Below are positions 1 through 64,000 of a stretch of 64,000 nucleotides of DNA, piece after piece. Under the pieces are notes generated by a model. The model was not told where the DNA came from. It saw only the letters and a program-made list of their open reading frames with translations, and did not search any database. Position numbers and translations under genes: made by a program. The stretch spans positions 62,001 through 126,000 of the forward strand of contig JAGOQB010000007.1 of the NCBI GenBank assembly GCA_017991675.1. The letters run 5' to 3'. The stretch is from Phenylobacterium sp. GTDB taxonomy: Bacteria > Pseudomonadota > Alphaproteobacteria > Caulobacterales > Caulobacteraceae. Numbering within the stretch: position 1 is the first letter of the stretch; each line of letters starts with the position of its first letter.

Positions 1-192
1 GCCGATCATCAACCAAGCCCGCACCTGCGGGGCGCTCCGGTTGTCCCAGATCCATAGCCCCGAGGCCCACACGTCGGTCGAGCTGCTGAGGCCGCCCAGG
101 CCCGCGAGGGTGACGAGGCACCCTAGCCAAACGCCGATCAGGCTTGATGCGCTCGCCAGCGCGACAAGCTGGAGCGGCCCTAGCCGGCGCAT
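1..192 (-). CDS. virD4: VirD4/TraG-like type IV coupling protein, N-terminus only
   Basis: The reading frame starts at an ATG (190-192) inside the last codons of virB11 and stays open to the left edge, giving 64 residues. It begins MRRLGPLQLVALA, then has one hydrophobic stretch (about residues 8-34), a Trp-rich piece (VWASGLWIWDN) and a second hydrophobic start at the edge. This fits the N-terminal membrane anchor of VirD4/TraG ATPases, which bring DNA substrates to the secretion channel. Position directly after virB11 in the same operon supports the call. The ATPase motifs lie outside the window, so the assignment rests on position and membrane topology. Confidence 0.6.
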   Translation of the reverse strand, partial: MRRLGPLQLVALASASSLIGVWLGCLVTLAGLGGLSSSTDVWASGLWIWDNRSAPQVRAWLMIG

Positions 193-1178
193 CGGCGATC
201 GGGCTCGAACCAGACTTCGACAACCTGAAAGCGCCCCCCGACGCGCCTGACCTGGACGACTATGTCGACGAGCCGACGAAGGAGGTCGTGAATGTCGCCG
301 CGGGGCAGGTCGCGGCCGCCCTGGCTCTCCTTCACGAGCAGGGTCAGCTGTTCGAAGGCTAGCCGGGCGGAGTTGGCGTGGATGGTCGTGATTGAGCCCG
401 GATGTCCGGAATTGACGTTGCGGAGGTAGAAGTACGCGGCTTCATCGCGGAGCTCCTGGAGGAGGATGCGGTCAGGTCGCATCCTCAACGCGCTCTCCAG
501 CAGGGCCTTCGGGCCGATCTGCGCCAGGCCCTGTCCATCCTTTGCATAGAGCAAATGGACGGCGTTCCGATGCGGCGTCTGCAGCTCGCGGGCGTCCTCG
601 ATCGTGATCAGTCGCTCGGCCTGCGGAATGAGTCGTATCAATCCTTTGGCCAGGGTCGTCTTGCCGGCGCCGGTCGCTCCGGAAATGAGAATGTTGCGGC
701 GGCTTTCCACCGCCAGCGTGAAGAACGCGCGCCACTCACGGGCGCGATGCAGGTCCAGCAGGCGCTGGTCGAGCGTGTCGGCGGAATTGGACCCGGCGGA
801 GACTTCGTCGAACAGTCCCTCGCCGATCATCTCTTCAAGATCGGCGGCGCGGCGAGAAGGTCTGCGAAAGGTCAGCGAGATGGAGTCCGCAGCCGGCGGC
901 AGGACGATCTGGCAGCGCTCGCCGGTTGGCAGCACGGTGGTGCAGATCGGATGCTGATCCTGGACATCTTGCGCCGTGGCGGCCGCCGCCGCGATGGCGA
1001 GCGGACCCAGCCAATCTGGCGACAATTGGGGGGCCTCGATCCAGGTCCAGCGTCCTTCGCGCTCGACTGCGAACTCGCCGGGCTTGTTCACGACGATCTC
1101 AGTCACCCGCTCGTCGTCCAGGTGAGCGCGGAACGGATGTAGATAGTGCTCGAGCACGGTGGTGTCGCCGGCGGGCAC
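180..1178 (-). CDS. virB11: VirB11-type secretion ATPase
   Basis: This is a 332-residue hexameric traffic ATPase of the type IV secretion system, acting at the cytoplasmic face of the inner membrane. A Walker A motif GATGAGKT is at residues 167-174, an Asp box ITIEDARELQ at about 191-200, and a Walker B region RILLQELRD at about 237-245, followed by the His-box region GSITTIHAN. Length is normal for the family. It ends the virB10-virB11 run two bases downstream of virB10, and its stop overlaps the coupling protein start. Confidence 0.95.
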   Translation of the reverse strand: MPAGDTTVLEHYLHPFRAHLDDERVTEIVVNKPGEFAVEREGRWTWIEAPQLSPDWLGPLAIAAAAATAQDVQDQHPICTTVLPTGERCQIVLPPAADSISLTFRRPSRRAADLEEMIGEGLFDEVSAGSNSADTLDQRLLDLHRAREWRAFFTLAVESRRNILISGATGAGKTTLAKGLIRLIPQAERLITIEDARELQTPHRNAVHLLYAKDGQGLAQIGPKALLESALRMRPDRILLQELRDEAAYFYLRNVNSGHPGSITTIHANSARLAFEQLTLLVKESQGGRDLPRGDIHDLLRRLVDIVVQVRRVGGRFQVVEVWFEPDRRCAG

Positions 1179-1180
1179 CC

Positions 1181-2263
1181 TTATCGGGCCTTCAGGCGGT
1201 AGACGGGGCCGAAGTCGAGATCCACCGCGGTAAAGATCGCGACTTCCTCTCCGTGGCGTTTGCGCAGGGAGGGCGGGATATCGATCGACTTTTCGACTGC
1301 GACGGCTGCTGCCGCGGACGGCTCGCGGACAAGGTACCCGTACTCGTTGCTTCCGACCTCGGCGACGCCCAGGTCGAGAATGGACAGGACGACCGCCCCG
1401 CCAAAGCGGTCCCAGAAGTGGGTGTCCAGATCGCCGTCGAAGCCGGCGCGACCAAGCGGGTCGCTCGCGGGCGACGAGAGCTGAACTGCGACGCCGCTGG
1501 GCGTCAGCGCTCGGGTCCAGAGCACGAACAGCCGTCGCTGCCCCTGGCGCATGCCCGCGCGATACTCCCCGAGCACGCGAGATCCCTTCTCCAGCACCAC
1601 GACCACACCGGTCGCCGAGTAGACATCACGTGTGATGAGACAGCTGACATACCCGGGCGTGGAGCTGTCCAGGGCTGTTTCCAGAACGCAAGGAATGAGG
1701 GTTCCTGCGACCAGCATCAGATCGCGTTGGGCAAGGCGGCTGGCCTTGACGCTGGCGATGTCAGAGCCGCGCCGAAGCTGGTCGAGCTCCGTCTCGGGCG
1801 TCGGCGTGGCGGTGCTCGCCGGGCGTATGACGGGGTCGATTCTGGAAGAAGGCTGCGAGTAGGCGAGCATCGACGAAGGCGCCGGCGGCGTGTCTGGTCC
1901 AGGCGCGGGGATGGACGAGCCGGATGGCCGCTGGCGCCCCGGTGACGCGGGTTCGGTTGGCGTCGCGGTCGATGGATCAGCGAGGGGACGGGGGCTGTCG
2001 GCCGTCGCCTCCGCGCGCACCGCTTCGAAGGGGACAATCTGCTGTACGGGCCGTTTCGGCGGTGGCCGCGGCGCGCGTGGGTGTTCCTGACGCCAGGTCA
2101 CGGCCGCGAACACCGCACAACCCAGGACGAGACCAGCCAAGGCGATGGCCTTGCCGCGGGCCCCGTCGGCGCGTCCAGAGACAGGCGTGATCGTGCGATT
2201 GAGATCGGCGCGAGCGTCAGGAGAGGTGCTCGCGGCGGCGACGTCGGAGACATCCTCGTTCAT
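1181..2263 (-). CDS. virB10: VirB10/TrbI-like channel protein
   Basis: The 360-residue protein bridges the inner and outer membranes in the type IV secretion core complex. It has a short cytoplasmic N-terminus, one membrane helix (about residues 38-57, AIALAGLVLGCAVFAAVTW), and a long Pro-rich periplasmic linker (about 60-150). The conserved C-terminal VirB10 beta domain starts near LMLVAGTLIPCVLETAL and includes the VYSATGVVVVLEKGSRVLGEY region. The start overlaps the virB9 stop by 4 bases, a sign of translational coupling. Confidence 0.93.
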   Translation of the reverse strand: MNEDVSDVAAASTSPDARADLNRTITPVSGRADGARGKAIALAGLVLGCAVFAAVTWRQEHPRAPRPPPKRPVQQIVPFEAVRAEATADSPRPLADPSTATPTEPASPGRQRPSGSSIPAPGPDTPPAPSSMLAYSQPSSRIDPVIRPASTATPTPETELDQLRRGSDIASVKASRLAQRDLMLVAGTLIPCVLETALDSSTPGYVSCLITRDVYSATGVVVVLEKGSRVLGEYRAGMRQGQRRLFVLWTRALTPSGVAVQLSSPASDPLGRAGFDGDLDTHFWDRFGGAVVLSILDLGVAEVGSNEYGYLVREPSAAAAVAVEKSIDIPPSLRKRHGEEVAIFTAVDLDFGPVYRLKAR

Positions 2264-3090
2264 GGCTTGGGAGCCAGGCTGCGTTCGACTTCCGGCGAGG
2301 CCGTCAGCGTCCCCGTGGCGGCGCCCGCGGGGCCAGGCGCACGATTGCGGATGCAGAGGACCTGGCGACCCCGGCGAAGCCGGAACAGGGCCGCCCTCTC
2401 GTGGATCACTACGAACTCACCGCGGACATCAAACTGCGCGAGCCGTTCGCCGCCGTCTTCATCCACGACGTAGATCGCTGCGAGCGCCTGAGACGCCGGA
2501 AACCGCATCACCGTGAAGCGGCCGTTGTCGGAGACCTCCGAAGGCGCGAGAGAGAAGGCCCCCTGGAGCTCGTAGTCGAGGTTTCTTGGCCCTTCGATCG
2601 CGCCCCGCTCGAGTTTCAGCTGAAGGATCTTCTGCTCCAGTGCGAGGGCCTCGGCAGTCAGCGTCTTGCTCAGTCGGTCGGCTTCCTCAGACGGGTATCG
2701 AAACCGCAGGACGAAGACGGCGCGCTCAGCCGGCTTGGTCGAGAGCGGTGCAAGTTCGAAGGCGTAATGGCGACCTCGGCCCGCGCCCGTGTTGGTCGAC
2801 ACCAAAAGGTTCGACGTTGCTGGCGTACCCCGCGGTTTGATGAACAGGACCGGGCCTTCGGCGGCGACCTCCCATGCGGTTGGCTGGCCGAGCGCGACGT
2901 GTTGGATGGCCTCGCCGTCGCCGAAGATGACCTGAAGGGCGGCCCGCGGCGAAGCGGCCAGGCGCACGACCCGGTTCGCATCGTAGTCCACGATCCTGAT
3001 CCTTGGGTCTGGCGCGGACGCCGGGTCCGCCGCTGCGACTGGGAGCGGAAGTCCGGCGAGCAGTAGGAAGATCAACGCTCGACGTTTCAT
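2260..3090 (-). CDS. virB9: VirB9-like outer core protein
   Basis: The 276-residue protein has a signal peptide (MKRRALIFLLLAGLPLPVAAA). The VirB9/TrbG fold follows: an N-terminal beta domain with DPRIRIVDYDANRVVRL and a later YELQGAFSLAPSEVSDNGRFTVMRFP segment, both typical of the family. With VirB7 and VirB10 it forms the outer-membrane core of the channel. It overlaps virB8 and virB10 by 4 bases at each end. Confidence 0.92.
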   Translation of the reverse strand: MKRRALIFLLLAGLPLPVAAADPASAPDPRIRIVDYDANRVVRLAASPRAALQVIFGDGEAIQHVALGQPTAWEVAAEGPVLFIKPRGTPATSNLLVSTNTGAGRGRHYAFELAPLSTKPAERAVFVLRFRYPSEEADRLSKTLTAEALALEQKILQLKLERGAIEGPRNLDYELQGAFSLAPSEVSDNGRFTVMRFPASQALAAIYVVDEDGGERLAQFDVRGEFVVIHERAALFRLRRGRQVLCIRNRAPGPAGAATGTLTASPEVERSLAPKP

Positions 3091-3767
3091 GGCGCCACCT
3101 CAGCGTCCGCCCGATAGCTCGAAACCTGAAAGCCCAGGGGGTTGGCGAGCCGGTCGGCTTCGCGCATCGGCGCCTTGGCGTAGCTGAAGGCCACGGTTGC
3201 GATCCAATCGCTTTCCTCGACCTGCGCGCCGCGACGATTGATCCGATGAAATCTGACGTTCGCGACGTCGGGGGCGATGAAGCTGATCGCCCTGATCTCG
3301 ATGAGCGCTTCCGCCGCCTCGCCCAGCACCACCTGCGGACTGGCCGGGTTGCTGGGCCGGAACGCCGCGGCCCAACGCTGTTGCTCTTGCGGCGTGGACA
3401 TCAGCGACACCTGCCGGAAATTGGCTTCGGCGGCGCTCGGCAGCCAGCCTTCCCGGGCTCGGACATAGGTCGCGAGAAACGACTTGGTGACGGCCTCGTC
3501 ATAGGCACGCTGCTGCACGTCTTTGAGCGCTGTCATGACCTCCACGGCGCCTGTCGCACGGTCGACGCGCACGACATATGGCTCGACCGACTTCAGCGGA
3601 GTGAGGGCTGCGAGCGCCACGACCGCCGCCGTTGCGAGCAGGCCGGCCAGGCCGGCCACCCCCCAGGCCAGTTGCGCGGACCGGCGGGCGGCGGCCAATC
3701 GGTCGGCGTCCCAGCTCGTGGCTTCCGCGAAGTAGGCGCGGAGGTCGGCGGCGGGCACGCCGTTCAT
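3087..3767 (-). CDS. virB8: VirB8-like inner membrane assembly protein
   Basis: The 226-residue bitopic protein has a short cytoplasmic N-terminus, one membrane helix (about residues 33-56) and a periplasmic NTF2-like domain that contains VEPYVVRVDRATGAVEV, a standard VirB8 signature. It nucleates assembly of the type IV machinery. The start overlaps the stop of the small VirB7-like lipoprotein gene by 4 bases. Confidence 0.92.
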   Translation of the reverse strand: MNGVPAADLRAYFAEATSWDADRLAAARRSAQLAWGVAGLAGLLATAAVVALAALTPLKSVEPYVVRVDRATGAVEVMTALKDVQQRAYDEAVTKSFLATYVRAREGWLPSAAEANFRQVSLMSTPQEQQRWAAAFRPSNPASPQVVLGEAAEALIEIRAISFIAPDVANVRFHRINRRGAQVEESDWIATVAFSYAKAPMREADRLANPLGFQVSSYRADAEVAP

Positions 3768-3940
3768 CGGCCGCCTCCACAGGCGGCAGCAGCAGATTCT
3801 GTCGGCGCTGGGCCGTGGTTCAACACCGAGCCGTAAGGGTTTGCCGGGCGCCGTTGCCCTTGGCAGGCGCCCGAGGCCGCGCCCTGGCAGGCGGCCATGA
3901 GCAGAACGGCCACAATGCAGATCAGCGTGCGCCTGATCAT
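3764..3940 (-). CDS. virB7: Small VirB7-like lipoprotein
   Basis: This 58-residue protein has a lipoprotein signal (MIRRTLICIVAVLLMAAC, lipobox Cys at 18) and a short Pro/Asn-rich mature part (NPYGSVLNHGP). VirB7 proteins are small outer-membrane lipoproteins that stabilise VirB9, and the slot between virB6 and virB8 is their usual place. Both ends overlap neighbours by 4 bases (ATGA). Sequence similarity is too slight to prove the family, so the name rests on size, lipobox and position. Confidence 0.7.
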   Translation of the reverse strand: MIRRTLICIVAVLLMAACQGAASGACQGQRRPANPYGSVLNHGPAPTESAAAACGGGR

Positions 3941-4860
3941 GTGCTCCTCGCTGGGCGAATGGACCCGCCGCCGGTCGGCGGGCGGGTCGTGAAGGGCGCG
4001 GAATGCAATGCGGCGGCCGGGGAGCGGAAGGCGCTGGCGCCGGCGGTCGCGAAGTCGGCGATTCCCGCGCTGGCGCCGCCCGCGATGCCGGCGGCGATGG
4101 CGGGGGTTTGCAGGAAGAAGATGGCGGCCAGGAAACACAGCGCGACGAACAGGAGGCCCCCCACCATGGGATCGTGTCCGTCGATCGCAGACCATTGATC
4201 GCCGACCAGCGAGAGCACCAGCTGGAAGACGCTGATGATCAGGGCGAAGAGCACAAGGTAGTTCACCGCCTGGCTCAACCAGCCGAAGAAGTAGCGCCTT
4301 GTTCCGTCGAAGAGGGCGCAGGCGACGAAGATGGGCCCGAGCGCGATCAGGAGGGCCAGCGCGATCTTGGCGATCATGACGATGCCAAACCCCAGCGCCG
4401 CCGCGGCGGCGCCGATCAGGAAGACCGCGGCGGCCATCAGCCACGGTGCGATGTCGATCGCGCTCCCGGTGTCGGCGATCTTCTGGCCGAGATAGGCGCC
4501 GCGGGCGAAGAACTGGTCGAAGGCCGCGCCGGGCTCCTGCGCCGCGCCGCCGCTGATGGCTTGCGCCAGGGCCTCCGGAAGCGTCCGAAAGAGCGGCTCT
4601 GCGACCCAGTCGCCATACGCGACGCTGGTCGCGAGCATATAGATGACGGCGAGCTTCAGGGAGCGGACGGCGAAGTCCATGAAGGGCTCGGCGATAGCGC
4701 CGCGCAGGATCGCAAACCCGTAGAGCAGCACATACAGGACCAAGGCGAGCCGCATGGGGCCAGCCAATTCAGCCACCATCCCAGAAGCGCCCTGGGTCAG
4801 AAACTGCTCGAGCCGATCATCAATGAAGGCGTAGGCTGGACCGAAGACGGCGAATGGCAT
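3937..4860 (-). CDS. virB6: VirB6/TrbL-like polytopic membrane protein
   Basis: The inner-membrane protein is about 307 residues from the preferred start at 4860 (MPFAVFGPAYAFIDDRL), which has GAGGA upstream; a 23-codon longer reading is possible. Several hydrophobic helices are visible (about five to six), including AVFLIGAAAAALGFGIVMIAKIALALL and a long one near the C-terminus. VirB6 proteins form the inner-membrane part of the DNA path. The Trp/Tyr and GAxxG helix pattern and the operon position agree with the family. Confidence 0.88.
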   Translation of the reverse strand: MPFAVFGPAYAFIDDRLEQFLTQGASGMVAELAGPMRLALVLYVLLYGFAILRGAIAEPFMDFAVRSLKLAVIYMLATSVAYGDWVAEPLFRTLPEALAQAISGGAAQEPGAAFDQFFARGAYLGQKIADTGSAIDIAPWLMAAAVFLIGAAAAALGFGIVMIAKIALALLIALGPIFVACALFDGTRRYFFGWLSQAVNYLVLFALIISVFQLVLSLVGDQWSAIDGHDPMVGGLLFVALCFLAAIFFLQTPAIAAGIAGGASAGIADFATAGASAFRSPAAALHSAPFTTRPPTGGGSIRPARST

Positions 4861-4867
4861 GGCGTCC

Positions 4868-5056
4868 TCAGAGTGCTTCTTTGTAGAGGGTGCGCCGAGC
4901 GGCGGCGCGTGCATCGCGCTCTCCCGCAAGCGCCCGCTCGCAAACTTCGCCGGATCGCTCGCCGGACCTGCAGGCCTTGAGAAGCTCGGCTCGGGCCTCG
5001 TGGCCCTGGGGCGAACACCCGGCCAGGGCCGCCCCGAGGATCAGCACCCGGATCAT
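4868..5056 (-). CDS. Small lipoprotein between virB5 and virB6, possible entry-exclusion protein
   Basis: The 62-residue reading frame has a lipobox (MIRVLILGAALAGC, Cys14) and a mature part with two more Cys residues (KACRSGERSGEVCERAL) spaced as in a small helical hairpin. Its start overlaps the virB5 stop by 4 bases and it ends just before virB6. Small lipoproteins in this position of virB/trb operons (EexN, TrbK types) often block redundant mating. The same Cys-x(n)-Cys pattern is seen in EexN-like proteins, but I assign the role by position only. Confidence 0.65.
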   Translation of the reverse strand: MIRVLILGAALAGCSPQGHEARAELLKACRSGERSGEVCERALAGERDARAAARRTLYKEAL

Positions 5057-5760
5057 TGGAAGGCCTCTCGATAGAGCGCCAAGCGCGCGTCGGCCGCTGT
5101 CCGGCTGCGCTCGTGATCGCGTTGCGTTTGCAGCCGCTCCTCGGCCGCCTGCGCCATGGCCAGGCCTTGCAAGCGCATTTGATCATTCGCGATCATCGCC
5201 TGCTCAGCGGCCAGGCGCGCTTGAATGTCCATGACCGCTCTGGCGTTGGTCGCGGTGTCGAGCGCACTCGCGATTTCGGCCAGGCCGTCCAAGCGCTCGG
5301 ACCCCACATCGGCCGCTTGGCGGCCAAGTGCGAGATCGCGAGCTGCGCGGTCGCCGATGCGCTCGAGCTCCTGCCCAAGCACGTCGCCAGGCTTGGCCGA
5401 GAAGAGCCGGTGCGTCTGGCGAATGAGGTCGGCCGTCTCGCCGAGTTCCCCCAGTCCTGAGAAGTCGCCATTCGACGCGGCGACGTAGGTTTCGATCTGC
5501 GGGACGAATGCGCGAAGCGCTGGCGTGGACAGGGCGGCGGCCAGGCTGTTCACGTCCGAGATCTGATTGAATCCGTCGTAGAGGCGCTTGGCCTCGATGA
5601 CCTGGGACTTCAGCTCGTTCAACTGGTTGAGGGCCGTCTGCGCCTGCTGGAGCAGGTTCGCATAGGCCGTCGGGTCGTGGACGATGACCTGCGCCGACAC
5701 GGGCTGAGGTTGGGTGGCGAGCCACACGCTCGCGATCGAAGCTAGTAGCGCGCGTTTCAT
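5053..5760 (-). CDS. virB5: VirB5/TrbJ-like pilus-tip protein
   Basis: Starting at 5760 the protein is 235 residues with a signal peptide (MKRALLASIASVWLATQPQPVSA). The mature start VIVHDPTAYANLLQQAQTAL is characteristic of VirB5/TrbJ proteins, and the rest is helical, Ala/Gln-rich and coiled-coil-like. Members are minor pilus or adhesion components. The chosen start overlaps the virB4 stop by 4 bases; a longer upstream in-frame start would lie inside virB4 and is less likely. Confidence 0.88.
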   Translation of the reverse strand: MKRALLASIASVWLATQPQPVSAQVIVHDPTAYANLLQQAQTALNQLNELKSQVIEAKRLYDGFNQISDVNSLAAALSTPALRAFVPQIETYVAASNGDFSGLGELGETADLIRQTHRLFSAKPGDVLGQELERIGDRAARDLALGRQAADVGSERLDGLAEIASALDTATNARAVMDIQARLAAEQAMIANDQMRLQGLAMAQAAEERLQTQRDHERSRTAADARLALYREAFQ

Positions 5761-8132
5761 AGGAGGTTTCTCCGAGCATTCTGGAAAGGCAGACGCCAAC
5801 GATCGGGATCGTCGCCGTGCAGGCCGCGAATGCGATCGAGCAGCTCAACGGTTTGGGTCCGGCCCGACAGCACGGCCAATTCGTCGTCGAGGCCGGTCAG
5901 GTCCAGGTCGACGACGATGGAGTTGTGACCCTGTTTCACCAGGAAGTGCCGCCGCTCCGGCGACATCTCATCACGAACCAGCGCGAACTCGCGTTCGCTC
6001 AGGCCAAAGCCTTCCCTGTAGTCGCGCTCGGTAGCGCTGGAATTGGGCAGGAAGATCTTGGTCGCGCATTGCTCGACGATGGTGTGGGCGATCGGCGAGC
6101 GAAGGACATCCGCAGGCGACTGGGTGCCAAACACCATGAAGGCGTTCTGCTTGCGAAAGGTCTTCAGGCCGTCCTGCGCCAGGCCCTGGAAGGCTTCATC
6201 GCCCAAGGCCTTCCAGAACTCGTCGATGTCGAGGACGAGGCGCTGGCCATCGACGAGCACCTGCAGTCGATGCAGGAGGTACATCATTACCGGCGTACGG
6301 ATTTCCGGGACGTCGAGGATGTGGGTGATGTCGAAGCCCAGAAAGCGGTTGCTCAGGTCGAGTGCGTCGGCCTCGCCGTCGAAGACCCAGCCAAGGGGAT
6401 TGCCGCGTCGCCAACGCTCCAGCCGGGCGCCGATACCGTCGGCGTCGCGTTGGCCGAGCAGCGCTCGAAGCGCTGAGATGGATCTCTGCCTCGGTGGAAG
6501 GGGGCTGAGGGCCGCGAGCGCCGCATCTATCGCACGCGCCTCCCGCGGCGTGATCTGCCCGTCGGGCGCCGCCAGCTGCTGGATCAGGCGGCTGAGGAAC
6601 GTCCGGTCGGCAGGCGTGTCGCCAAGCGCCTTCAGGGGCGCAAAGCCTGTCGGCTCCCCAGGCCGTAGCGCCAGATAGGTTCCGCCACAGGCGCGGACGA
6701 AAATCTCCGCCCCGCGATCCTTGTCGATGAAGACTTGGCGGGCGCCGAACTTTTCCAGTTGGGCGAGCAGGAAGTTCTGCACGACCGTCTTGCCCGCTCC
6801 CGTCGGGCCGCAGACGAAGGTGTGTCCGACGTCTCCGACATGAAAGCTGAAATGGAACGGGGATGCAGCCGAGCTGCGCAGCAGGGCGACGGCCGGTCCC
6901 CAATGATTGCCCTCCAGCCGACCGCTGGGATGGGTGTGCAGGGGGGCGAAGCTCGCGAAATTGCGGCTGGTGATCGCGGCGGGCCGGAGTCGGAAGCGGA
7001 ATGCGCCAGGGAATTGGGCCCAGAAGGCCGCTTCAAGGCCGAGGTCCTCGCGCGCGACGACCAGGCCGCTGTCGGCCATCAGGGCGCGGGCCTTGGCCAG
7101 ACGGTTCGCCAGCTCCCCCGGCGCGGCGCCATAGACAAGGACCGAGGCTTGATGGTCGCCGAGAACGAACCTGTTGGAAACGAGATCGTCGAGGGCCTCT
7201 TCGAGGCCCGACACCTGGGAAGCGGCGCGGTCGCGGGCCGAAACCATCTGGTTCTGCTTGCGCGCGAGGAGAGCGCGAGCCGCCGGCTTGGAGAGGAAGC
7301 TGAAGGATTGGGCCACGACGAGCGGGAAGGGCGCTGCGAGCAGGTCGTTCCAGAGCCCGGGACGGGTCGAGGCGGGGTACTCCTTGACGCCGAGGACCCC
7401 AGCAAAGGTCTCTCGCGAGGCCTCGCGAATTTCCAGCGCCTCGCGCCCAAAGATCAAGCGGGCCGAATAGATCGACGCGCCCAGGTGGCCCCGCACGAGC
7501 GGAACCGGTTCGCTGCGCCCGGTGAGGATGAGGCGCATGAGCTCCATGGGTTCTGAGAAGACCAGATCATTGCGCGTTCGCAGGCCAAGCGGCGTCGGGC
7601 CGTACCGACCGAGGTGCTGAGTCAGATTGCGCCCAGCGTCTTCGATGCGGCGTATCGCGTTGCTCTCTGCGGCCTGGTCAGCGGAACGATCGAGGCGTCC
7701 GAACAGGGCCTGCAGGCGGCTTGGGAGGGCGCGCCCGGCGTGAAGCACAAGCGTCAGGTAGAGTTCGTTGATGAAAAGCCGTTCGCATTGGAGACGGTCG
7801 CGGTAGGCGTGGTCGAGTTCGGCGGCGAAACGTGAGCGAAAGCGACCGTTGGGGTAGTCCTCGGAAGCCCTTCGGACGACGTGGTGCCAGATCGCCAACT
7901 GGTCGTCGGCGAGATTACGCCAGGTGTTGTTGAGCTTGGCGTGGAGGTCGTTGAGGTCGCGTGGATCCGCTGTTTCGAAACTCGTCCCTTCCAGCCGAAA
8001 GCTCAGCATCAAGGCGCCTGTGTCGAGGAGGACTACCTGGTCGTTAAGGTGACGGGCGAATGGAAGAGCCGCGTCAGGCTCTTGCTCGCGCTTGCGCAGC
8101 TTGGCTGAGATCGGGCGGACGGATTTAGGCAC
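5757..8132 (-). CDS. virB4: VirB4-type conjugation ATPase
   Basis: The 791-residue protein is the largest ATPase of the type IV system and energises pilus assembly and substrate transfer. It has the CagE/TrbE/VirB N-terminal region, a Walker A CGPTGAGKT at residues 441-449, and a Walker B LVLDIDEFWKALGDE near residue 630. The probable start is GTG at 8132, overlapping virB3 by 8 bases. Length is normal for stand-alone VirB4. Confidence 0.95.
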   Translation of the reverse strand: MPKSVRPISAKLRKREQEPDAALPFARHLNDQVVLLDTGALMLSFRLEGTSFETADPRDLNDLHAKLNNTWRNLADDQLAIWHHVVRRASEDYPNGRFRSRFAAELDHAYRDRLQCERLFINELYLTLVLHAGRALPSRLQALFGRLDRSADQAAESNAIRRIEDAGRNLTQHLGRYGPTPLGLRTRNDLVFSEPMELMRLILTGRSEPVPLVRGHLGASIYSARLIFGREALEIREASRETFAGVLGVKEYPASTRPGLWNDLLAAPFPLVVAQSFSFLSKPAARALLARKQNQMVSARDRAASQVSGLEEALDDLVSNRFVLGDHQASVLVYGAAPGELANRLAKARALMADSGLVVAREDLGLEAAFWAQFPGAFRFRLRPAAITSRNFASFAPLHTHPSGRLEGNHWGPAVALLRSSAASPFHFSFHVGDVGHTFVCGPTGAGKTVVQNFLLAQLEKFGARQVFIDKDRGAEIFVRACGGTYLALRPGEPTGFAPLKALGDTPADRTFLSRLIQQLAAPDGQITPREARAIDAALAALSPLPPRQRSISALRALLGQRDADGIGARLERWRRGNPLGWVFDGEADALDLSNRFLGFDITHILDVPEIRTPVMMYLLHRLQVLVDGQRLVLDIDEFWKALGDEAFQGLAQDGLKTFRKQNAFMVFGTQSPADVLRSPIAHTIVEQCATKIFLPNSSATERDYREGFGLSEREFALVRDEMSPERRHFLVKQGHNSIVVDLDLTGLDDELAVLSGRTQTVELLDRIRGLHGDDPDRWRLPFQNARRNLL

Positions 8133-8463
8133 GACGCCGCCTCAGAGCCGCGTGGCGCGTGAGCGGCAACGGGGTCGCCGAGCTGCCGCCCCACGCCTGG
8201 GTGTTGCGGGCCCGACCTCTCGTCTCAAGGTGAAGATAGAGAACCCGGAAGGCGTTGGGATCGCTTCGGCAGACCGCCTGAAAGACGAGGTGCAGACCCG
8301 GTGCGATGAGAAGGTAGAGCATCGAGTCCGCGGCGAGGAAGGCCACCGCAGAGACAAGCAGGTTGACGCCCACCGCCTCCATTGGAACGCCGAGCACGGT
8401 CGCTGGCCTTGTACAGGCCAGAAAGAGAATGTCCTCGGTCAGGCGTTCTGGGACCGAGCTCAT
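8125..8463 (-). CDS. virB3: VirB3-like membrane protein
   Basis: The 112-residue protein has the family opening (LTEDILFLACTRPATVLGVP), a paired hydrophobic region at about residues 28-60 and the short segment HLVFQAVCRSDPNAFRVLYLHLETR, which is diagnostic of VirB3/TrbD. It assists VirB4 in pilus biogenesis. The C-terminal tail is Arg-rich. One base separates it from virB2. Confidence 0.9.
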   Translation of the reverse strand: MSSVPERLTEDILFLACTRPATVLGVPMEAVGVNLLVSAVAFLAADSMLYLLIAPGLHLVFQAVCRSDPNAFRVLYLHLETRGRARNTQAWGGSSATPLPLTRHAALRRRRA

Positions 8464-8464
8464 G

Positions 8465-8761
8465 TCAGCCCCCCGTGATCATGTCGACGATGGTGGCCGC
8501 GCCGAAGATGACGATGATCCCGACGATGACCGTGCCGGCGCGGCGCAGGTCCAGGTGGCCGAACATCCAGGCGATGCCGGTGGCGATGACGGCCAGGATG
8601 GCCAGTCCGCGAACGATGCCGCTGCTCAGCAGGTCGATGATGTTCTGGATGAAGGCGCCGATATCGCCGCCCACGCCGCTGGCCTGCGCAAAAGCCGGCG
8701 TTGCGGCGGCGCTCGCGACCGCGGCCAGCAGCAGGACATAGGTGTTGCGGGAACGATTCAT
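8465..8761 (-). CDS. virB2: VirB2-like major pilin precursor
   Basis: From the ATG at 8761 this is a 98-residue propilin with a signal peptide (MNRSRNTYVLLLAAVASAAATPAFA) followed by two hydrophobic helices (about residues 47-66 and 76-93) separated by a short basic loop (GHLDLRRAG). That is the standard VirB2/TrbC layout. A longer in-frame reading exists upstream but covers virB1, whose stop overlaps the preferred start by 4 bases. Confidence 0.9.
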   Translation of the reverse strand: MNRSRNTYVLLLAAVASAAATPAFAQASGVGGDIGAFIQNIIDLLSSGIVRGLAILAVIATGIAWMFGHLDLRRAGTVIVGIIVIFGAATIVDMITGG

Positions 8762-9354
8762 TGGGCGGGTTCCGGTTGAGGGGAGAAGACGAAGCTGGTG
8801 CGCCATTTGACTTCGCGTGCGACGGCGAAGGCGTCCCAGCTCGGCGCCGGGGGCTCGGCCTCTTCGGGCGCGGGGTCCTGCTGGCCGAAGCGTTCGGCCG
8901 CAGCCACGACCTTGGCGACGTAGCCGTTTCGAATGCCGCGTTCGGGATGTCCGGTGTTGTAGTGGGATAGCGCTGTTCTCAATGCCGTCTGAGGAGCCTG
9001 GTCGGCGGCCCGGGCGCGGTCGAAGCCCTCGCGAAGGACAGCGGCCGACGCCGCCAGGTTCTCGCATGGGTCGAATGCGGCCTCTATCGAGAGGTTCAAT
9101 CGATCGAGGTTGCGGCTGTTGATCTGAGCGAGTCCGAGATCGATGCTCGCGCCGCTTTCAATCAGCCGCTTCGCCGCGGCGATCGCGTCGGGGGCGTTGG
9201 TGGACCGCACCTGGCGATGTGGTGGGCCGTTGACGCCAATCGCCAGCGGATCAAAGCCACTCTCCACCTCGGCGATGCCGAGCAGCGTCGCGTGGGCGAC
9301 GTTTGGCGCGCAGCGCTCGATGAGCGCTCGCATCTCCGCAAGCTCAAGCATCAT
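8758..9354 (-). CDS. virB1: VirB1-like lytic transglycosylase
   Basis: The protein is about 198 residues, an SLT-type peptidoglycan hydrolase that opens the wall for the secretion apparatus. The catalytic Glu lies in AEVESGFDPLAIGVN, and the motifs GLAQINSRN and LSHYNTGH complete the fold. No clear signal peptide is visible, as in some VirB1 proteins. The ATG at 9354 overlaps the stop of a 15-codon reading frame with a strong ribosome site, so translation may be coupled to it. It is the first recognisable gene of the operon. Confidence 0.9.
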   Translation of the reverse strand: MMLELAEMRALIERCAPNVAHATLLGIAEVESGFDPLAIGVNGPPHRQVRSTNAPDAIAAAKRLIESGASIDLGLAQINSRNLDRLNLSIEAAFDPCENLAASAAVLREGFDRARAADQAPQTALRTALSHYNTGHPERGIRNGYVAKVVAAAERFGQQDPAPEEAEPPAPSWDAFAVAREVKWRTSFVFSPQPEPAQ

Positions 9355-9398
9355 GGCTCGCAAGCCCGGCCGACGATGGACGAAGGAAGGTGGGTCAT
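9351..9398 (-). CDS. Possible 15-codon leader reading frame before virB1
   Basis: A very short frame (MTHLPSSIVGRACEP) starts at 9398 behind an AGGAGG sequence and ends in a TGA that overlaps the virB1 ATG (ATGA at 9354-9351). virB1 has no good ribosome site of its own near this ATG. The arrangement suggests translational coupling of virB1 to a leader peptide. It could also be chance, since it is short and has no known counterpart. Confidence 0.35.
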   Translation of the reverse strand: MTHLPSSIVGRACEP

Positions 9399-9446
9399 CA
9401 GCGCCTCCTGACTTGACCTTGGCAGGGAGGCGGTGACGGAGGAGAG

Positions 9447-9483
9447 CCGTAAGGCTACTCGCTATGGGCAGGTAGCCTTACGG
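9447..9483. repeat. Perfect 12-bp inverted repeat between luxR-type gene and virB operon
   Basis: The arms CCGTAAGGCTAC (9447-9458) and GTAGCCTTACGG (9472-9483) are exact reverse complements around a 13-base spacer. The right arm overlaps the stop codon of the LuxR-type gene. There is no T-run after the stem on either strand, so a simple intrinsic terminator is doubtful. An operator for the LuxR-type or XRE regulator, or an RNA hairpin upstream of the virB operon, are the alternatives. Confidence 0.6.
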
Positions 9484-9792
9484 CCTTCGAGCGAGCAGAC
9501 CGAGGTCGAGCGCTTTGAGGACCGCCTGGAAGCGTGTTCTGACATTCAGGTGCGCACACACCTTGGACAGATGCCCCTCTACCGTCCGGCTGGAAATCCC
9601 GAGAATGCCGCCAATATCGCTGGCGCTCTTACCTTCCTGAACCCACGCTAGGCATTGAAGCTGCCGATCAGTGATCGCACGCAACTCGATAGCGGAGAGG
9701 TCCGCCGTCAGTGTCGCCTCACGGGATCGGGGACCGGAAGCGCTCCTCGCCTCGATCAAAGCGCCTTGAGAATCCACAGCGTCTATCGTCAT
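9478..9792 (-). CDS. LuxR-type single-domain DNA-binding regulator
   Basis: The 104-residue protein is almost entirely a LuxR/FixJ helix-turn-helix: ITDRQLQCLAWVQEGKSASDIGGILGISSRTVEGHLSKVCAHLNV follows the family pattern of a Thr/Glu start, Gly-Lys turn and TVxxHL recognition helix. No receiver or autoinducer domain is present, only about 40 N-terminal residues. It sits with an XRE regulator just upstream of the virB operon on the same strand and probably controls conjugation genes (inference from place). Confidence 0.85.
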   Translation of the reverse strand: MTIDAVDSQGALIEARSASGPRSREATLTADLSAIELRAITDRQLQCLAWVQEGKSASDIGGILGISSRTVEGHLSKVCAHLNVRTRFQAVLKALDLGLLARRP

Positions 9793-9809
9793 CTGATGTT
9801 CGCCTTGCT

Positions 9810-10298
9810 CTAGGGGAGGTCCTCGTCTTCAGCGGGGCGGCTGGGCGCTGATTCAGCGCTCAGCCATGTCTCTGCTGCAGCTCGCCGGTCGCCCAGCGAG
9901 GATGCGAGCTTCTCGAAAGTCACCGTGAATGCGCCGATCAGCGTCACGACGTCGAGCTGGCCGAGATCCTCTCCGACCTGGCCGTGAAATCGCTTCAACG
10001 CCATTGCGTGAATGAGCGTCAGCTTGTGGTCTGCGCAGCGCACCGCGAGATTGGGGTCGGCCAGATAGAGCCCCGCGACGATCGCTAGGGGATCGCTGTC
10101 CGTGAGGTTCGCAAAGCGAAAAAGACGCTCGAGACGGATTTCGCCGTCGCCGGCCTCGAAGCGCTCGTAGGAGCGCATGGACATCGCCATCGCGCGAGCA
10201 GCCTGCCGTACGCTCCATCCGCGACGTCGGCGGATGGAGCGAAGCATGGACGCCAGGAGATCGCTCTGCGTCGCCCGGTCGGGAGGTCGGGGGAACAT
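9810..10298 (-). CDS. XRE-family helix-turn-helix regulator
   Basis: The 162-residue protein has an HTH_3/XRE domain at about residues 14-68 (LRSIRRRRGWSVRQAARAM, then SYERFEAGDGEIRLERLFRFA). The C-terminal half is helical and of unknown role. It lies 17 bases upstream of the LuxR-type gene on the same strand, so the two are probably one operon. Paired XRE and LuxR regulators beside transfer genes suggest control of transfer. The AT-richer DNA upstream (10300-10527) should hold its promoter. Confidence 0.82.
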   Translation of the reverse strand: MFPRPPDRATQSDLLASMLRSIRRRRGWSVRQAARAMAMSMRSYERFEAGDGEIRLERLFRFANLTDSDPLAIVAGLYLADPNLAVRCADHKLTLIHAMALKRFHGQVGEDLGQLDVVTLIGAFTVTFEKLASSLGDRRAAAETWLSAESAPSRPAEDEDLP

Positions 10299-10527
10299 TC
10301 AGCCGCCGCCGTCGATAATTTAAACCCATGCGGGAAACAGCGCCTGCGACGCGTCCTACGGTAGGGATGATTGCGCACGGTATCGGCTGTAATCAATAGG
10401 TAAAAGTGGAGGTATACTGACGTTATTCGAGAGAATATGCCGTCATTTTTTGTCGGAAAGCCCGTCAATCCAATAGCTTAAATGATCGCAGAATGTCGCG
10501 TTCGGACACATTCTTGCATCGTATTGA

Positions 10528-11244
10528 TTGTGGGATGATCGGGCCTTGGTTTGGCTTGGCCCGGGCTTGTATTTCCGATGTTCCTACAGCGCGCGACTGC
10601 CCTGGGGGCTCGTTTTGCCTCGAACGCGTGATCCATTCGGTAGCGTGTTGCGTGCGCTGCGAAGCCGGCTAGCCGATGGCGTCTATGCGCCTGGTGAAGC
10701 CTTGGCGATCGTTGAACTGGCCCAGGAGTTCGAGTTCAGCACGACGCCCATTCGAGAGGCTCTTGGCTGGCTCGCGGGAGAGCAAGTCATTGAGGAGCGG
10801 CGTGGGGCCGGCTTCAGTTGCTGGCGGGTTGAGTACGATCTTCTGCTGTCGCTCTACGATCTACATGAGGCCTATGTGAGGCTGGCGCTGCAGAGCCTCG
10901 GCGCTCGTCGGGACTTGGGCGTGCTGATCGAGAGTGGCGAAGCGCCAGCAGGCGCTGAGCCAATACGCCAGGCCGCACGGACCTTCCGAAGTCTGGTCGC
11001 CGCGTCCGGCAATATGCCGCTGTTCCAGGCCCATGGCGCCCTGACGGTGAGGCTGGGAAACATCCGGCGCGCCGAAAACGCAGTCTTGCTCGATCAGCAC
11101 GGCGAGCTTGCGGCGTTCGAGGCAGTCGATTGGAACTGCGAGGCGTTGAGCGCCTGGACGACGCGATATCACAGAGTGCGGCGTGATCACGCGGCGGAAA
11201 CACTGAAGCATATGGCGTCAGGGCAAATATATTATCGTATCTAG
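10528..11244 (+). CDS. GntR-family regulator next to the lasso peptide genes
   Basis: The winged helix is clear: VLRALRSRLADGVYAPGEAL followed by LAQEFEFSTTPIREALGWLAGEQVIEERRG, matching FadR-type GntR proteins. The C-terminal part (about 110 residues) is helical and poorly conserved. The open frame begins with TTG at 10528, but GntR domains normally start close to the N-terminus, so a start near TTG 10615 is more natural. The gene ends 81 bases before the lasso precursor on the same strand. GntR regulators accompany several proteobacterial lasso clusters, so control of this cluster is likely but inferred. Confidence 0.8.
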   Translation: MWDDRALVWLGPGLYFRCSYSARLPWGLVLPRTRDPFGSVLRALRSRLADGVYAPGEALAIVELAQEFEFSTTPIREALGWLAGEQVIEERRGAGFSCWRVEYDLLLSLYDLHEAYVRLALQSLGARRDLGVLIESGEAPAGAEPIRQAARTFRSLVAASGNMPLFQAHGALTVRLGNIRRAENAVLLDQHGELAAFEAVDWNCEALSAWTTRYHRVRRDHAAETLKHMASGQIYYRI

Positions 11245-11325
11245 GGAATATATCTTGAATGCAATTCTCACGGCGGGCCTGCTCTATTCGCCACAATGAG
11301 TGGTGTTAAGCAAGCGGAGGGCGAA

Positions 11326-11451
11326 ATGCTCTACTTCCGTAACTTCCTTCGCCATGGACTCACCTGCTTTGGCGACGCCAAAAGGCTGACCAAGGGCTAT
11401 CCCGACGGTGAGTTCATCGAGCTGGCTGGCGACCGCTACGACGAGGTCTGA
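11326..11451 (+). CDS. Lasso peptide precursor (41 aa)
   Basis: The gene lies between the GntR regulator and the lasso B gene and has a strong ribosome site GGAGG (11316-11320) five bases before the ATG. The leader (residues 1-23) ends F-G-D-A-K-R-L-T-K, which lines up with the astexin-type ending L-G-x-A-x-x-x-T-x, with the required Thr at -2. The predicted core is GYPDGEFIELAGDRYDEV: Gly1 and Glu9 would form a nine-residue macrolactam ring, leaving a nine-residue tail with Arg14 and Tyr15 as possible plugs. An in-frame ATG ten codons upstream (11296) would give 51 residues but lacks a ribosome site. Ring and tail are predictions from family rules. Confidence 0.88.
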   Translation: MLYFRNFLRHGLTCFGDAKRLTKGYPDGEFIELAGDRYDEV

Positions 11452-11468
11452 GACCTCGCCGTGACCAA

Positions 11469-11494
11469 CCCGGCGCCGGCTCGCCGGCGCCGGG
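11469..11494 (+). promoter_or_regulatory. Strong RNA hairpin between lasso precursor and B gene
   Basis: Arms CCCGGCGCCGG (11469-11479) and CCGGCGCCGGG (11484-11494) pair perfectly around a CTCG loop, 17 bases after the precursor stop. There is no T-run, so it is unlikely to be a full terminator. Hairpins at this place in lasso operons are thought to favour precursor mRNA over the downstream enzyme genes by partial termination or by 3'-end protection. Confidence 0.75.
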
Positions 11495-11528
11495 CGTTCG
11501 CGACGTCAGAGGAGCGCCCTTCGCCGCC

Positions 11529-12179
11529 ATGCACCTTTCCCCAGACTGCCATCTAGCCGTCGTTGCGGACGACCTCGTGTTTCTGGATGCACGCCGAGGC
11601 GTCTACCTTTGCCTTCCGGGCTCCGCCGGCAGCGTCGTTCGTGGCCGCGACGGTGAGATGGCGGTTTACGAGCCATCGCTTCAGGAGCGGCTCAGCAACG
11701 CCGGAATGCTCTCGTCGCCCCATCCGGGCAGCAACGACCGCTCGCTCGCGGCGCCGCCGGATCGGCCGGAACGCGATCTGCCCGACGGGAGGCCCGCGCG
11801 GTTCACCATCCCGGCGATCGCCGATCTACTCATTGTCTACTTCAGCGCAACGTGGCGCTTTCGGGTCCGATCATTTGGGGCTGTCGTCGAATGGGCGCGG
11901 CGCAGTGGCTGCACAAGGCAAGTCAGGGCCGGCGACCTGTTCGAAGATGTCCGCCTCTTTCAGGTCTGCTTGCCTTGGCTGCCATTCCAAGGACGCTGTC
12001 TGCTCCGCTCGTTTCTTCTACTGGAATTCTTGCGTCGACGAGGCCACGCCGAGATCCGCTGGGTGTTCGGTGTCGCGACCTGGCCGTTTTCCGCGCACTG
12101 CTGGCTGCAGATCGGCAGCGCGGCGCTTGATGATCAGGTGGGCCGCCTGACCCGCTATACGCCGATCATGGCGGTGTAG
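11529..12179 (+). CDS. Lasso peptide B protein (leader recognition domain plus cysteine protease)
   Basis: The 216-residue protein removes the leader from the lasso precursor. The N-terminal 75 residues (VVADDLVFLDARRGVYLCLPG) have the pattern of the RRE leader-binding domain. The C-terminal part is the transglutaminase-like protease: Cys157 in FQGRCLLRSF, His190 in FSAHCWLQIG and an Asp at 201 or 202. RRE and protease are fused, as is typical of proteobacterial clusters. It starts 78 bases after the precursor stop and ends four bases before the cyclase gene. Confidence 0.92.
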   Translation: MHLSPDCHLAVVADDLVFLDARRGVYLCLPGSAGSVVRGRDGEMAVYEPSLQERLSNAGMLSSPHPGSNDRSLAAPPDRPERDLPDGRPARFTIPAIADLLIVYFSATWRFRVRSFGAVVEWARRSGCTRQVRAGDLFEDVRLFQVCLPWLPFQGRCLLRSFLLLEFLRRRGHAEIRWVFGVATWPFSAHCWLQIGSAALDDQVGRLTRYTPIMAV

Positions 12180-12183
12180 GCCT

Positions 12184-13872
12184 ATGCCGGACTACGTCGC
12201 ACTCCATTGGAATGTCGATTGCGAAGTCTCCCATCGGATCGGCTGGGTCCAGCGGGCGATATCGCAGGACGAGACTTGGCGGCTCGCCATCGACGAACCG
12301 GGGCGGCTTGTCGCCGTATCGGCGCCCGCCGCTCTGAATGTCCGCCGGATGTCGGACGGTGCAGTTGTCATCGGCGACGTCTTTGCGCGTGACGGAGGCG
12401 ACCCTAGCTGGCCGCCGGGGGGCGCCGCGGGCTTCCCCGCGGTCTGCCGAACGCTCGTCGAAGAAGCTTGGGGGAGATACGTTGCTCTTGGACCGCCGGA
12501 GGCCGGTCGAGCCGCGGTCCTTCGGGACCCAATGGGTGGTTTGGAGTGCATCACCTTCGACGCCGCCGGGGCGCAGGTGGTCGCCTCGACTCTGCCAGAC
12601 TGGCTGATTGTAGGGCTCTCGCCGAAGCTGTCGATCGACTGGAGCTTCCTGCATCGCCAGTTCGGCCGCAGAGGCATAGCTGGCGGAGCAGCGCTTTGGG
12701 GCGCTCAAGCGCTCGCGCCTGGCGAGTACCTGGACACGGTGGGCAAGGGGAAAATGCTCTGGCTCCCCGCAGATATCGCGCGGCGTGGGCCGACGGCAGA
12801 TGAGACGCTCGTCGGCCTTGTCGATATGTGCATCAAGGCGCTGACGAGCGGCCGTCGCGTTCTCACTGAGGTGTCCGGAGGCTTCGACTCCGCCGTCGTG
12901 GCCAGCGCCCTTGGCGCGATCCCTTCTTCCAGAGAAGGCCCCGATCTCATCAACTACCATACCGAGGAGATCGAGGGCGACGAGCGCGCCTATGCCCGGC
13001 TCGTCGCTGACAGGACCGGGCTGAACCTGATCGAGCGCCGGAAGCCGGAGTTTGCGTTCGATGAGGCGTCCCTCAGGGAGTTTTCGGGTGCAGTAGGCCC
13101 GGCGATATGGGGCGTAGACGCTCGCTATGATCGAGATGTCGCCGATCAGTGCAGGGCTCTCGGCGCGGACGCCATTCTGAGTGGGAAAGGTGGTGACAGC
13201 GTCTTCTTTCAGATGCCGACACCGATGGTGTTCGCCGATCGCCTGAGGTCCCGCGGCCTGGCGAGCCTGACTGAGCCTATCCTTCCGAGCGTGGCGCGCT
13301 GGACGCGGCGGTCGGTCTGGTCTGTGCTTGGCTCGGCTCTCTTCTGCGATGTCACGGGCCGCCGCGTCAGCGATCATCCCTGGCTGAGCGAAATCTCCGA
13401 TCTTCCGCCAGGAAAGCGTCTGCATCTGCGGAGCTTGACCCAATGCTTGAGCTTCGCTGGGCCCTCGCGTCGGGCCAGCGCGGCTCATTTCATCCACCCG
13501 CTGTTGGCGCAGCCAGTCGTCGAACACTGCCTTTCGCGCCCAAGTTTCGAACTCACCCAAGGCCGTCGCGATCGGGCATATGCGAGGACCTGCTTCGAGG
13601 CGCGGTTGCCGCCGGAGATCGCCTGGCGGCATGGAAAAGGGGACGCGACTGCCCATTTCGGCCGAGCTGTCGCAGCACATCTCCAGTTTCTACGCAGCTA
13701 TCTGCTTGAGGGCCTGTTAGCGACCCAGGGCGTTCTCGATCGGCGCCGCCTGGAGCGCAGTTTGTCCCTCGACCGCCTCATCTGGAGCGGCGGCGCCGGC
13801 GACGTGCTGCAGGCCGCGGCGATGGAGGGATGGGCGCGCGGCTGGGAGCGGCGGCTACGGACTTCGGCCTAG
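12184..13872 (+). CDS. Lasso peptide C protein (asparagine synthetase-like macrolactam cyclase)
   Basis: The 562-residue protein should adenylate the core's acidic side chain (predicted Glu9) and join it to the Gly1 amine. The ATP-pyrophosphatase loop SGGFDS is at residues 231-236, preceded by a degenerate glutaminase-like N-terminal domain without a catalytic Cys2. The later segments AILSGKGGDSVFFQ and HPLLAQPVVEHCL are typical of lasso cyclases. It is probably cotranscribed with the B gene. Its last 95 bases overlap the convergent isopeptidase gene. Confidence 0.93.
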   Translation: MPDYVALHWNVDCEVSHRIGWVQRAISQDETWRLAIDEPGRLVAVSAPAALNVRRMSDGAVVIGDVFARDGGDPSWPPGGAAGFPAVCRTLVEEAWGRYVALGPPEAGRAAVLRDPMGGLECITFDAAGAQVVASTLPDWLIVGLSPKLSIDWSFLHRQFGRRGIAGGAALWGAQALAPGEYLDTVGKGKMLWLPADIARRGPTADETLVGLVDMCIKALTSGRRVLTEVSGGFDSAVVASALGAIPSSREGPDLINYHTEEIEGDERAYARLVADRTGLNLIERRKPEFAFDEASLREFSGAVGPAIWGVDARYDRDVADQCRALGADAILSGKGGDSVFFQMPTPMVFADRLRSRGLASLTEPILPSVARWTRRSVWSVLGSALFCDVTGRRVSDHPWLSEISDLPPGKRLHLRSLTQCLSFAGPSRRASAAHFIHPLLAQPVVEHCLSRPSFELTQGRRDRAYARTCFEARLPPEIAWRHGKGDATAHFGRAVAAHLQFLRSYLLEGLLATQGVLDRRRLERSLSLDRLIWSGGAGDVLQAAAMEGWARGWERRLRTSA

Positions 13873-16288
13873 AGCCAGATGCGTCGAGTCCTGGAGCTCC
13901 GATCGTCGCGGAGAGCCAGGAGAACACGCGATCGTACATGTCGCGAACGTTGCCGGGGCTCGATATGACGTGGCCCTCGCCCCAATAGGTAGCCAGGGCA
14001 GCCGGCTTGCCCTGGCGATAGAGCGCCGAATACACGCTCTGGGCTTGCCCGAGGGCGATCGAGTCCTGATCGCCCTGGATCAGCAGGACCGGTGCAGAGA
14101 TCCGATCGACCTGGCTGAAGGGGCTGTTTCGAGCGTAGCGCTCCGGATCGGTCCAGGGGGGCCCCCCCATGCCGGCAGCCTTCTCGACCCACCCCTGTCC
14201 CCAGTTGGTCGAAGGGCCGAGGTCGGCGCTGACAGCGAAGTCTGGCGGTATCGCACCCCAATGAGCGGATAGATCGGAGATGCCCGCCGAGACGATGATC
14301 GCGCCGAACCTCTCCGAGCGCGTCGCGGCGACCAGAGCTGCGTATCCGCCGTAGCTGTGTCCCCAGATGGCGATTCGTCGGGGATCAACAAAGCCGCTGG
14401 ACACCGCCGTCTCGACCGCGGCGCTGATCTGTTCGGTGAGACCCGACGCCGGCTCGGATGTGCCGACTGGCTCGGTCAGGCTGGGAACAAGGACCGCATA
14501 GCCGCGCGCGGCCAGTAGCTGGGGATTGGTGTAGAGCGTCAGGGCTCCTGGCGCGTATTTCGACGGCGGGGCCGGATAGATCGCACCCGGATAGGGGACT
14601 ACGATCAAAGGCAGCCGCGCACCTTCCTGGCGGCCGGGGGGCAGATACAGCCAGTGGGCGCCACGGGCGCTGGGATTGGCGCGCAGGGCTCGGACATCAG
14701 CGAACTCGAGCTCGGCGAACCCCGAGTTGATTGTGCGCGCCACGAATGGCTTTAGCCCCCGCCGGTGCACCGAGAGACGCGATACCCCGTGCCGATCCGT
14801 GGTGGTCACGACCATCGTGCTGGCGCTCATCGCAACGACCCGCGCGCCAGAGGGAAGATCCTGAACGCTGAACTGACCGGCTCTCGCAACACGTACGACG
14901 GCGGCTCCTCGCGGGGATTCTTGAAGCGCTGGTAGCCATGACTGGCGTGACGGAGCATTGATGGCGAGCCGCAAGGGCGCGCCGACCGCGATCTTGGAAA
15001 GCGAGGCAGCACCGCTCATCAGAGATGGGCGACCTTGGCGATCGACCGACCATGCCCTCTCATCGGCGATTAACAACAGGCCTTGGTCATCTTGGGCCGC
15101 CAGGGTCGCTGGCGCGTTCGCGAAGTCAGCCGTCAGGTTCGTGGCGCCGACCCGGCCCAATGCATACCAGTCGGACCGACGCGATTGGCTTTGCCGTCCG
15201 TGCAAGACGGGCGCGTCGGCCAACCAGGCTGCCTGGACGGTGACAGTCCCGTCCCGGCCGACGTCGACTGTCGGGACCACGCCGTGGCGCGCGATCGAGG
15301 CAAGCGCGCCTGAGTTCGCGGCAATGACGTAGAGTTCGCCATCGGTCCAGGCGCTCGCCCTGGCGCGTGCGAACACCAGCAGCTTGTTCGCCGTCGGGGC
15401 CCAGGCCAGCAGCCCCGGCAGTACGTCGCAATCGGAGCAGGGCGACCTGGTGAGACCGTTTTCCAGGTCCACAAGGAGCACGTTGTGTCGTTGGAGCGTA
15501 TCGCCGTCTCGCAACGTTCGGACCGAGGCCGGACTCAGCTGCTCACCCACGGCGAGGACGGCGGCATAGCGGCCATCGCTTGAGAGTTCGAGATCGGCGA
15601 AGGCGCCGGCGGCGATGGTCCTCAGTTCACCGGTTTCGGCGTCGAATTGCACGAGCTGCTGCTTGGCCGGACCTTGACGCAGCCCGCTGAAGGGCCCGCT
15701 TCCGATGACCGTGACCGAAGGTTGGCCGCGATCGGCCCTGGCCCAAAGCTCAGGCAATTTCGCCATCGCATCCCAGCCAAGGCGCAGGCGGTCGGGTAGG
15801 CCGCCGCCGGGTCGGACGATGAACACCAGCTGCCGGTTGGAGCGCCACTGGGCCAGCCGGCCGAGTATGCCGTACTCGGGCGTCACCGGGAGCCAACGCA
15901 CCTCGCCGCGACCAACCTGGGCGATGCCGGCTCGCCAGCTTTCGCCTTCGAAACGATAGACGAGGACGGCCTTTCCGTCTGGCGATATCGGGCCGGCCAC
16001 GTATCCTCCCGCGTCGTCCTGCGGGAAAAGGGGTGTGGCTGGGCCTGGGTGATCGAGATCCGCTAGAAAGAGCCGGCTCGTCGCCAAGTGTGCATAGTAG
16101 TCGCCTTGGAAACTGGGCGCAGCGGCGTATGGGCCGCGCTTCTCGAAGATGAGCCAGCGGTCGTCAGGGGTGATGGAGGCATCTCCCCACTGCTCAGACA
16201 TGAGCAGGTCGTCAACCGTCGGTGCACGCGCCGAAGCCTCGGCCGTGATGGCGAGCATGCATGCAGCCGCGAGCGCAAAGACGCGCAT
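13778..16288 (-). CDS. Lasso peptide isopeptidase (S9 prolyl oligopeptidase family, secreted)
   Basis: The 836-residue protein has a signal peptide (MRVFALAAACMLAITAEASA), a beta-propeller-like middle and an alpha/beta-hydrolase domain. The catalytic triad is visible: Ser645 in GHSYGG, Asp742 in QGDQDS and His773 in EGHVISSP. Enzymes of this type (AtxE2 group) sit beside FecI/FecR/TonB-receptor genes in lasso clusters and cut the isopeptide bond to linearise the peptide. The final 31 or so codons (about 13778-13872) are antisense to the cyclase gene and give an odd Pro- and Arg-rich tail. The gap of 44 bases to the receptor gene suggests one transcript. Confidence 0.9.
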   Translation of the reverse strand: MRVFALAAACMLAITAEASARAPTVDDLLMSEQWGDASITPDDRWLIFEKRGPYAAAPSFQGDYYAHLATSRLFLADLDHPGPATPLFPQDDAGGYVAGPISPDGKAVLVYRFEGESWRAGIAQVGRGEVRWLPVTPEYGILGRLAQWRSNRQLVFIVRPGGGLPDRLRLGWDAMAKLPELWARADRGQPSVTVIGSGPFSGLRQGPAKQQLVQFDAETGELRTIAAGAFADLELSSDGRYAAVLAVGEQLSPASVRTLRDGDTLQRHNVLLVDLENGLTRSPCSDCDVLPGLLAWAPTANKLLVFARARASAWTDGELYVIAANSGALASIARHGVVPTVDVGRDGTVTVQAAWLADAPVLHGRQSQSRRSDWYALGRVGATNLTADFANAPATLAAQDDQGLLLIADERAWSVDRQGRPSLMSGAASLSKIAVGAPLRLAINAPSRQSWLPALQESPRGAAVVRVARAGQFSVQDLPSGARVVAMSASTMVVTTTDRHGVSRLSVHRRGLKPFVARTINSGFAELEFADVRALRANPSARGAHWLYLPPGRQEGARLPLIVVPYPGAIYPAPPSKYAPGALTLYTNPQLLAARGYAVLVPSLTEPVGTSEPASGLTEQISAAVETAVSSGFVDPRRIAIWGHSYGGYAALVAATRSERFGAIIVSAGISDLSAHWGAIPPDFAVSADLGPSTNWGQGWVEKAAGMGGPPWTDPERYARNSPFSQVDRISAPVLLIQGDQDSIALGQAQSVYSALYRQGKPAALATYWGEGHVISSPGNVRDMYDRVFSWLSATIGAPGLDASGSRPKSVAAAPSRAPIPPSPRPAARRRRRRSR

Positions 16289-16332
16289 GAAGTCCTCACT
16301 GCAAAATTGCGGGGGATCGCGCTGAGCGCGGC

Positions 16333-19300
16333 CTACCAGGTCTTGCTCAACTGAAGTGACACGACCCGGCCCATGGGGCTGGCGTTGGCGGCGTCGAAGC
16401 CGACGCCCTGGAAGGCGTCATAGAACGGCGGAGCTTCGTCGAGGAGGTTACGCACCCCCAAGCTCAAGCTCAGCCCCCGCCAGGGAGACCGCATCATCTC
16501 CGACGTGCGCCAACGCCCCTGGACGTCCACCGTCGTCCAGGATGCGACCGAGCCGCCCATGCCGTCGCTGTATCCATCGACGTAGTTGGCGCTAACCGTG
16601 GCCCCCCAGGCTCCACGGTTCCAATCCAAGCTTGCCCGGCCGCGCAGGTCTGCGGGCTCGCCTGGCGTGTCTAGCGTCTCGATCGGAGGCGATGTCGGCG
16701 TGAGCGTCTGTTCAAAGCGCCCGAGCCAGGTCGCGCTGAGCGAAACCTCGAAGCGATGTTCGTCTCGCTCGAAGCTGTAGCTCCCTGAGACGTCCAGGCC
16801 GCTGACGCGTGTCGACGCGGTGTTCACGTAGCGCGCATCGACAATCGCGCCGTAGGCTTCAGGAGGGAAGGCGCCAGGAAACGCGAACGTGGCGTCGTTG
16901 ATCAGGGCTGTGACGAGGGCCAGGTCCGTGGGGTTGCGCGGATCGACGAAGCGAACAAAGGGGGCGTAGGTCGGGTCGCTCAGCGCGGTGTTGACGTGAT
17001 CGAGCGCAGGCCGGGCGATCCGGTCTTCAAAGGTCGTGTCGAACCAGGTGGCGCTGACATGAAGTCCCGCCAGTGCGGCCGGCGCGTAGTCGAAGCCGGC
17101 GGACCAGGAGGTCGCGGACTCGGGCTTGAGCGACGGGTTGCCGCCGTATCGGATCACCGACAGCGTCCGGCCTGGGCCCTGAGGCAGGAAGCTAGCGCCG
17201 ATGCTGCCTGCCTCGAAGACCTCGACGAGGGTCGGGGCGCGAAAGCTCGTCCCGTAGCTGGCTCGCAGATTGAGATCCTCGTTTGGCTTCCAGATGAGAC
17301 CAAGCTTCGGATCGGCGGTCGAGCCGACATCGTCATAGTCTTCGATGCGGCCGGCCAAAGAGAGGTCAAGGCGGTGCAGGCCAGCGCGCGAATTGGCGTC
17401 GCCGATCAGCGGAATGCGCAGTTCGGCGAATGCGGCGCTGACACGTCGTTCCGACCCCGGCCGCTTTGCGCCACGCGGCGTCGCGGTCGAGGTGAAGATC
17501 AAGTTCTTCTGGTCGAAGGACTCATTGCGCAGTTGGAGGCCAACGGCGAGCCGGGCCGGCCCGCCAGGCGCCCTAAACAGGGTTCCATCGGCCTGAAGAG
17601 CCAGGGTTTCGACGCGGCTGCGGCTGGTTTGCTCGGAGAAGCCGGAGCCGATGAAGTCGAGAACGGCGCGTCCATTCGCGCCGCCTGCGCCGTAGGGATT
17701 GAAATAGCCGTCGCGCGCGGCGCTGTAGCTGGTCGCGGGATCGTCGGGGATCGCTCCCAGCGCCTCACTGAGGAGGCGCGTATTGACGGTGTTGCTGAAA
17801 CGCCGGGTGCCGACCTCCTGCGCGAATGCCAGGTAGGCCTCCGAGCGCCAATCGCCCCAGAGGTCAGCCTTGAGCGCCAGCGTGGCGCCGAGGCTCTCGG
17901 CGAGGCCTGAGCTCCTGACGGGCCCGAGGTCGTCGCCATAGCCATAGGCGATCTGCTGGGATGTCAGGCCGGGCAACGCCACATAGTAGGGATTGGTCGC
18001 CCGCACGGTGATGACTCCGGTCGAGGCGAGAGTGCGGAAGTCAAAGCGACGGCGAGTGTAGCGGGCGTCGGCCTCTACCTCGAGCCACGGCGTGAGCGAC
18101 TGGCCGACGAACGCGTAGAGGCTGTCGCGCCGATCGTCGGGAAGGAGGTCGAGGCCCTGACGCTGGTTTTCCAGGTTGACCTGTCCGGGGACGAAGTCGG
18201 ACGGCGAGGTCGCGGCGCCGTTCGCGCCCGGTCGGATGGCGTAGATCGGCGTGTAGTTCGAGGTCGCGGGGTCGAGCTGCACGACATTGCCTGGAGCGCT
18301 GTAAATCACGCGGTGGTCGGTTCCGCCGAATGGGCGCAGGTCCGATGAGGCAGCGTAATCGCGCGCGGCGGATGGCAGATTCTGCCGGTGGTATCTCTCA
18401 TAGGCGATGAGGCCGTGGCCCCCGGCCCAGGTTTTGCCGAAGACCTGCGAAAACTGGGTTTCCTCAGCTTCGCCGCCGGAGGCGACGCCGTACCGAAGCC
18501 GGGTTTCTGCGCCGTCCAGGTCGCGGCGCAGCCGGATGTTGACGACCCCGCCTACGGCGTCAGAACCGTAGAGGGCCGATGCGCCGTCCACCAGCACCTC
18601 GACGCGTTGCACAGCCACCACGGGGATGGCGGAAAGGTCGGCGAAGTCGCCCTTCGAGCCTGTGCCGGCCATCCGCCTGCCGTTCACGAGCACCAATGTA
18701 GCGTCGGTTCCGAGGCCGCGGAGGTTCACGCCGGTGGAGGCGAAGCTATTGGTGCCGAGAGGATCTGCGCCGGTCAGCAAGGTGGTCGGTGAGCCGCCAC
18801 CGCCGCCGAAATTCTGCGGAAGGCTGGTGACCGTTTCGTCGAGGGTGGCGAATCCGCGCTTGGCGATGGCCTCGCTGTCGAGCACCACGACTTGCGAGGG
18901 GCCATCTTTGACGCCACGCAGGTGGCTACCAGTAACGACGACCTCGGCGATTTCCTCGGAAGCGCGGTGCGCGGGGATGATGGCCTCCGCTGACTGGACC
19001 GCCCCTTGTGGCTCGACCGACGACAGTGGCGTCAGCCGGCCGGCGGGGTAGGGAGCCGCCTTTGCGCGCAAGACGATGGAGCCGCGCGTGGTTCGATCGA
19101 TCACGAGGTCGCTTCCGGCGATCAGGCGCTTGAGGGCCTCATCGGCCGTCAGCCGCCCCTTTACCGCTGGCGCATTTCGGCCGCTGACCAGCGACGCCGA
19201 ATAGAGAAGCTGGCGTCCGCTCTGGTGCGAATAGCTGACCAGGGCTTGGTCGAGCGGTCCGGCGCCGATATCGAAGGTAATTTGGGCCGGCGCGGCGAGC

Positions 19301-19374
19301 GCAGCCGCGGGGGCTGCACTGGCGCACAACGCGAGCAGAAACGCCTGGGGGGCGTACGACTTACTGAACGACAT
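16333..19374 (-). CDS. TonB-dependent receptor with STN signalling domain
   Basis: The 1013-residue outer-membrane receptor has a signal peptide and a secretin/TonB short N-terminal (STN) domain at about residues 28-105 (ITFDIGAGPLDQALVSYSHQ; GRLTADEALKRLI). A plug domain at about 145-265 (VVLDSEAIAKRGF; NLRGLGTDATLVLVNGRRMA; EVLVDGASALYGSDAVGG) precedes a long beta-barrel that ends in a C-terminal aromatic residue (SLQLSKTW). The STN domain passes ligand binding to FecR. Its place between isopeptidase and fecR/fecI suggests that the lasso peptide is the ligand (inference). Confidence 0.93.
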   Translation of the reverse strand: MSFSKSYAPQAFLLALCASAAPAAALAAPAQITFDIGAGPLDQALVSYSHQSGRQLLYSASLVSGRNAPAVKGRLTADEALKRLIAGSDLVIDRTTRGSIVLRAKAAPYPAGRLTPLSSVEPQGAVQSAEAIIPAHRASEEIAEVVVTGSHLRGVKDGPSQVVVLDSEAIAKRGFATLDETVTSLPQNFGGGGGSPTTLLTGADPLGTNSFASTGVNLRGLGTDATLVLVNGRRMAGTGSKGDFADLSAIPVVAVQRVEVLVDGASALYGSDAVGGVVNIRLRRDLDGAETRLRYGVASGGEAEETQFSQVFGKTWAGGHGLIAYERYHRQNLPSAARDYAASSDLRPFGGTDHRVIYSAPGNVVQLDPATSNYTPIYAIRPGANGAATSPSDFVPGQVNLENQRQGLDLLPDDRRDSLYAFVGQSLTPWLEVEADARYTRRRFDFRTLASTGVITVRATNPYYVALPGLTSQQIAYGYGDDLGPVRSSGLAESLGATLALKADLWGDWRSEAYLAFAQEVGTRRFSNTVNTRLLSEALGAIPDDPATSYSAARDGYFNPYGAGGANGRAVLDFIGSGFSEQTSRSRVETLALQADGTLFRAPGGPARLAVGLQLRNESFDQKNLIFTSTATPRGAKRPGSERRVSAAFAELRIPLIGDANSRAGLHRLDLSLAGRIEDYDDVGSTADPKLGLIWKPNEDLNLRASYGTSFRAPTLVEVFEAGSIGASFLPQGPGRTLSVIRYGGNPSLKPESATSWSAGFDYAPAALAGLHVSATWFDTTFEDRIARPALDHVNTALSDPTYAPFVRFVDPRNPTDLALVTALINDATFAFPGAFPPEAYGAIVDARYVNTASTRVSGLDVSGSYSFERDEHRFEVSLSATWLGRFEQTLTPTSPPIETLDTPGEPADLRGRASLDWNRGAWGATVSANYVDGYSDGMGGSVASWTTVDVQGRWRTSEMMRSPWRGLSLSLGVRNLLDEAPPFYDAFQGVGFDAANASPMGRVVSLQLSKTW

Positions 19375-19500
19375 TCATTCCCTCACCACTTGTGCAGCGC
19401 GTTGTCAGACGGCGAGCCGGCCTGATCGCGATGCGTTGTGAGGGATAGACACGCGGGCCCCAGGCAAACCCTGACGACCACCGCAAAGAAAACTATGGCT

Positions 19501-20460
19501 TCACTCCATTCGGGCGCGAAGCAGCAGATCACCGTCCTGCTCGGTGCTGAGGTCCAGCGCATAGAGGTGCGCGACGGCCTCGGCCAGGGCGTCGATATCT
19601 CCCGTGTGGAAGACGCCGTTCACATGGGCAGCGGCGATGTCGTTCGACGCGGCGAGCCGGATCTTGCGACGGCTGTAGCGGTTGGCTTCCTCGACGGCCG
19701 CCGAGAGCGGCAGGTCCCGAAAGACAAGGCGGCCGCTCGTCCAGCTAGTGACGGCGCTGGTGTCGGCCAGCACGCGCGGCCCGTCCTGGCCGGTGGTGAT
19801 CTGCTCTCCTGGCCTCAACGTCCAGGCTCGGGACGAGCTGTCGTTCACGCGAACCTTGCCCTCGAGCAAGGTCACCCGGACCTTGTCCGCGTCGCGTCGA
19901 ACGTCGAACTGTGTGCCGAGGGCTCGAACTTCGACCTTGTCGACCGACACGACGAACGGACGCTTCGCATCGCGAGCAACCGCGAACATCGCTTGGCCGC
20001 GAGCGAGCTCGACCCGCCGTTCGTCGCCTCTCATCCTCACGATCGCTCTGCTGTTGGTGTCGAGCGTCAAGGTCGAACCGTCGGCAAGGCGGACGGCGCG
20101 CTGCTCTCCGATCTCGGTTTGATAGACTGGGGCGTGCAGCAACCATCCGGCGGTCAGGGCGCCTGAGAGCGCGAGGACGGTCGCCGCGGCGAGCGCGAAG
20201 AGGCGGCGTGATGGTTCAGGCCGCCGAGTCGTCGTCCGATTGAGCGCCTCGTTAGCGGCGGCCCGGATGTCCGGATCTGAGTGCAGGGCGTCGCCACTGC
20301 GCCACAACGCCTCGACCTCAATGTAGGCCGCTTCGTTTGCGGGGTCGCTGCGCCATGCGAAGAAGGCGTCGAGGGTTTCGGCGCTGACGGAATGGGTGCG
20401 CAGCCTGGAGAACCAGGTCGCGGCGTCTTCCAGCACCTGTTCGTGTGAGTTGGCGGCCAT
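19501..20460 (-). CDS. fecR: FecR-like transmembrane anti-sigma regulator
   Basis: From the ATG at 20460 (five bases after the sigma factor stop) the protein is 319 residues. An N-terminal DUF4880 region (WRSDPANEAAYIEVEALW) is followed by one membrane helix (about residues 85-107) and a periplasmic FecR domain (VRLADGSTLTLDTNSRAIV; VRALGTQFDVR). The end matches the C-terminal signalling domain (AAAHVNGVFHTGDIDALAEAV). It would hold or activate the FecI-type sigma factor according to the state of the receptor. Confidence 0.92.
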   Translation of the reverse strand: MAANSHEQVLEDAATWFSRLRTHSVSAETLDAFFAWRSDPANEAAYIEVEALWRSGDALHSDPDIRAAANEALNRTTTRRPEPSRRLFALAAATVLALSGALTAGWLLHAPVYQTEIGEQRAVRLADGSTLTLDTNSRAIVRMRGDERRVELARGQAMFAVARDAKRPFVVSVDKVEVRALGTQFDVRRDADKVRVTLLEGKVRVNDSSSRAWTLRPGEQITTGQDGPRVLADTSAVTSWTSGRLVFRDLPLSAAVEEANRYSRRKIRLAASNDIAAAHVNGVFHTGDIDALAEAVAHLYALDLSTEQDGDLLLRARME

Positions 20461-20465
20461 GACGA

Positions 20466-20996
20466 TTAGTCCGCGAGCTGTTGGGCGCAGAGAACCAGCG
20501 CCTTGGCGAGGCGCCACTCGACAGTCTTGATCGAGAGACCCAGGCGCTCGGCGATCTCGGCGTTGGTCATTCCGGTGAAGCGGCTGAGGATCATCACATC
20601 CCTGAAGATGACGGGGAGGGATAGAACGGCCTGCTTGAAGACAAGGGATTCAAGCTGACTGGGCGCATCGACGCCATCCACCGTCTCCCGTTCGAGCGTC
20701 TCGGCCAGCCGCCTGCGGGTCGCCTCGGCGCGGATCTGATTGCGGGCGAGATTGGTGGCCACCCGCAACAGCAACGCCTGAGGATGGCGTACTTCCTGGG
20801 CGGCATGAAAGGGGGCCACGCGAATATATGTCTCTTGGACAACGTCTTCGCCATCGATGCCGTAGCGTCGGCGAAGCATCGCCTTCAGCCAGCCTGAATA
20901 GCGTCGATAGAGGACCGACAGGCTCTCGACGTTGCGTTGGTCGGTGTCCACGCCGTTTGGCGTCAGGACTTCGCCCGAGGTGGGTTGGTGGGCCAT
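20466..20996 (-). CDS. fecI: FecI-type ECF sigma factor
   Basis: The 176-residue protein has region 2 (VLYRRYSGWLKAMLRRRYG; GEDVVQETYIRV) and region 4 (LPVIFRDVMILSRFTGMTNAEIAERLGLSIKTVEWRL), the standard two-domain ECF layout. The start at 20996 has a good AAGGCGAGG upstream; a longer frame to 21155 would run through a dispersed repeat and is unlikely. It leads the fecI-fecR-receptor-isopeptidase run and should direct transcription of the receptor genes, as FecI does. Confidence 0.9.
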   Translation of the reverse strand: MAHQPTSGEVLTPNGVDTDQRNVESLSVLYRRYSGWLKAMLRRRYGIDGEDVVQETYIRVAPFHAAQEVRHPQALLLRVATNLARNQIRAEATRRRLAETLERETVDGVDAPSQLESLVFKQAVLSLPVIFRDVMILSRFTGMTNAEIAERLGLSIKTVEWRLAKALVLCAQQLAD

Positions 20997-21309
20997 GGCC
21001 TCGCCTTGATGCTGCGAGGCGCACGCCCGGATGTCCGGGTGTTGAGAACATGCTTGACCATGCGCCGACGCCTTTAGCCGCCGCTGGCGACCTGGACATG
21101 CGCGTCGGCCACGCCGGACAGAGGGCGTCGTGGACTTCTCAAGCGAGGTTCTCACGCCTCGGCGCCGCGGCCGCGGCGCAACCCTGAGTCTAAGTCGCGA
21201 GGTTCACCGAACGCAAGAATCTAAAACGTCCGAGGCGCCCCGTCCTGCTGCGACGCATTCGGTGCGGAGCCGCATTCTAAGGCTCAGCTTCGCGGGGCGC
21301 GAGGGGGGC
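20997..21309. other. Intergenic region upstream of the sigma factor gene
   Basis: These 313 bases hold the 5' region of the fecI-type gene and a copy of a dispersed repeat (21035-21121). I see no convincing coding frame. A canonical promoter cannot be placed with confidence. Confidence 0.5.
21035..21121. repeat. Dispersed repeat, copy 1
   Basis: The segment starting CCGGGTGTTGAGAACATGC and containing GCGCCGACGCCTTTAGCC, then TGGACATGCGCGTCGGCC, is closely matched at 27267-27345. Differences are scattered and include a small gap. It lies about 40 bases upstream of the fecI-type start. No open frame is conserved between the copies, which fits a non-coding dispersed element. Confidence 0.65.
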
Positions 21310-21615
21310 CTAATTCCTGAGGCGGTTGCGCAGTCTTCGGAGCTCGCGCTCGTCAAGGTCGTCCGGATAGGCGAGGCGGGTGCTCCACTGATGGTCGCAG
21401 CACTTCGGACAGGCGTGCTTCACCTGGCTCGCGACGCGGGCGACAGGCGTCGTGAAGCCACCGTCGCCGCGCGCGTATAGCCGATCGATGACCCGCGCCA
21501 CGTCATAGCCTTTGGACCAGCCGCACCGACCGCAGGCCAGCATCAGCCGGCAGCCGGGATACTTCTGCGCCTCCTCCAGCCGGGCGTCGCGAGCATGGGC
21601 GATCGGCAAAAGCAT
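21310..21615 (-). CDS. Hypothetical protein with two Cys pairs (putative zinc ribbon)
   Basis: The 101-residue protein carries CGRCGW (with an earlier Cys in GCRLMLAC) and CPKCC, spaced about 41 residues apart, which is a zinc-ribbon-like layout. It ends in an Arg/Leu-rich helix. Its ATG overlaps the stop of the upstream small gene (TGATG). I do not recognise a named family. Similar short zinc-binding proteins occur on alphaproteobacterial mobile elements. Confidence 0.6.
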   Translation of the reverse strand: MLLPIAHARDARLEEAQKYPGCRLMLACGRCGWSKGYDVARVIDRLYARGDGGFTTPVARVASQVKHACPKCCDHQWSTRLAYPDDLDERELRRLRNRLRN

Positions 21616-21827
21616 CAGCCGTGCGGCTTTCCAGAATAGAAGGCCGTGTCTCGCGTGAAATGGTAGGCGGCGGTTTCAAGCGCCTTCTGTGCCGCGGCCA
21701 GGATGAGGTAGTCGGTCCCGAACGGTCGGCACTTAGTCTGCAGGGCGATCAATGCGCGATGATATGGGCGCAAGGTCTCGAAGGCGGCCTTCGGATCGGT
21801 GACGCCGAGATATCGGATCTTGGTCAA
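21615..21827 (-). CDS. Hypothetical 70-residue protein
   Basis: The short protein MTKIRYLGVTDPKAAFETL (start) has a helical, Leu/Ala-rich middle (YHRALIALQTKC) and one Cys. It has a normal start and overlaps the following zinc-ribbon-like gene, which supports both being real. Function is unknown. Confidence 0.6.
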   Translation of the reverse strand: MTKIRYLGVTDPKAAFETLRPYHRALIALQTKCRPFGTDYLILAAAQKALETAAYHFTRDTAFYSGKPHG

Positions 21828-21836
21828 AATGGGCTC

Positions 21837-22130
21837 CTAGCGAAAAATGAAGAGGGCAGGGCTTGAGGCGGCCTTCGCCGGTCCTGCCCGGATTTCTAGC
21901 CGTGCGGCTCTGGAGCCGCAGATGCACCGAACGCGGGATGCGAGGGCTGTCAGCGGGAGCTGCTCCAGGTGCTGGTGCAGCCAAGGGCTCGGGTCGCAAA
22001 CGGCGCTACGCCGGCACGGCGGCGACAAGCACAAAGCGACGATGTGTCGATCTCGCGCCAGCGCATCGCCGAGAGCCTGGCTGGCCGCCAGCTTCGTGCG
22101 TTCTTCTTGAAGAGTTGATCCGTCTGCCAT
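21837..22130 (-). CDS. Hypothetical Cys-rich small protein
   Basis: From the ATG at 22130 the protein is 97 residues. The C-terminal part RVRCICGSRAARLEIR resembles the CxCG-x-R-x-x-x-L ending of small zinc-binding proteins common in Caulobacterales and Rhizobiales, and a CLSPPCRRSAVC stretch precedes it. A longer frame to 22208 exists but has no better start. With the two downstream genes it forms a run of three small genes on the minus strand. Confidence 0.55.
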   Translation of the reverse strand: MADGSTLQEERTKLAASQALGDALARDRHIVALCLSPPCRRSAVCDPSPWLHQHLEQLPLTALASRVRCICGSRAARLEIRAGPAKAASSPALFIFR

Positions 22131-22301
22131 GTCTGCGCTCCCGCGCGAACAAAAGCAGAACATTTGGCGCTTGGCGACTCCGTTCCGGCTGTGGCGGCGG
22201 CGCCCCACTCCCGCTCAGCGCGAGAACATCTGGCTGCAATCCCGTAGCCAGGCGGCGCGCAGCCGGGCTAAATCCGTGGCTTCACAACGGAAGGGGCCGC
22301 C

Positions 22302-22814
22302 ATGTCGCAAGGCGTCGTCAAATTCTTCAATGCCGCGAAGGGCTTTGGTTTCATCAGTCCGTCTGACGGGACGCCTGATATTTTCGTGCATATCTCCGCC
22401 CTGCACGACAGCGGCATCGAAGGCTTGAACGAAGGCGACGAAGTGAGCTTCGAGGTCGAGCGTGATCGGCGCTCTGGCAAGTCATCGGCCGTGGCGCTCT
22501 CAGTTCTGGCCTATGCGCCGGCGGGAGGTGGTCGTGGCCGCGGCGGCGGTTCCGGCCGCTCTGCGTCGCCGCCGCCGCGGGGGGTGAGCCGCGAGACCCT
22601 CGGTTCGGGCGCTGGTGTCGTGAAGTGGTTCAACCCGGCGAAGGGCTTTGGCTTCATTCAGCCGAACGACGGCGGCACCGACATCTTTGTGCACATCTCC
22701 GCCGTCGAGCGTGCAGGCCTGCGTGGCCTTGATGATGGTCAGCAGGTCAGCTTCGACCTGGAGCAGGACCGGCGTAGCGGTAAGCTGGCGGCGACGAACC
22801 TGAGGGTGGAGTAG
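22302..22814 (+). CDS. Double cold-shock-domain protein
   Basis: The 170-residue protein holds two cold-shock domains joined by a Gly/Arg-rich linker (about residues 72-100). Each has the RNP1/RNP2 motifs: [11 protein letters not shown] with DIFVHISAL, then [11 protein letters not shown] with DIFVHISAV. It binds single-stranded RNA or DNA and may act as an RNA chaperone. Two-domain Csp proteins are typical of alphaproteobacteria. The 170-base region upstream gives room for a structured 5' leader. Confidence 0.95.
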
Positions 22815-22871
22815 GGCGCTGCCTCAGCAAGGCATCACGGTGGCGGCCCCTTGCAAGGCAGGGCCCTCACC

Positions 22872-24008
22872 ATGAGCACTCCAGTGGCCCCACCTCGGCC
22901 GTCCCTCCGCATTATCCATCTCTCGGGGGGGCTTCGCGCGTTCGACATTGGCGATGCCGACGTTCGGGTTGGGCCCGACTACGGCTTGCATCTCCTGCAG
23001 TTCCCGACACAGCCCTATGCGCGGACCTACGCTGTCCTACAGGACATTGGGCTTGAGATACTCGGGGTGGACTTCATCAGTCATAGAAGTGCGCTGGTCG
23101 CTGGCGAACCTCCAGACTTCCAGGTCTTTTGGCCCCAGGCCGGTTTCGCGGAAATGGCGTGCGAGCGAGCGTGGTCGCAGGTGCGCCACGTGCCAGAGCA
23201 ACGAGGGCCGGAGATCGTCGACATAGCGGGGCGATTTGCGACCTATCTTCGCCTGCTCAACCTACGGGTCCGCGAACTCAGCGATGCCTATCGAAATTGC
23301 CTCCGGTCGAAGCTCATTGACTTGGATGGTTCATACAAACGACCGCAAGACCGAACGCTCTTCGCGAATGGCTACCTCGTCCACATGGAGGCGGCGATCC
23401 ATGCATTTCTCGCCGATGCCGCAGGGCTGCGCGATCTGATCGCGGAAGCCATTTGGCGTCTCGTGCTAAAGGAGGCCTCGCAAGACGTCACGACACTGGC
23501 TTCATTGCTCCGTCGAACCCGTTCGCGCTCAAATGCGGCTCCGCTGCTGACTGAAATCCATGCCGCGGGCGCCGACGGCGGCTGGCTCAGGGCCCTGACG
23601 GACCTTCGCAACGCCATTACCCATGTCGCGCCGCTCGCAAATTCGCACGAGCTACACTCGACGCAAGTACGGTTGCGGCCGCTACGAGGCGGCTCGGCGC
23701 CAATCGTCCACTATCCTCTGACAACAGCCGAGGGCGGACTGAGGCCACGCCCGTCGCCGGTTGATTTTGAGCAAGAAGCGATCCTCAAGGAGCGGCTCGA
23801 GGAGTATCGCGGCTTCGTCGACACAAGCGGCGACGCCTTGACCTATGCGCACGGTACTCTCCACGCCCTAGTCGCGCTCGCAAACAAAGTGCGCGAGACG
23901 GCCGGTCTCAAGCATCAAATGCTTACGATCACCGATGCGGACATCATTGGTCCGGTCCGTTTCTATGGCCGAGGTCACGATAGCTCGCCGGGCGATCCTC
24001 CAGAATAG
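22872..24008 (+). CDS. Uncharacterised HEPN-like protein with an Rx4H motif
   Basis: From the ATG at 22872 the protein is 378 residues. A helical middle (about 165-250) ends in LTDLRNAITH, where Arg246 and His251 form the R-x4-H motif of HEPN ribonucleases, with the usual LRN context. The N-terminal half (about 1-120) and the C-terminal third match no family I know. HEPN proteins often cut RNA in toxin-antitoxin or phage-defence systems. The call rests on one motif in a helical setting, so it is tentative. A second uncharacterised gene follows on the same strand. Confidence 0.55.
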   Translation: MSTPVAPPRPSLRIIHLSGGLRAFDIGDADVRVGPDYGLHLLQFPTQPYARTYAVLQDIGLEILGVDFISHRSALVAGEPPDFQVFWPQAGFAEMACERAWSQVRHVPEQRGPEIVDIAGRFATYLRLLNLRVRELSDAYRNCLRSKLIDLDGSYKRPQDRTLFANGYLVHMEAAIHAFLADAAGLRDLIAEAIWRLVLKEASQDVTTLASLLRRTRSRSNAAPLLTEIHAAGADGGWLRALTDLRNAITHVAPLANSHELHSTQVRLRPLRGGSAPIVHYPLTTAEGGLRPRPSPVDFEQEAILKERLEEYRGFVDTSGDALTYAHGTLHALVALANKVRETAGLKHQMLTITDADIIGPVRFYGRGHDSSPGDPPE

Positions 24009-24157
24009 GGTCGCGGACGTCCGCACGCATCTGCGCAACCCCTCGTGGCAGTAATCCCTTGCTACGCAAGGCAGTCCTTCAAATTTGCGCTGCGAACTTC
24101 CGGGTGGTGCTTGCCCTAGTTGCTTCGCCCAGCCCAGCTTGTTTAGCTTCGGCCGCG

Positions 24158-24715
24158 ATGATTTTCGACAGCGTCCCTTGGAAAGCTCAACTCGCGAAAG
24201 ACGCCGCAGAGATCGATGCGTCCGCAGCTAAGCGCCCCTCGGCCAAGCGTTCGCTCCTCATTGAGCGGAATGTCTTTGTCGGGGCCTATGCCATTCGGAA
24301 GCTCGATGAGTCTTTCAGACTGTCGTCAGCGTTCCTCGATGAGCCAATCACTGTGAAGCACTATCCGGTGATCCGGAGTGGCTACTCACCGATCCGCCAT
24401 CCGGACTTTGAGCGCTTCTTTGCAATGGAGCAGCCGCAAGCGCGATCGCTGACGCGTCGTCGCTTGCTGAACGTGTTGATCCACAGTGCAGTGTTCGTCG
24501 AAGTCCTCGGACCCCGCGGGCGTTGTCAGGGAGTCTTGGTCGCATCGGACCGTACCGTGAGGCACGGACTCTACGAAGTTGAGCTGCCGGACCTCACCAA
24601 CCTGATGCGCCTTGTCGCGGCAGAGTTTCCGACTGTGATGACGATCAGAACCGCTGAGGATGGAACCTGGACAGTGTGGACGGGGCATGATCCGCCCACC
24701 TTACAGGACGATTAA
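24158..24715 (+). CDS. Hypothetical protein (MIFDSVPWK type)
   Basis: From the ATG at 24158 the protein is 185 residues, starting MIFDSVPWKAQLAKDA. The 33 codons upstream in the same frame start near a weak site and are less likely. It is mixed alpha/beta, with a conserved-looking core (ERNVFVGAYAIRKLDES; VKHYPVI). No catalytic motif stands out. It follows the HEPN-like gene by 149 bases on the same strand and may be its partner (inference). Confidence 0.6.
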   Translation: MIFDSVPWKAQLAKDAAEIDASAAKRPSAKRSLLIERNVFVGAYAIRKLDESFRLSSAFLDEPITVKHYPVIRSGYSPIRHPDFERFFAMEQPQARSLTRRRLLNVLIHSAVFVEVLGPRGRCQGVLVASDRTVRHGLYEVELPDLTNLMRLVAAEFPTVMTIRTAEDGTWTVWTGHDPPTLQDD

Positions 24716-24790
24716 GCGCTGGGCACTTTTGGCTAACGACATCCGCGCTGGCCTCGCGAATTGGCCTCTGCGAAGTCCGGTTAGGTAGCC

Positions 24791-25669
24791 CTAGAAGCCC
24801 GGGCCGCGATACGGGATCGTAGACAAATCGACCGGGATATCCGTGTATCCGTGGTGGTCGAGAAAGGTTCGGACGGAGCTGGCGATCAGCTCTTGGTGTG
24901 GCGATGGGCCGACCATCACGTTCTCAATGCTGACCGCGTTCTCCAGGCGATCTCCCGTGCATAGGTAGGGTACCAAGCCCAGCGGACTGGGGCGGAACTT
25001 CAACCCTCCAAAGTCGTCTGCTTCGGCGTGCGAGAGAACGACCCTGACTTCTGCTTCATGGCCGAAGGCCAGATTCTTAAAGCCGACGATGGCTCCGGAC
25101 AGCGTGGAGGTAAGGCGCTCGACATAGTGCTGGTCATGATCGTCGGGCCAATGACCGCGCATCGCCTCCATGTCCGTGCGGTACTCGATTTCGAAGCGGC
25201 GTAGGAGCGACAGCACGAGCGCCTGCTTGGCTCGGGCGGAATAGAAGACACGATGCGGCAGCATCGATGATCCGTAGAACATCGGAGCTCGTTGTTTCTG
25301 GTGGTTCACGCCAACGCCGATGCACACGCCGCCACTGCCGCCGTAGCCGCGCCACTGTTCCAGGCTGTCGCGCAAAGTGGAAAAGCACGCAATCAGGTGT
25401 CCGACCTTCGGGGGGCGCAGAATGTTGTCGCGAACCGCCTTGGCGATGGGGCGGAAGGCGGGCACGCGAGAGCGACGAACAATCTGTGACAGCACCTCGG
25501 CCGCGAGTTCGGCGCCATGACGCATCTCGTGCGCATCGTTCAGGAAGCGGCTATCGCTCGCCCAAAATCCCCTGGATTCGATGATGCCCTTGAAGCCGCT
25601 GAGGCTGGTGTAGTGGTAGAGCGGCGGTCCCCACACGAGGATGTTCTCGCGGCGAGCCACGCGTTTCAT
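24791..25669 (-). CDS. DUF2971 family protein
   Basis: The start at 25669 gives 292 residues. The DUF2971 hallmarks are present: LYHYTSLSGFKGIIESRGFWASD near the N-terminus (split here as LYHYTSLSGF and IIESRGFWASDS), RFLNDAHEMRHG, and ACFSTLRDSLEQWRGYG. The frame stays open to 25828, but those extra codons overlap the next gene and precede the usual family start. DUF2971 proteins have no settled function and are common in accessory and defence regions. Confidence 0.8.
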   Translation of the reverse strand: MKRVARRENILVWGPPLYHYTSLSGFKGIIESRGFWASDSRFLNDAHEMRHGAELAAEVLSQIVRRSRVPAFRPIAKAVRDNILRPPKVGHLIACFSTLRDSLEQWRGYGGSGGVCIGVGVNHQKQRAPMFYGSSMLPHRVFYSARAKQALVLSLLRRFEIEYRTDMEAMRGHWPDDHDQHYVERLTSTLSGAIVGFKNLAFGHEAEVRVVLSHAEADDFGGLKFRPSPLGLVPYLCTGDRLENAVSIENVMVGPSPHQELIASSVRTFLDHHGYTDIPVDLSTIPYRGPGF

Positions 25670-25790
25670 CGCAGCTTCGTCATGCCGTTCCACTGGCCAG
25701 AATTGGGCCCGTAGGAACCCGGTGCGATAGGGGCGATTGCCAATGTACTGGACGTCGCCCAATCGAATCGTGCGCTCGGTCAACGCAGGC

Positions 25791-26204
25791 CTACAGCGCC
25801 AGGAGCCATCGACCGAACATGTCGCCATACCCGTTAAGGAGTGTGCCGCAGACGATCATCACGACGCCAGCCACGCGTTCGGCTATCACGGAGCGTCGAA
25901 CTTCGGGGCGCCGTGCTTCCGCGCGTTTAAGGCGATCGGCCAGATCGGACATCGGAAAGAAGGCATGCACACGAGGCATTTGGCGCTGCACCGTGCTGGC
26001 GACGCCGTCGGTCAAGATGGGCCGCGCGGTGACAGCGATGCCCCATACCGTCAGCCATGACCCAGCTCGCTGCAGGACAACGACGTCCCGGGTCGCTTCA
26101 AACCACCATGCATGAGTAACCAATCCGACCCCGCCGACTATCAGCAGCAACAGATAGGCAAGGCGTCTGATTGGTTTCGTTGAGGCCTCGGTCAAACTGG
26201 TCAT
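25791..26204 (-). CDS. Small membrane protein of unknown function
   Basis: The 137-residue protein has hydrophobic helices at about residues 14-35, 44-60 and 108-125, with a soluble stretch between the second and third. No family is recognised. It starts three bases after the nucleotidyltransferase-HEPN gene ends, so the two are probably cotranscribed. Confidence 0.6.
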   Translation of the reverse strand: MTSLTEASTKPIRRLAYLLLLIVGGVGLVTHAWWFEATRDVVVLQRAGSWLTVWGIAVTARPILTDGVASTVQRQMPRVHAFFPMSDLADRLKRAEARRPEVRRSVIAERVAGVVMIVCGTLLNGYGDMFGRWLLAL

Positions 26205-26207
26205 TGA

Positions 26208-27125
26208 CTAGGCTCCAGCCTCTCTCTTGAGCGCCTCAAGCCGCTCCTGCGAAACCTCCTCCACGATCTCGCGCAGGCGGGTGGCTTGGGCGGCGAGCGC
26301 TTGCAGATCCTCCGCAGTGATATCGTAGCTGGTGGAGTAGCGGGCCTCGACGTAGGCGCGCTTGAGGGTTTCGAAGCGGCTGCGGTCGGCGCGATGTTCG
26401 CGCGGCCAGACGGCGATCAGGCGCGGCTCGTTCTGTTCGGCGAGGGACCGGAGGAACTTGATGTTGTGGGAGCGCGGGAAGTAGAGCGTCCGCACTAGCA
26501 GGAAGCAGGCGTAGGCGGTTTCGACGGCCTGGTGGAGATTGAACGCTGCCTTGTTAGGCCAATCGCCGACTTGGCCTTTTGAGCGGGCGTGCTCCGCCAA
26601 CTCGAGCCACGACGCGATCGAGGTCTGCTGCCTCTCAAAGTACCCCTTCGCCAGGTCGTAGGCGTCCCGCGGCGTCGGCGGAGCAGGCATGGCGAGCGGG
26701 TGGCCGGGCAGCTCGTAGAGGACGACGCCGTCGCGGGCGATGTCTGTGAAGAAGTACTGACCTTTGGAGAGGGCGTCGTTCACCTCCTGCCGAGTGTGGA
26801 CGATGATGTTGACCGTGCGGCCGACCTCCGGGTCGCGCAGGATCTTGTCTTCGGCGACGTACCAGTAGTCGGCGATGTCGGTCAGCTTCTCGTGGCTGAC
26901 GATGACCAGCAGATCGTAGTCAGACTGGTAGCCGTTCTCCGGTTCGTCGACCCAGTCGTTGCGGGCGTAGCTGCCGAACAGGATGATCTTCAGCACCTTG
27001 CCCTGCTTGCGGAACGGCTGCGTGCCGCCCGCCACTGCTGCGTCGAACTCGGTGAGCAGTGTCTGGGCCACGCGCTCAAGTTCGCGCTGTTGCAGAGCGG
27101 GGAGGTGATCGGGGTCAGTTCTCAT
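26208..27125 (-). CDS. Fused nucleotidyltransferase-HEPN protein
   Basis: The 305-residue protein has an N-terminal polymerase-beta-type nucleotidyltransferase: FGSYARND at residues 50-57 and the metal-binding DYD at 69-71 (YQSDYDLLVIVS). A C-terminal HEPN domain (about 140-270) contains AAFNLHQAVETAYACFLLV and PRSHNIKFLRSLAE. Separate MNT and HEPN genes form toxin-antitoxin pairs in which the MNT modifies the HEPN toxin; here both are on one chain. Substrates are unknown. It heads a minus-strand run with the membrane protein and DUF2971 gene. Confidence 0.85.
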   Translation of the reverse strand: MRTDPDHLPALQQRELERVAQTLLTEFDAAVAGGTQPFRKQGKVLKIILFGSYARNDWVDEPENGYQSDYDLLVIVSHEKLTDIADYWYVAEDKILRDPEVGRTVNIIVHTRQEVNDALSKGQYFFTDIARDGVVLYELPGHPLAMPAPPTPRDAYDLAKGYFERQQTSIASWLELAEHARSKGQVGDWPNKAAFNLHQAVETAYACFLLVRTLYFPRSHNIKFLRSLAEQNEPRLIAVWPREHRADRSRFETLKRAYVEARYSTSYDITAEDLQALAAQATRLREIVEEVSQERLEALKREAGA

Positions 27126-27542
27126 TCCGTTCGAGTCTCGCCAAAGCGGGGCAGTGTTGGCAAGCCCTATTGCAGGTAGAATAGCGCTGTCGGGTGGTTC
27201 GACCGCGAGGGAGACGGCAGACAGCGGGCGCTTCGTGTTCTCCCGGGCAGGCCGGTTTTTGGAGAGCCGGGTGTTGAGAACGTGCTTGAGACACGCGCCG
27301 ACGCCTTTGGCCTTTCGGCTTGGACATCCGCGCCGGCCACCCGGCCGATCTCAGCCATAGCACGCCATCGGCGGCGAGCTACCCGGCGCCCACCGCGCGG
27401 TGGGCGTCCCTCGGCCGGCGTCTGCTCGGGCCTTCAGGCCCTGCGGATCACCGTGCTCGTGGAGACGCTTCTCAAGTTACCCGGCCGATCCTATGTGCAT
27501 TCAAGCGGAGGTCGCTGACGCGGCGCCACGAATGGGGCAGGT
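27126..27542. other. Non-coding region with dispersed repeat
   Basis: About 417 bases with no convincing gene. It holds copy 2 of the dispersed repeat (27267-27345) and two short copies of ACCCGGCCGATC (near 27340 and 27480). Several short frames cross it but have no family match. Confidence 0.5.
27267..27345. repeat. Dispersed repeat, copy 2
   Basis: Begins CCGGGTGTTGAGAACGTGC and contains GCGCCGACGCCTTTGGCC and TTGGACATCCGCGCCGGCC, matching 21035-21121 with scattered changes. Both copies are in the same orientation on the plus strand. Confidence 0.65.
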
Positions 27543-27545
27543 TTG

Positions 27546-27887
27546 ATGAAAACTCAGATGCGTCGCCAGGCTTTCGAACGCGAGGCTGCGGCCGCAAAGC
27601 GCGCCTTGGCCGTCGGCGACCTCGATGAAGCGTTTCGCCTGCTTGAGAGGGCCCACATCTTGGGTCAGCCCTGGGCAGGGCCCCATAGCTGGGCGCATTT
27701 TGAGATGCTCAAAATCGGATGGCGCAGGAGGGATGCTCGCGAGGTGAGCGGTCAACTGGTTCGCTTGGCGGCTGGCGGACTGTTGTCCTGGATGGGGCGG
27801 CTGCCCGCAGGCAACACGGGTGGCGCGAATGTGCCTGCCGAACAGCCGATGCCGCTGCCCGATGATCTCGCTGATCTCTGCCGCTGA
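27546..27887 (+). CDS. DUF3703 family protein
   Basis: The protein is 113 residues from the ATG at 27546. ALAVGDLDEAFRLLERAHILGQ and HFEMLKIGWRRRDAREV are the family signature, a helical TPR-like fold. DUF3703 genes commonly accompany cation-resistance genes on mobile elements. It is the first plus-strand gene of the metal-resistance block, just before the HMA and ZntA genes. Confidence 0.85.
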   Translation: MKTQMRRQAFEREAAAAKRALAVGDLDEAFRLLERAHILGQPWAGPHSWAHFEMLKIGWRRRDAREVSGQLVRLAAGGLLSWMGRLPAGNTGGANVPAEQPMPLPDDLADLCR

Positions 27888-27915
27888 CTGCGGGGCCTAA
27901 CAGCGGATTTATCGC

Positions 27916-27946
27916 TTGATCCTCGATTGGCTGGAGGAAGTACGCT
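27916..27946 (+). promoter_or_regulatory. MerR-type promoter for the HMA-zntA genes
   Basis: TTGATC (27916-27921) and TACGCT (27941-27946) are separated by 19 bases, the long spacer typical of MerR-activated promoters. The spacer holds a CTC...GGAGG dyad. The second zntA-type gene at 58 kb has the same layout (TTGATC-N19-TACCGT). This points to metal-responsive activation by a CadR/PbrR/ZntR-like protein, perhaps the MerR protein encoded at 30.8-31.2 kb. Confidence 0.7.
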
Positions 27947-27971
27947 GCTTCTCAGAATAGAGGAGCCGCAC

Positions 27972-28193
27972 ATGGACGAAGCACTGAAGGCCACCACGCT
28001 CACGGTTACGGGCATGACCTGTTCGGGCTGTGCGAGCAAAGTCGACACCGCTCTGCGCGGTCTCGAAGGCGTGCAAGACGTTTCGCTTCATTATCCCGAT
28101 ACGACGGTGGGCGTCCTCCATGGCGCTGCGGTCACGCCGGAGATCCTCCGGGATGCCGTGACCTCGCTGGGCTTCGAAGTCGCGGCGGCCTAG
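27972..28193 (+). CDS. Heavy-metal-associated (HMA) domain protein
   Basis: This 73-residue CopZ/MerP-like protein has GMTCSGCASKVD, so the metal-binding pair is CSGC. The fold pattern (LTVTGMTC...GVQDVSLHYPDTTVGV) is complete. No signal peptide is present, so it is probably a cytosolic metal carrier. It lies ten bases before the ZntA gene and after the MerR-type promoter, so it may pass metal to the pump. AGAGGAGCC precedes the ATG. Confidence 0.92.
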   Translation: MDEALKATTLTVTGMTCSGCASKVDTALRGLEGVQDVSLHYPDTTVGVLHGAAVTPEILRDAVTSLGFEVAAA

Positions 28194-28203
28194 GGCGCGA
28201 GCG

Positions 28204-30321
28204 ATGGGCGAAGGCGTTACGCAGGCGCGCTACCGCGTCACGGGCATGGATTGCGGCGCATGCGCTGCGAAGATCGACACTGCACTTCGACGAGTGCCGG
28301 GTGTCTCCGAGGTCGTGGTCAGCTTCCAATCTGGCGTGCTCTCGATCGCGCACGATGATCGAGTCGATGACGCCGCCGTCGCCAAAACACTGAGCAAACT
28401 CGGGTTCGGAGCTACTGCGCTGGCGTCAGGCGCCGGGCAGGAGGCGCGCTCGGCGCAGGCATCGTGGTGGCGATCAGCCAAGACGAGAGCGACGCTCCTG
28501 TGCGGCCTGGCGCTTGCGATCGCCTATGGTGTCGGACGGTTGGCTCCCGAAGCCGAGCGCTACGCCTTCATTGCGGCTCTGCTGGTCGGCCTTGTCCCAG
28601 TGGCGCGGCGGGCCTTCGCTGCGGCCCGCATGGGCAGTCCATTCTCCATCGAAATGCTGATGACGGTGGCCGCGGTCGGCGCCGTCATCATCGGCGCCAC
28701 GGAAGAGGCCGCTGCCGTCGTTCTCTTCTTCTTGGTCGGCGAAATGCTCGAAGGGCTGGCGGCCAGCCGCGCGCGTCGGAGCATTTCCGATCTGGCCGAC
28801 CTCGTTCCCAAGACCGCTTTGGTCGAGGAGGCCGGAGACACGCGGGTCGTCCAGGCTGAGCTCTTAGAAGTCGGCGAGATCCTTCTCGTCAGGCCCGGAG
28901 AACGGATCGCCGCCGACGGTGAAATTGTCGAAGGTTCGGGCGACATTGATGAAGCGCCGGTCACCGGTGAAAGCGTTCCGAAGCTGAAGGCCGCCGGCGA
29001 TGGGGTATTCGCTGGGACGATCAACACGACCGGCGTACTGCGGGTTCGCGTGACAGCGGCGGCGGCCGACAACACCATCGCCCGTGTCGTGCGTCTTGTG
29101 GAGGAAGCACAAGAGAGTAAGGCGCCGACTGAGCGGTTCATCGATCGGTTCTCGAAAGCCTACACGCCGTTCGTCGTCCTGATCGCGATACTCGTCGCTA
29201 TCGTCCCGCCGCTCGTGGGCGGCGCGGATTGGCAGATGTGGATCTATCGTGGTCTTGCCGTTCTGCTGATTGGCTGCCCCTGCGCTCTGGTGATCTCGAC
29301 CCCCGCAGCGATCGCCGCCAGCCTGTCGGCCGGCGCGAGGCGCGGCCTGCTGCTGAAGGGGGGCGCGGTGCTCGAAGGGCTACGTCATGTGACGGCTGTC
29401 GCCTTCGACAAGACCGGAACCCTGACACAAGGCAGGCCCGTGGTGACGGATGTCGTGGCCTTCGAGCGTGGCGAAGAGACCGTGTTGGCGATGACGGCGG
29501 CCCTAGAGCGCGGTTCGAGCCATCCGCTTGCCATGGCCATTCTCGACCGGGCGAAGGCGCAGGGCGTTTCGATCCCCCCAGCGTTTATGGCGCAGGCGAT
29601 TGCCGGCGAGGGCATATCCGGCAATGTCGCCGGGGAACCGGCGTTTTTCGGCTCGCCGAAGGCAGCGGTCGAACGGGCGCCCATCGATCGTCTCCATGCC
29701 GCGCGTATTGAGGCTCTAAACGCCGAAGGCAAGACCGTGTCGGTCCTGGTGGTGAATGGCCAGGCCATCGGACTGATCGCCCTACGTGACGAGCCGCGTG
29801 CTGACGCGCGCAGAGCTCTCGCGACCCTCGCCGAGCGAGGCATCCGGACGGTGATGCTGACCGGAGACAATGCTCGGACCGCCGCAGCAGTTGGCGGCGA
29901 ACTGGGAGTGGAAGCGCGCGCTGAGTTGATGCCCCAGGACAAGCTCGCCATCGTCCGAGCGCTCCAGGCTGAAGGTCTGACGGTGGCGAAGGTCGGCGAC
30001 GGGATCAATGACGCCCCGGCCCTTGCGGCTGCGGATATCGGCATCGCCATGGGCGGCGGTACGGATGTGGCGCTCGAGACGGCGGATGCAGCCGCGCTGC
30101 ATGCACGTGTTTCGGACGTCGCCGACATGATCGCGCTCTCGAAGGCGACCATGCGCAACATCTATCAGAACATCACCGTCGCGCTGGGTCTGAAGGTGGT
30201 GTTCCTGGTGACGACTGTGATCGGCGTGACCGGTCTATGGCCCGCCATCCTTGCCGATACCGGCGCCACCGTGCTCGTCACGTTGAATGCGATCCGGCTG
30301 CTCCGTTGGCGCCCTGCCTAG
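28204..30321 (+). CDS. zntA: Zn/Cd/Pb-exporting P1B-type ATPase (ZntA/CadA)
   Basis: The 705-residue inner-membrane pump has an N-terminal HMA domain (MDCGACAAK, Cys17 and Cys20), the TGES actuator loop (VTGESVP at about 253), the transmembrane metal motif CPC at 358-360 (GCPCALVIST), the phosphorylated Asp402 in DKTGT, and GDGINDAPAL near residue 600. The motif pattern is that of group P1B-2. It exports Zn, Cd or Pb from the cytoplasm and is probably cotranscribed with the HMA protein. Confidence 0.95.
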   Translation: MGEGVTQARYRVTGMDCGACAAKIDTALRRVPGVSEVVVSFQSGVLSIAHDDRVDDAAVAKTLSKLGFGATALASGAGQEARSAQASWWRSAKTRATLLCGLALAIAYGVGRLAPEAERYAFIAALLVGLVPVARRAFAAARMGSPFSIEMLMTVAAVGAVIIGATEEAAAVVLFFLVGEMLEGLAASRARRSISDLADLVPKTALVEEAGDTRVVQAELLEVGEILLVRPGERIAADGEIVEGSGDIDEAPVTGESVPKLKAAGDGVFAGTINTTGVLRVRVTAAAADNTIARVVRLVEEAQESKAPTERFIDRFSKAYTPFVVLIAILVAIVPPLVGGADWQMWIYRGLAVLLIGCPCALVISTPAAIAASLSAGARRGLLLKGGAVLEGLRHVTAVAFDKTGTLTQGRPVVTDVVAFERGEETVLAMTAALERGSSHPLAMAILDRAKAQGVSIPPAFMAQAIAGEGISGNVAGEPAFFGSPKAAVERAPIDRLHAARIEALNAEGKTVSVLVVNGQAIGLIALRDEPRADARRALATLAERGIRTVMLTGDNARTAAAVGGELGVEARAELMPQDKLAIVRALQAEGLTVAKVGDGINDAPALAAADIGIAMGGGTDVALETADAAALHARVSDVADMIALSKATMRNIYQNITVALGLKVVFLVTTVIGVTGLWPAILADTGATVLVTLNAIRLLRWRPA

Positions 30322-30331
30322 ACAGGCGCTC

Positions 30332-30799
30332 TCAATGGCAGCGAGGGCACAGGCCGCTGGCTTCGAGCATGACCCGCTCGACGAGAAAGCCGGCCGGCGC
30401 AGCGCAGGTCGCAGCTAGGCTTGGATCGGGCAAGCGTTCGACGGCGCCGCAGCAGGTGCAGACCAGCAAGCCCGCTGCACTCGTCCCGGAACTGTCGGGA
30501 CACGCCATATAGGCGCCGAGGGTGATGACCTTCTGAACCAGGCCAATAGCCATGAGTAGGTCGAGGCTCCGATACACTGTCGGCGGCTTGGTCGGGCACC
30601 CGCCTTCACCAAATCGCTGGATCAGGTCGTAGGCCTTCACGGGCTGTCCCGCGCCCACCAGTAGTTCGTATGTCCGGCGGCGCGGCTCGGTCCAACTCTC
30701 GCCAGCAGCTTCACATCTCGCGCGGGCTTCGACCAGCGCCTGTTCCAGGAGCGCCGGGTCGGTAGGAGCGCGGTGGCTGTGAGGGCAGGGCGGGCTCAC
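30332..30799 (-). CDS. Fur-family regulator, Zur-like
   Basis: The 155-residue protein has a Fur winged helix (WTEPRRRTYELLVGAGQPVKAYDL; PPTVYRSLDLLMAIGLV) and a C-terminal domain with paired Cys motifs (LVCTCCGAVERL; LCPRCH at the end) that bind structural zinc. The ligand set and the neighbourhood of zinc pumps suggest a zinc sensor. It overlaps the MerR gene stop by 4 bases and so forms an operon with it, converging with zntA. Confidence 0.85.
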   Translation of the reverse strand: MSPPCPHSHRAPTDPALLEQALVEARARCEAAGESWTEPRRRTYELLVGAGQPVKAYDLIQRFGEGGCPTKPPTVYRSLDLLMAIGLVQKVITLGAYMACPDSSGTSAAGLLVCTCCGAVERLPDPSLAATCAAPAGFLVERVMLEASGLCPRCH

Positions 30800-31242
30800 G
30801 CGACGGTGGCGGCCTCAGGTTCGGAGTGATCGCTTTCGCAAAGCTCGTGGTTGCTGAGCACTTCGATGACCCGGCAGTCGGAAACATGCCCATGGCAGGC
30901 GGCGGCGACGACCCGCTGCAACTCCCCACGCAGCGCTTCCAGCCGGGCGAGCTTGCTCTCCACGGCCGCAAGCTGCTCTGCGGCCAAGGCGTTGGCTTGG
31001 TCGCAAGGCTGTTCGGGGTCGTCGGCGAGCTTCAACAGCGTGCGGATGGCGTCGACGGAGAACCCCAGCTGGCGAGCGTGCTTGATAAAAGCGAGCCTCT
31101 GCAGCGTCTGGTCATCGTACACGCGCCGATCGTTTGGCGCGCGAACAGGCTCGGGCAGCAGGCCAATCTGCTCGTAGAACCGAATGGTTGTGACCTTGAC
31201 GTCCGTGGCCTTGGCCAGCGCGCCGATGGACAGATGCGACAT
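30796..31242 (-). CDS. MerR-family metal sensor (CadR/PbrR/ZntR-like)
   Basis: The 148-residue activator has the MerR helix-turn-helix (IGALAKATDVKVTTIRFYEQIGLL; split as IGALAKATDVKVTTIRFYE), the dimer helix, and the metal-loop Cys residues: PCDQAN at about residue 79 and CHGHVSDCRVIEVL with Cys at about 114 and 121. These match the Cd/Pb/Zn sensor subgroup. It probably regulates the zntA promoters, which have 19-base spacers, and itself through a dyad just upstream. Confidence 0.92.
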   Translation of the reverse strand: MSHLSIGALAKATDVKVTTIRFYEQIGLLPEPVRAPNDRRVYDDQTLQRLAFIKHARQLGFSVDAIRTLLKLADDPEQPCDQANALAAEQLAAVESKLARLEALRGELQRVVAAACHGHVSDCRVIEVLSNHELCESDHSEPEAATVA

Positions 31243-31286
31243 TGGAAGTTCGCTCCCGAGTATCTGACGAACATAGTGTGGCGATC

Positions 31287-31301
31287 CTCTAGAGCCTAGA
31301 G
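31287..31301. promoter_or_regulatory. Dyad CTCTAG-N3-CTAGAG upstream of the MerR gene
   Basis: A perfect 6-base inverted repeat, 45 bases before the merR start, in the style of PbrR/CadR/ZntR operators. I could not place a convincing 19-base-spaced promoter around it, so it may serve for repression or autoregulation rather than activation. Confidence 0.5.
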
Positions 31302-31352
31302 CTCACGCCGCGTGTTCGGGGCGGGGACCATCGGATGGCGAGAGTGTATTTT

Positions 31353-31388
31353 GTAACGCGTTCCCCAACCTGAGGACGGCGGCTATAG
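31353..31388 (+). promoter_or_regulatory. Shared promoter element, copy 1 (before CzcI-like gene 1)
   Basis: GTAACGCGTTCCC (31353-31365) is followed by exactly 18 bases and TATAG (31384-31388). The ATG is eight bases further. TTCCCC-N17-TATAGC reads as a weak -35/-10 pair overlapped by the palindromic AACGCGTT box. The predicted transcript would begin at or next to the start codon. The same element, with the same spacing, occurs at 33100 and 43038. Confidence 0.75.
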
Positions 31389-31396
31389 CGGTCGGG

Positions 31397-31747
31397 ATGT
31401 TTAGGGCATGGCCAGGCTGGCGCGGACTCGGGATTGCGTTGCTTTCCGGCTTCCTGTTGCTCTTCACCCTTGGTCCGGGTCTCCAGAACCTAGTCTGCTC
31501 GGATGGCGCCGCTTCGGCCAGCGCCGCCCATCAGTTTAGCGATACGTCCACTGATCAGACGCCGACCGGGGACATCGACCCTGGCGCCGCTGTCCATGCG
31601 CATTGCGACCACGGCGGAGTTTCCAACCTAGCCTTAGCCTCGGTCTCCGTCGCACTGATCCCGGCGGGGGATAGACGCGCCTTGGATCGAAGCCGCGTGG
31701 CTTCCACAAACCGCCAGTTCGGCCTGGAACGCCCTCCCCGGGCCTGA
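31397..31747 (+). CDS. CzcI-like small secreted protein 1
   Basis: The 116-residue protein has an N-terminal hydrophobic segment (about residues 9-31), a short His/Cys motif HAHCDHGG and the ending FGLERPPRA. It shares these with the genes at 33143 and 43082. CzcI proteins of cation-efflux operons are small periplasmic proteins with a His/Cys motif and an ERP ending. This copy is not followed by a czc operon: a degraded parB lies next. Preceding element copy 1 places its ATG eight bases from TATAG. Confidence 0.7.
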   Translation: MFRAWPGWRGLGIALLSGFLLLFTLGPGLQNLVCSDGAASASAAHQFSDTSTDQTPTGDIDPGAAVHAHCDHGGVSNLALASVSVALIPAGDRRALDRSRVASTNRQFGLERPPRA

Positions 31748-32157
31748 CGGTTAGCCGCCCGCCAATAGCGCCCAAACGCCCGAGTGTAGGGCGTTCGCTG
31801 CGCGACACGGCCTGAAGGCGGACCCGGTAGCGCGTCGCTCGATCAGGCGCGCTCGTCATCCCACGTTCGGCTTATCGGCGTGTCGACCAGACGCGTCAGC
31901 GCCTTGGCGTGGCCTCTCTAGTTCTGCTCGAATTCGAGGAACCGCTGCATGCGGACTTTCCAAAGGCGCCACCGACGGCGCCGTTCTCGCCGCGCCACGA
32001 TGTGGCGCTTGGTGCATCTGGCTCTTGCGCTGGTGCTAGGCCTGATCTTGCTGTTCCTGATCGCTGGCCCAAGATCACCCGTCCCTGGCGTCGTCGCCAA
32101 GCGGGCGGTCGGGCCCGACGCGCCCACGACGAACGCTCAGGACGCCGACCGCGGCGC
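31748..32157. other. Region between CzcI-like gene 1 and degraded parB
   Basis: About 410 bases with no strong gene. It contains the start of a possible small membrane protein gene (32000). The remainder shows no conserved frame. Confidence 0.4.
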
Positions 32158-32176
32158 ATGGCGGTGGGCGCCATGA
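32000..32176 (+). CDS. Possible small membrane protein (58 aa)
   Basis: The frame encodes one strong hydrophobic helix (LVHLALALVLGLILLFLIAG) after four residues, then a polar tail. It lacks a clear ribosome site and overlaps the start of the degraded parB frame. It could be chance in GC-rich DNA. Confidence 0.3.
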   Translation: MWRLVHLALALVLGLILLFLIAGPRSPVPGVVAKRAVGPDAPTTNAQDADRGAWRWAP

Positions 32177-32922
32177 GGCAGGGACGTCCGCCGACCAATC
32201 TTCAGCAGCAGTGTCTGACAGTCCCGCTGAACCGTCTGAAGCCGGCGCCTCGGGCGTTGAGCACGCCTAAGGTGGATGAGCGTACACTCGCTCGTCTGAG
32301 CTCGGAGATTGTCGGAACACGGTGCTATCCGCGGCTAGGGGTTTCGCCGGAGCGCGACGCGGAAGGCCACGGTACGGGGTTTTGGTGGGTTGAGGAGGGG
32401 GAGGAGATCCGCCTTGCCCTTCGACGCCTAGCGTTCCATGGGCGGATCAAAACGTCCCATCCCGTCCATTGTCAGTTGGAGACGCCCGACGACACGGGCC
32501 GCGTTGGCGAGCCTGGTGTCCTAGCGAGCTTGGAGGTCCGCGCTCAGGAGCCGTCGGTCGCGGCCGGGCTCGCCGCATCGCCCTCGGCCATGCTTCAGGC
32601 GGTGTTCGCGCAGGATCCGGAGACTGCCTTAGTCGCCACGCTCCACGCCTTCGTGGTCACGGTGTTCTTCGACGGGGATCGGCCCGAGGCGGCTCGCCCC
32701 TCGAGCGAAGTCGATCGGCGGCATGCGATCTGGCGACGGCGACTGCCAGCCGCCTCCGACGACCTTTTGCCTTACCTGATAGCGCTGCCGCCCCGGGCGC
32801 GCGCGCGACTGTTCAATCTCTGCCTCGACAGAGTGACGCTCTCGGGGGGGCGTCGCAATCGATCAGGCGATCATCCCGGCGTTACAGCGATGGTGCGAGC
32901 CCATCGAGCGGAGAGCGGGTAA
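32158..32922 (+). pseudogene. Degraded ParB-family gene
   Basis: About 254 codons stay open. The order of ParB pieces is recognisable: VPLNRLKPAPRALSTPKVD (box I region), a box II-like piece VEEGEEIRLALRRLA where the usual GERR is lost, then a jump to a C-terminal part (LVATLHAFVVTVFF; AIWRRRLP; DLLPYLIALPPRARARLFNL). The central helix-turn-helix region of plasmid-type ParB proteins is missing. The frame is intact but key motifs are lost, so I read it as a decayed relic rather than a working gene. It suggests that a plasmid or integrative element once carried a partition or stabilisation locus here. Confidence 0.6.
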
Positions 32923-33099
32923 GGGGCAGACGGTGTGTGAGAAGTGCAAAAAACATCTTGCTCCTCCACTGGCTGGAGCATGTAGCCTCGCTACATGATC
33001 CGCCTCCGCAATTCGCTCTTCGGAGCAAAGCAACTGCAAGGCCGCCTCGGCGTCCAGGCGGTCGCGCGTGCCGCGGCGGCGAGCCGGAATCGTGATTTT

Positions 33100-33135
33100 G
33101 TAACGTGTTCCCAAGGCTTCCGGGGGCACGTATAG
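33100..33135 (+). promoter_or_regulatory. Shared promoter element, copy 2 (before CzcI-like gene 2 and czcCBA 1)
   Basis: GTAACGTGTTCCC (33100-33112), 18 bases, then TATAG (33131-33135); the ATG follows after seven bases. It probably drives the whole first czc operon. Confidence 0.75.
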
Positions 33136-33142
33136 GTCGCTC

Positions 33143-33565
33143 ATGACTGGGATGGGGACATTCCCTCAGCACGCAAAGAAGCGCGTCGCGAACAAGGCGA
33201 TACGCGCACGCGTGGGTGTCTCTAGCGGGGCGCACCTGGTCGTCAGTTTGATGGTGGCGTTGGCCGTTCTGCTCGGCGCGATGTTTTCGACATCCGCTGC
33301 GCACCTCAGTTTCGACAACGACGCGCCTGCTCTTCAGTGTGCAACTGAAGTTGCGGCGAAGTCGCCGGACACACCTGATGCCCCGGTCAAGAGTCGGGTT
33401 CTCGGGCTCTGCACGGGCCACTGCACGGCCCATATCCTGACCTTGCCGGCGAGTTCGCCGGCGGTGTTCGTCCTCTATTTCCTGCGCGCGAGTTGGTGGG
33501 CGACCAACGACTTGGTCGCTCAGGTCACGCGACCCGCCCTGCTGGAGCGACCACCCCGAGTTTGA
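33143..33565 (+). CDS. czcI: CzcI-like small secreted protein 2
   Basis: The 140-residue protein has a basic N-terminus, a hydrophobic segment (about residues 32-50), the Cys/His motif LCTGHCTAHI and the ending LLERPPRV. It lies 63 bases before czcC, as czcI does in czc operons, where it is thought to modulate expression of the pump. The symbol rests on position and motif. Confidence 0.72.
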   Translation: MTGMGTFPQHAKKRVANKAIRARVGVSSGAHLVVSLMVALAVLLGAMFSTSAAHLSFDNDAPALQCATEVAAKSPDTPDAPVKSRVLGLCTGHCTAHILTLPASSPAVFVLYFLRASWWATNDLVAQVTRPALLERPPRV

Positions 33566-33628
33566 TGCGTCAGCGGCGCCGGCGATCGGCGCGCAGGACT
33601 GCATAGAAACTCAGGGATACCCAATTCC

Positions 33629-34885
33629 ATGTCACTCTCCATGCGTGGCGGGCTGCGTTTTGCGGCCGCCAGCACCGTGGCGATCCTTACCGCCTTGGCC
33701 TCCGGGTCCAGCGCGGCCGCCGATCCCGCGCCTTCTTTTCGCGAGCTACTGACTCAGGCCCAAACTGCGGCACCCCAACTGGCAGAGGCGGCAGGCGAGG
33801 TTCGTCAGGCCGAAGGTCTTGCCCAGCAAGCCCGCGCCCGCCCCAATCCGACCCTTGGGTTGGATGTGGAGAACTTCAGCGGCAGCGGCCCCTATAAGGG
33901 CAGCTCCGAGGCCGAGAGCACGCTCTCGTTCGGACAGGCGCTGGAACTCGGCGGCAAGCGTAGCGCCAGGGTGGCCGCCGGTCGCGCGGGCCTCGAGGCG
34001 GCGCGCGCGCAATTCAGTCTGGCGCGAGCCGACTACGCCTTCGCTCTTGCGGAAGCCTATGCCGAGGCCGAGGCGGCCGAGCGGCAAGTCACTCTCGCCC
34101 AAGAGGGCCTTTCCCTCACCGAGGAGGTGCTTCGGATTTCCCAAGCGCTGGTGGACGCCGGCCGGGAGGCGGAGCTCCGCAGCCTGCAGGCGCGCAGCGC
34201 CGTCACCGGCGCCCGCGCGGCCCTGGAGGCGGCTCAGGCGGCGCGGGCCGGCGCCTTCGCCCGGCTTACCGCCCTTGCCGGATCTCCGGCGCCCTTCACG
34301 AGCCTGGGTGAGAGCTTGCTCACCAAGGCTGCGGCTGCGGCGCGCAATGTCGATCTTCTGACCACGCCCGCAGTGATCGCCGCGGAAGCTGAACGGGAGG
34401 CCGCCGCTCGCCGCGTGCGGGTCGAACGCACGCGGGCGGTGCCCGACGTGACCTTGTCGGCCGGTGTCCGCCGGTTCAGCGCGGATGACTCGACAGCCGT
34501 CGTCGCCGGGATATCCGTGCCCATCCCTGTGTTCGACCAGAACCGCGGCAACATCACCGCGGCGCAAGGCGAACTGCTCTCCGCCGAGGCTAGGCTTGCC
34601 CGTGCGCGCCTGGACGCCCAGGCCGAATTGCGCACGGCGCTGTTTCAGGTCGATGCGGCCCAGACTCGGGTCAGCGCCGCGGTTGAGACCGAACAGACCG
34701 CCCAAGAGGCCTACCAGCTCACACGGGTCGCCTACGAGGCCGGAAAGGCGCCCCTCCTTGAGCTCATCAATGCGCGCAGGTCCCTGGCCGAAGCGCGCAC
34801 CCAGACCATCGAAGCCCAGCTGGCGCGTCTGCGCGCCGAAGCTGGCCTGGCGCGCCTGCAAGGCCGACCCCTCGGAGACCTCTGA
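33629..34885 (+). CDS. czcC: CzcC-like outer membrane factor, operon 1
   Basis: The 418-residue TolC-family protein has a signal peptide and two repeated coiled-coil halves; family landmarks are NPTLGLDVENFSGSGPYKG, FGQALELGGKR and YEAGKAPLLELINARRSL. It forms the outer-membrane duct for CzcA/CzcB. It has the same length as the second copy at 43487 and is collinear with it. Its stop overlaps the czcB start (TGATG). Confidence 0.92.
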   Translation: MSLSMRGGLRFAAASTVAILTALASGSSAAADPAPSFRELLTQAQTAAPQLAEAAGEVRQAEGLAQQARARPNPTLGLDVENFSGSGPYKGSSEAESTLSFGQALELGGKRSARVAAGRAGLEAARAQFSLARADYAFALAEAYAEAEAAERQVTLAQEGLSLTEEVLRISQALVDAGREAELRSLQARSAVTGARAALEAAQAARAGAFARLTALAGSPAPFTSLGESLLTKAAAAARNVDLLTTPAVIAAEAEREAAARRVRVERTRAVPDVTLSAGVRRFSADDSTAVVAGISVPIPVFDQNRGNITAAQGELLSAEARLARARLDAQAELRTALFQVDAAQTRVSAAVETEQTAQEAYQLTRVAYEAGKAPLLELINARRSLAEARTQTIEAQLARLRAEAGLARLQGRPLGDL

Positions 34886-36057
34886 TGCCCCGCACCTCTT
34901 CCTCCAATTCCCAGCGGCAATGGCTGCTCGGCGGCGCTGCCCTCGTCGTCGCAACAGGCGTTGGCTTCGGCATAGCTAAGCTGACCACGCCCAAGCCCAC
35001 GCCGACCGAGGCCGCCGCCGAGGCGCCGGCGGCGGCTCACGACGCCGATACACTGACGATGGGGCCTGAGCGCATCCAGGCCTCTGGCGTCGGTTTGGAG
35101 ACCGTGGTGGCGGGCGGCTTGGCGTCGGAAGTGGTCGCCCAGGCCACGGTGGAAGCCGAGCCGACCGGCCAGGCGGTCCTGACCGCGCGCGCTGCAGGTG
35201 CGGTCGCTCAGATCACCAAGCGCCTTGGGGATCCCGTACGGGCGGGGGAAACCCTGGCCCTGGTGTCGAGCCGCGAGGCCGCGCAGATTTCGGCCGACCG
35301 CAGTGTCGCTAGCGCGAAGGTCGATCTTGCTCGCCGCATGATGGCCCGGGAGAAGCGGCTCTACGAACAGAAGGTCAGTCCGCGACAGGACTACGAAGCG
35401 GCGATGGCGGAGCTGGCGACCGCCGAGGCCGAGGCGCGCCGGGCGTCTACCGCCGCCGGCGCCGCGGCCGTGTCGAACGATGGGCGCTACGTGGCGGTAA
35501 CCAGTCCGATCAACGGCCGCGTCACCGCGATGGCGGCCAGCCTCGGCGCCTATGTCCAACCTGAGACCGAACTCTTCCGGGTCTCCGACCCGGCCCGCAT
35601 CCAGGTGGATGCGGCGGTGACGGCCAACGACGCGCGCCGGATCGCGCCTGGCGATCGGGCCATCGTCGAAACCAGCGGCGGTGAAACCCGGGCCGCTGTC
35701 GTTCGGGCGGTGACGCCTGGGGTAAGCGAGGAGACGCGGTCGGCGACTGTTGTCCTGACCCTCACAGATGGCCCGGGCGCCTTGCAGCTGGGTCAGCTGG
35801 TGCGGGCGCGGATTACGTCGCGGCAGTCGACCTCGGCGGGGATCGTGGTGCCTGAAGACGCTGTCCAGGTCATCGAGGGCCGCGATGCGGTGTTCGTGCG
35901 GACCACGACCGGTTTCCGTGTGCAGCCAGTAAGCGTCAGCCAGCGCAGCGGCGGGCGCGCGGTCATCCTTCAGGGGCTGAAAGGCGGGGAGACGCTCGCC
36001 GTCAAGAACGCCTTCCTCCTCAAGGCCGAGCTCGGAAAGAGCGCGGAAGAAGACTGA
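34885..36057 (+). CDS. czcB: CzcB-like membrane fusion protein, operon 1
   Basis: The 390-residue periplasmic adaptor has one N-terminal membrane helix and the HlyD/RND-MFP pattern: a lipoyl half motif (VLTARAAGAVAQITKRLGD), a helical hairpin (about residues 130-195), then beta-barrel pieces (VAVTSPINGRVTAMAASLG). It links CzcA to CzcC. Unlike the second copy it has no His-rich N-terminal stretch, which may affect metal handling. Confidence 0.92.
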   Translation: MPRTSSSNSQRQWLLGGAALVVATGVGFGIAKLTTPKPTPTEAAAEAPAAAHDADTLTMGPERIQASGVGLETVVAGGLASEVVAQATVEAEPTGQAVLTARAAGAVAQITKRLGDPVRAGETLALVSSREAAQISADRSVASAKVDLARRMMAREKRLYEQKVSPRQDYEAAMAELATAEAEARRASTAAGAAAVSNDGRYVAVTSPINGRVTAMAASLGAYVQPETELFRVSDPARIQVDAAVTANDARRIAPGDRAIVETSGGETRAAVVRAVTPGVSEETRSATVVLTLTDGPGALQLGQLVRARITSRQSTSAGIVVPEDAVQVIEGRDAVFVRTTTGFRVQPVSVSQRSGGRAVILQGLKGGETLAVKNAFLLKAELGKSAEED

Positions 36058-36087
36058 CCCCAAAGCCGCATCTGGAGACACGCCGAA

Positions 36088-39000
36088 ATGATCGGTCGAA
36101 TTCTATCCATGTCGGTGAGGGGGCGTTGGTACGTGCTCTTCCTGACTCTCATCATCGCCATCTACGGCGGTTGGCAGCTCACCAAGCTGCCCATCGACGC
36201 CGTGCCCGACATCACGAACAAGCAGGTTCAAATCAATACGGTCGCCGGTGCGCTCTCGCCGGTAGAAATCGAAAAGCGCGTCACCTTCCCCGTTGAAACG
36301 GCGCTCGCGGGCATCCCGGGTCTGGAGACCACTCGCTCCATCTCCCGCAACGGCTTCAGCCAAGTCACGGCGATCTTCTCGGAGAGCACGGACCTCTATT
36401 TCGCCCGCCAGCAAGTCGCCGAGCGTTTGACCCAGGCTCGCGACACCCTGCCGGCGTCCGTGCAGCCGCAGATCGGGCCGGTCACGACCGGGCTCGGCGA
36501 GGTCTTCATGTATTCCGTGGAGTTCGCCAATCCTGACGGGAAGGGCGCCAAGGTTCGCGACGGCAGCCCAGGCTGGCAAAGCGACGGCTCCTACCTGACC
36601 GCCGAAGGCGAGCGGCTGACCGACAGCGTCGCGCGAGCCGCCTATCTTCGGACCGTGCAGGACTGGGTGATCAGACCGCAGCTGCGCAGCGTCAAGGGCG
36701 TCGCCGGTATCGACTCCATCGGTGGGTTCGAGAAGCAGTACGTGGTCGAGCCCGACCCATCGAAACTCGCAGCCTATGGCGTCTCCTACACCGAGCTCGC
36801 CAAGGCGCTGGAGGCCTCTAACCTCTCGGTGGGCGCCAATTTCATCCAGCGAGCCGGTGAGGCTTACCTCGTGCGCGCCGACGCCCGGGTCCGCACCCTC
36901 GACGAAATCCAGAACGCGGTGATCGCGACCCGCGGCACGGTCCCGGTCGCCGTCAAGGACGTCGCCACGGTCCGCGTGGGCGGTGATCTGCGCACCGGAG
37001 CGGCCACCAAGAAGGGTGAGGAAGTCGTCGTCGGCACGGCCTTGATGTTGATTGGCGAGAACAGTCGTTCGGTGGCCAAGGCCGTTGGCGAGAAGCTCGA
37101 CGATGTCCGCAAGTCGCTGCCGCCTGGCGTCGTGGTCAACACGACTCTCGATCGCTCGGTGCTGGTCAACGCGACCATCGCCACCGTGGAGCGTAACCTG
37201 ACCGAGGGGGCGATCCTCGTTGCGGCGACCCTTTTCCTCCTGCTCGGCAACGTGCGAGCGGCGCTCATCGCAGTGCTGATCATCCCGCTGTCATTCCTGA
37301 TGATGGCGATCGGCATGAACAAGCTGAACGTGCCGGGCAACCTGATGAGCCTTGGCGCGCTCGACTTCGGCCTCATCGTAGATGGCACCGTGATCATCAT
37401 TGAGAACTGCCTTTTGAGGCTGGCCGAGCGCCAGCATCGGGAAGGCCGGCTGCTACTACTCCCCGAACGCCTCGAGACGGTTTTGCACGCCTCCCAGGAG
37501 ATGATCCGGCCGACGGTCTACGGCCAGGCGATCATCTTCCTGGTGTTCGCGCCGCTGCTCACCTTCACGGGAGTCGAGGGCAAGACGTTCTCCCCCATGG
37601 CCATCACGATCATGCTGGCCCTCGGCGCGGCGTTCATTCTGTCCCTGACCTTCGTCCCGGCGATGGTCGCCATCCTTATGCGAGGCAAGGTCTCGGAGAA
37701 GGAGGTGAGGATCATCGCCTACTCCAAGCGCCACTACGATCCGGTGCTCAAGCGCGCGATCGCTCGGCCATGGCCCTTCATCGGCGCCGGCGTGGCCCTC
37801 TTCCTGGTCGCGGGCGGCGTCTACACCACGCTCGGCCAGGAGTTCATTCCGCAGCTCGACGAGAAGAACCTCGCGATGGGGTCGTTGAAGATCCCGTCCA
37901 CATCCCTTGAGCAATCCAAGAGCATGCAACAGCTGGTGGAACGCGCCGTCACCTCCTTGCCGGAGGTGGAGATGATGTTCTCCAAGACTGGCACCGCCGA
38001 GGTCGCTACCGACCCGATGCCGCCAAACCAGTCGGACGGTTTCATCATCCTCAAGCCGCAGAAGGAGTGGCCTGAAGGCGTCAAGACGAAGGCGCAAGTT
38101 GTCGAGCGGATCGAGGCCAAGGTCGCGCCTCTGCTGGGCAACAGCTACGAGGTCAGTCAGCCGATCCAGATGCGCTTCAACGAGCTCATCGCGGGGGTTC
38201 GGGGCGACGTCGCCATCAAGCTCTATGGAGACGACCTCGACAAGATGGGCCTCGCGGCGGCGAAGATTGGCGCCGCGCTGGAGAGCATCCAGGGGGCCGA
38301 CGGAGTTCGCATCGAGCAAACCGCCGGCGCGCCCACCCTGGATGTTCGGTTCGACCGGCCCGCGATCGCCAGGTTTGGCCTGACTGTCGAAGAGGTCGCC
38401 GAGACCGTGGCCGCCGCCCTAGGCGGTCGCCAGGCGGGGGACGTCTTCGAAGGCGACAAGCGCTTCGACATCACTGTCCGTGTGCCAATGGCGAACCGCA
38501 ACGACCTGGAAGCGATTGGTGCGCTGCCTGTGATGCTGCCGTCCGCCAATGGCGGCATGCAGCGTTCGGTGCCGCTGCGTGAGTTGGTGCAGTTCCGGTT
38601 CGCCGACGGTCTGAACCAAGTCAGCCGCGAAGACGGCAAGCGGCGTGTCGTGATCCAAGTCAACGTCCGCGACCGCGATATCGGTTCCTTTGTCAACGAA
38701 GCTCGAACCAAGGTCGAGGCCGTGGCCCTGCCTCCCGGCTCTTGGATCACGTGGGGCGGCCAATTCGAGAACCTCAAGGCCGCGACGGCTCGTCTCGGGC
38801 TTGTCGTCCCGATCTGCTTCATCATGATCTTCGTGATCCTCTACATGGCCCTGGGCGGCCTGGCGCCAGCCGCGTCGGTCTTTGCGGCTATTCCGCTCGG
38901 ATTGTCGGGCGGGGTGTTCGCCCTGGCGCTCACCGGGATCACCTTTTCGATTTCGGCGGCTGTGGGCTTCATCGTCCTAGCTGGGGTCGCGGTGCTGAAC

Positions 39001-39330
39001 GGCCTGGTGGTGATGTCGTCGATCCGGCAGCGGCTCGACGAGGGCATGCCGGTCTCCGAGGCGATTTATGAGGGCGCCGCTGAGCGCTTTCGGCCTGTCC
39101 TAATGACCGGCTTGGTGCCGGCCATCGGCTTCATCCCGATGGCGCTCGCTACCGGGACCGGCGCTGAGGTGCAGAAGCCCCTGGCCATGGTGGTCATCGG
39201 CGGCCTGATCACCGCCACCGCGGTCACCCTGGTGGTGCTTCCCGCCATCTCTCAACTGATCCTCCGCCTGGGCCGACGCCGAGCCGACCCCGCGGAGAGC
39301 CCGGCGGCGCTCACCCCCATAGCGCCGTGA
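36088..39330 (+). CDS. czcA: CzcA-like heavy-metal RND pump, operon 1
   Basis: The 1080-residue proton-driven inner-membrane transporter has twelve expected helices and two large periplasmic domains. It opens with the HME signature LPIDAVPDITNKQVQIN. The proton-relay segment LGALDFGLIVDGTVIIIEN lies near residues 420-440, where the DFG..VDG pattern marks Zn/Co/Cd pumps. Ion choice between Zn/Cd and Ni/Co is not settled by these motifs. Caulobacter crescentus is known to hold two such operons with different ion preference. Confidence 0.95.
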   Translation: MIGRILSMSVRGRWYVLFLTLIIAIYGGWQLTKLPIDAVPDITNKQVQINTVAGALSPVEIEKRVTFPVETALAGIPGLETTRSISRNGFSQVTAIFSESTDLYFARQQVAERLTQARDTLPASVQPQIGPVTTGLGEVFMYSVEFANPDGKGAKVRDGSPGWQSDGSYLTAEGERLTDSVARAAYLRTVQDWVIRPQLRSVKGVAGIDSIGGFEKQYVVEPDPSKLAAYGVSYTELAKALEASNLSVGANFIQRAGEAYLVRADARVRTLDEIQNAVIATRGTVPVAVKDVATVRVGGDLRTGAATKKGEEVVVGTALMLIGENSRSVAKAVGEKLDDVRKSLPPGVVVNTTLDRSVLVNATIATVERNLTEGAILVAATLFLLLGNVRAALIAVLIIPLSFLMMAIGMNKLNVPGNLMSLGALDFGLIVDGTVIIIENCLLRLAERQHREGRLLLLPERLETVLHASQEMIRPTVYGQAIIFLVFAPLLTFTGVEGKTFSPMAITIMLALGAAFILSLTFVPAMVAILMRGKVSEKEVRIIAYSKRHYDPVLKRAIARPWPFIGAGVALFLVAGGVYTTLGQEFIPQLDEKNLAMGSLKIPSTSLEQSKSMQQLVERAVTSLPEVEMMFSKTGTAEVATDPMPPNQSDGFIILKPQKEWPEGVKTKAQVVERIEAKVAPLLGNSYEVSQPIQMRFNELIAGVRGDVAIKLYGDDLDKMGLAAAKIGAALESIQGADGVRIEQTAGAPTLDVRFDRPAIARFGLTVEEVAETVAAALGGRQAGDVFEGDKRFDITVRVPMANRNDLEAIGALPVMLPSANGGMQRSVPLRELVQFRFADGLNQVSREDGKRRVVIQVNVRDRDIGSFVNEARTKVEAVALPPGSWITWGGQFENLKAATARLGLVVPICFIMIFVILYMALGGLAPAASVFAAIPLGLSGGVFALALTGITFSISAAVGFIVLAGVAVLNGLVVMSSIRQRLDEGMPVSEAIYEGAAERFRPVLMTGLVPAIGFIPMALATGTGAEVQKPLAMVVIGGLITATAVTLVVLPAISQLILRLGRRRADPAESPAALTPIAP

Positions 39331-39398
39331 CTGGGGGCGCCGGCGTGGCCCACCTCCGCGCCGGCGCCAACCAGGCCCGATCATCGGAAGGAGTTCGC

Positions 39399-40697
39399 GT
39401 GACCCGTTCCAAAGTTCAGCCTCGCCAATTGTGGATTCCAGTAGCCATCGCCGTGGCCGCAATGCTCCCGGCCGTGGCGCTCCGCATTGAGGGCTGGCGA
39501 CCAAACGCTGTGCTCGACATGGCGGTGTTTGGCGCGGCGATCCTAGCGGCGGGCTTCCTGCTGTCTTGGGGCGCGGAGGCGGCCGAGAAATACATCTCAC
39601 AGGGCCTGATCCTGGCCGCGGTCGCCCTTGTCACGGTCTTGCCGGAGTACGCAGTCGACATCTACTACGCCTTTCAGGCGGGGCGGGCGCCGGACGAGGG
39701 ATATGTCGCCTTCGCCGCGGCCAATATGACCGGCGCCAACCGATTGCTGATCGGCCTCGCATGGCCGGCCATGGTGCTCCTGCACTGGTGGCGGAGTCGC
39801 CAGCAGAGCATTCAGCTGGCGCGTGCCAACGCCGTGGAGATCATCGCGCTGGCGGTCTCCAGCGCCTATGCCTTCCTGATTGTTTGGAAGAACACGATCA
39901 GCGCGTGGGACTCGCTCGTGCTGATCGGCGTGTTCGGAGCCTACCTCTGGCGTGTCAGCCGCGTCCCCAAGGCGGCGGATGAGGACGAGGAGGACGAGCC
40001 GGGCCCTGGCGCCGTGATCGCTCAGATGCGGCCGGCTCTGCGCTGGCCAGTGATGATCGGCATGACCGCCATTGCTGCAGGAGTCATCCTCGCCGTCGCC
40101 GAACCATTCGCAGAGTCGATGATTGATGGCGGGCGCGCGCTCGGGATCGATCAGTTCCTACTCATCCAATGGCTTGCTCCGATCACCAGCGAGGCTCCCG
40201 CTGTCGTAATCGCAGTGCTGTTCGTCCTCGCAGGCCGCGCGGCCGCAGGCCTGGTCGCGATGATCAGCGACAAGATCAATCAGTGGACCCTGCTGGTGGG
40301 CATGCTGCCACTGGCCATGAGCCTTGGCGCCGGCAGGCTGATGGCGATGCCGCTGGACGCGCGCCAGCACGAGGAGTTCTTCCTCACGGCCGCGCAATCC
40401 CTCTTCGGGCTCGCCTTGCTGCTCCGGGGGCGGCTCTCCCTGCCGGGCGCTGTCGCGCTGCTTGTCCTGTTCGTGGCGCAACTGGCAGTCGCCTTCACTC
40501 TGCGGGGCGACGCATCCCGCGACATCGCTGCGCTCACCCTGGTCGCGTGGGGCTACCTGGCTCTGGCCGCCGGAGCCATGGCGCTCAACGGTCGCTCAAT
40601 CCTGAAACTCGTTCGGACGGCTGCGTCGCTGAACACGGCCGACGACCCGGCGATCACCGCCCCCCCAGCCAGGAGGTCGTCCGATGCGACGCACTGA
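39399..40697 (+). CDS. Sodium/calcium exchanger family membrane protein
   Basis: From the GTG at 39399 (behind GGAAGGAG) the protein is 432 residues with about ten or eleven helices. The two CaCA alpha repeats are visible: VTVLPEYAVD with AAANMTGANRLLIGL (about residues 77-120), and APITSEAPAVVIAVL (about 258-272). An acidic loop (DEDEEDEPG) lies between them. It exchanges a divalent cation for Na+ or H+. It follows czcA directly and may be part of the same metal-export operon. A longer frame from 39327 overlaps the czcA stop but has no ribosome site. Confidence 0.85.
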   Translation: MTRSKVQPRQLWIPVAIAVAAMLPAVALRIEGWRPNAVLDMAVFGAAILAAGFLLSWGAEAAEKYISQGLILAAVALVTVLPEYAVDIYYAFQAGRAPDEGYVAFAAANMTGANRLLIGLAWPAMVLLHWWRSRQQSIQLARANAVEIIALAVSSAYAFLIVWKNTISAWDSLVLIGVFGAYLWRVSRVPKAADEDEEDEPGPGAVIAQMRPALRWPVMIGMTAIAAGVILAVAEPFAESMIDGGRALGIDQFLLIQWLAPITSEAPAVVIAVLFVLAGRAAAGLVAMISDKINQWTLLVGMLPLAMSLGAGRLMAMPLDARQHEEFFLTAAQSLFGLALLLRGRLSLPGAVALLVLFVAQLAVAFTLRGDASRDIAALTLVAWGYLALAAGAMALNGRSILKLVRTAASLNTADDPAITAPPARRSSDATH

Positions 40698-41130
40698 CCG
40701 CCTTCAGGGGCGCTGGACCGCCGCGCTAGTCCTGGTCCTCGGTTTTTGGCTGGCCGGCTGCCCAAGCGTCGCGGCGCCGCCTACGACCCTCGTGCTCGAA
40801 CAGGTCGCCGGCCGAACATGGCGCGCGGACGCACGCGGCCTCGCCATCGAGATCCGCCAGGAGACAGACGGCCGCCTGACGATTGCCTTCCTGGGCGCGG
40901 GGGGCGAACCCGTCGCTCCACCGCCCGCCAATGCGATCACTCTGTCGGCTACGGACGGCGTTCGCGCTCACTTCGAGCCCATCGGACTGAACTGGCGCTC
41001 GCGCGATATCGCAGGGGCGCCCGCCGACGGCGATCGCTTGAGCATCGTGGAGGCCGACCATCGACACGACTTCCAGCTGAATGTGCATCCCGCGGACGCT
41101 CAGCCGCCTCTTGGAGTCTCTCGGCGATGA
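40684..41130 (+). CDS. Predicted lipoprotein of unknown function
   Basis: The 148-residue protein has a lipoprotein signal (about residues 12-26, VLVLGFWLAGC) and a beta-rich, His-containing mature part (VEADHRHDFQLNVH). It overlaps the exchanger gene by 14 bases and the DUF411 gene by 4. No family recognised. Periplasmic metal binding is possible given the terminal His cluster and the neighbours. Confidence 0.65.
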   Translation: MRRTDRLQGRWTAALVLVLGFWLAGCPSVAAPPTTLVLEQVAGRTWRADARGLAIEIRQETDGRLTIAFLGAGGEPVAPPPANAITLSATDGVRAHFEPIGLNWRSRDIAGAPADGDRLSIVEADHRHDFQLNVHPADAQPPLGVSRR

Positions 41131-41585
41131 CCGGCTTCTCCAGACGCAGCGCGCTGGCCGTCTTGGCGCTCGGCGTTACCGGCGCTGGGTTGGCGTTCCC
41201 AGCCGCAGCGGCAAGCGGACAGGTGTTTCGTTCCCCCTCCTGCACCTGCTGCGGGGCTTGGATCGACCACATGGCTCGGGCCGGGTATCGCCTGGAAAGC
41301 GTCGTTTCCGATGACCTCGTTGCCGTCCGCCGAAGCCTCGGGGCGCCAGATGCGCTGGACGCTTGTCAGACGGCCATATTCTCCGGCTTCGCCATTGAAG
41401 GCCACGTGCCGCCGAGCGACGTCAACAGCCTGCTCGCGAGGCGACCGACCAGAGCCGTCGGGTTGGCCGTGCCAGTGATGCCCCTCGGCTCTCCTGGAAT
41501 GGAAACGCCCAACGACGACCGCGAGGCGTACGCCACGCTCGTGATCCTGCCTGCTGGCCGGACCCGCACCTTCGCCCAACACTAG
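41127..41585 (+). CDS. DUF411 metal-binding protein with Tat-like signal
   Basis: The 152-residue protein begins with a twin-arginine-like signal (FSRRSALAVLALGVTGAG) and has the DUF411 signature SPSCTCCGAWIDHMARAGY with the CxCC Cys cluster, followed by CQTAIFSGFAIEGHVPPSD. Members are linked to copper, silver or other cation resistance and probably bind metal in the periplasm. It is translationally coupled to the gene before it (ATGA). Confidence 0.88.
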   Translation: MTGFSRRSALAVLALGVTGAGLAFPAAAASGQVFRSPSCTCCGAWIDHMARAGYRLESVVSDDLVAVRRSLGAPDALDACQTAIFSGFAIEGHVPPSDVNSLLARRPTRAVGLAVPVMPLGSPGMETPNDDREAYATLVILPAGRTRTFAQH

Positions 41586-41597
41586 AGGAGACCCCTA

Positions 41598-41948
41598 ATG
41601 CAGATTCCTGGTCAAGCGGTCCTGCTCCGCATCTACACTGACGAGAACGCGCTCAGCGGCGCGGAATCGCTCATCAGCGTCATCGTCAAACGTGCGCGGG
41701 CGGCTCGCCTTGCGGGCGCCACGGTGCTCCGTGGCCGGATGGGCTTTGGCGAATCCGCGCGGCTCCACGAGGTCCGCCCCTTTGACCTCAGCGACAACCT
41801 GCCTGTGGTGGTCGAGATCGTCGATGAGGAGTTCCGACTGCGGTCGTTCCTCGCCACCCTCGCTGACCTCACTGACATCGGGCTCGTGACCTTCGAGAAG
41901 GTCGAGGTGCTGCGCTATGGCGGCCACCGCGCTGAGCCGCGGACCTGA
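41598..41948 (+). CDS. DUF190 (PII-like) protein
   Basis: The 116-residue protein has the DUF190 pattern: LLRIYTDENALSGAESL, ARAARLAGATVLRGRMGFG and LPVVVEIVDEE. These small PII-like proteins are thought to bind a nucleotide and sense the cell state; the ligand here is unknown. It is the last gene before an intrinsic terminator, closing the first czc operon. Confidence 0.88.
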   Translation: MQIPGQAVLLRIYTDENALSGAESLISVIVKRARAARLAGATVLRGRMGFGESARLHEVRPFDLSDNLPVVVEIVDEEFRLRSFLATLADLTDIGLVTFEKVEVLRYGGHRAEPRT

Positions 41949-42030
41949 AGGAGGGACGCCATCCCTGAAGCGCTAGGGCTCGTTCCCCGGCGCTGCTTGC
42001 AGGCATGGCCTGGGATGCGGCCTCGATCGT

Positions 42031-42053
42031 GACGCCGAGGGGGCGTCGTTTTT
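42031..42053 (+). terminator. Intrinsic terminator after the first czc operon
   Basis: GACGCC, a five-base loop, GGCGTC and then GTTTTT form a short GC stem with a T-run, 83 bases after the DUF190 stop and before the M23 gene. Confidence 0.7.
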
Positions 42054-42086
42054 ACCCAACTTGCCTTGGACGAAGGAGAATTCAGC

Positions 42087-42785
42087 GTGACCACCACGTT
42101 CGATCATGCGGAAGCCTTGCGGCGGTTGGAGCGCCGCTTGGAGCGGCTCCGTCGTGCGACGCCTTGGGCAATCATCGTCGTCGGACTCGCGCTTGGCCTG
42201 GCCATTGGACGGAACGCAGGCGCAGTGACGACGCCATCGCGGTCGACATTTCCTGTCGTTGCGGCTCTTCCACCTATGTCCGCGACGGGTGGGCTCGACC
42301 TCGACGCCGATGGCCGCTTGGACGTGGCGGCTCCCGTGGACAGCAATCTACGCGGAACCGATGCGTTTGGCTCTGGGGCGTTCGGCGCGGCCCGCGATGG
42401 CGGCCGCCGTCAGCATCGTGGCGTGGATTTGGTGGCCGCTCCCGGGACGCCGGTCCGCGCACCCATTTCCGGCCGGGTGACCCGCGTTGGCGCGGCCTAC
42501 AGCGACAGCGCCGCACTGACATATGTTGAGATCGCCAACCCTGCGACACGCTACGTAGCGCGTGTCCTCTATGTCGGCTCCCAAGTCACACCGGGGACAA
42601 CGGTCGCCGCGGGCGACCTGATCGGCCGGGCGCAAGATCTTGCCGTGCGCTACGGCGCAGGCATGACCAATCATGTCCACTTGGAACTCACTGGACGCAG
42701 CGGCGGACGGCTGAATCCTCTGGTGATCCTGCCGAGCATGACGGGTGAACGAAGCAGCGCTACGGCAAGGGGCGTAGTGTTGTGA
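42087..42785 (+). CDS. M23 family metallopeptidase, membrane anchored
   Basis: From the GTG at 42087 (behind GAAGGAGA) the protein is 232 residues. One N-terminal membrane helix (about residues 29-50) precedes a LytM/M23 domain with the zinc site: HRGVDLVAAPGTPV and NHVHLEL. It would cut or bind peptidoglycan in the periplasm. A wall hydrolase inside a cation-efflux block is unusual; it may help place the trans-envelope pump, but that is inference. It is coupled (GTGA) to a 37-residue membrane protein. Confidence 0.85.
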   Translation: MTTTFDHAEALRRLERRLERLRRATPWAIIVVGLALGLAIGRNAGAVTTPSRSTFPVVAALPPMSATGGLDLDADGRLDVAAPVDSNLRGTDAFGSGAFGAARDGGRRQHRGVDLVAAPGTPVRAPISGRVTRVGAAYSDSAALTYVEIANPATRYVARVLYVGSQVTPGTTVAAGDLIGRAQDLAVRYGAGMTNHVHLELTGRSGGRLNPLVILPSMTGERSSATARGVVL

Positions 42786-42895
42786 CGAGTGAAAGGAGGG
42801 ATGGCCGTGACAGACGCCCGTCGTTGTGGGCGGTGCTTCTGTTCATCGTATCGATGACATTCACCGCGAGCATGGCCTGGCTGGCCTTCAACTAG
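42782..42895 (+). CDS. 37-residue single-helix membrane protein
   Basis: A GTG at 42782 overlaps the stop of the M23 gene (GTGA). The frame encodes a charged N-terminus (about 14 residues) and one hydrophobic helix, LWAVLLFIVSMTFTASMAWL, then ends in FN. Coupled small membrane proteins are plausible regulators of the partner enzyme. Support is the coupling and the clean helix. Confidence 0.45.
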   Translation: MTSERRDGRDRRPSLWAVLLFIVSMTFTASMAWLAFN

Positions 42896-43037
42896 TCGGG
42901 AGCAGTCGGCTCGCGAAGGCCGCACGAGGGCGGCTTGGTCACCGTCCCGCATCTTCGCCTAGCTTGGCAGATCATCGTCCACACCCCTGCCACGTACCGA
43001 GCGGGAGCACATTCAAACTGTGCCTCAACGTGATCTT

Positions 43038-43073
43038 ATAACGCATTCCCACGGCGCAGGCCCGCGTCTATAG
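43038..43073 (+). promoter_or_regulatory. Shared promoter element, copy 3 (before CzcI-like gene 3 and czcCBA 2)
   Basis: ATAACGCATTCCC (43038-43050), 18 bases, then TATAG (43069-43073); the ATG follows after eight bases. The element matches the copies at 31353 and 33100. Confidence 0.75.
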
Positions 43074-43081
43074 GGCGACCA

Positions 43082-43435
43082 ATGGCGCTTCTACGCACAT
43101 GGTGGCGGACACTCGGCGGCCTGATGGTCGTCGCCTTCGCCATGGCGTTTGTGGCGGGGTCGGCGATCGACGCCGTCGCCTGCCAGGACGAAGGCAGCCC
43201 GGTCGGCGTAGCTGGCGATCTGCACTATGTCCTCGTCGCTGACGACTCCGAACCCGATCCGATCCACAGCGCAGTCGAAACCTGCGCCCACGGCCATTGC
43301 CACCACCTAGGGCTGGGCTTCGCCCAGGGCCAGGACGTCAGTGCGCGCCGCTCTTCGGAGCCGCACAGCTGGGCGCTCGCACGCCTGCATCCCGACTTCG
43401 ACCCTTCCAGCCTAGAACGTCCGCCTCGCGCGTGA
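43082..43435 (+). CDS. czcI: CzcI-like small secreted protein 3
   Basis: The 117-residue protein has a hydrophobic N-terminus (about residues 13-33), the His/Cys motif TCAHGHCHHLG and the ending SSLERPPRA. It lies 51 bases before the second czcC. The motif is the most His-rich of the three copies and should bind metal. Role by analogy with CzcI. Confidence 0.74.
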   Translation: MALLRTWWRTLGGLMVVAFAMAFVAGSAIDAVACQDEGSPVGVAGDLHYVLVADDSEPDPIHSAVETCAHGHCHHLGLGFAQGQDVSARRSSEPHSWALARLHPDFDPSSLERPPRA

Positions 43436-43486
43436 TGACCCGGCGCCTCCCCGCGCCTTCCGTCATCACAATCGAGAAGGATTATC

Positions 43487-44743
43487 GTGTCTTATCATCG
43501 AGGGCCGCTGCTTGCGGCCGCGTCAGGGCTGGCGGCCCTGGGGCTCTTTGTCGGCGCGCCCGCCGCTGAGCCTGTTCCGCCGTTCGCCGAACTCGTGGCG
43601 CAAGCTGATGCAACCGCGCCGCGCCTTGCCGAAGCCCGCGCCGCGGTCTCCCGGGCCGAAGGCCTGGCGCTGCAGGCCAGCGCCTTTCCAAACCCAACGA
43701 TCGGTATCGATCGGGAGAACTTTTCCGGCACCGGGCCATACAGTGGGTCCGGCGTCGCCGAGACCACGGCGACCCTAGGCCAGACCCTGGAGCTCGGCGG
43801 CAAGCGGGCCGCCCGCATCGGGGTCGGGCGGGCCGAACTGGACGCCGCCCGGAGGCGCGAAGCGCAGGCGCGTACCGATTTCCGGTTCGATTTGGCCCTC
43901 GCCTACGCCGAAGCCGAAGCTAGCGACCGGCGCCTCATCCTCGCTGAGGACACGTTGGCGGCCGCCAAGCAGGATGCCGCCATTGCGCGAGCCTTCGTGC
44001 AGGCGGGGCGGGAGCCGGAATTGCGTCGGCTCCAGGCCGAGGCGTCCTTGCAGAGCGCGCTCGCTGCGCTCGACGAGGCGCAAGCGGCACGGGCGACGGC
44101 GTTCTCGAACCTGACCGCCCTAGCCGGTGCAGCCACACCGTTCACTTCGATCCCCACAAGCCTGCTCGACCAGGGCGCCTCATTTTTTGGGCGGCGGTCG
44201 CTGGATCCGGAGCACAGCGTTGCGATCTTGGTCGCCGAGGCCGAGCGCGAGGCAGCGCAGCGGCGGGTGACGTTGGAGCGCCGCCAGGCTGTTCCAGATC
44301 TATCCGTCTCGGTCGGCGTACGGCGCTTCTCTGAGTCAGATTCGACCGCATTGGTCGCTGGGGTCTCAGCGCCGCTTCCGCTCTTTGACCGGAACAAGGG
44401 CAATATCCGTGCGGCTCGGGCCGACGTGAACGCGGCCGAGGCAAGGCTCAACGCTGCACGTCTGGACGCCGCCGCCGCCGTACGTTCGGGGACGGCCCGG
44501 ATCGCCGCAGCCGAAGCCCGACTTTCGGCCGCCCTTGAGGGCGAAAGAGTCGCCCAGGAAGCCTACCGGCTGACCCGCATCGGCTACGAAGCCGGCAAGA
44601 TCGATCTCGCCGAGCTTCTCAACACCCGCCGCGCTCTGACGGACGCGCGGGCCCAATCCATCGCTGCCGCCGTAGAGCGGATCGGCGCCCAGGCCGCCCT
44701 TGTCCGATTGACGGGCGTCGCCGAGACCGGAGTACCCCAATGA
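43487..44743 (+). CDS. czcC: CzcC-like outer membrane factor, operon 2
   Basis: The 418-residue TolC-family protein starts at a GTG with GAGAAGG upstream. It repeats the landmarks of the first copy: FPNPTIGIDRENFSGTGPYSG, LGQTLELGGKR and YEAGKIDLAELLNTRRAL (each shown in part). The two copies are clearly paralogous but well diverged, so the duplication is not recent. It overlaps czcB by 4 bases. Confidence 0.92.
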   Translation: MSYHRGPLLAAASGLAALGLFVGAPAAEPVPPFAELVAQADATAPRLAEARAAVSRAEGLALQASAFPNPTIGIDRENFSGTGPYSGSGVAETTATLGQTLELGGKRAARIGVGRAELDAARRREAQARTDFRFDLALAYAEAEASDRRLILAEDTLAAAKQDAAIARAFVQAGREPELRRLQAEASLQSALAALDEAQAARATAFSNLTALAGAATPFTSIPTSLLDQGASFFGRRSLDPEHSVAILVAEAEREAAQRRVTLERRQAVPDLSVSVGVRRFSESDSTALVAGVSAPLPLFDRNKGNIRAARADVNAAEARLNAARLDAAAAVRSGTARIAAAEARLSAALEGERVAQEAYRLTRIGYEAGKIDLAELLNTRRALTDARAQSIAAAVERIGAQAALVRLTGVAETGVPQ

Positions 44744-45984
44744 CCAAAGACAAGCAGCGCCTCTTTGGCGCGGTGGCTGCGGCCGCTGTAATCGCTGGCG
44801 GCGCGGGCTTTGGCCTGTCCGCCTTGCTCAATCGCAACGACGCCCCCGCGGCGGCGAAGACCTCTGACAGCCATGGGGAGGAAGGCGAGGCCGGGCACGC
44901 TGAGGATGGCAAAGCCGGAGAAGCCGGTCACGCTGAAGAGGGTGGTCACGCCGAAGGCGGCGCCGAGAAGGATGAAGAGGGCGTCGTCGCCCTGACGCCG
45001 GACCAGTTGCAGGCAGCTGGCATCAAAATCGTGGCGGTCGGCCAGGGTGGTGGTGGCGAGACGCGGCTCTCGGGCCGGGTGGAGCCCGTCATCGATGCGC
45101 GGGCCAGTGTCGGCGCTGCCGTCGCCGGTCGCATCGAGCAGGTCCTTGTGGCTCCCGGTCAGTCGGTGCGCGCCGGGCAACCATTGATCGTTCTGGTCAG
45201 CGGCGACGCCGCGACCTATCGCGCTGAAGCCGATGCGGCGGTTGCTGCGGCAGACGCCGCCCGCCGCGCTTACGACCGTGACCGGAGCCTTGGCGAACAG
45301 GGCGTGGTCGCGCGGCAAGAGGTGGAAACCTCCCGTGCTCAAGCGATGAGCGCGGAGGCCAGTGCTCGAGCTGCGCGTGCGCGGTCGGCCGCGGCCGGCG
45401 GCCCCAATGCATCTGGCCGGACCAGCGTGACTTCGCCGATCTCCGGCGTTGTTTCCAGCGTCGCGGTGGGGCCGGGCGGCTTCGTCGCCCAGGGCGGCGT
45501 TGTCGCTGAGGTCACCAACCCTGCGCGCGTGGAGTTGGTGTTCAATGCGCCGCCCGCCATCGCGACGGGTTTGCGCGCTGGTGCGCCCATTCGTGTCCAC
45601 GGTCCTGCCGGCGAGTTTGACGCTGTGGTGACCGGGGTCGCCGCCGCCGCCAACGCCTCAACCGGCGCGACCGTGGTCCGCGCACGGCCAAGCGGGGGCG
45701 CAGCGCCCCCTGTCGGATCACCGGTAACCGCGGCCGTCGTCACCGGCGGTGCGACTGGGGGCGTCACGGTGCCGTCCGAGGCCGTGCAGACGGTCGAGGG
45801 TGGAAGCGTCGTCTTCCTCCAAACTGCTGGGGGCTTCAGGGCTGTGCCCGTCCTCACCGGTCGCCAGGCGGGCGGCCGAACCGAGATTCTGCGAGGGCTG
45901 AACGGGTCCGAACGGATCGCCGGCGCCAACGCCTTCCTGCTGAAAGCCGAGCTCGCCAAGGGCCAGGCCGAGCACGGGCACTAG
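44740..45984 (+). CDS. czcB: CzcB-like membrane fusion protein with His/Glu-rich N-terminus, operon 2
   Basis: The 414-residue adaptor has an N-terminal helix, then a His- and Glu-rich stretch (about residues 45-85, repeats of GHAE), which can bind metal in the periplasm. The lipoyl motif (VAGRIEQVLVAPGQSV), coiled-coil hairpin and beta-barrel pieces follow. The His-rich stretch is absent from the first CzcB, suggesting a different affinity or metal. Its start overlaps czcC by 4 bases. Confidence 0.93.
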   Translation: MTKDKQRLFGAVAAAAVIAGGAGFGLSALLNRNDAPAAAKTSDSHGEEGEAGHAEDGKAGEAGHAEEGGHAEGGAEKDEEGVVALTPDQLQAAGIKIVAVGQGGGGETRLSGRVEPVIDARASVGAAVAGRIEQVLVAPGQSVRAGQPLIVLVSGDAATYRAEADAAVAAADAARRAYDRDRSLGEQGVVARQEVETSRAQAMSAEASARAARARSAAAGGPNASGRTSVTSPISGVVSSVAVGPGGFVAQGGVVAEVTNPARVELVFNAPPAIATGLRAGAPIRVHGPAGEFDAVVTGVAAAANASTGATVVRARPSGGAAPPVGSPVTAAVVTGGATGGVTVPSEAVQTVEGGSVVFLQTAGGFRAVPVLTGRQAGGRTEILRGLNGSERIAGANAFLLKAELAKGQAEHGH

Positions 45985-45993
45985 GGGGCGCGC

Positions 45994-48900
45994 ATGTTCA
46001 AACTTCTCATAGAAGCATCCGTTCGCTTTCGATGGTTCGTGGTGCTGGCGGTGGCGCTGGTCTGCGCCGTCGGCCTCTTCGAACTCACCCGGCTGCCGAT
46101 CGACGCCGTGCCGGATATCACGAACCGTCAGGTGCAAATCACCACGGTCGCTCCTGCTCTGGCGCCTGAGCAGATCGAGCGCCAGGTAACCTATCCACTT
46201 GAGACGGCGTTGGCCGGCATCCCGGGACTTACCAGCACCCGGTCGCTGTCGCGCAACGGCTTCAGCCAGATCACTGCGATCTTCACCGACCAGACCGATA
46301 TCTACTTCGCCCGACAGCAGGTGGCTGAGCGGTTAGCCCAGGCGCGGGAGCGTATGCCCGAAGGGGTGGAGCCTGCACTGTCGCCGATCACCACGGGGTT
46401 GGGCGAGGTCCTCATGTGGACCGTCGACTACGAGCCCTACAGCCAGAAGACGCTGGCTAAGCCAGGGCAACCGGGCTGGCAGGAGGAGGGCGTCTATCTC
46501 ACTCCCGAGGGAGAACGCCTGACCACTCCGCAGCAGCGGGCGACCTATCTTCGCACGGTTCAGGACTGGATCATCGCGCCGCAGATGCGCACGACCACGG
46601 GGCTGGCGGGGGTCGATACGGTCGGCGGCTACGTCAAGGAGTTCGCGGTCAGGCCAGACGTCGCCAAGCTCGCCGGCTACGGACTGAGTCTGAACGATCT
46701 CGTCCTGGCTCTCGATCGAGCCAACATCCAATCGGGCGCCGGCTACATTCAGCGTGCCGGGGAAGCCTTGGTGGTGCGTACCGACGCCCTCGCGGCCACG
46801 GCGGAGGACCTTGCCCAAGCGCCGGTGACCAACCGCAGCGGCCTGGTCGTTCGCGTGGCGGATGTCGCTACGGTCGAGGCGGGCCAAGCGCCTAGGCTGG
46901 GCGGGGCAAGCCGAGACGGGCATGAGGCCGTGCTGGGCACGGCTCTGATGATCGCGGGCGGCAATAGCCGCACGGTGGCGCAGGCGGCCGCCGAGCGTCT
47001 TTCGGTGGTCGACGACTCCCTGCCGCCCAGCATCGTCGCCGTACCGGTGTTGAACCGCAGTGAGCTGGTCAACTCGACCATCGCTACAGTGGCGCGCAAT
47101 CTTACCGAGGGCGCGCTCCTGGTGATCGTGATCCTCTTCCTGCTGCTGGGGAACATCCGCGCCGCGATCATCACCTCCTTGATGATCCCGCTCTCATTCC
47201 TGTTCGCCGTCATCGGCATGAACCGGTTCGGCATCAGCGGAAACCTGATGAGCCTGGGCGCCCTCGATTTCGGCCTAATGGTCGATGGCGGCGTCGTGGT
47301 GATCGAGAACACGCTGCTGATGCTGACCAAGCGCCGTGCTGAGCTTGGACGCCTTCTGACCCGTCACGAGCGTCTGGATGTCGCCATCCAGTCGGCCCGG
47401 CAAATGGTCAAGCCGGCCGCATTCGGACAGCTGATCATTCTTCTGGTCTTCGCCCCGCTGCTCACCCTTGAGGGGGTCGAAGGCAAGACCTTCCAGCCGA
47501 TGGGCGCGACGGTGATGCTCGCCCTCGTGGGCGCCTTCATCTTCTCGTTCACCTTCGTGCCGGCCATGACGGCGCTGCTCGTCCGCGATCCCAAGACGGT
47601 CCACACCGGTCCGGATGGAGAGGTCGAGGAACACGAGACCAAGATCCTGCGTTTCGCGCGCCGGTTCATCCAGCCTGCCATCGTGGCGGCGGTCGCTCGG
47701 CCAAAGGTGGTCCTGATCTCGGCGATCACCGCCCTTGTGTTGGGGGCGGTGTCCTTCACTGTCCTTGGCCGAGAATTCATTCCAACCCTCGATGAGGGCG
47801 ATATCGCCATGCAGGCTCTGCGGGTGCCGTCGGCTTCACTCGAACAGTCCCTGGCCATGCAGATGGCGCTGGAGAAGGTCATCAAAGCCCAGCCGGAGGT
47901 GGAGACGATGTTCTCGCGCACCGGCACGGCCGAGGCCGCAGTCGACCCGATGCCGCCCAATATCTCCGACAGCGTCATCGTCTTGAAGGACCGCAAGGAC
48001 TGGCCCGACCCGAAGCTGCCGAAGGAGGAGCTCATTGCTCGGTTCGAGAAGGTGGCTTCTGGACAGATCGGCAACAACTTCGAGTTCAGCCAGCCCATTG
48101 AACTGCGCTTCAATGAACTGATCTCCGGGGTTCGAACCGACCTTGCGGTGATGGTCTACGGCGACGACTTCGCCACTCTGCAGCGTGTCAGCGACCAAAT
48201 CGCCGGCGTCCTGCGCGAGACGTCCGGATCGGCGGACGTCCGGGTCGAGCAGGCGTCAGGCCTGCCGACCCTGACAATCACCGTCGATCGCTTTGCCGCC
48301 GCCAACTACGGGCTGTCGGCAGCCGATATCAGTGAGGCGGTCTCTGCGGGGATCGGCGGAGCAGAGGCCGGGCGAATCTTTGAAGGCGATCGCCGCTTCG
48401 ATGTGGTGGTGCGCCTTCCAGAAGACGCGCGCAACGACCCGGCGGCGTTGGCCGCTCTCCCGATTAGCGGGCCGAACGGCACAGTCGTTCCGCTGTCGTC
48501 AGTCGCCCGCATCCAGACCGGAGAGGGACCAAACCAAATCAGTCGCCAGAATGGCAGTCGTCGCATGGTGGTCCAGGCCAACGTTCGCGGTCGCGATCTC
48601 GGAGGCTTCGTCACCGATGCCCAGGAAAGGGTGGCCAAGGTCGACCTTCCGGCCGGGGTGTATCTCGACTGGGGCGGCCAATTCGAGAACCTGCAGCGCG
48701 CCGAGCAGCGGCTCTCGCTCGTCATTCCGATTGTTTTCGTGCTGATCGGGATCCTGCTCTTCATGGCCTTGGGCTCGTTTGCTGAAGCTGGTCTGGTGTT
48801 CGCCTGCGTTCCCTTGGCCCTCGTCGGAGGGGCGCTCGCTCTACTGTTGCGCGGCATGCCGTTCTCGGTGTCCGCAGCCGTCGGCTTCATCGCCGTCTCA

Positions 48901-49215
48901 GGGGTCGCGACGCTGAACGGGCTCGTGCTCATGCAGTCGATCCGGGAGCGGCTCGACGGCGGCCTAGACCCGCGTACAGCGGCGATCGAAGGTGCATCGA
49001 GCCGCCTACGAGCAGTGCTCACGACTGCGCTGGTGGCGATCGTTGGCTTCATCCCGATGGCGATCGCCAGCGGGGCAGGGGCCGAAGTGCAAAAGCCGCT
49101 GGCGACTGTGGTCATCGGCGGGCTGCTGACGGCGACGGCGCTGACCCTCCTGGTGCTGCCGACCTTCGCGGCCCAGGCGGTTAGGCACCGCAAGAGTGAA
49201 GGGATCGAAGACTAG
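45994..49215 (+). CDS. czcA: CzcA-like heavy-metal RND pump, operon 2
   Basis: The 1073-residue pump has the same plan as the first: LPIDAVPDITNRQVQIT near the start and LGALDFGLMVDGGVVVIEN near residues 417-437. The DFG..VDG relay is kept. It completes the second czcCBA operon and is followed, after 99 bases, by a CzcP-like ATPase, recalling the czc cluster of Cupriavidus metallidurans, where czcP accompanies czcCBA. Confidence 0.95.
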   Translation: MFKLLIEASVRFRWFVVLAVALVCAVGLFELTRLPIDAVPDITNRQVQITTVAPALAPEQIERQVTYPLETALAGIPGLTSTRSLSRNGFSQITAIFTDQTDIYFARQQVAERLAQARERMPEGVEPALSPITTGLGEVLMWTVDYEPYSQKTLAKPGQPGWQEEGVYLTPEGERLTTPQQRATYLRTVQDWIIAPQMRTTTGLAGVDTVGGYVKEFAVRPDVAKLAGYGLSLNDLVLALDRANIQSGAGYIQRAGEALVVRTDALAATAEDLAQAPVTNRSGLVVRVADVATVEAGQAPRLGGASRDGHEAVLGTALMIAGGNSRTVAQAAAERLSVVDDSLPPSIVAVPVLNRSELVNSTIATVARNLTEGALLVIVILFLLLGNIRAAIITSLMIPLSFLFAVIGMNRFGISGNLMSLGALDFGLMVDGGVVVIENTLLMLTKRRAELGRLLTRHERLDVAIQSARQMVKPAAFGQLIILLVFAPLLTLEGVEGKTFQPMGATVMLALVGAFIFSFTFVPAMTALLVRDPKTVHTGPDGEVEEHETKILRFARRFIQPAIVAAVARPKVVLISAITALVLGAVSFTVLGREFIPTLDEGDIAMQALRVPSASLEQSLAMQMALEKVIKAQPEVETMFSRTGTAEAAVDPMPPNISDSVIVLKDRKDWPDPKLPKEELIARFEKVASGQIGNNFEFSQPIELRFNELISGVRTDLAVMVYGDDFATLQRVSDQIAGVLRETSGSADVRVEQASGLPTLTITVDRFAAANYGLSAADISEAVSAGIGGAEAGRIFEGDRRFDVVVRLPEDARNDPAALAALPISGPNGTVVPLSSVARIQTGEGPNQISRQNGSRRMVVQANVRGRDLGGFVTDAQERVAKVDLPAGVYLDWGGQFENLQRAEQRLSLVIPIVFVLIGILLFMALGSFAEAGLVFACVPLALVGGALALLLRGMPFSVSAAVGFIAVSGVATLNGLVLMQSIRERLDGGLDPRTAAIEGASSRLRAVLTTALVAIVGFIPMAIASGAGAEVQKPLATVVIGGLLTATALTLLVLPTFAAQAVRHRKSEGIED

Positions 49216-49314
49216 CTCGATCCCGGCGTTCAACGGCAGGCGGCGGGAAGCCGTCGCCTGCTTCGTCCAACCAGTCTCGAGGCCGCACGTTCTGGCCTCA
49301 TCAAGAGGTTCGGC

Positions 49315-51801
49315 ATGATCCAGACGCTTCAACTCGACATCCCGCTGATCTTGCCGGAGGTGCACGACAGTTCGGACGCTTGCGTCAGGCGGCTTACCGA
49401 CGAGATTGCAGGGCGGCCTGGCGTCACCAAGGCCCATGTGGTGGACGGCGCTGAGGCCAAGGAGCCTCACCTCTGCGTCCACTATGATCCCGCTGTCATC
49501 TCGCTATCGCGGCTACGAGAACTCGTCACCGCATCGGGCGCGGCGATCACAGAACGCTTTGGTCACGCTGTCTGGCAGGTTCAGGGCATCCAGCATGAGC
49601 GCCGCGCGCGGACGATCACAGAGCGTCTTGCCGCAACTCCTGGCGTGCTTGAGGCCGACGCCAGCGCCGCGGGTCTCGTCCGGATCGAGTTCGATCGGAC
49701 TTTCGTATCGCAGGAAGAGGTACTGAAGGTCCTCGCTGGGCTTGGTGTGACGCCTGTCACGAAGGCCCCGGCGAGAGAGGCGAAGGCTCACGATGAGCAC
49801 GGAAAGCCGGGCCATGTTCACAAGGAAGGTGAGGATCACGGGCACGCTCATGGCGGCCCGCTCGGGGCCAATAGCGAACTGATCTTTTCGCTGCTTTGCG
49901 GGGGGCTGCTGGCGACGGGCTTCCTGATCGAAAAGCTGGTCCCCGCCGCGCCGGCCTGGTTGCCGACCGCGCTTTATGTAGGGGCCTACGGCTTCGGGGG
50001 TTTCTTCACGCTCCGCGAAGCCTTCGACAACCTTCGCCTTAAGCGCTTTGAAATCGACACCCTGATGCTCGTTGCGGCCGCAGGTGCTGCGGCGCTGGGG
50101 GCGTGGGCTGAGGGGGCGCTGCTGCTGTTCCTCTTCAGTCTAGGCCATGCGCTCGAGCACTACGCCATGGGGCGCGCCAAGCGCGCGATCGAAGCATTGG
50201 CCGAACTTGCGCCACGCACCGCGACCGTCCGACGCCAGGGCGGAACAACCGAAGTGGGGGTCGAGGACCTCGTGCTTGGGGATGTGGTGATTGTCCGCCC
50301 GAACGAGCGCCTGCCCGCCGATGGATTTGTGGTGAAAGGCGCGTCCAGCATCAACCAGGCCCCGGTTACCGGCGAGAGCATGCCGGTCGACAAGCGCCCG
50401 GTCGAGAATCCGTCTCTGGCTCGCGCTAGGCCCGATGGCGTCGACGCTACGTCTCGGGTGTTCGCCGGCACTATAAACGGGGCCGGCGCGATTGAGGTGG
50501 AGGTCACGCGCCTCTCCACCGATTCCGCCTTGGCCAAGGTCGTACGCTTGGTTAGCGAGGCCGAGACCCGAAAGTCTCCGACGCAGAGGTTCACCGACAA
50601 GTTCGAGCGGATCTTCGTGCCCGTCGTCCTGGTGCTGGCGTTCGTGTTGCTCTTTGCATGGGTCGTCGTCGACGAGCCCTTCTCGGACAGTTTCTATCGC
50701 GCCATGGCGGTGCTCGTCGCCGCAAGTCCCTGCGCGCTGGCTATCGCTACGCCCAGCGCCGTGCTCTCTGGCGTCGCAAGAGCGGCCAAGGGCGGCGTTC
50801 TCATCAAAGGCGGCGCGCCGCTGGAGGATCTGGGCTCACTGCGGTCCATCGCTTTTGACAAGACCGGGACGCTCACTGAAGGGCGGCCGCGGATCACGGA
50901 CGTCATCGCCGCGCCCGCGGTGGATGATGAAGAACTTCTGCGTGTCGCGGTCGCGGTCGAGATGCTCAGCGATCATCCGCTTGCCGAAGCGATCGCCCGC
51001 GACGGCCGTGAACGGCTCGGGGCAGCGGGCAAGGCCATCGGTGCGGCTAGCGAACTGAACAACCTCATCGGACGCGGCGTCGTCGCCCGGCTGGACGGCG
51101 AAACCGTTTGGATCGGCAAGGCCGAGATGTTCGGCGTGGATGGCGTGCCGCCGCTTGGCGCTGAGTCCGCGCAGGCCATTGCTCGCCTTCGTGACCAAGG
51201 TCGCACGACCATGGCGGTGCGCAAGGGGGACCGCGACCTGGGCGTCATCGGCCTGATGGACACTCCCCGAGAGGCTGCGCGCGAAGCCTTGGCTGCGCTG
51301 CGGCGGCTCGGCATCACCCGCATGCTGATGATCTCTGGGGACCACAGCAAGGTCGCCGAGGCGATCGCCAAGGATGTCGGCTTGGACGAGGCTTGGGGTG
51401 ATCTCATGCCAGAGGACAAGGTCGAGGCCATCCGCAAACTCCGGGCGGAGGACAAGGTCGCGATGGTCGGCGACGGTGTGAACGACGCGCCGGCTATGGC
51501 CAACGCGACGGTCGGCATCGCCATGGGCGCTGCGGGCTCGGACGTTGCGCTTGAGACTGCCGACGTCGCTTTAATGGCGGACGACCTGCGTCACCTGCCT
51601 TTCGCCGTCGGGCTTAGCCGCCGAACCCGATCAGTCATTCGGCAGAACGTCTTCATCAGTCTGGGGGTGGTCGCGGTCCTCGTGCCGGCGACGATCCTGG
51701 GGCTTGGCATCGGACCGGCCGTGGCGATGCACGAAGGCTCCACACTGGTCGTCGTCTTCAACGCGTTGCGGCTGCTGGCCTACAGCGATCGGGGGGCCTG
51801 A
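49315..51801 (+). CDS. P1B-4-type ATPase with SPC motif (CzcP/CoaT-like)
   Basis: The 828-residue pump differs from the two ZntA proteins: its transmembrane motif is SPC (residues 471-473, AASPCALAIATP), the mark of P1B-4 ATPases that move Zn, Co or Cd quickly. The N-terminus has two HMA-like repeats in which the CxxC is lost (SSDACVRRL; the second has none), then a His-rich linker at 159-180 (HDEHGKPGHVHK). The phosphorylated Asp515 is in DKTGT. Its place after czcCBA supports a role like CzcP, feeding periplasmic metal to CzcCBA. Confidence 0.88.
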   Translation: MIQTLQLDIPLILPEVHDSSDACVRRLTDEIAGRPGVTKAHVVDGAEAKEPHLCVHYDPAVISLSRLRELVTASGAAITERFGHAVWQVQGIQHERRARTITERLAATPGVLEADASAAGLVRIEFDRTFVSQEEVLKVLAGLGVTPVTKAPAREAKAHDEHGKPGHVHKEGEDHGHAHGGPLGANSELIFSLLCGGLLATGFLIEKLVPAAPAWLPTALYVGAYGFGGFFTLREAFDNLRLKRFEIDTLMLVAAAGAAALGAWAEGALLLFLFSLGHALEHYAMGRAKRAIEALAELAPRTATVRRQGGTTEVGVEDLVLGDVVIVRPNERLPADGFVVKGASSINQAPVTGESMPVDKRPVENPSLARARPDGVDATSRVFAGTINGAGAIEVEVTRLSTDSALAKVVRLVSEAETRKSPTQRFTDKFERIFVPVVLVLAFVLLFAWVVVDEPFSDSFYRAMAVLVAASPCALAIATPSAVLSGVARAAKGGVLIKGGAPLEDLGSLRSIAFDKTGTLTEGRPRITDVIAAPAVDDEELLRVAVAVEMLSDHPLAEAIARDGRERLGAAGKAIGAASELNNLIGRGVVARLDGETVWIGKAEMFGVDGVPPLGAESAQAIARLRDQGRTTMAVRKGDRDLGVIGLMDTPREAAREALAALRRLGITRMLMISGDHSKVAEAIAKDVGLDEAWGDLMPEDKVEAIRKLRAEDKVAMVGDGVNDAPAMANATVGIAMGAAGSDVALETADVALMADDLRHLPFAVGLSRRTRSVIRQNVFISLGVVAVLVPATILGLGIGPAVAMHEGSTLVVVFNALRLLAYSDRGA

Positions 51802-51820
51802 TAACAGCTCCGCCTACTTC

Positions 51821-52339
51821 CTAGAGCAAGCGGCGGTTCCAAGGCGCGAAGGCCAGCAGGCGAGCCATGCCGCAGAAGCCGGTGGCGCCCGCGAGCGTCA
51901 GTCCCGCGCCGACGAAGGCCGCGACGGCGAAAAAGCCGGGATGCACCAGCAGGCCGAGCAACACGCCCAGCAGCACCAGCGAACCGGCGCCGATCTGGAC
52001 CTGGCGCATCATCTCTAAACGCGCACGCCGGTCCTGCTCGATCGGCAAGCCCGCCTTGATCCAGCCATCCAGTCCGCCCTGAAGGACAAAGGCTTCGCCG
52101 GTCACGCCCGCGGCTAGGCGGTCGCCGTCGGCGTCGGTGCGCATGCCCGTGCGGCAGGTGAAGATCACTTGGCGGCCAGCTGGGGCTACGCCAGGCGCCG
52201 TGAGTGGTCGGGACAGTGCGCCCTTCACACGGGTGCGGGCGAATTCGTCGGGCTCGCGGATGTCCACCAGTATGGCCTGGCCGGCGTTCAGGCGGGCTGC
52301 GGCGTCAATCGGCGTCAGGGGCGTCAGCTTGGCGGTCAT
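51821..52339 (-). CDS. Rhodanese-DUF2892 fusion protein
   Basis: The 172-residue protein has a rhodanese domain (about 1-100; VDIREPDEF; active Cys62 in TCRTGMR) and a C-terminal DUF2892 membrane hairpin (about 115-160). It would move sulfane sulfur at the inner membrane. It overlaps the ArsR gene by 35 bases on the same strand, so the two share a transcript, and it lies beside a persulfide dioxygenase: together a sulfide or persulfide handling set. Confidence 0.9.
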   Translation of the reverse strand: MTAKLTPLTPIDAAARLNAGQAILVDIREPDEFARTRVKGALSRPLTAPGVAPAGRQVIFTCRTGMRTDADGDRLAAGVTGEAFVLQGGLDGWIKAGLPIEQDRRARLEMMRQVQIGAGSLVLLGVLLGLLVHPGFFAVAAFVGAGLTLAGATGFCGMARLLAFAPWNRRLL

Positions 52340-52676
52340 GGCTCTTCCTCGTGTCCGGGGGACAGAAGATCTCGGCGAGTGTCGTCACCACCCGCACCGC
52401 GGCGGGATTGGCAATCCGGTACCAGATGGTCTGGCCGTCGCGGCGCGTGGCCACGATCGCCTCCTCGCGAAGCACCGCCAGGTGCTGCGAAAGGGCCGAC
52501 TGCGAAAGGCCGACCCGAGGAAGTAAGTCCCCGACCGACAGCTCGCCGTCCCCCAGTTGGCAGAGGACCATCAGCCGACGCTCGTTGGCCAGCGCGCGAA
52601 GGAGCTTGGCGGCTTCCCCGGCGCTGGCCTCGAAACGGGTGATGTCGAAGTTCGCGAGATCGAACATGGTCGCCAT
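52305..52676 (-). CDS. ArsR-family regulator of the BigR/SqrR persulfide-sensing type
   Basis: The 123-residue repressor has a winged helix (LLRALANERRLMVLCQLGDG; VGLSQSALSQHLAVLREE, both typical). The two Cys residues, Cys39 (VLCQL) and Cys105 (EIFCPP), are at the places used by BigR/SqrR to form a tetrasulfide bridge on sulfane sulfur. It faces the dioxygenase gene across a 66-base gap that holds a perfect operator-like palindrome. The start could be the second ATG at 52667. Confidence 0.88.
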   Translation of the reverse strand: MATMFDLANFDITRFEASAGEAAKLLRALANERRLMVLCQLGDGELSVGDLLPRVGLSQSALSQHLAVLREEAIVATRRDGQTIWYRIANPAAVRVVTTLAEIFCPPDTRKSHDRQADAPDAD

Positions 52677-52686
52677 ATATGCGAAG

Positions 52687-52701
52687 TTGCTAAATTAGCA
52701 A
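52687..52701. promoter_or_regulatory. Palindrome TTGCTAA-A-TTAGCAA, likely ArsR-type operator
   Basis: A perfect 7-base dyad in AT-rich DNA lies between the divergent arsR-type and persulfide dioxygenase genes. A related half-site (TAGCTAATATA) follows. The position fits repression of both genes. Confidence 0.75.
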
Positions 52702-52742
52702 TAGCTAATATATAGAGAGCCGAAAGCCAGGAGGCTCCGACC

Positions 52743-53594
52743 ATGATCCTTAGCGTAGAGGGCTTCTTCGATGAGGCCACACACACGATCTCCTATCTGA
52801 TCTCTGACCCGGCAACGAAGGCTGCGGCGATCATCGACCCTGTGCTCGACTTCGACCCCAAGGTCGCGCGCGTTTCGACCGCCTCCGCGGACGCCTTGCT
52901 AGCCGCCGTCCAGGCTCGGGGACTGCAACTGCATTGGATCCTGGAAACCCACGCCCACGCCGACCACCTCTCCGGCGCCGACTACCTGCGCGCCAAGACC
53001 GGGGCAAAGGTCGTCATCGGGGCCGATATCCAGGCCGTGCAGAAGAGCTTCGGCGAGCTGTTCGAGGCTGAGGCCGACGGTCGGGTCTTCGACCGGCTGG
53101 TTCGGGAGGGCGAGACCCTACCGCTCGGTGACCTCCGGATCAGCGTCCTGCACACCCCCGGCCACACCCCGGCCTGTGTGACCTATCACGTGGGCGACGC
53201 GATCTTCGTCGGCGACACCCTGTTCATGCCCGACTACGGCACCGCCAGGGCCGACTTCCCCGGTGGCGACGCTGCGACCCTGTACCGGTCGATCCGCAAG
53301 ATCCTGGCCCTGCCGCCTGAGACCCGCGTCTTCGTCGGTCACGACTATCTGCCCGCCGGCCGCGACACCGTCGTCTGGGAAACCACTGTGGCGGCCCAGC
53401 GCCGGGATAACGTCCACGTCCGTGAGGGTGTCAGCGAGGCCGAGTTCGTGTCGATGCGCGAGGCGCGCGACGCCACACTGGCGGCGCCGACTTTGATCCT
53501 GCCATCCCTTCAGGTGAATATCCGCGCCGGCGCTCTGCCCGCCCCGTCGTCCGAAGGCCGGGTGTTCCTCAAGTTGCCGGTGAATGCGCTGTAG
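52743..53594 (+). CDS. blh: Metallo-beta-lactamase-fold persulfide dioxygenase (Blh/ETHE1-like)
   Basis: The 283-residue enzyme has THAHADHLSGADYL (metal-binding HxHxDH), the later HTPGHTPACVTYHVGD and VGHDYLP segments, as in ETHE1/Blh proteins that oxidise glutathione persulfide to sulfite. Blh is normally repressed by BigR and placed beside it, as here. It is transcribed away from the ArsR gene. Confidence 0.9.
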   Translation: MILSVEGFFDEATHTISYLISDPATKAAAIIDPVLDFDPKVARVSTASADALLAAVQARGLQLHWILETHAHADHLSGADYLRAKTGAKVVIGADIQAVQKSFGELFEAEADGRVFDRLVREGETLPLGDLRISVLHTPGHTPACVTYHVGDAIFVGDTLFMPDYGTARADFPGGDAATLYRSIRKILALPPETRVFVGHDYLPAGRDTVVWETTVAAQRRDNVHVREGVSEAEFVSMREARDATLAAPTLILPSLQVNIRAGALPAPSSEGRVFLKLPVNAL

Positions 53595-53660
53595 CCCCGG
53601 CCGCCCTCAGTCCGCCATCGCCGGTGTCTAGCGTTGACTCTCTATCAAGGAGGCCAACGC

Positions 53661-53837
53661 ATGAGGCTGTTGCCGATCGCGCTGTTCGGGGTGTTGGTTT
53701 TGACCGGGTGCGCCACGAAGCCACGGGAGACCTTCGCCGAGCCGAAGGCCGCGGGTCAGCCTGCGAGCGCGGCGGACTACGGCGTTGACATTCCGACCCG
53801 CGACGTCGCGGTTGAGCCCAAGCTAGGCGCGCCGTAG
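53661..53837 (+). CDS. Small lipoprotein of unknown function
   Basis: The 58-residue frame has AAGGAGG ahead of its ATG, a lipobox (LVLTGC, Cys at 17) and a Pro/Ala-rich mature part. It has no recognised family. It ends just before the convergent methyltransferase gene. Confidence 0.6.
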   Translation: MRLLPIALFGVLVLTGCATKPRETFAEPKAAGQPASAADYGVDIPTRDVAVEPKLGAP

Positions 53838-53863
53838 GAACACCCGCCCGCTGAGGCTGGTCG

Positions 53864-54529
53864 CTAGCGCGACGGGGCCGTCGCACAATAGAGCGAGATA
53901 GACCCCGTTGGGGTCGGCACGATGCGCGTCTCCTCGATGTCCGCCAGGCCCGCCGCCGACATCAGACCCGGCAGGACGCCGTCAGCGTTCGGCTGGGTGT
54001 GAGCGAAACCATCGAGCATCTGCACCTGTCGGAACAGCAGGCGCATCAGCGGGGTACGCTGATGACCGTAGTCGGCGATCACGACCCGGCCGCCGGGCTT
54101 CAGCGCCGTCCGCATGGCCTCCAGGATCGCGCGTTTCACCTCAAGGGAGCACTGGTGGAGCACGAGGCTGGATACGACCTTGTCGACAGTCCCTTCCGGC
54201 GTGACCTCGCCGAGGGCGTCGCCGAAGCCTTCCCGCCACTCAACAGCCAGCCCGGCCTCGTCTGCCTTCTGTTTGGCGAGCGCCAGGACGTTCGGATCAG
54301 GATCGACGCCGATGATCCGCGCCTCGGGGCAGGCGGCCTTGAGCATGAGCGCGAAGGTGCCCGTCCCGCATCCGACATCGAGAATGATCTCATGTTCGCG
54401 CGGAGCGACCAGCTTCAGCAGCGCCGCCCGCCAGCGTCGTTCACGCGTCATGAGGGCGATGGCCCTGTCGTAGGTCTGGGTCAACTCATGGCGGCCAAGG
54501 GCCGGAGTGAAGTCGCGCGTGTTGGTCAT
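53864..54529 (-). CDS. Class I SAM-dependent methyltransferase
   Basis: From the ATG at 54529 the protein is 221 residues. Motif I LDVGCGTGTFAL (about residues 49-60), motif II IGVDPDPN and a later RVVIADYGHQRTPL give the Rossmann fold of a class I methyltransferase. The substrate is unknown. It lies downstream of an IS5-type element that separates it from the araC gene; the uninterrupted order was zntA-araC-methyltransferase on one strand. Confidence 0.85.
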   Translation of the reverse strand: MTNTRDFTPALGRHELTQTYDRAIALMTRERRWRAALLKLVAPREHEIILDVGCGTGTFALMLKAACPEARIIGVDPDPNVLALAKQKADEAGLAVEWREGFGDALGEVTPEGTVDKVVSSLVLHQCSLEVKRAILEAMRTALKPGGRVVIADYGHQRTPLMRLLFRQVQMLDGFAHTQPNADGVLPGLMSAAGLADIEETRIVPTPTGSISLYCATAPSR

Positions 54530-54571
54530 GACAGTTCCCGTTGTGGGGAACGCTCTAGGCGGAATCGACAT

Positions 54572-54999
54572 TCAGCGCAGCCAGATCATGGTGGCGGCGA
54601 GGTGTACGAAGCCTAGGAAGTGGATGGCCCTGCGGTCGTAGCGGGTGGCGAAGCGTCGGAAGTGCTTGAGCTTTGAGAAGCAGCGCTCGATGCGGTTGCG
54701 TGCGCGATAGGCTTCTATGTCGTGGGCGATGAGCACCTTGCGGGTGCGGTTGGATGGGATGACCGCCTCTGCGCCGGCCTCGGCGATGAGCTGGCGCAGG
54801 GCGTTGGAGTCGTAGGCCTTGTCGGCGAGCACGGCGCTGGGGCGGAAGCCGCCGAGCAGGGCTGGTGCGGCCAAGGCGTCGCCGCTCTGGCCGGCGGTGA
54901 GGATGAACCGGATCGGCCGTCCGAAGGTGTCGGCGGCCATGTGGATCTTGGTGGTCAGTCCGCCTCGGGAGCGCCCCAGAGCCTGATCCGAGGCCCCCC
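54572..54999 (-). CDS. IS5-family transposase, second frame (DDE part)
   Basis: This frame continues the transposase after the -1 slip. It has the catalytic region GGLTTKIHMAAD, DKAYDSNALR (the second Asp) and ERCFSKLKHFRRFATRYD (the Glu with the R-K/x-F region of the IS5/IS427 group). It lacks its own start and must be read as a fusion with the first frame. Confidence 0.88.
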
Positions 55000-55347
55000 T
55001 TTTCCGGTCGCCGCCTGCTGGTGGGCGCGAACCAGGGTGCTGTCGATCATCAAGTACTGATTGTCCCGGTCCTTGATCAGGTCGGCGAACACCCGATCCC
55101 AGACCCCGGCCTTGGACCATCTGCTGAAGCGTTTGTGCAGCGTCTTCCAGCGCCCATAGCGCTCAGGTAGGTCGCACCAGTGCGCGCCCGAGCGCAGCAC
55201 CCACAGCACGCCGTTGACGAACAACCGGTTGTCAGCAGCCGTACGTCCAGGATCGCCCGCCTTGCCCGGCAACAGGCCGGCGATCCGCTCCCACTGGACC
55301 TGGCTCAACTCGTAGCGCTTCACCGACATCAATAGGGCTCCGTCCAT
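54955..55347 (-). CDS. IS5-family transposase, first frame
   Basis: The 130-residue frame has the family start (YELSQVQWERIAGLLPGKAG) and the RSGAHWCDLPERYGRW segment, with the first catalytic Asp in LMIDSTLVRAHQ. A run of A4G6 on the coding strand (plus 54994-55003) allows a -1 slip into the second frame. The start is 55347 or the ATG at 55329. An 8-base inverted repeat (55333-55340 and 55354-55361) spans the first start codon. Confidence 0.88.
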   Translation of the reverse strand: MDGALLMSVKRYELSQVQWERIAGLLPGKAGDPGRTAADNRLFVNGVLWVLRSGAHWCDLPERYGRWKTLHKRFSRWSKAGVWDRVFADLIKDRDNQYLMIDSTLVRAHQQAATGKGGPRIRLWGAPEAD

Positions 55348-55407
55348 CGAACCGAGCCCTATGAATCAGACATCTCACATCGTGAGAATCCTGAATGTCG
55401 ATATCGC

Positions 55408-56160
55408 CTAGGCCTCGCCTGACGAACCCGCATGAACATAGCGGCTGCGTCGGGCCGGCGGCCTGGGTAGCCGCAAGGCGCTGGGCGCGATGCCGAACAT
55501 CGCCCGCAGGGTTCGGGAAAAATGCGCTGCGTCGGCGAAGCCCGCACCGTGCGCGGCCGTGGTCGCGTCGTCGCCCGCCTTGAGGGCCTGGGCAGCCCAG
55601 CCGATCCGCCGCCAAAGCACATATCGCCGAAACGGCAGGCCCATGGCGTCCACGAAGAGGTGTCGGAAGCGCTCCGCCGACAGCCCCGTCTTCGCTGCAG
55701 CCGCCTCAAGCGGGACTGCGCCTAGGGGCAGCAGGCGGTCGATTTCCGCCAGGGCCGGCTGAAGTCGCGTCAGGGTCGGCCGCGGTGGGAGCGGGGTGTC
55801 TAGAACGCGCGCCCAGGTCCATGCGTCATGCCCAGCGAAGGCTCGTGCGACGATAACCGGAGGGGGGGAGGCGGCGGCCGACCACGACCGGGCGAACTGC
55901 AGCGGCAGCGAGGCGAGGGTCGGTTCGATAAACACGATCTCGGCTTCGGCCGCCGGCTCCAGCCGATGCGGAACCAGCGGATCGATGAGGATGACACGCC
56001 CGATCGCTCGCTGCCCGGCCGCGTCGATCACCGTCACGGGCGCCGGGGCGACCACTGCCTGCGCCGCCAGGTGCCGGTGGAGGCGGCTGTCGCCGACCGC
56101 TCCGCGCCAGATCGCCCAGTGATCGCCCGCCTCGAACGCGCCGGACCAGAGGCCGCCCAT
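55408..56160 (-). CDS. AraC-family regulator downstream of zntA
   Basis: The 250-residue protein has an N-terminal cupin-like sensor region (about 10-110) and a C-terminal double HTH (about 150-235): LEAAAAKTGLSAERFRHLF and AAHGAGFADAAHFSRTLRAMFG. The ATG directly follows the zntA stop, so the genes are coupled. Its stop codon TAG sits in the IS target duplication CTAG, and the C-terminus is preserved. Metal or stress sensing is inferred from context. Confidence 0.88.
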   Translation of the reverse strand: MGGLWSGAFEAGDHWAIWRGAVGDSRLHRHLAAQAVVAPAPVTVIDAAGQRAIGRVILIDPLVPHRLEPAAEAEIVFIEPTLASLPLQFARSWSAAASPPPVIVARAFAGHDAWTWARVLDTPLPPRPTLTRLQPALAEIDRLLPLGAVPLEAAAAKTGLSAERFRHLFVDAMGLPFRRYVLWRRIGWAAQALKAGDDATTAAHGAGFADAAHFSRTLRAMFGIAPSALRLPRPPARRSRYVHAGSSGEA

Positions 56161-58284
56161 CTAGAGGTCTGACGAGCGGCTGCGTTCGAAGCGCAGCAGG
56201 CGCAGGGCGTTGGCAGTCACGAGGGCGGTTGCGCCCGTGTCGGCAAGGATCGCCATCCAGAGCGGCGTGGTTCCCATCAGGGTCGTTGCGAGGAAGACCG
56301 CCTTAAGACCGAGCGCGATGGCGACATTCTGCCAAATGTTACGCAGCGTGCCGCGCGACAGGCGCACCAGATCTGCGACGCCAGTCACCTTGTCGTTGAG
56401 GAGGGCCGCGTCGGCGGTCTCCAAGGCGACGTCGGTTCCGCCCCCCATGGAAACGCCGACCGAGGCCGCGGCGAGCGCCGGCGCGTCATTGATGCCGTCG
56501 CCGATCATGGCGATGGGACCGTGCGCACGCAGGTCCTGGATACGCGATAGCTTGACGTCGGGCAGCAGCTCCGCTTCGGCCTCGATCTGCAGCGCCTCGC
56601 CGATCGCTCGAGCGGCGCGGGCATTGTCGCCGGTCAGCATCACCGTGCGCAGGCCCATCGCGCGCAGTTGCGCCAGTCCTTGGACGGCGTCGGGGCGGGG
56701 TTCGTCGCGCAGAGCCAGGGCGCCGAGCGCGCGTTTGGATTCCAGCACCACAACCACGGTCTTGCCTTCGCTCTCAAGCGCCTGCAGGCGTGCGACCTGC
56801 TCGGCGCTCAACTGCGCCTGCTCGGCGGCGAAGCGTGGCGAGCCGACCGAAACAAAACCGCTCTTCAGGCGGCCGGTGACCGCTTTGCCCGGTGTGGCGG
56901 TCACGCCATAGGCGATAGGCAGCGTCAGACCATCGGCTTCGGCGCGGGCGATGATCGCTAAGCCAAGGGGATGGCTCGACCCCTTCTCGACGGCTGCGGC
57001 TTTAGCTAGCAAATCGCTTGGCTCGCCCTCGAAAGCGACAATGTCGCTGACCTGGGGGCGGCCGAGGGTCAACGTGCCGGTCTTGTCGAAGGCCACCGTG
57101 GCGACCTTGCCGAGCGTTTCCAGGGCCGCGCCGCCTTTCACGAGCAGACCCTTGCGCGCACCCGCGGCGAGGCCGGACGCAATCGCCGCTGGGGTCGAGA
57201 TAACCAGTGCACAAGGACAGGCGATGAGCAGAACCGCCAGGCCACGGTAGATCCACGTATGCCATTCCGCGCCCAAGAGGAGGGGGGGCAGCACGATGAT
57301 CAGGGCGGCGACCGCCATCGCGGCGGGCGTGTACCAGGCGCTGAAGCGGTCGATGAAACGGGCCATCGGCGCGCGGGCGCCTTGGGCCTCCTCGACCAGA
57401 TGGATGATCCGCGCGATCGTGTTGTCGGCGGCGGCCTTGGTGATGGCGACCCGCAGTTGGCCGTTGCCGTTGATGCTCCCGGCATAGATTTCTGCTCCCG
57501 GTTCCTTCGTCACCGGGACGGACTCCCCCGTAACGGGGGCTTGGTTGACCTCCGAGGTCCCGCTGATCACTTCGCCGTCAGACGGCGCGCGATCGCCGGG
57601 GCGGATCACCACGATATCCCCGACCGCCAACTCGGCGGCGGCGACCTGTTCAATGACGCCGTCGCGCTCGCGCAAGGCCGAGCGGGGGACGAGATCGACA
57701 AGAGCGCGAATACCCGCTCGGGCCTTCGACGCAGCCACTCCCTCCAACAGTTCGCCGACCGTGAAGAGAAAGACGACGACCGCCGCTTCCTCAGCCTCGC
57801 CGATGGCGATCGCGCCGGCGGCGGCCACCGACATCAGGGTTTCAATGCTGAACGGCGTGCCGGACACCGCGCCGGCGATCGCGCGTCGGGCGATGGGCAC
57901 TAGGCCCACCAGGGTCGCGATCGCGTAGACCCATGTGGTCCATTCCGGCGCCAAGCGCGCGATCACGAAGGCAACAGCCAACGCCAGGCCCGAGGCCAGC
58001 GCCAATTGCGCCTTGCGCGATCGCCACCAGATTTCGTCGCTGGGCGCGCCAACTTCGGAGATGGGTCCGCCATCGTCGCTCGGCGTGTAGCCCAGTCCGC
58101 GAATGCGTTCCCGAATGACGATCGGCGACGTGCGATCGGCGTCATAGGCGAGCGTCAGCCGCTGCAGGCTGTAGTTCACGTCGATATCGCTGACGCCCGG
58201 GACTCGCTTGAGCGCGTTCTCGATTTTCGTCGCGCAGGCGCCACAGTCCATCCCGTCGACGCGCAGGGTCAGAGCTGTGCTCAC
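56161..58284 (-). CDS. zntA: Zn/Cd/Pb-exporting P1B-type ATPase (ZntA/PbrA-like), second CPC-type pump
   Basis: The 707-residue pump starts at a GTG (58284). HMA domain Cys14 and Cys17 (GMDCGACATK), TGES loop at about 253, CPC at 356-358 and DKTGT near 401 are all present. It is divergent from an FTR1-type permease, the arrangement seen with lead-resistance pbrA/pbrT. It has a MerR-type promoter (58364-58394) like the one before the first zntA. Group P1B-2. Confidence 0.95.
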   Translation of the reverse strand: MSTALTLRVDGMDCGACATKIENALKRVPGVSDIDVNYSLQRLTLAYDADRTSPIVIRERIRGLGYTPSDDGGPISEVGAPSDEIWWRSRKAQLALASGLALAVAFVIARLAPEWTTWVYAIATLVGLVPIARRAIAGAVSGTPFSIETLMSVAAAGAIAIGEAEEAAVVVFLFTVGELLEGVAASKARAGIRALVDLVPRSALRERDGVIEQVAAAELAVGDIVVIRPGDRAPSDGEVISGTSEVNQAPVTGESVPVTKEPGAEIYAGSINGNGQLRVAITKAAADNTIARIIHLVEEAQGARAPMARFIDRFSAWYTPAAMAVAALIIVLPPLLLGAEWHTWIYRGLAVLLIACPCALVISTPAAIASGLAAGARKGLLVKGGAALETLGKVATVAFDKTGTLTLGRPQVSDIVAFEGEPSDLLAKAAAVEKGSSHPLGLAIIARAEADGLTLPIAYGVTATPGKAVTGRLKSGFVSVGSPRFAAEQAQLSAEQVARLQALESEGKTVVVVLESKRALGALALRDEPRPDAVQGLAQLRAMGLRTVMLTGDNARAARAIGEALQIEAEAELLPDVKLSRIQDLRAHGPIAMIGDGINDAPALAAASVGVSMGGGTDVALETADAALLNDKVTGVADLVRLSRGTLRNIWQNVAIALGLKAVFLATTLMGTTPLWMAILADTGATALVTANALRLLRFERSRSSDL

Positions 58285-58363
58285 GATGCGCCTCCCGATC
58301 TGGTGGAGGCTACCTCTCGCCGAACCGTGATCATTGACCTCTCCTCCGATACACGATCGCGCG

Positions 58364-58394
58364 ACGGTACATCCTCAAGTCGCTAGAGGATCAA
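58364..58394 (-). promoter_or_regulatory. MerR-type promoter for the second zntA gene
   Basis: On the minus strand TTGATC (plus 58389-58394) and TACCGT (plus 58364-58369) are 19 bases apart. The spacer contains the dyad CCTCTAG-CGA-CTTGAGG (one mismatch). It matches the promoter at 27916 and the CadR/PbrR/ZntR style. Confidence 0.75.
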
Positions 58395-58482
58395 GCGGCC
58401 GTCGTCACTGGCAGGCTTGAGGTCGTGGCTCGCCAAGCGGCGCAATGCCCTGATAAGGAGAATTGATAGCATCAGGTTCTCC

Positions 58483-60411
58483 ATGCGCATCCTGTCCAAC
58501 TTCGTCGCCGCTGTCGTTGCGGCCCTGTCATTCCTCGTGTTGCCGGCCATGGCGCAGGAGAGCAGTTCGGCGCAGACCGCGTGGCGACTGCTGGACTATG
58601 TCGCGGTCGACTACGCCGGCGCCGTCGACAACGGGCAGGTCATTAGCCCAGCCGAGTATGCGGAGATGGTGGAGTTCGCCGGGGCGGTCCGCGCGCGCCT
58701 TGCCACCTTGCCGGCGACTCCGGCTCGCCCGCAGCTCGTACGTGACGCCGCTGCGCTGGAGGCGGCGGTTCTGGCCAAGGCTCCACCGGCCCAAGTGAGC
58801 CGTGACGCCCACAACTTGGCGAGCGCGCTGCTGGCCGCCTATCCAACGCCTCTGGCTCCGCGCATGGTTCCGGACCTGAACCGCGCCGCGCGTCTCTACG
58901 CCGAGCAGTGCGCGGCCTGCCACGGCGCCAACGGCGCCGGCGACGGGCCGAACGCCGAAGGACTCGACCCGCCCCCGATCGCGTTCACCGACTTGGCGCG
59001 AGCGCAGCAGCGGAGCCTCTTCGGTCTCTATCAGGTCATCGGGCAGGGCTTGGACGGCACGGCCATGGCCAGCTACGCACATCTCTCAGAATCGGACCGC
59101 TGGGCGCTCGCGTTCTACGTCGGAGGCCTCGCCTATGAAGACGCTCAGACCAAGGCTGGCGAGCGGCTCTGGCGCCAAGATGCGGAAGTCCGCGCTCGGT
59201 TCAGCACCCTTGCGGCGCTGACCCAGACGACGCCGCAGGCCCTGGCCGCCGACTTCGGCCCCGAAAAGGCGCAGGCGCTCACCGCCTACCTTCGTAAGAC
59301 GCCGAAGGCGCTCTCGGGACAGGGCCCCAATCTTGATCTGGCGAGGGCGCGGCTTGCAGAGAGCGCCACGGCCTATGCGGGGGGCGACCCGCGACGGGCG
59401 ACTGACTTGGCGCTGTCGGCCTATCTCGACGGCTTCGAGCCGGTCGAGCCGCTTCTCAAGGCGCGCGATCCGGCGCTGATGAGCCGGATAGAGAGCGGTA
59501 TGGGCGCCTATCGATCAGCGATAGCAGCCGGTCAGCCCGTGGCTGCGGTGCAAGGCCAGGCCGAACAGCTCGCCGCCTACATGGACGCCGCCGAGCGCGC
59601 CCTTGCGCCCGAGAAGGCCAGTCAGGCCTCTGCATTCCTGGGCGCCTTCACGATCTTGCTGCGCGAGGGCCTAGAAGCGCTGCTGGTGGTAGTGGCGATG
59701 GTCGCCTTTTTGCGCAAGGCTGGGCGGGCCGATGTCCTGCCCTATGTGCATGGCGGCTGGAGCGCGGCCCTGGGCGCCGGGGTACTGACCTGGGCGGCCG
59801 CTACCTATCTGATCTCGATCAGCGGCGCGAGCCGCGAGCTGATGGAGGGCTTCGGCTCGATCATCGCCGCTGTAGTGCTGGTTTCGGTCGGAATCTGGAT
59901 GCACGGCAAGAGCCGCGCTGATGTCTGGCAACGCTACATCCGCGATAAGCTCTCCAAGGCCCTGTCGCGAAAGTCGGCCTGGTTCCTTTTCGCCTTGGCC
60001 TTCCTGGTCGTTTACCGGGAGGTCTTCGAAACCATCCTCTTCTACGCCGCGCTCTGGAGCCAGGGTGGACATATGGCGATGCTGGCTGGCGCCGCCTCCG
60101 GCGCGGTCGTGCTGGCGGTGGTCGGTTGGGCGCTCTTGCGCTACAGCCGCAAGCTCCCCATCACCCAGTTCTTCGCCTTCAGCTCAATTCTCATCGCCAT
60201 CCTCGCGGTGATCCTCGCGGGCAAGGGCGTGGCCGGGCTTCAGGAGGCCGGGCTTTTGGGAATTCGGCCTATCGCAGGACTGCCGCGGATCGAGATCCTC
60301 GGCCTCTATCCGACCTGGCAAGGTGTCGCCGCCCAATTTGCAACACTTCTGGTGATGGTGTTCGGTTTCATTCGAAACAGCCGAACCGCGTCCGTACGTG
60401 CCTCGTCGTAA
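58483..60411 (+). CDS. FTR1-family iron/lead permease with cytochrome c domain (PbrT-like)
   Basis: From the ATG at 58483 (signal peptide MRILSNFVAAVVAALSFLVL) the protein is 642 residues. A cytochrome c domain has the haem site CAACH (residues 143-147). The C-terminal half is an FTR1 permease with two REXXE motifs, REGLE (394-398) and REVFE (512-516), in membrane helices. The same architecture is found in PbrT, taken to import Pb(II) in C. metallidurans, and in iron uptake proteins. The place next to a zntA/pbrA-like gene favours lead, but iron cannot be excluded. Confidence 0.85.
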   Translation: MRILSNFVAAVVAALSFLVLPAMAQESSSAQTAWRLLDYVAVDYAGAVDNGQVISPAEYAEMVEFAGAVRARLATLPATPARPQLVRDAAALEAAVLAKAPPAQVSRDAHNLASALLAAYPTPLAPRMVPDLNRAARLYAEQCAACHGANGAGDGPNAEGLDPPPIAFTDLARAQQRSLFGLYQVIGQGLDGTAMASYAHLSESDRWALAFYVGGLAYEDAQTKAGERLWRQDAEVRARFSTLAALTQTTPQALAADFGPEKAQALTAYLRKTPKALSGQGPNLDLARARLAESATAYAGGDPRRATDLALSAYLDGFEPVEPLLKARDPALMSRIESGMGAYRSAIAAGQPVAAVQGQAEQLAAYMDAAERALAPEKASQASAFLGAFTILLREGLEALLVVVAMVAFLRKAGRADVLPYVHGGWSAALGAGVLTWAAATYLISISGASRELMEGFGSIIAAVVLVSVGIWMHGKSRADVWQRYIRDKLSKALSRKSAWFLFALAFLVVYREVFETILFYAALWSQGGHMAMLAGAASGAVVLAVVGWALLRYSRKLPITQFFAFSSILIAILAVILAGKGVAGLQEAGLLGIRPIAGLPRIEILGLYPTWQGVAAQFATLLVMVFGFIRNSRTASVRASS

Positions 60412-60529
60412 GGGAGGCCGGACACGGGCGATTGCTCCATTTCGCTTCGGTCGCGTTGTAGGGCGGCCGTGCGTCCAGAATGGTCGCCGGGCGTTGCGCG
60501 AACGCTGGTGCTCACAGCGCGGCTGAGTG

Positions 60530-60551
60530 GTGGGCGACTTTCGTCGCCCAC
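60530..60551. terminator. Hairpin at the 3' ends of the permease and cusF genes
   Basis: GTGGGCGAC (60530-60538), loop TTTC, GTCGCCCAC (60543-60551) lies eight bases after the cusF stop and between convergent genes. There is no T-run, so it may protect 3' ends or be a weak bidirectional terminator. Confidence 0.5.
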
Positions 60552-60558
60552 GCTGAGC

Positions 60559-60945
60559 TTACTGCTTCTGGATCGCGGTGATCTCGCCGGCTCCATCCTT
60601 GACGGTCAGGTCGAAGGCGACCTTGTCTCCGACCTTCACGGACTGAGCCAGTTCTGGCGTGGCCTTGAAGCCCATGGTCATTGCCGGCCAGCTCACCTCA
60701 GGGATCTCCTCGTGGTCGAGCGTGATCGTGCCGGCCGCAACGTCGACGGCTGTGACGACGCCCTTCGCCTTCACAGATTTGGCGGCTGCTGCATCGGACG
60801 CCATGCTGGCCATATTGTCTCCAGCCGGCATTGCCGGAGCGGGGGCAGCAGGAGCTTCCGCGGCCTTCTGTTCGGCCGGTTGGCCGCAGGCCGCCAGCGC
60901 GAGGGTCAGGCCGAGGCCCATGACAGTCAGGGTGGTGCGCTTCAT
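60559..60945 (-). CDS. cusF: CusF-like periplasmic copper-binding lipoprotein
   Basis: The 128-residue protein has a lipoprotein signal (LALAAC, Cys20) and a CusF domain: [19 protein letters not shown] and PAMTMGFKA, giving the His, Trp and Met ligands of the Cu(I)/Ag(I) site ([14 protein letters not shown]). It would carry copper to the CusA pump. Its start overlaps the RND pump stop by 4 bases. Confidence 0.9.
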
Positions 60946-63900
60946 CGGATATCTCCTTGTCTGGAAGCGGGTGGGAAGGGCGTGTGCGAGGATCTGCGGC
61001 GGAGCAGCAGATAGCCGGCCGGGATGACCAGCATGGAGAGCAAAGGGGCGGTGAGCATGCCACCGATCATCGGGGCGGCGATCCGGCTCATGACCTCTGA
61101 GCCGGCGCCATGCCCGATCAAGATCGGGGCGAGGCCGGCGAGGATCACCGCCACGGTCATGGCCTTGGGGCGTACCCGCAGCAGGGCCCCTTCGCGGACG
61201 GCGGCTTTGACCTGGTCAGGGGAGGGATGCTCGCCCCGGTCTTTCAGCGCATCCTTCAGATAGATCAGCATCACGACGCCGAACTCGGCGGCGACGCCGG
61301 CGAGCGCGATGAGGCCCACGCCTGTAGCCACCGACTGGTGATAGCCGAGCAGATAGAGCGCCCAAATGCCGCCTGTGAGCGCGAAGGGCAGGGTCGCCAT
61401 GATCAGGGCCGCCTCGTCGAAGCGCCGGAAGATCACATAGAGCAGGACGAAGATGATCAGGAGCGTCGCCGGCACGACAAGCTTCAGCCGTTCGACCGCC
61501 CGCTGCAGATATTCGAACTGGCCCGAATAGGCGATTGAGACGCCGGGCGAGAGCTTCACGTCCTTGGCGACGGCGTCCCGCAGGTCGGCGACGACGGAGG
61601 TCAGGTCGCGGTCTCGCACATCGATATAGACCCAGGTCGAGAGCCGGCCGTTCTCGGTCTTGAGCATCGGCGGTCCGTCGGCGATTTCGATCCTTGCCAC
61701 CGTCCCGAGCGTGATCTGCTGCCCGGCCGGAGTGAGGACCGGTAGGTTGCGCAGCCCCTCCAGGCTGTCGCGGCTCTCGCGCGGATAGCGGACATTGATC
61801 GGATAGCGGGCTAGGCCCTCGACGGTCTGGCCGACAGTCTCGCCGCCGATGGCGCCGGCGACGATCTCCTGTACGTCGGCGATGTTGAGCCCGAAGCGGG
61901 CCGCGGCGGCGCGGTCGATGTCGACATCGACATAGCGCCCGCCGGTCAGCCGTTCGGCCAGGGCCGAGCTGACGCCGGGAACACTCTTGGCGGTCGTCTC
62001 CACCTCGCGGGCGATGCGGTCGAGCTCGGCGAGGTTAGCGCCCGAGACCTTCACCCCGATCGGGCTCTTGATGCCGGTCGCCAGCATGTCGATGCGGTTG
62101 CGGATCGGCGGAACCCAGACATTGGCCAGGCCCGGGACCTTCACCGCACGGTCCAGCTCTTCGACCAGCTTGTCGGGCGTCATGCCGGGCCGCCACTCGC
62201 TGCGCGGCTTGAACTGGATGGTGGTCTCGAACATCTCCAGCGGCGCGGGGTCGGTGGCGCTCTCGGCGCGGCCGGCCTTGCCGAATACGGTCTTCACCTC
62301 CGGCACGGTCTTGATCAGCCGGTCGGTCTGCTGCAGCAGCTCGCCGGCCTTTTGCGCCGAGAGCCCGGGCAGGGCCGAGGGCATGTAGAGCAGGTCGCCC
62401 TCGTCCATGGCCGGAATGAACTCGCCGCCAAGCCGGCTGAGCGGCCAGGCCGTGGTGGCGAAGACCAATGCAGCGATGATCAGGGTGGTCCGCGGACGGT
62501 CCATCACCCAGTCCAGGGCCGGCTTGTAGGCGGCGGTCAGCCACCGGTTCAGGGCGTTGTCGCTTTCGCGCGGGATGCGGCCGCGGATCAGGTAGCCCAT
62601 CAGCACCGGGACCACGGTCACCGACAGGATCGCTGCTCCAGCCATGGCGTAGGTCTTCGTGAAGGCCAGCGGCGAGAAGAGGCGGCCTTCCTGCCCCTGG
62701 AGCGTGAAGACCGGCACGAACGAGAGGGTGATGATCACTAGGCTGAAGAACAGGGCCGGGCCGACCTCGGCCGCGGCGTCGGTGATGACCCGCCAACGGG
62801 TTTCGCCCTCGAGCGGCTGGCCGGGGTGTTCCTCCTCCCAGCGCTCGATCTTCTTGTGGGCGTTCTCGATCATCACCACGGCGGCGTCGACCATAGCCCC
62901 GATGGCGATGGCGATGCCGCCCAGCGACATGATGTTGGCGTTGACGCCCTGGGCGCGCATGACGATCAGCGCGAACAGCACGCCCAGCGGCAGGGTCAGG
63001 ATCGCCACCAGCGCCGATCGCGCGTGCCAAAGGAAGATTGCGCAGACCAAGGCGACGACCACGAACTCCTCGACCAGCTTCTCGCGCAGATTGGCGATCG
63101 CCCGGTCGATGAGCTGGGATCGGTCATAGGTGGTCACAACCTCGACGCCGGGCGGCAGACTCTTCTTCAGGTCCGCGAACTTGGCCTTCACGGCGGCGAT
63201 GGTCTCCCGCGCGTTCTTGCCCGAACGCAGGATCACCACGCCGCCGGCGACCTCGCCCTGGCCGTTCAGTTCGGCCAGGCCGCGGCGCATCTCCGGACCG
63301 AGCTGGACGATGGCCACGTCGCCCAGCCGCACCGGCACGCCCCCGGCGGCGGTCTTCAGCGGAATGGCCCGGAAGTCGTCGAGGCTGGTGAGATAGCCGG
63401 AGGCGCGGACCATGTACTCGGCCTCGGCCAGCTCCAGCACCGAGCCGCCGGTCTCGCTGTTGGCCCGCTGTATCGCCTCTACGGCCTGGCGGTGGGTGAT
63501 GCCGTAGGCGGCGAGCTTCACCGGGTCGAGCACGACCTGGTACTGCTTGACCATGCCGCCGATGCTGGCGACCTCCGCCACGCCCGGCAGGCTCTTCAGC
63601 TCATAGCGCAGGAACCAGTCCTGCAGGGACCGCAACTCCGACAGGTCATGGCGGCCGGTGCGGTCGACCAGGGCGTATTCGTAGACCCAGCCGACCCCGG
63701 TGGCGTCCGGCCCCAGCGCCGGCTTGGCCGCTTCCGGCAAGCGGGCCTGGACCTGGTTCAGGTACTCCAGCACCCGCGAGCGGGCCCAGTAGAGGTCGGT
63801 CCCGTCCTCGAAGATCACATAGACGAAGCTGTCGCCGAAGAACGAGTAGCCGCGGACGGTCCTGGCGCCCGGTACCGAGAGCATCGTAGTGGTCAGCGGA

Positions 63901-64000
63901 TAGGTGACTTGGTTCTCGACGATCTGCGGCGCCTGGCCGGGATAGGGGGTGCGGATGATCACCTGCACGTCGGATAGGTCGGGCAGGGCGTCGACTGGTG
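60942..64000 (-). CDS. cusA: CusA-type Cu/Ag RND efflux pump, N-terminus cut by window edge
   Basis: The frame is open to the right edge; the reading upstream of 63968 gives [20 protein letters not shown], the usual CusA start, so only about the first 40 residues are missing. The visible 1019 residues cover both porter domains. The relay segment [22 protein letters not shown] is the HME-4 (monovalent metal) pattern, unlike the DFG pattern of the two CzcA pumps. It exports Cu(I) or Ag(I) from the periplasm through a CusBC-like partner, probably encoded upstream. Confidence 0.93.

Follow-up and report, generated by a model that had tools for sequence, protein, structure and literature searches.

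A predicted lasso peptide core that is identical between diverged Phenylobacterium operons

The window, by which we mean the whole 64,000-nucleotide stretch of Phenylobacterium DNA analysed here, carries at 11326-11451 a short gene whose product is in all probability a lasso peptide precursor of class II and the isopeptidase clade. Two features take the locus past ordinary annotation: the predicted core of the peptide has stayed fixed while the operon around it diverged, and an AT-rich element is associated with the operon. A more far-reaching reading, to which we assign a probability of roughly one in three (0.35), is that purifying selection keeps the core as a ligand (a signal or cargo) shared across Phenylobacterium species for a conserved TonB receptor and its sigma/anti-sigma pair, via a dedicated AT-rich operator. 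If true, it would make the function of isopeptidase-type lasso peptides testable.

A lasso operon of the isopeptidase type

The first-pass annotation had placed the gene in a lasso operon of the astexin/caulosegnin type. Both parts of that assignment are borne out: the set of eight genes is complete, running from GntR, A, B and C to convergent genes for E, a TonB receptor, FecR and FecI, and both the gene set and its order are those of isopeptidase clusters. The same eight genes lie in the same order in Phenylobacterium sp. Root1290 (NZ_LMEE01000004.1) and in the MAG RI_411 (NZ_WGNY01000022.1). The features of the locus are as follows, with identities referring to the two homologous clusters.

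10528..11244, forward strand: GntR-family regulator (PF00392 50.9 bits, cut-off 27; 54% and 45% identity)
11248..11261, forward strand: AT-rich element ATATAKNTTGAATR, candidate operator or promoter, 3 nt after the GntR stop codon
11316..11320, forward strand: ribosome binding site GGAGG, 5 nt before the ATG, read from the sequence
11326-11451, forward strand: lasso precursor gene A (ATG at 11326, stop at 11449-11451, 41 codons)
11326..11394, forward strand: precursor leader, 23 codons, MLYFRNFLRHGLTCFGDAKRLTK (gap-free alignment with two homologues)
11395..11448, forward strand: predicted core GYPDGEFIELAGDRYDEV, 18 residues, identical in Root1290
11529..12179, forward strand: lasso protein B, B2 cysteine protease (NF033537 61.2 bits, cut-off 33; PF13471 60.3, cut-off 26)
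12184..13872, forward strand: lasso protein C, macrolactam synthetase, asparagine-synthetase-like (PF00733 71.1 bits, cut-off 21; 53% and 50%)
13778..16288, reverse strand: E, S9-family peptidase, putative lasso isopeptidase (PF00326 101.5 bits, cut-off 22.6)
16333..19374, reverse strand: TonB-dependent outer-membrane receptor with STN domain (PF00593, PF07715 and PF07660 above cut-off; 68% and 64%)
19501..20517, reverse strand: FecR-like anti-sigma regulator (PF04773 83.7 bits, cut-off 24; 50% and 52%)
20466..21155, reverse strand: FecI-like ECF sigma factor (PF08281, PF04542 and PF07638 above cut-off; 59% and 53%)

The class II assignment follows from a short precursor lying beside B and C, with Thr at position -2 of the leader and a predicted core that starts with Gly, carries Glu at position 9 and contains no Cys. 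Within B, the cysteine protease is identified by NF033537; the leader-binding part, an N-terminus that we take to be an RRE-like domain, is assigned by eye alone. The isopeptidase clade is indicated by a GntR gene before A, by E, the TonB receptor and the sigma/anti-sigma pair, and by the absence of an ABC transporter from the eight assigned genes of 10528-21155. Isopeptidase lasso clusters have a near-constant gene order, which the window cluster matches (PMC9266682, in excerpt). Together, the gene set very probably makes an 18-residue lasso peptide.

The individual genes vary in how firmly they can be named. The GntR reading frame probably starts near 10606-10612, where its homologues begin to align. 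The candidate Cys, His and Asp of B (in G-CL-R, AHCWLQ and LDD) and the SGG-DS loop of C are each invariant in four aligned clusters. C scored under the cut-offs of the lasso-cyclase NCBIfam models (NF033561, 56.7 of 300; NF033535, 34 of 525), and the window's own genome contains a single match to its gene. For E, the best NCBIfam family was NF033523 (Atxe2 isopeptidase), whose cut-off of 400 the score of 81.6 bits does not reach, and its sequence profile reached AtxE2 (5txc) at E 1.2e-18, after other S9 enzymes. Its catalytic candidates S645 and H773 are invariant and D742 nearly so in 12 aligned sequences, some of them partial. The predicted model of E (pLDDT 76.6, pTM 0.74) is an S9 peptidase; a Foldseek search with it placed general S9 peptidases at the top and the lasso isopeptidase SpI-IsoP (5jrl) at rank 50 of the best 50 matches listed, and a second fold search, again headed by other S9 peptidases, returned no lasso isopeptidase among the best 50 matches listed. 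Fold searching was set aside as proof of the identity of E, since other S9 peptidases rank above the lasso isopeptidase, and E is a putative isopeptidase by context more than by sequence. The C and E genes overlap tail to tail by 95 bp (13778-13872), and by 53 and 68 bp in Root1290 and RI_411.

The precursor, its start and its predicted core

What had been described of the precursor itself was confirmed on inspection: the 41-codon frame with its strong ribosome site, a leader ending in FGDAKRLTK with Thr at -2, and a core with six acidic residues and Gly at its first position. The first residue of lasso cores is Gly, Ala, Ser or Cys (PMC12670498, in excerpt). Glu9 is the sole acid at core positions 7-9, which supports the proposed pairing of Gly1 and Glu9 as ring residues; Asp4 and Glu6 are further acids, and the cut after Lys23, the Gly1-Glu9 ring and its threading are predictions from sequence. 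The calculated mass of the core minus one water is 2025.8955, with [M+2H]2+ at 1013.9551.

The Met at 11326 is the start common to the gap-free alignment of the three precursors from the window, Root1290 and RI_411, and the residues encoded upstream of it are not conserved in the homologues. Further in-frame start codons exist upstream in the homologues, ATGs at 7 and 10 codons in Root1290 and the next Met at 26 residues in RI_411, so the starts are those indicated by the alignment and the ribosome sites. A longer leader of 51 aa from the ATG at 11296, which the first-pass annotation had offered as an alternative, is disfavoured by this alignment and by the absence, as judged by eye, of a ribosome site before it. 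A Pfam match of the precursor to DUF5974 (16.4 bits, cut-off 38.5) was taken as non-significant.

Among known systems, the clusters of astexin-2/-3, benenodin and caulosegnin, also from Caulobacteraceae, share with the window their gene order and the absence of an ABC transporter (PMC9266682, in excerpt), and they likewise have Thr at -2. The caulosegnins have rings of 8 and 9 residues (PMC13352647, in excerpt), to be compared with the predicted Glu9 ring. The window differs from these clusters in that one precursor gene was found and in that its E is only distantly similar to AtxE2. To our knowledge its core is unlike those of astexin-2/-3, benenodin and caulosegnin. The zucinodin cluster of Phenylobacterium zucineum belongs to the same genus and type, and its core, which we take to be GGIGGDFEDLNKPFDV, was recovered by our precursor search in L047 together with the same upstream element; that core is nevertheless a different one, and the L047 cyclase is 40% identical to the window's. 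In the sphingocin cluster of Sphingomonas BPH, A, B and C adjoin isopeptidase and TonB receptor genes, and both the core, GPGFINNDGVGGKLPFAGLSDD, and the leader differ from those of the window (PMC11006600, in excerpt).

The core is unchanged where the operon has diverged

The Root1290 cluster shares with the window an identical core and the synteny of all eight genes, while its B, C and E are about half identical. All 18 core residues agree, with six silent codon changes and zero replacements. The leader is identical to that of the window at 11/23 positions in Root1290 and at 14/23 in RI_411; relative to Root1290 it shows 12 replacement and 6 silent codon changes, which sets it apart from the core (Fisher p 0.014). 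Over aligned codons, identity between the window and Root1290 is 49% for B, 54% for C, 53% for E and 69% for the receptor, and stretches of 18 consecutive identical residues number 0/185 in B, 0/539 in C, 0/789 in E and 10/989 in the receptor. The RI_411 core is GQPEGERIEPLGDFYDVG, and the residues invariant in all three genomes are G1, P3, G5, E6, I8, E9, G12, D13, Y15 and D16.

Within the leader, 11 of the 12 replacements relative to Root1290 fall at -22 to -9; the stretch GDAKRLT at -8 to -2 is shared, and at -1 Lys in the window faces Arg in Root1290. A step from diverged to identical sequence was considered as a marker of the cut and dropped, since the agreement with Root1290 already covers -8 to -2. 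Conservation thus gives no mark of the cut, and the predicted site rests on Thr at -2 and Gly1.

To set the identical core against a background, we assembled a control set of 87 fetched related clusters, made up of part of the family cyclase loci and two loci from the three-cyclase search, and extracted precursors by tblastn plus a pattern, with two false precursors removed by hand. A precursor was obtained in 69/87 clusters and none in 18, giving 102 precursors, 75 distinct cores and 2,343 pairs of clusters; the pairs are not independent, because clusters of near-identical genomes were retained. The window and Root1290 form the only pair of the 2,343 with identical cores at less than 70% cyclase identity. 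Below that level the median best core identity was 0.28-0.52 per band, and the 50-60% band (69 pairs) had a median of 0.45; above 80% cyclase identity, 38/40 pairs had identical cores. Thr at -2 and an acid at 7-9 are no evidence within this set, because the extraction pattern demands both.

That the core is unchanged while the surrounding genes diverged suggests that the peptide has a specific job, the case consisting of one genome pair, the window and Root1290. The relative conservation of the receptor was dropped as special evidence for a ligand, since the receptor is also better conserved than C in three of four clusters whose cores are unrelated or were not read (L049, L050 and L052); in the fourth, L053, where C is a fragment, it is not.

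As seen by eye, cores in other Caulobacteraceae (L088, L090, L095, L024 and L028) have, like the window core, G-(E/T)-F-x-E-L followed by Tyr, and they often begin with Ala1, not Gly1. The likeness suggests that these and the window core form one wider core family.

An AT-rich element upstream of the precursor gene

The sequence ATATAKNTTGAATR at 11248-11261 is the sole match in the window at one mismatch or fewer, with 0 expected (100 shuffles). A shared AT-rich stretch was seen by eye in six upstream regions, and a strict pattern for the element was found within 250 nt upstream in 23/68 clusters, with 3 matches in 451,031 bp elsewhere in those stretches, both strands counted; L046 had been placed by a false precursor, so that its true element was left out of the upstream count. 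Aligning 18 sites, one for each distinct core, gave the consensus AATATAGanCnnATATAGTTTGAATAtA, whose half-sites are 11 bp apart. On the matrix of the element the window copy scores 16.7, which is weak, the 18 building sites scoring 24.4-43.3.

Across 101 genomes of the genus, ATATAKNTTGAATR matched at 24 places in 20 genomes, and its reversed form matched nowhere. All but two of these matches (22/24) sit between an upstream GntR gene and a downstream lasso B gene in the same orientation, a placement that is not independent for some clusters because the element pattern was drawn from the same clusters; several of the 22 loci are close relatives. A precursor was seen by pattern in 19 of the 22, and in L122 the B match lies further away. 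Each of the two non-lasso copies (L102 and L118) stands before a gene; the encoded proteins, of 206 and 248 aa, resemble each other by eye:

L124, 6677-7362: locus of a non-lasso copy of the element
L125, 3698-4451 (reverse strand): locus of a non-lasso copy of the element

These two proteins had no Pfam match at E ≤0.01. The first of the two copies lies near what are presumably ParB-like and ArdC-like genes.

That GntR binds the element is a guess from its position, and a promoter is equally possible. Nothing relevant to an upstream element of lasso operons appeared among the literature matches listed. The element offers a way into the regulation of isopeptidase-type lasso operons and a marker by which they can be searched for.

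Proposed role of the peptide

According to the mechanism that we propose, the RRE part of B would hold the leader and the cysteine protease part would cut after Lys23, whereupon C would link the Gly1 amine to the side-chain carboxyl of Glu9, closing the ring around the threaded tail. The product would be a strongly acidic lasso of 18 residues in which five acid side chains remain free, beside a single Arg. It would leave the cell without a transporter gene in the assigned cluster and re-enter via its own TonB receptor, signalling through FecR and FecI. The receptor with its STN domain, FecR and FecI suggest that such uptake switches on the genes for the peptide's own uptake and opening, and E, the putative isopeptidase, would open the imported lasso peptide.

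The constancy of the core speaks for a specific ligand of the peptide's own receptor, either a signal or a carried cargo, and less for a diversifying antibiotic. A siderophore-like cargo has been hypothesized for such clusters (PMC11006600 and PMC9266682, both in excerpt). A lasso peptide that acts as a narrow-spectrum killer of relatives with the matching TonB receptor, and is countered by E as self-protection, seems unlikely to us: antimicrobial lasso peptides of other clusters do use TonB-dependent transporters (PMC13352647, reference titles), and narrow-spectrum activity is known for astexin-1 of the isopeptidase clade, but the other known peptides of this clade are without antimicrobial activity (PMC9266682, in excerpt), and an identical core amid a diverged operon is not what we would expect from an arms race. 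We also doubt that the identity with Root1290 stems from an old exchange of a core-bearing piece of DNA and not from purifying selection. The core DNA is indeed closer than the leader DNA (6/54 against 33/69 sites differ), and silent change among unchanged residues affects 33% of codons in the core, against 54-57% in B, C and E and 48% in the receptor, the chance of six or fewer silent codons in 18 at a rate of 0.55 being 0.054. Six silent differences in 18 codons are, however, too many for a recent exchange, and the codons directly before the core also differ silently, so that the borders of any exchanged piece would have to coincide closely with those of the core.

It is more doubtful still that the mature product differs from the one predicted here through another cut or ring, whether by a leader from 11296, a truncated tail or use of another acid. 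The lack of a conservation mark at the cut would allow for this, as would the acidic Asp4 and Glu6 and the trimming of tails known in lasso peptides (PMC13352647, in excerpt); against it stand the Thr at -2 preceding a Gly, Glu9 as the only acid within the stated ring range of 7-9 residues (PMC7549694, in excerpt), and the start at Met 11326 common to three genomes, with unconserved residues upstream. With one peptide unchanged across half-diverged operons, peptide and receptor become swappable between the two species.

Distribution and genomic setting

The window's genome (G000) is a 3.03 Mb assembly that is 70.7% complete. Relatives of the cyclase occur in 127/299 genomes of the family. A profile of the three precursors matched 6/101 genomes of the genus at E ≤0.01: the window, Root1290 and RI_411 over the full length at E <1e-26, and three others with partial matches at E 2.7e-4 to 0.0067. 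The full-length matches, the synteny of their clusters and the gap-free alignment speak against a chance reading frame. At E ≤1e-4 it matched 3/390 genomes of the family, the same three, all within the genus. In even samples of the order (398 genomes) and the class (385 genomes), the only genome with the precursor was the window's own. A search of plasmids for the precursor gave no match, and one of viral contigs gave 58 pattern matches with zero confirmed. The cyclase alone had no match among genome contigs, where the three-cyclase alignment found 6 loci; among plasmids, the cyclase search returned 26 records, all below 60% identity.

The first-pass annotation had put the core forward as a candidate new lasso peptide. 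It stands as an added member of a known clade; its novelty is qualified by the identical core in the public Root1290 genome. A text search of open-licence papers gave no match to the letters of the core; a supplementary table of some genome-mining study may well contain the core of Root1290. In the open-licence literature, lasso peptides together with Phenylobacterium gave nothing relevant by title, and with Root1290 no description was found.

Directly before the lasso cluster, at 180-9067, lie VirB-type genes (VirB2, B4, B5, B8, B9, B10 and B11-like), and a relaxase gene is found on the same contig some 3 kb ahead of the window (G000:C25:58659). From this flank and the relaxase, the cluster probably rides on or beside a conjugative element. 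The RI_411 cluster is also flanked by VirB4 (69%), VirB2 and VirB5; these three were not found in the two Root1290 stretches examined. A small LuxR-type HTH protein encoded at 9478-9792 adjoins the cluster, and matches to it lie beside the Root1290 and RI_411 clusters. Further along, at 26208-27125, the window encodes a toxin-antitoxin-like protein that combines nucleotidyltransferase and HEPN domains. Among the ORFs tested between 28204 and 63968 were those for three P-type ATPases, two RND pumps and an FTR1/cytochrome c protein, which suggests metal resistance.
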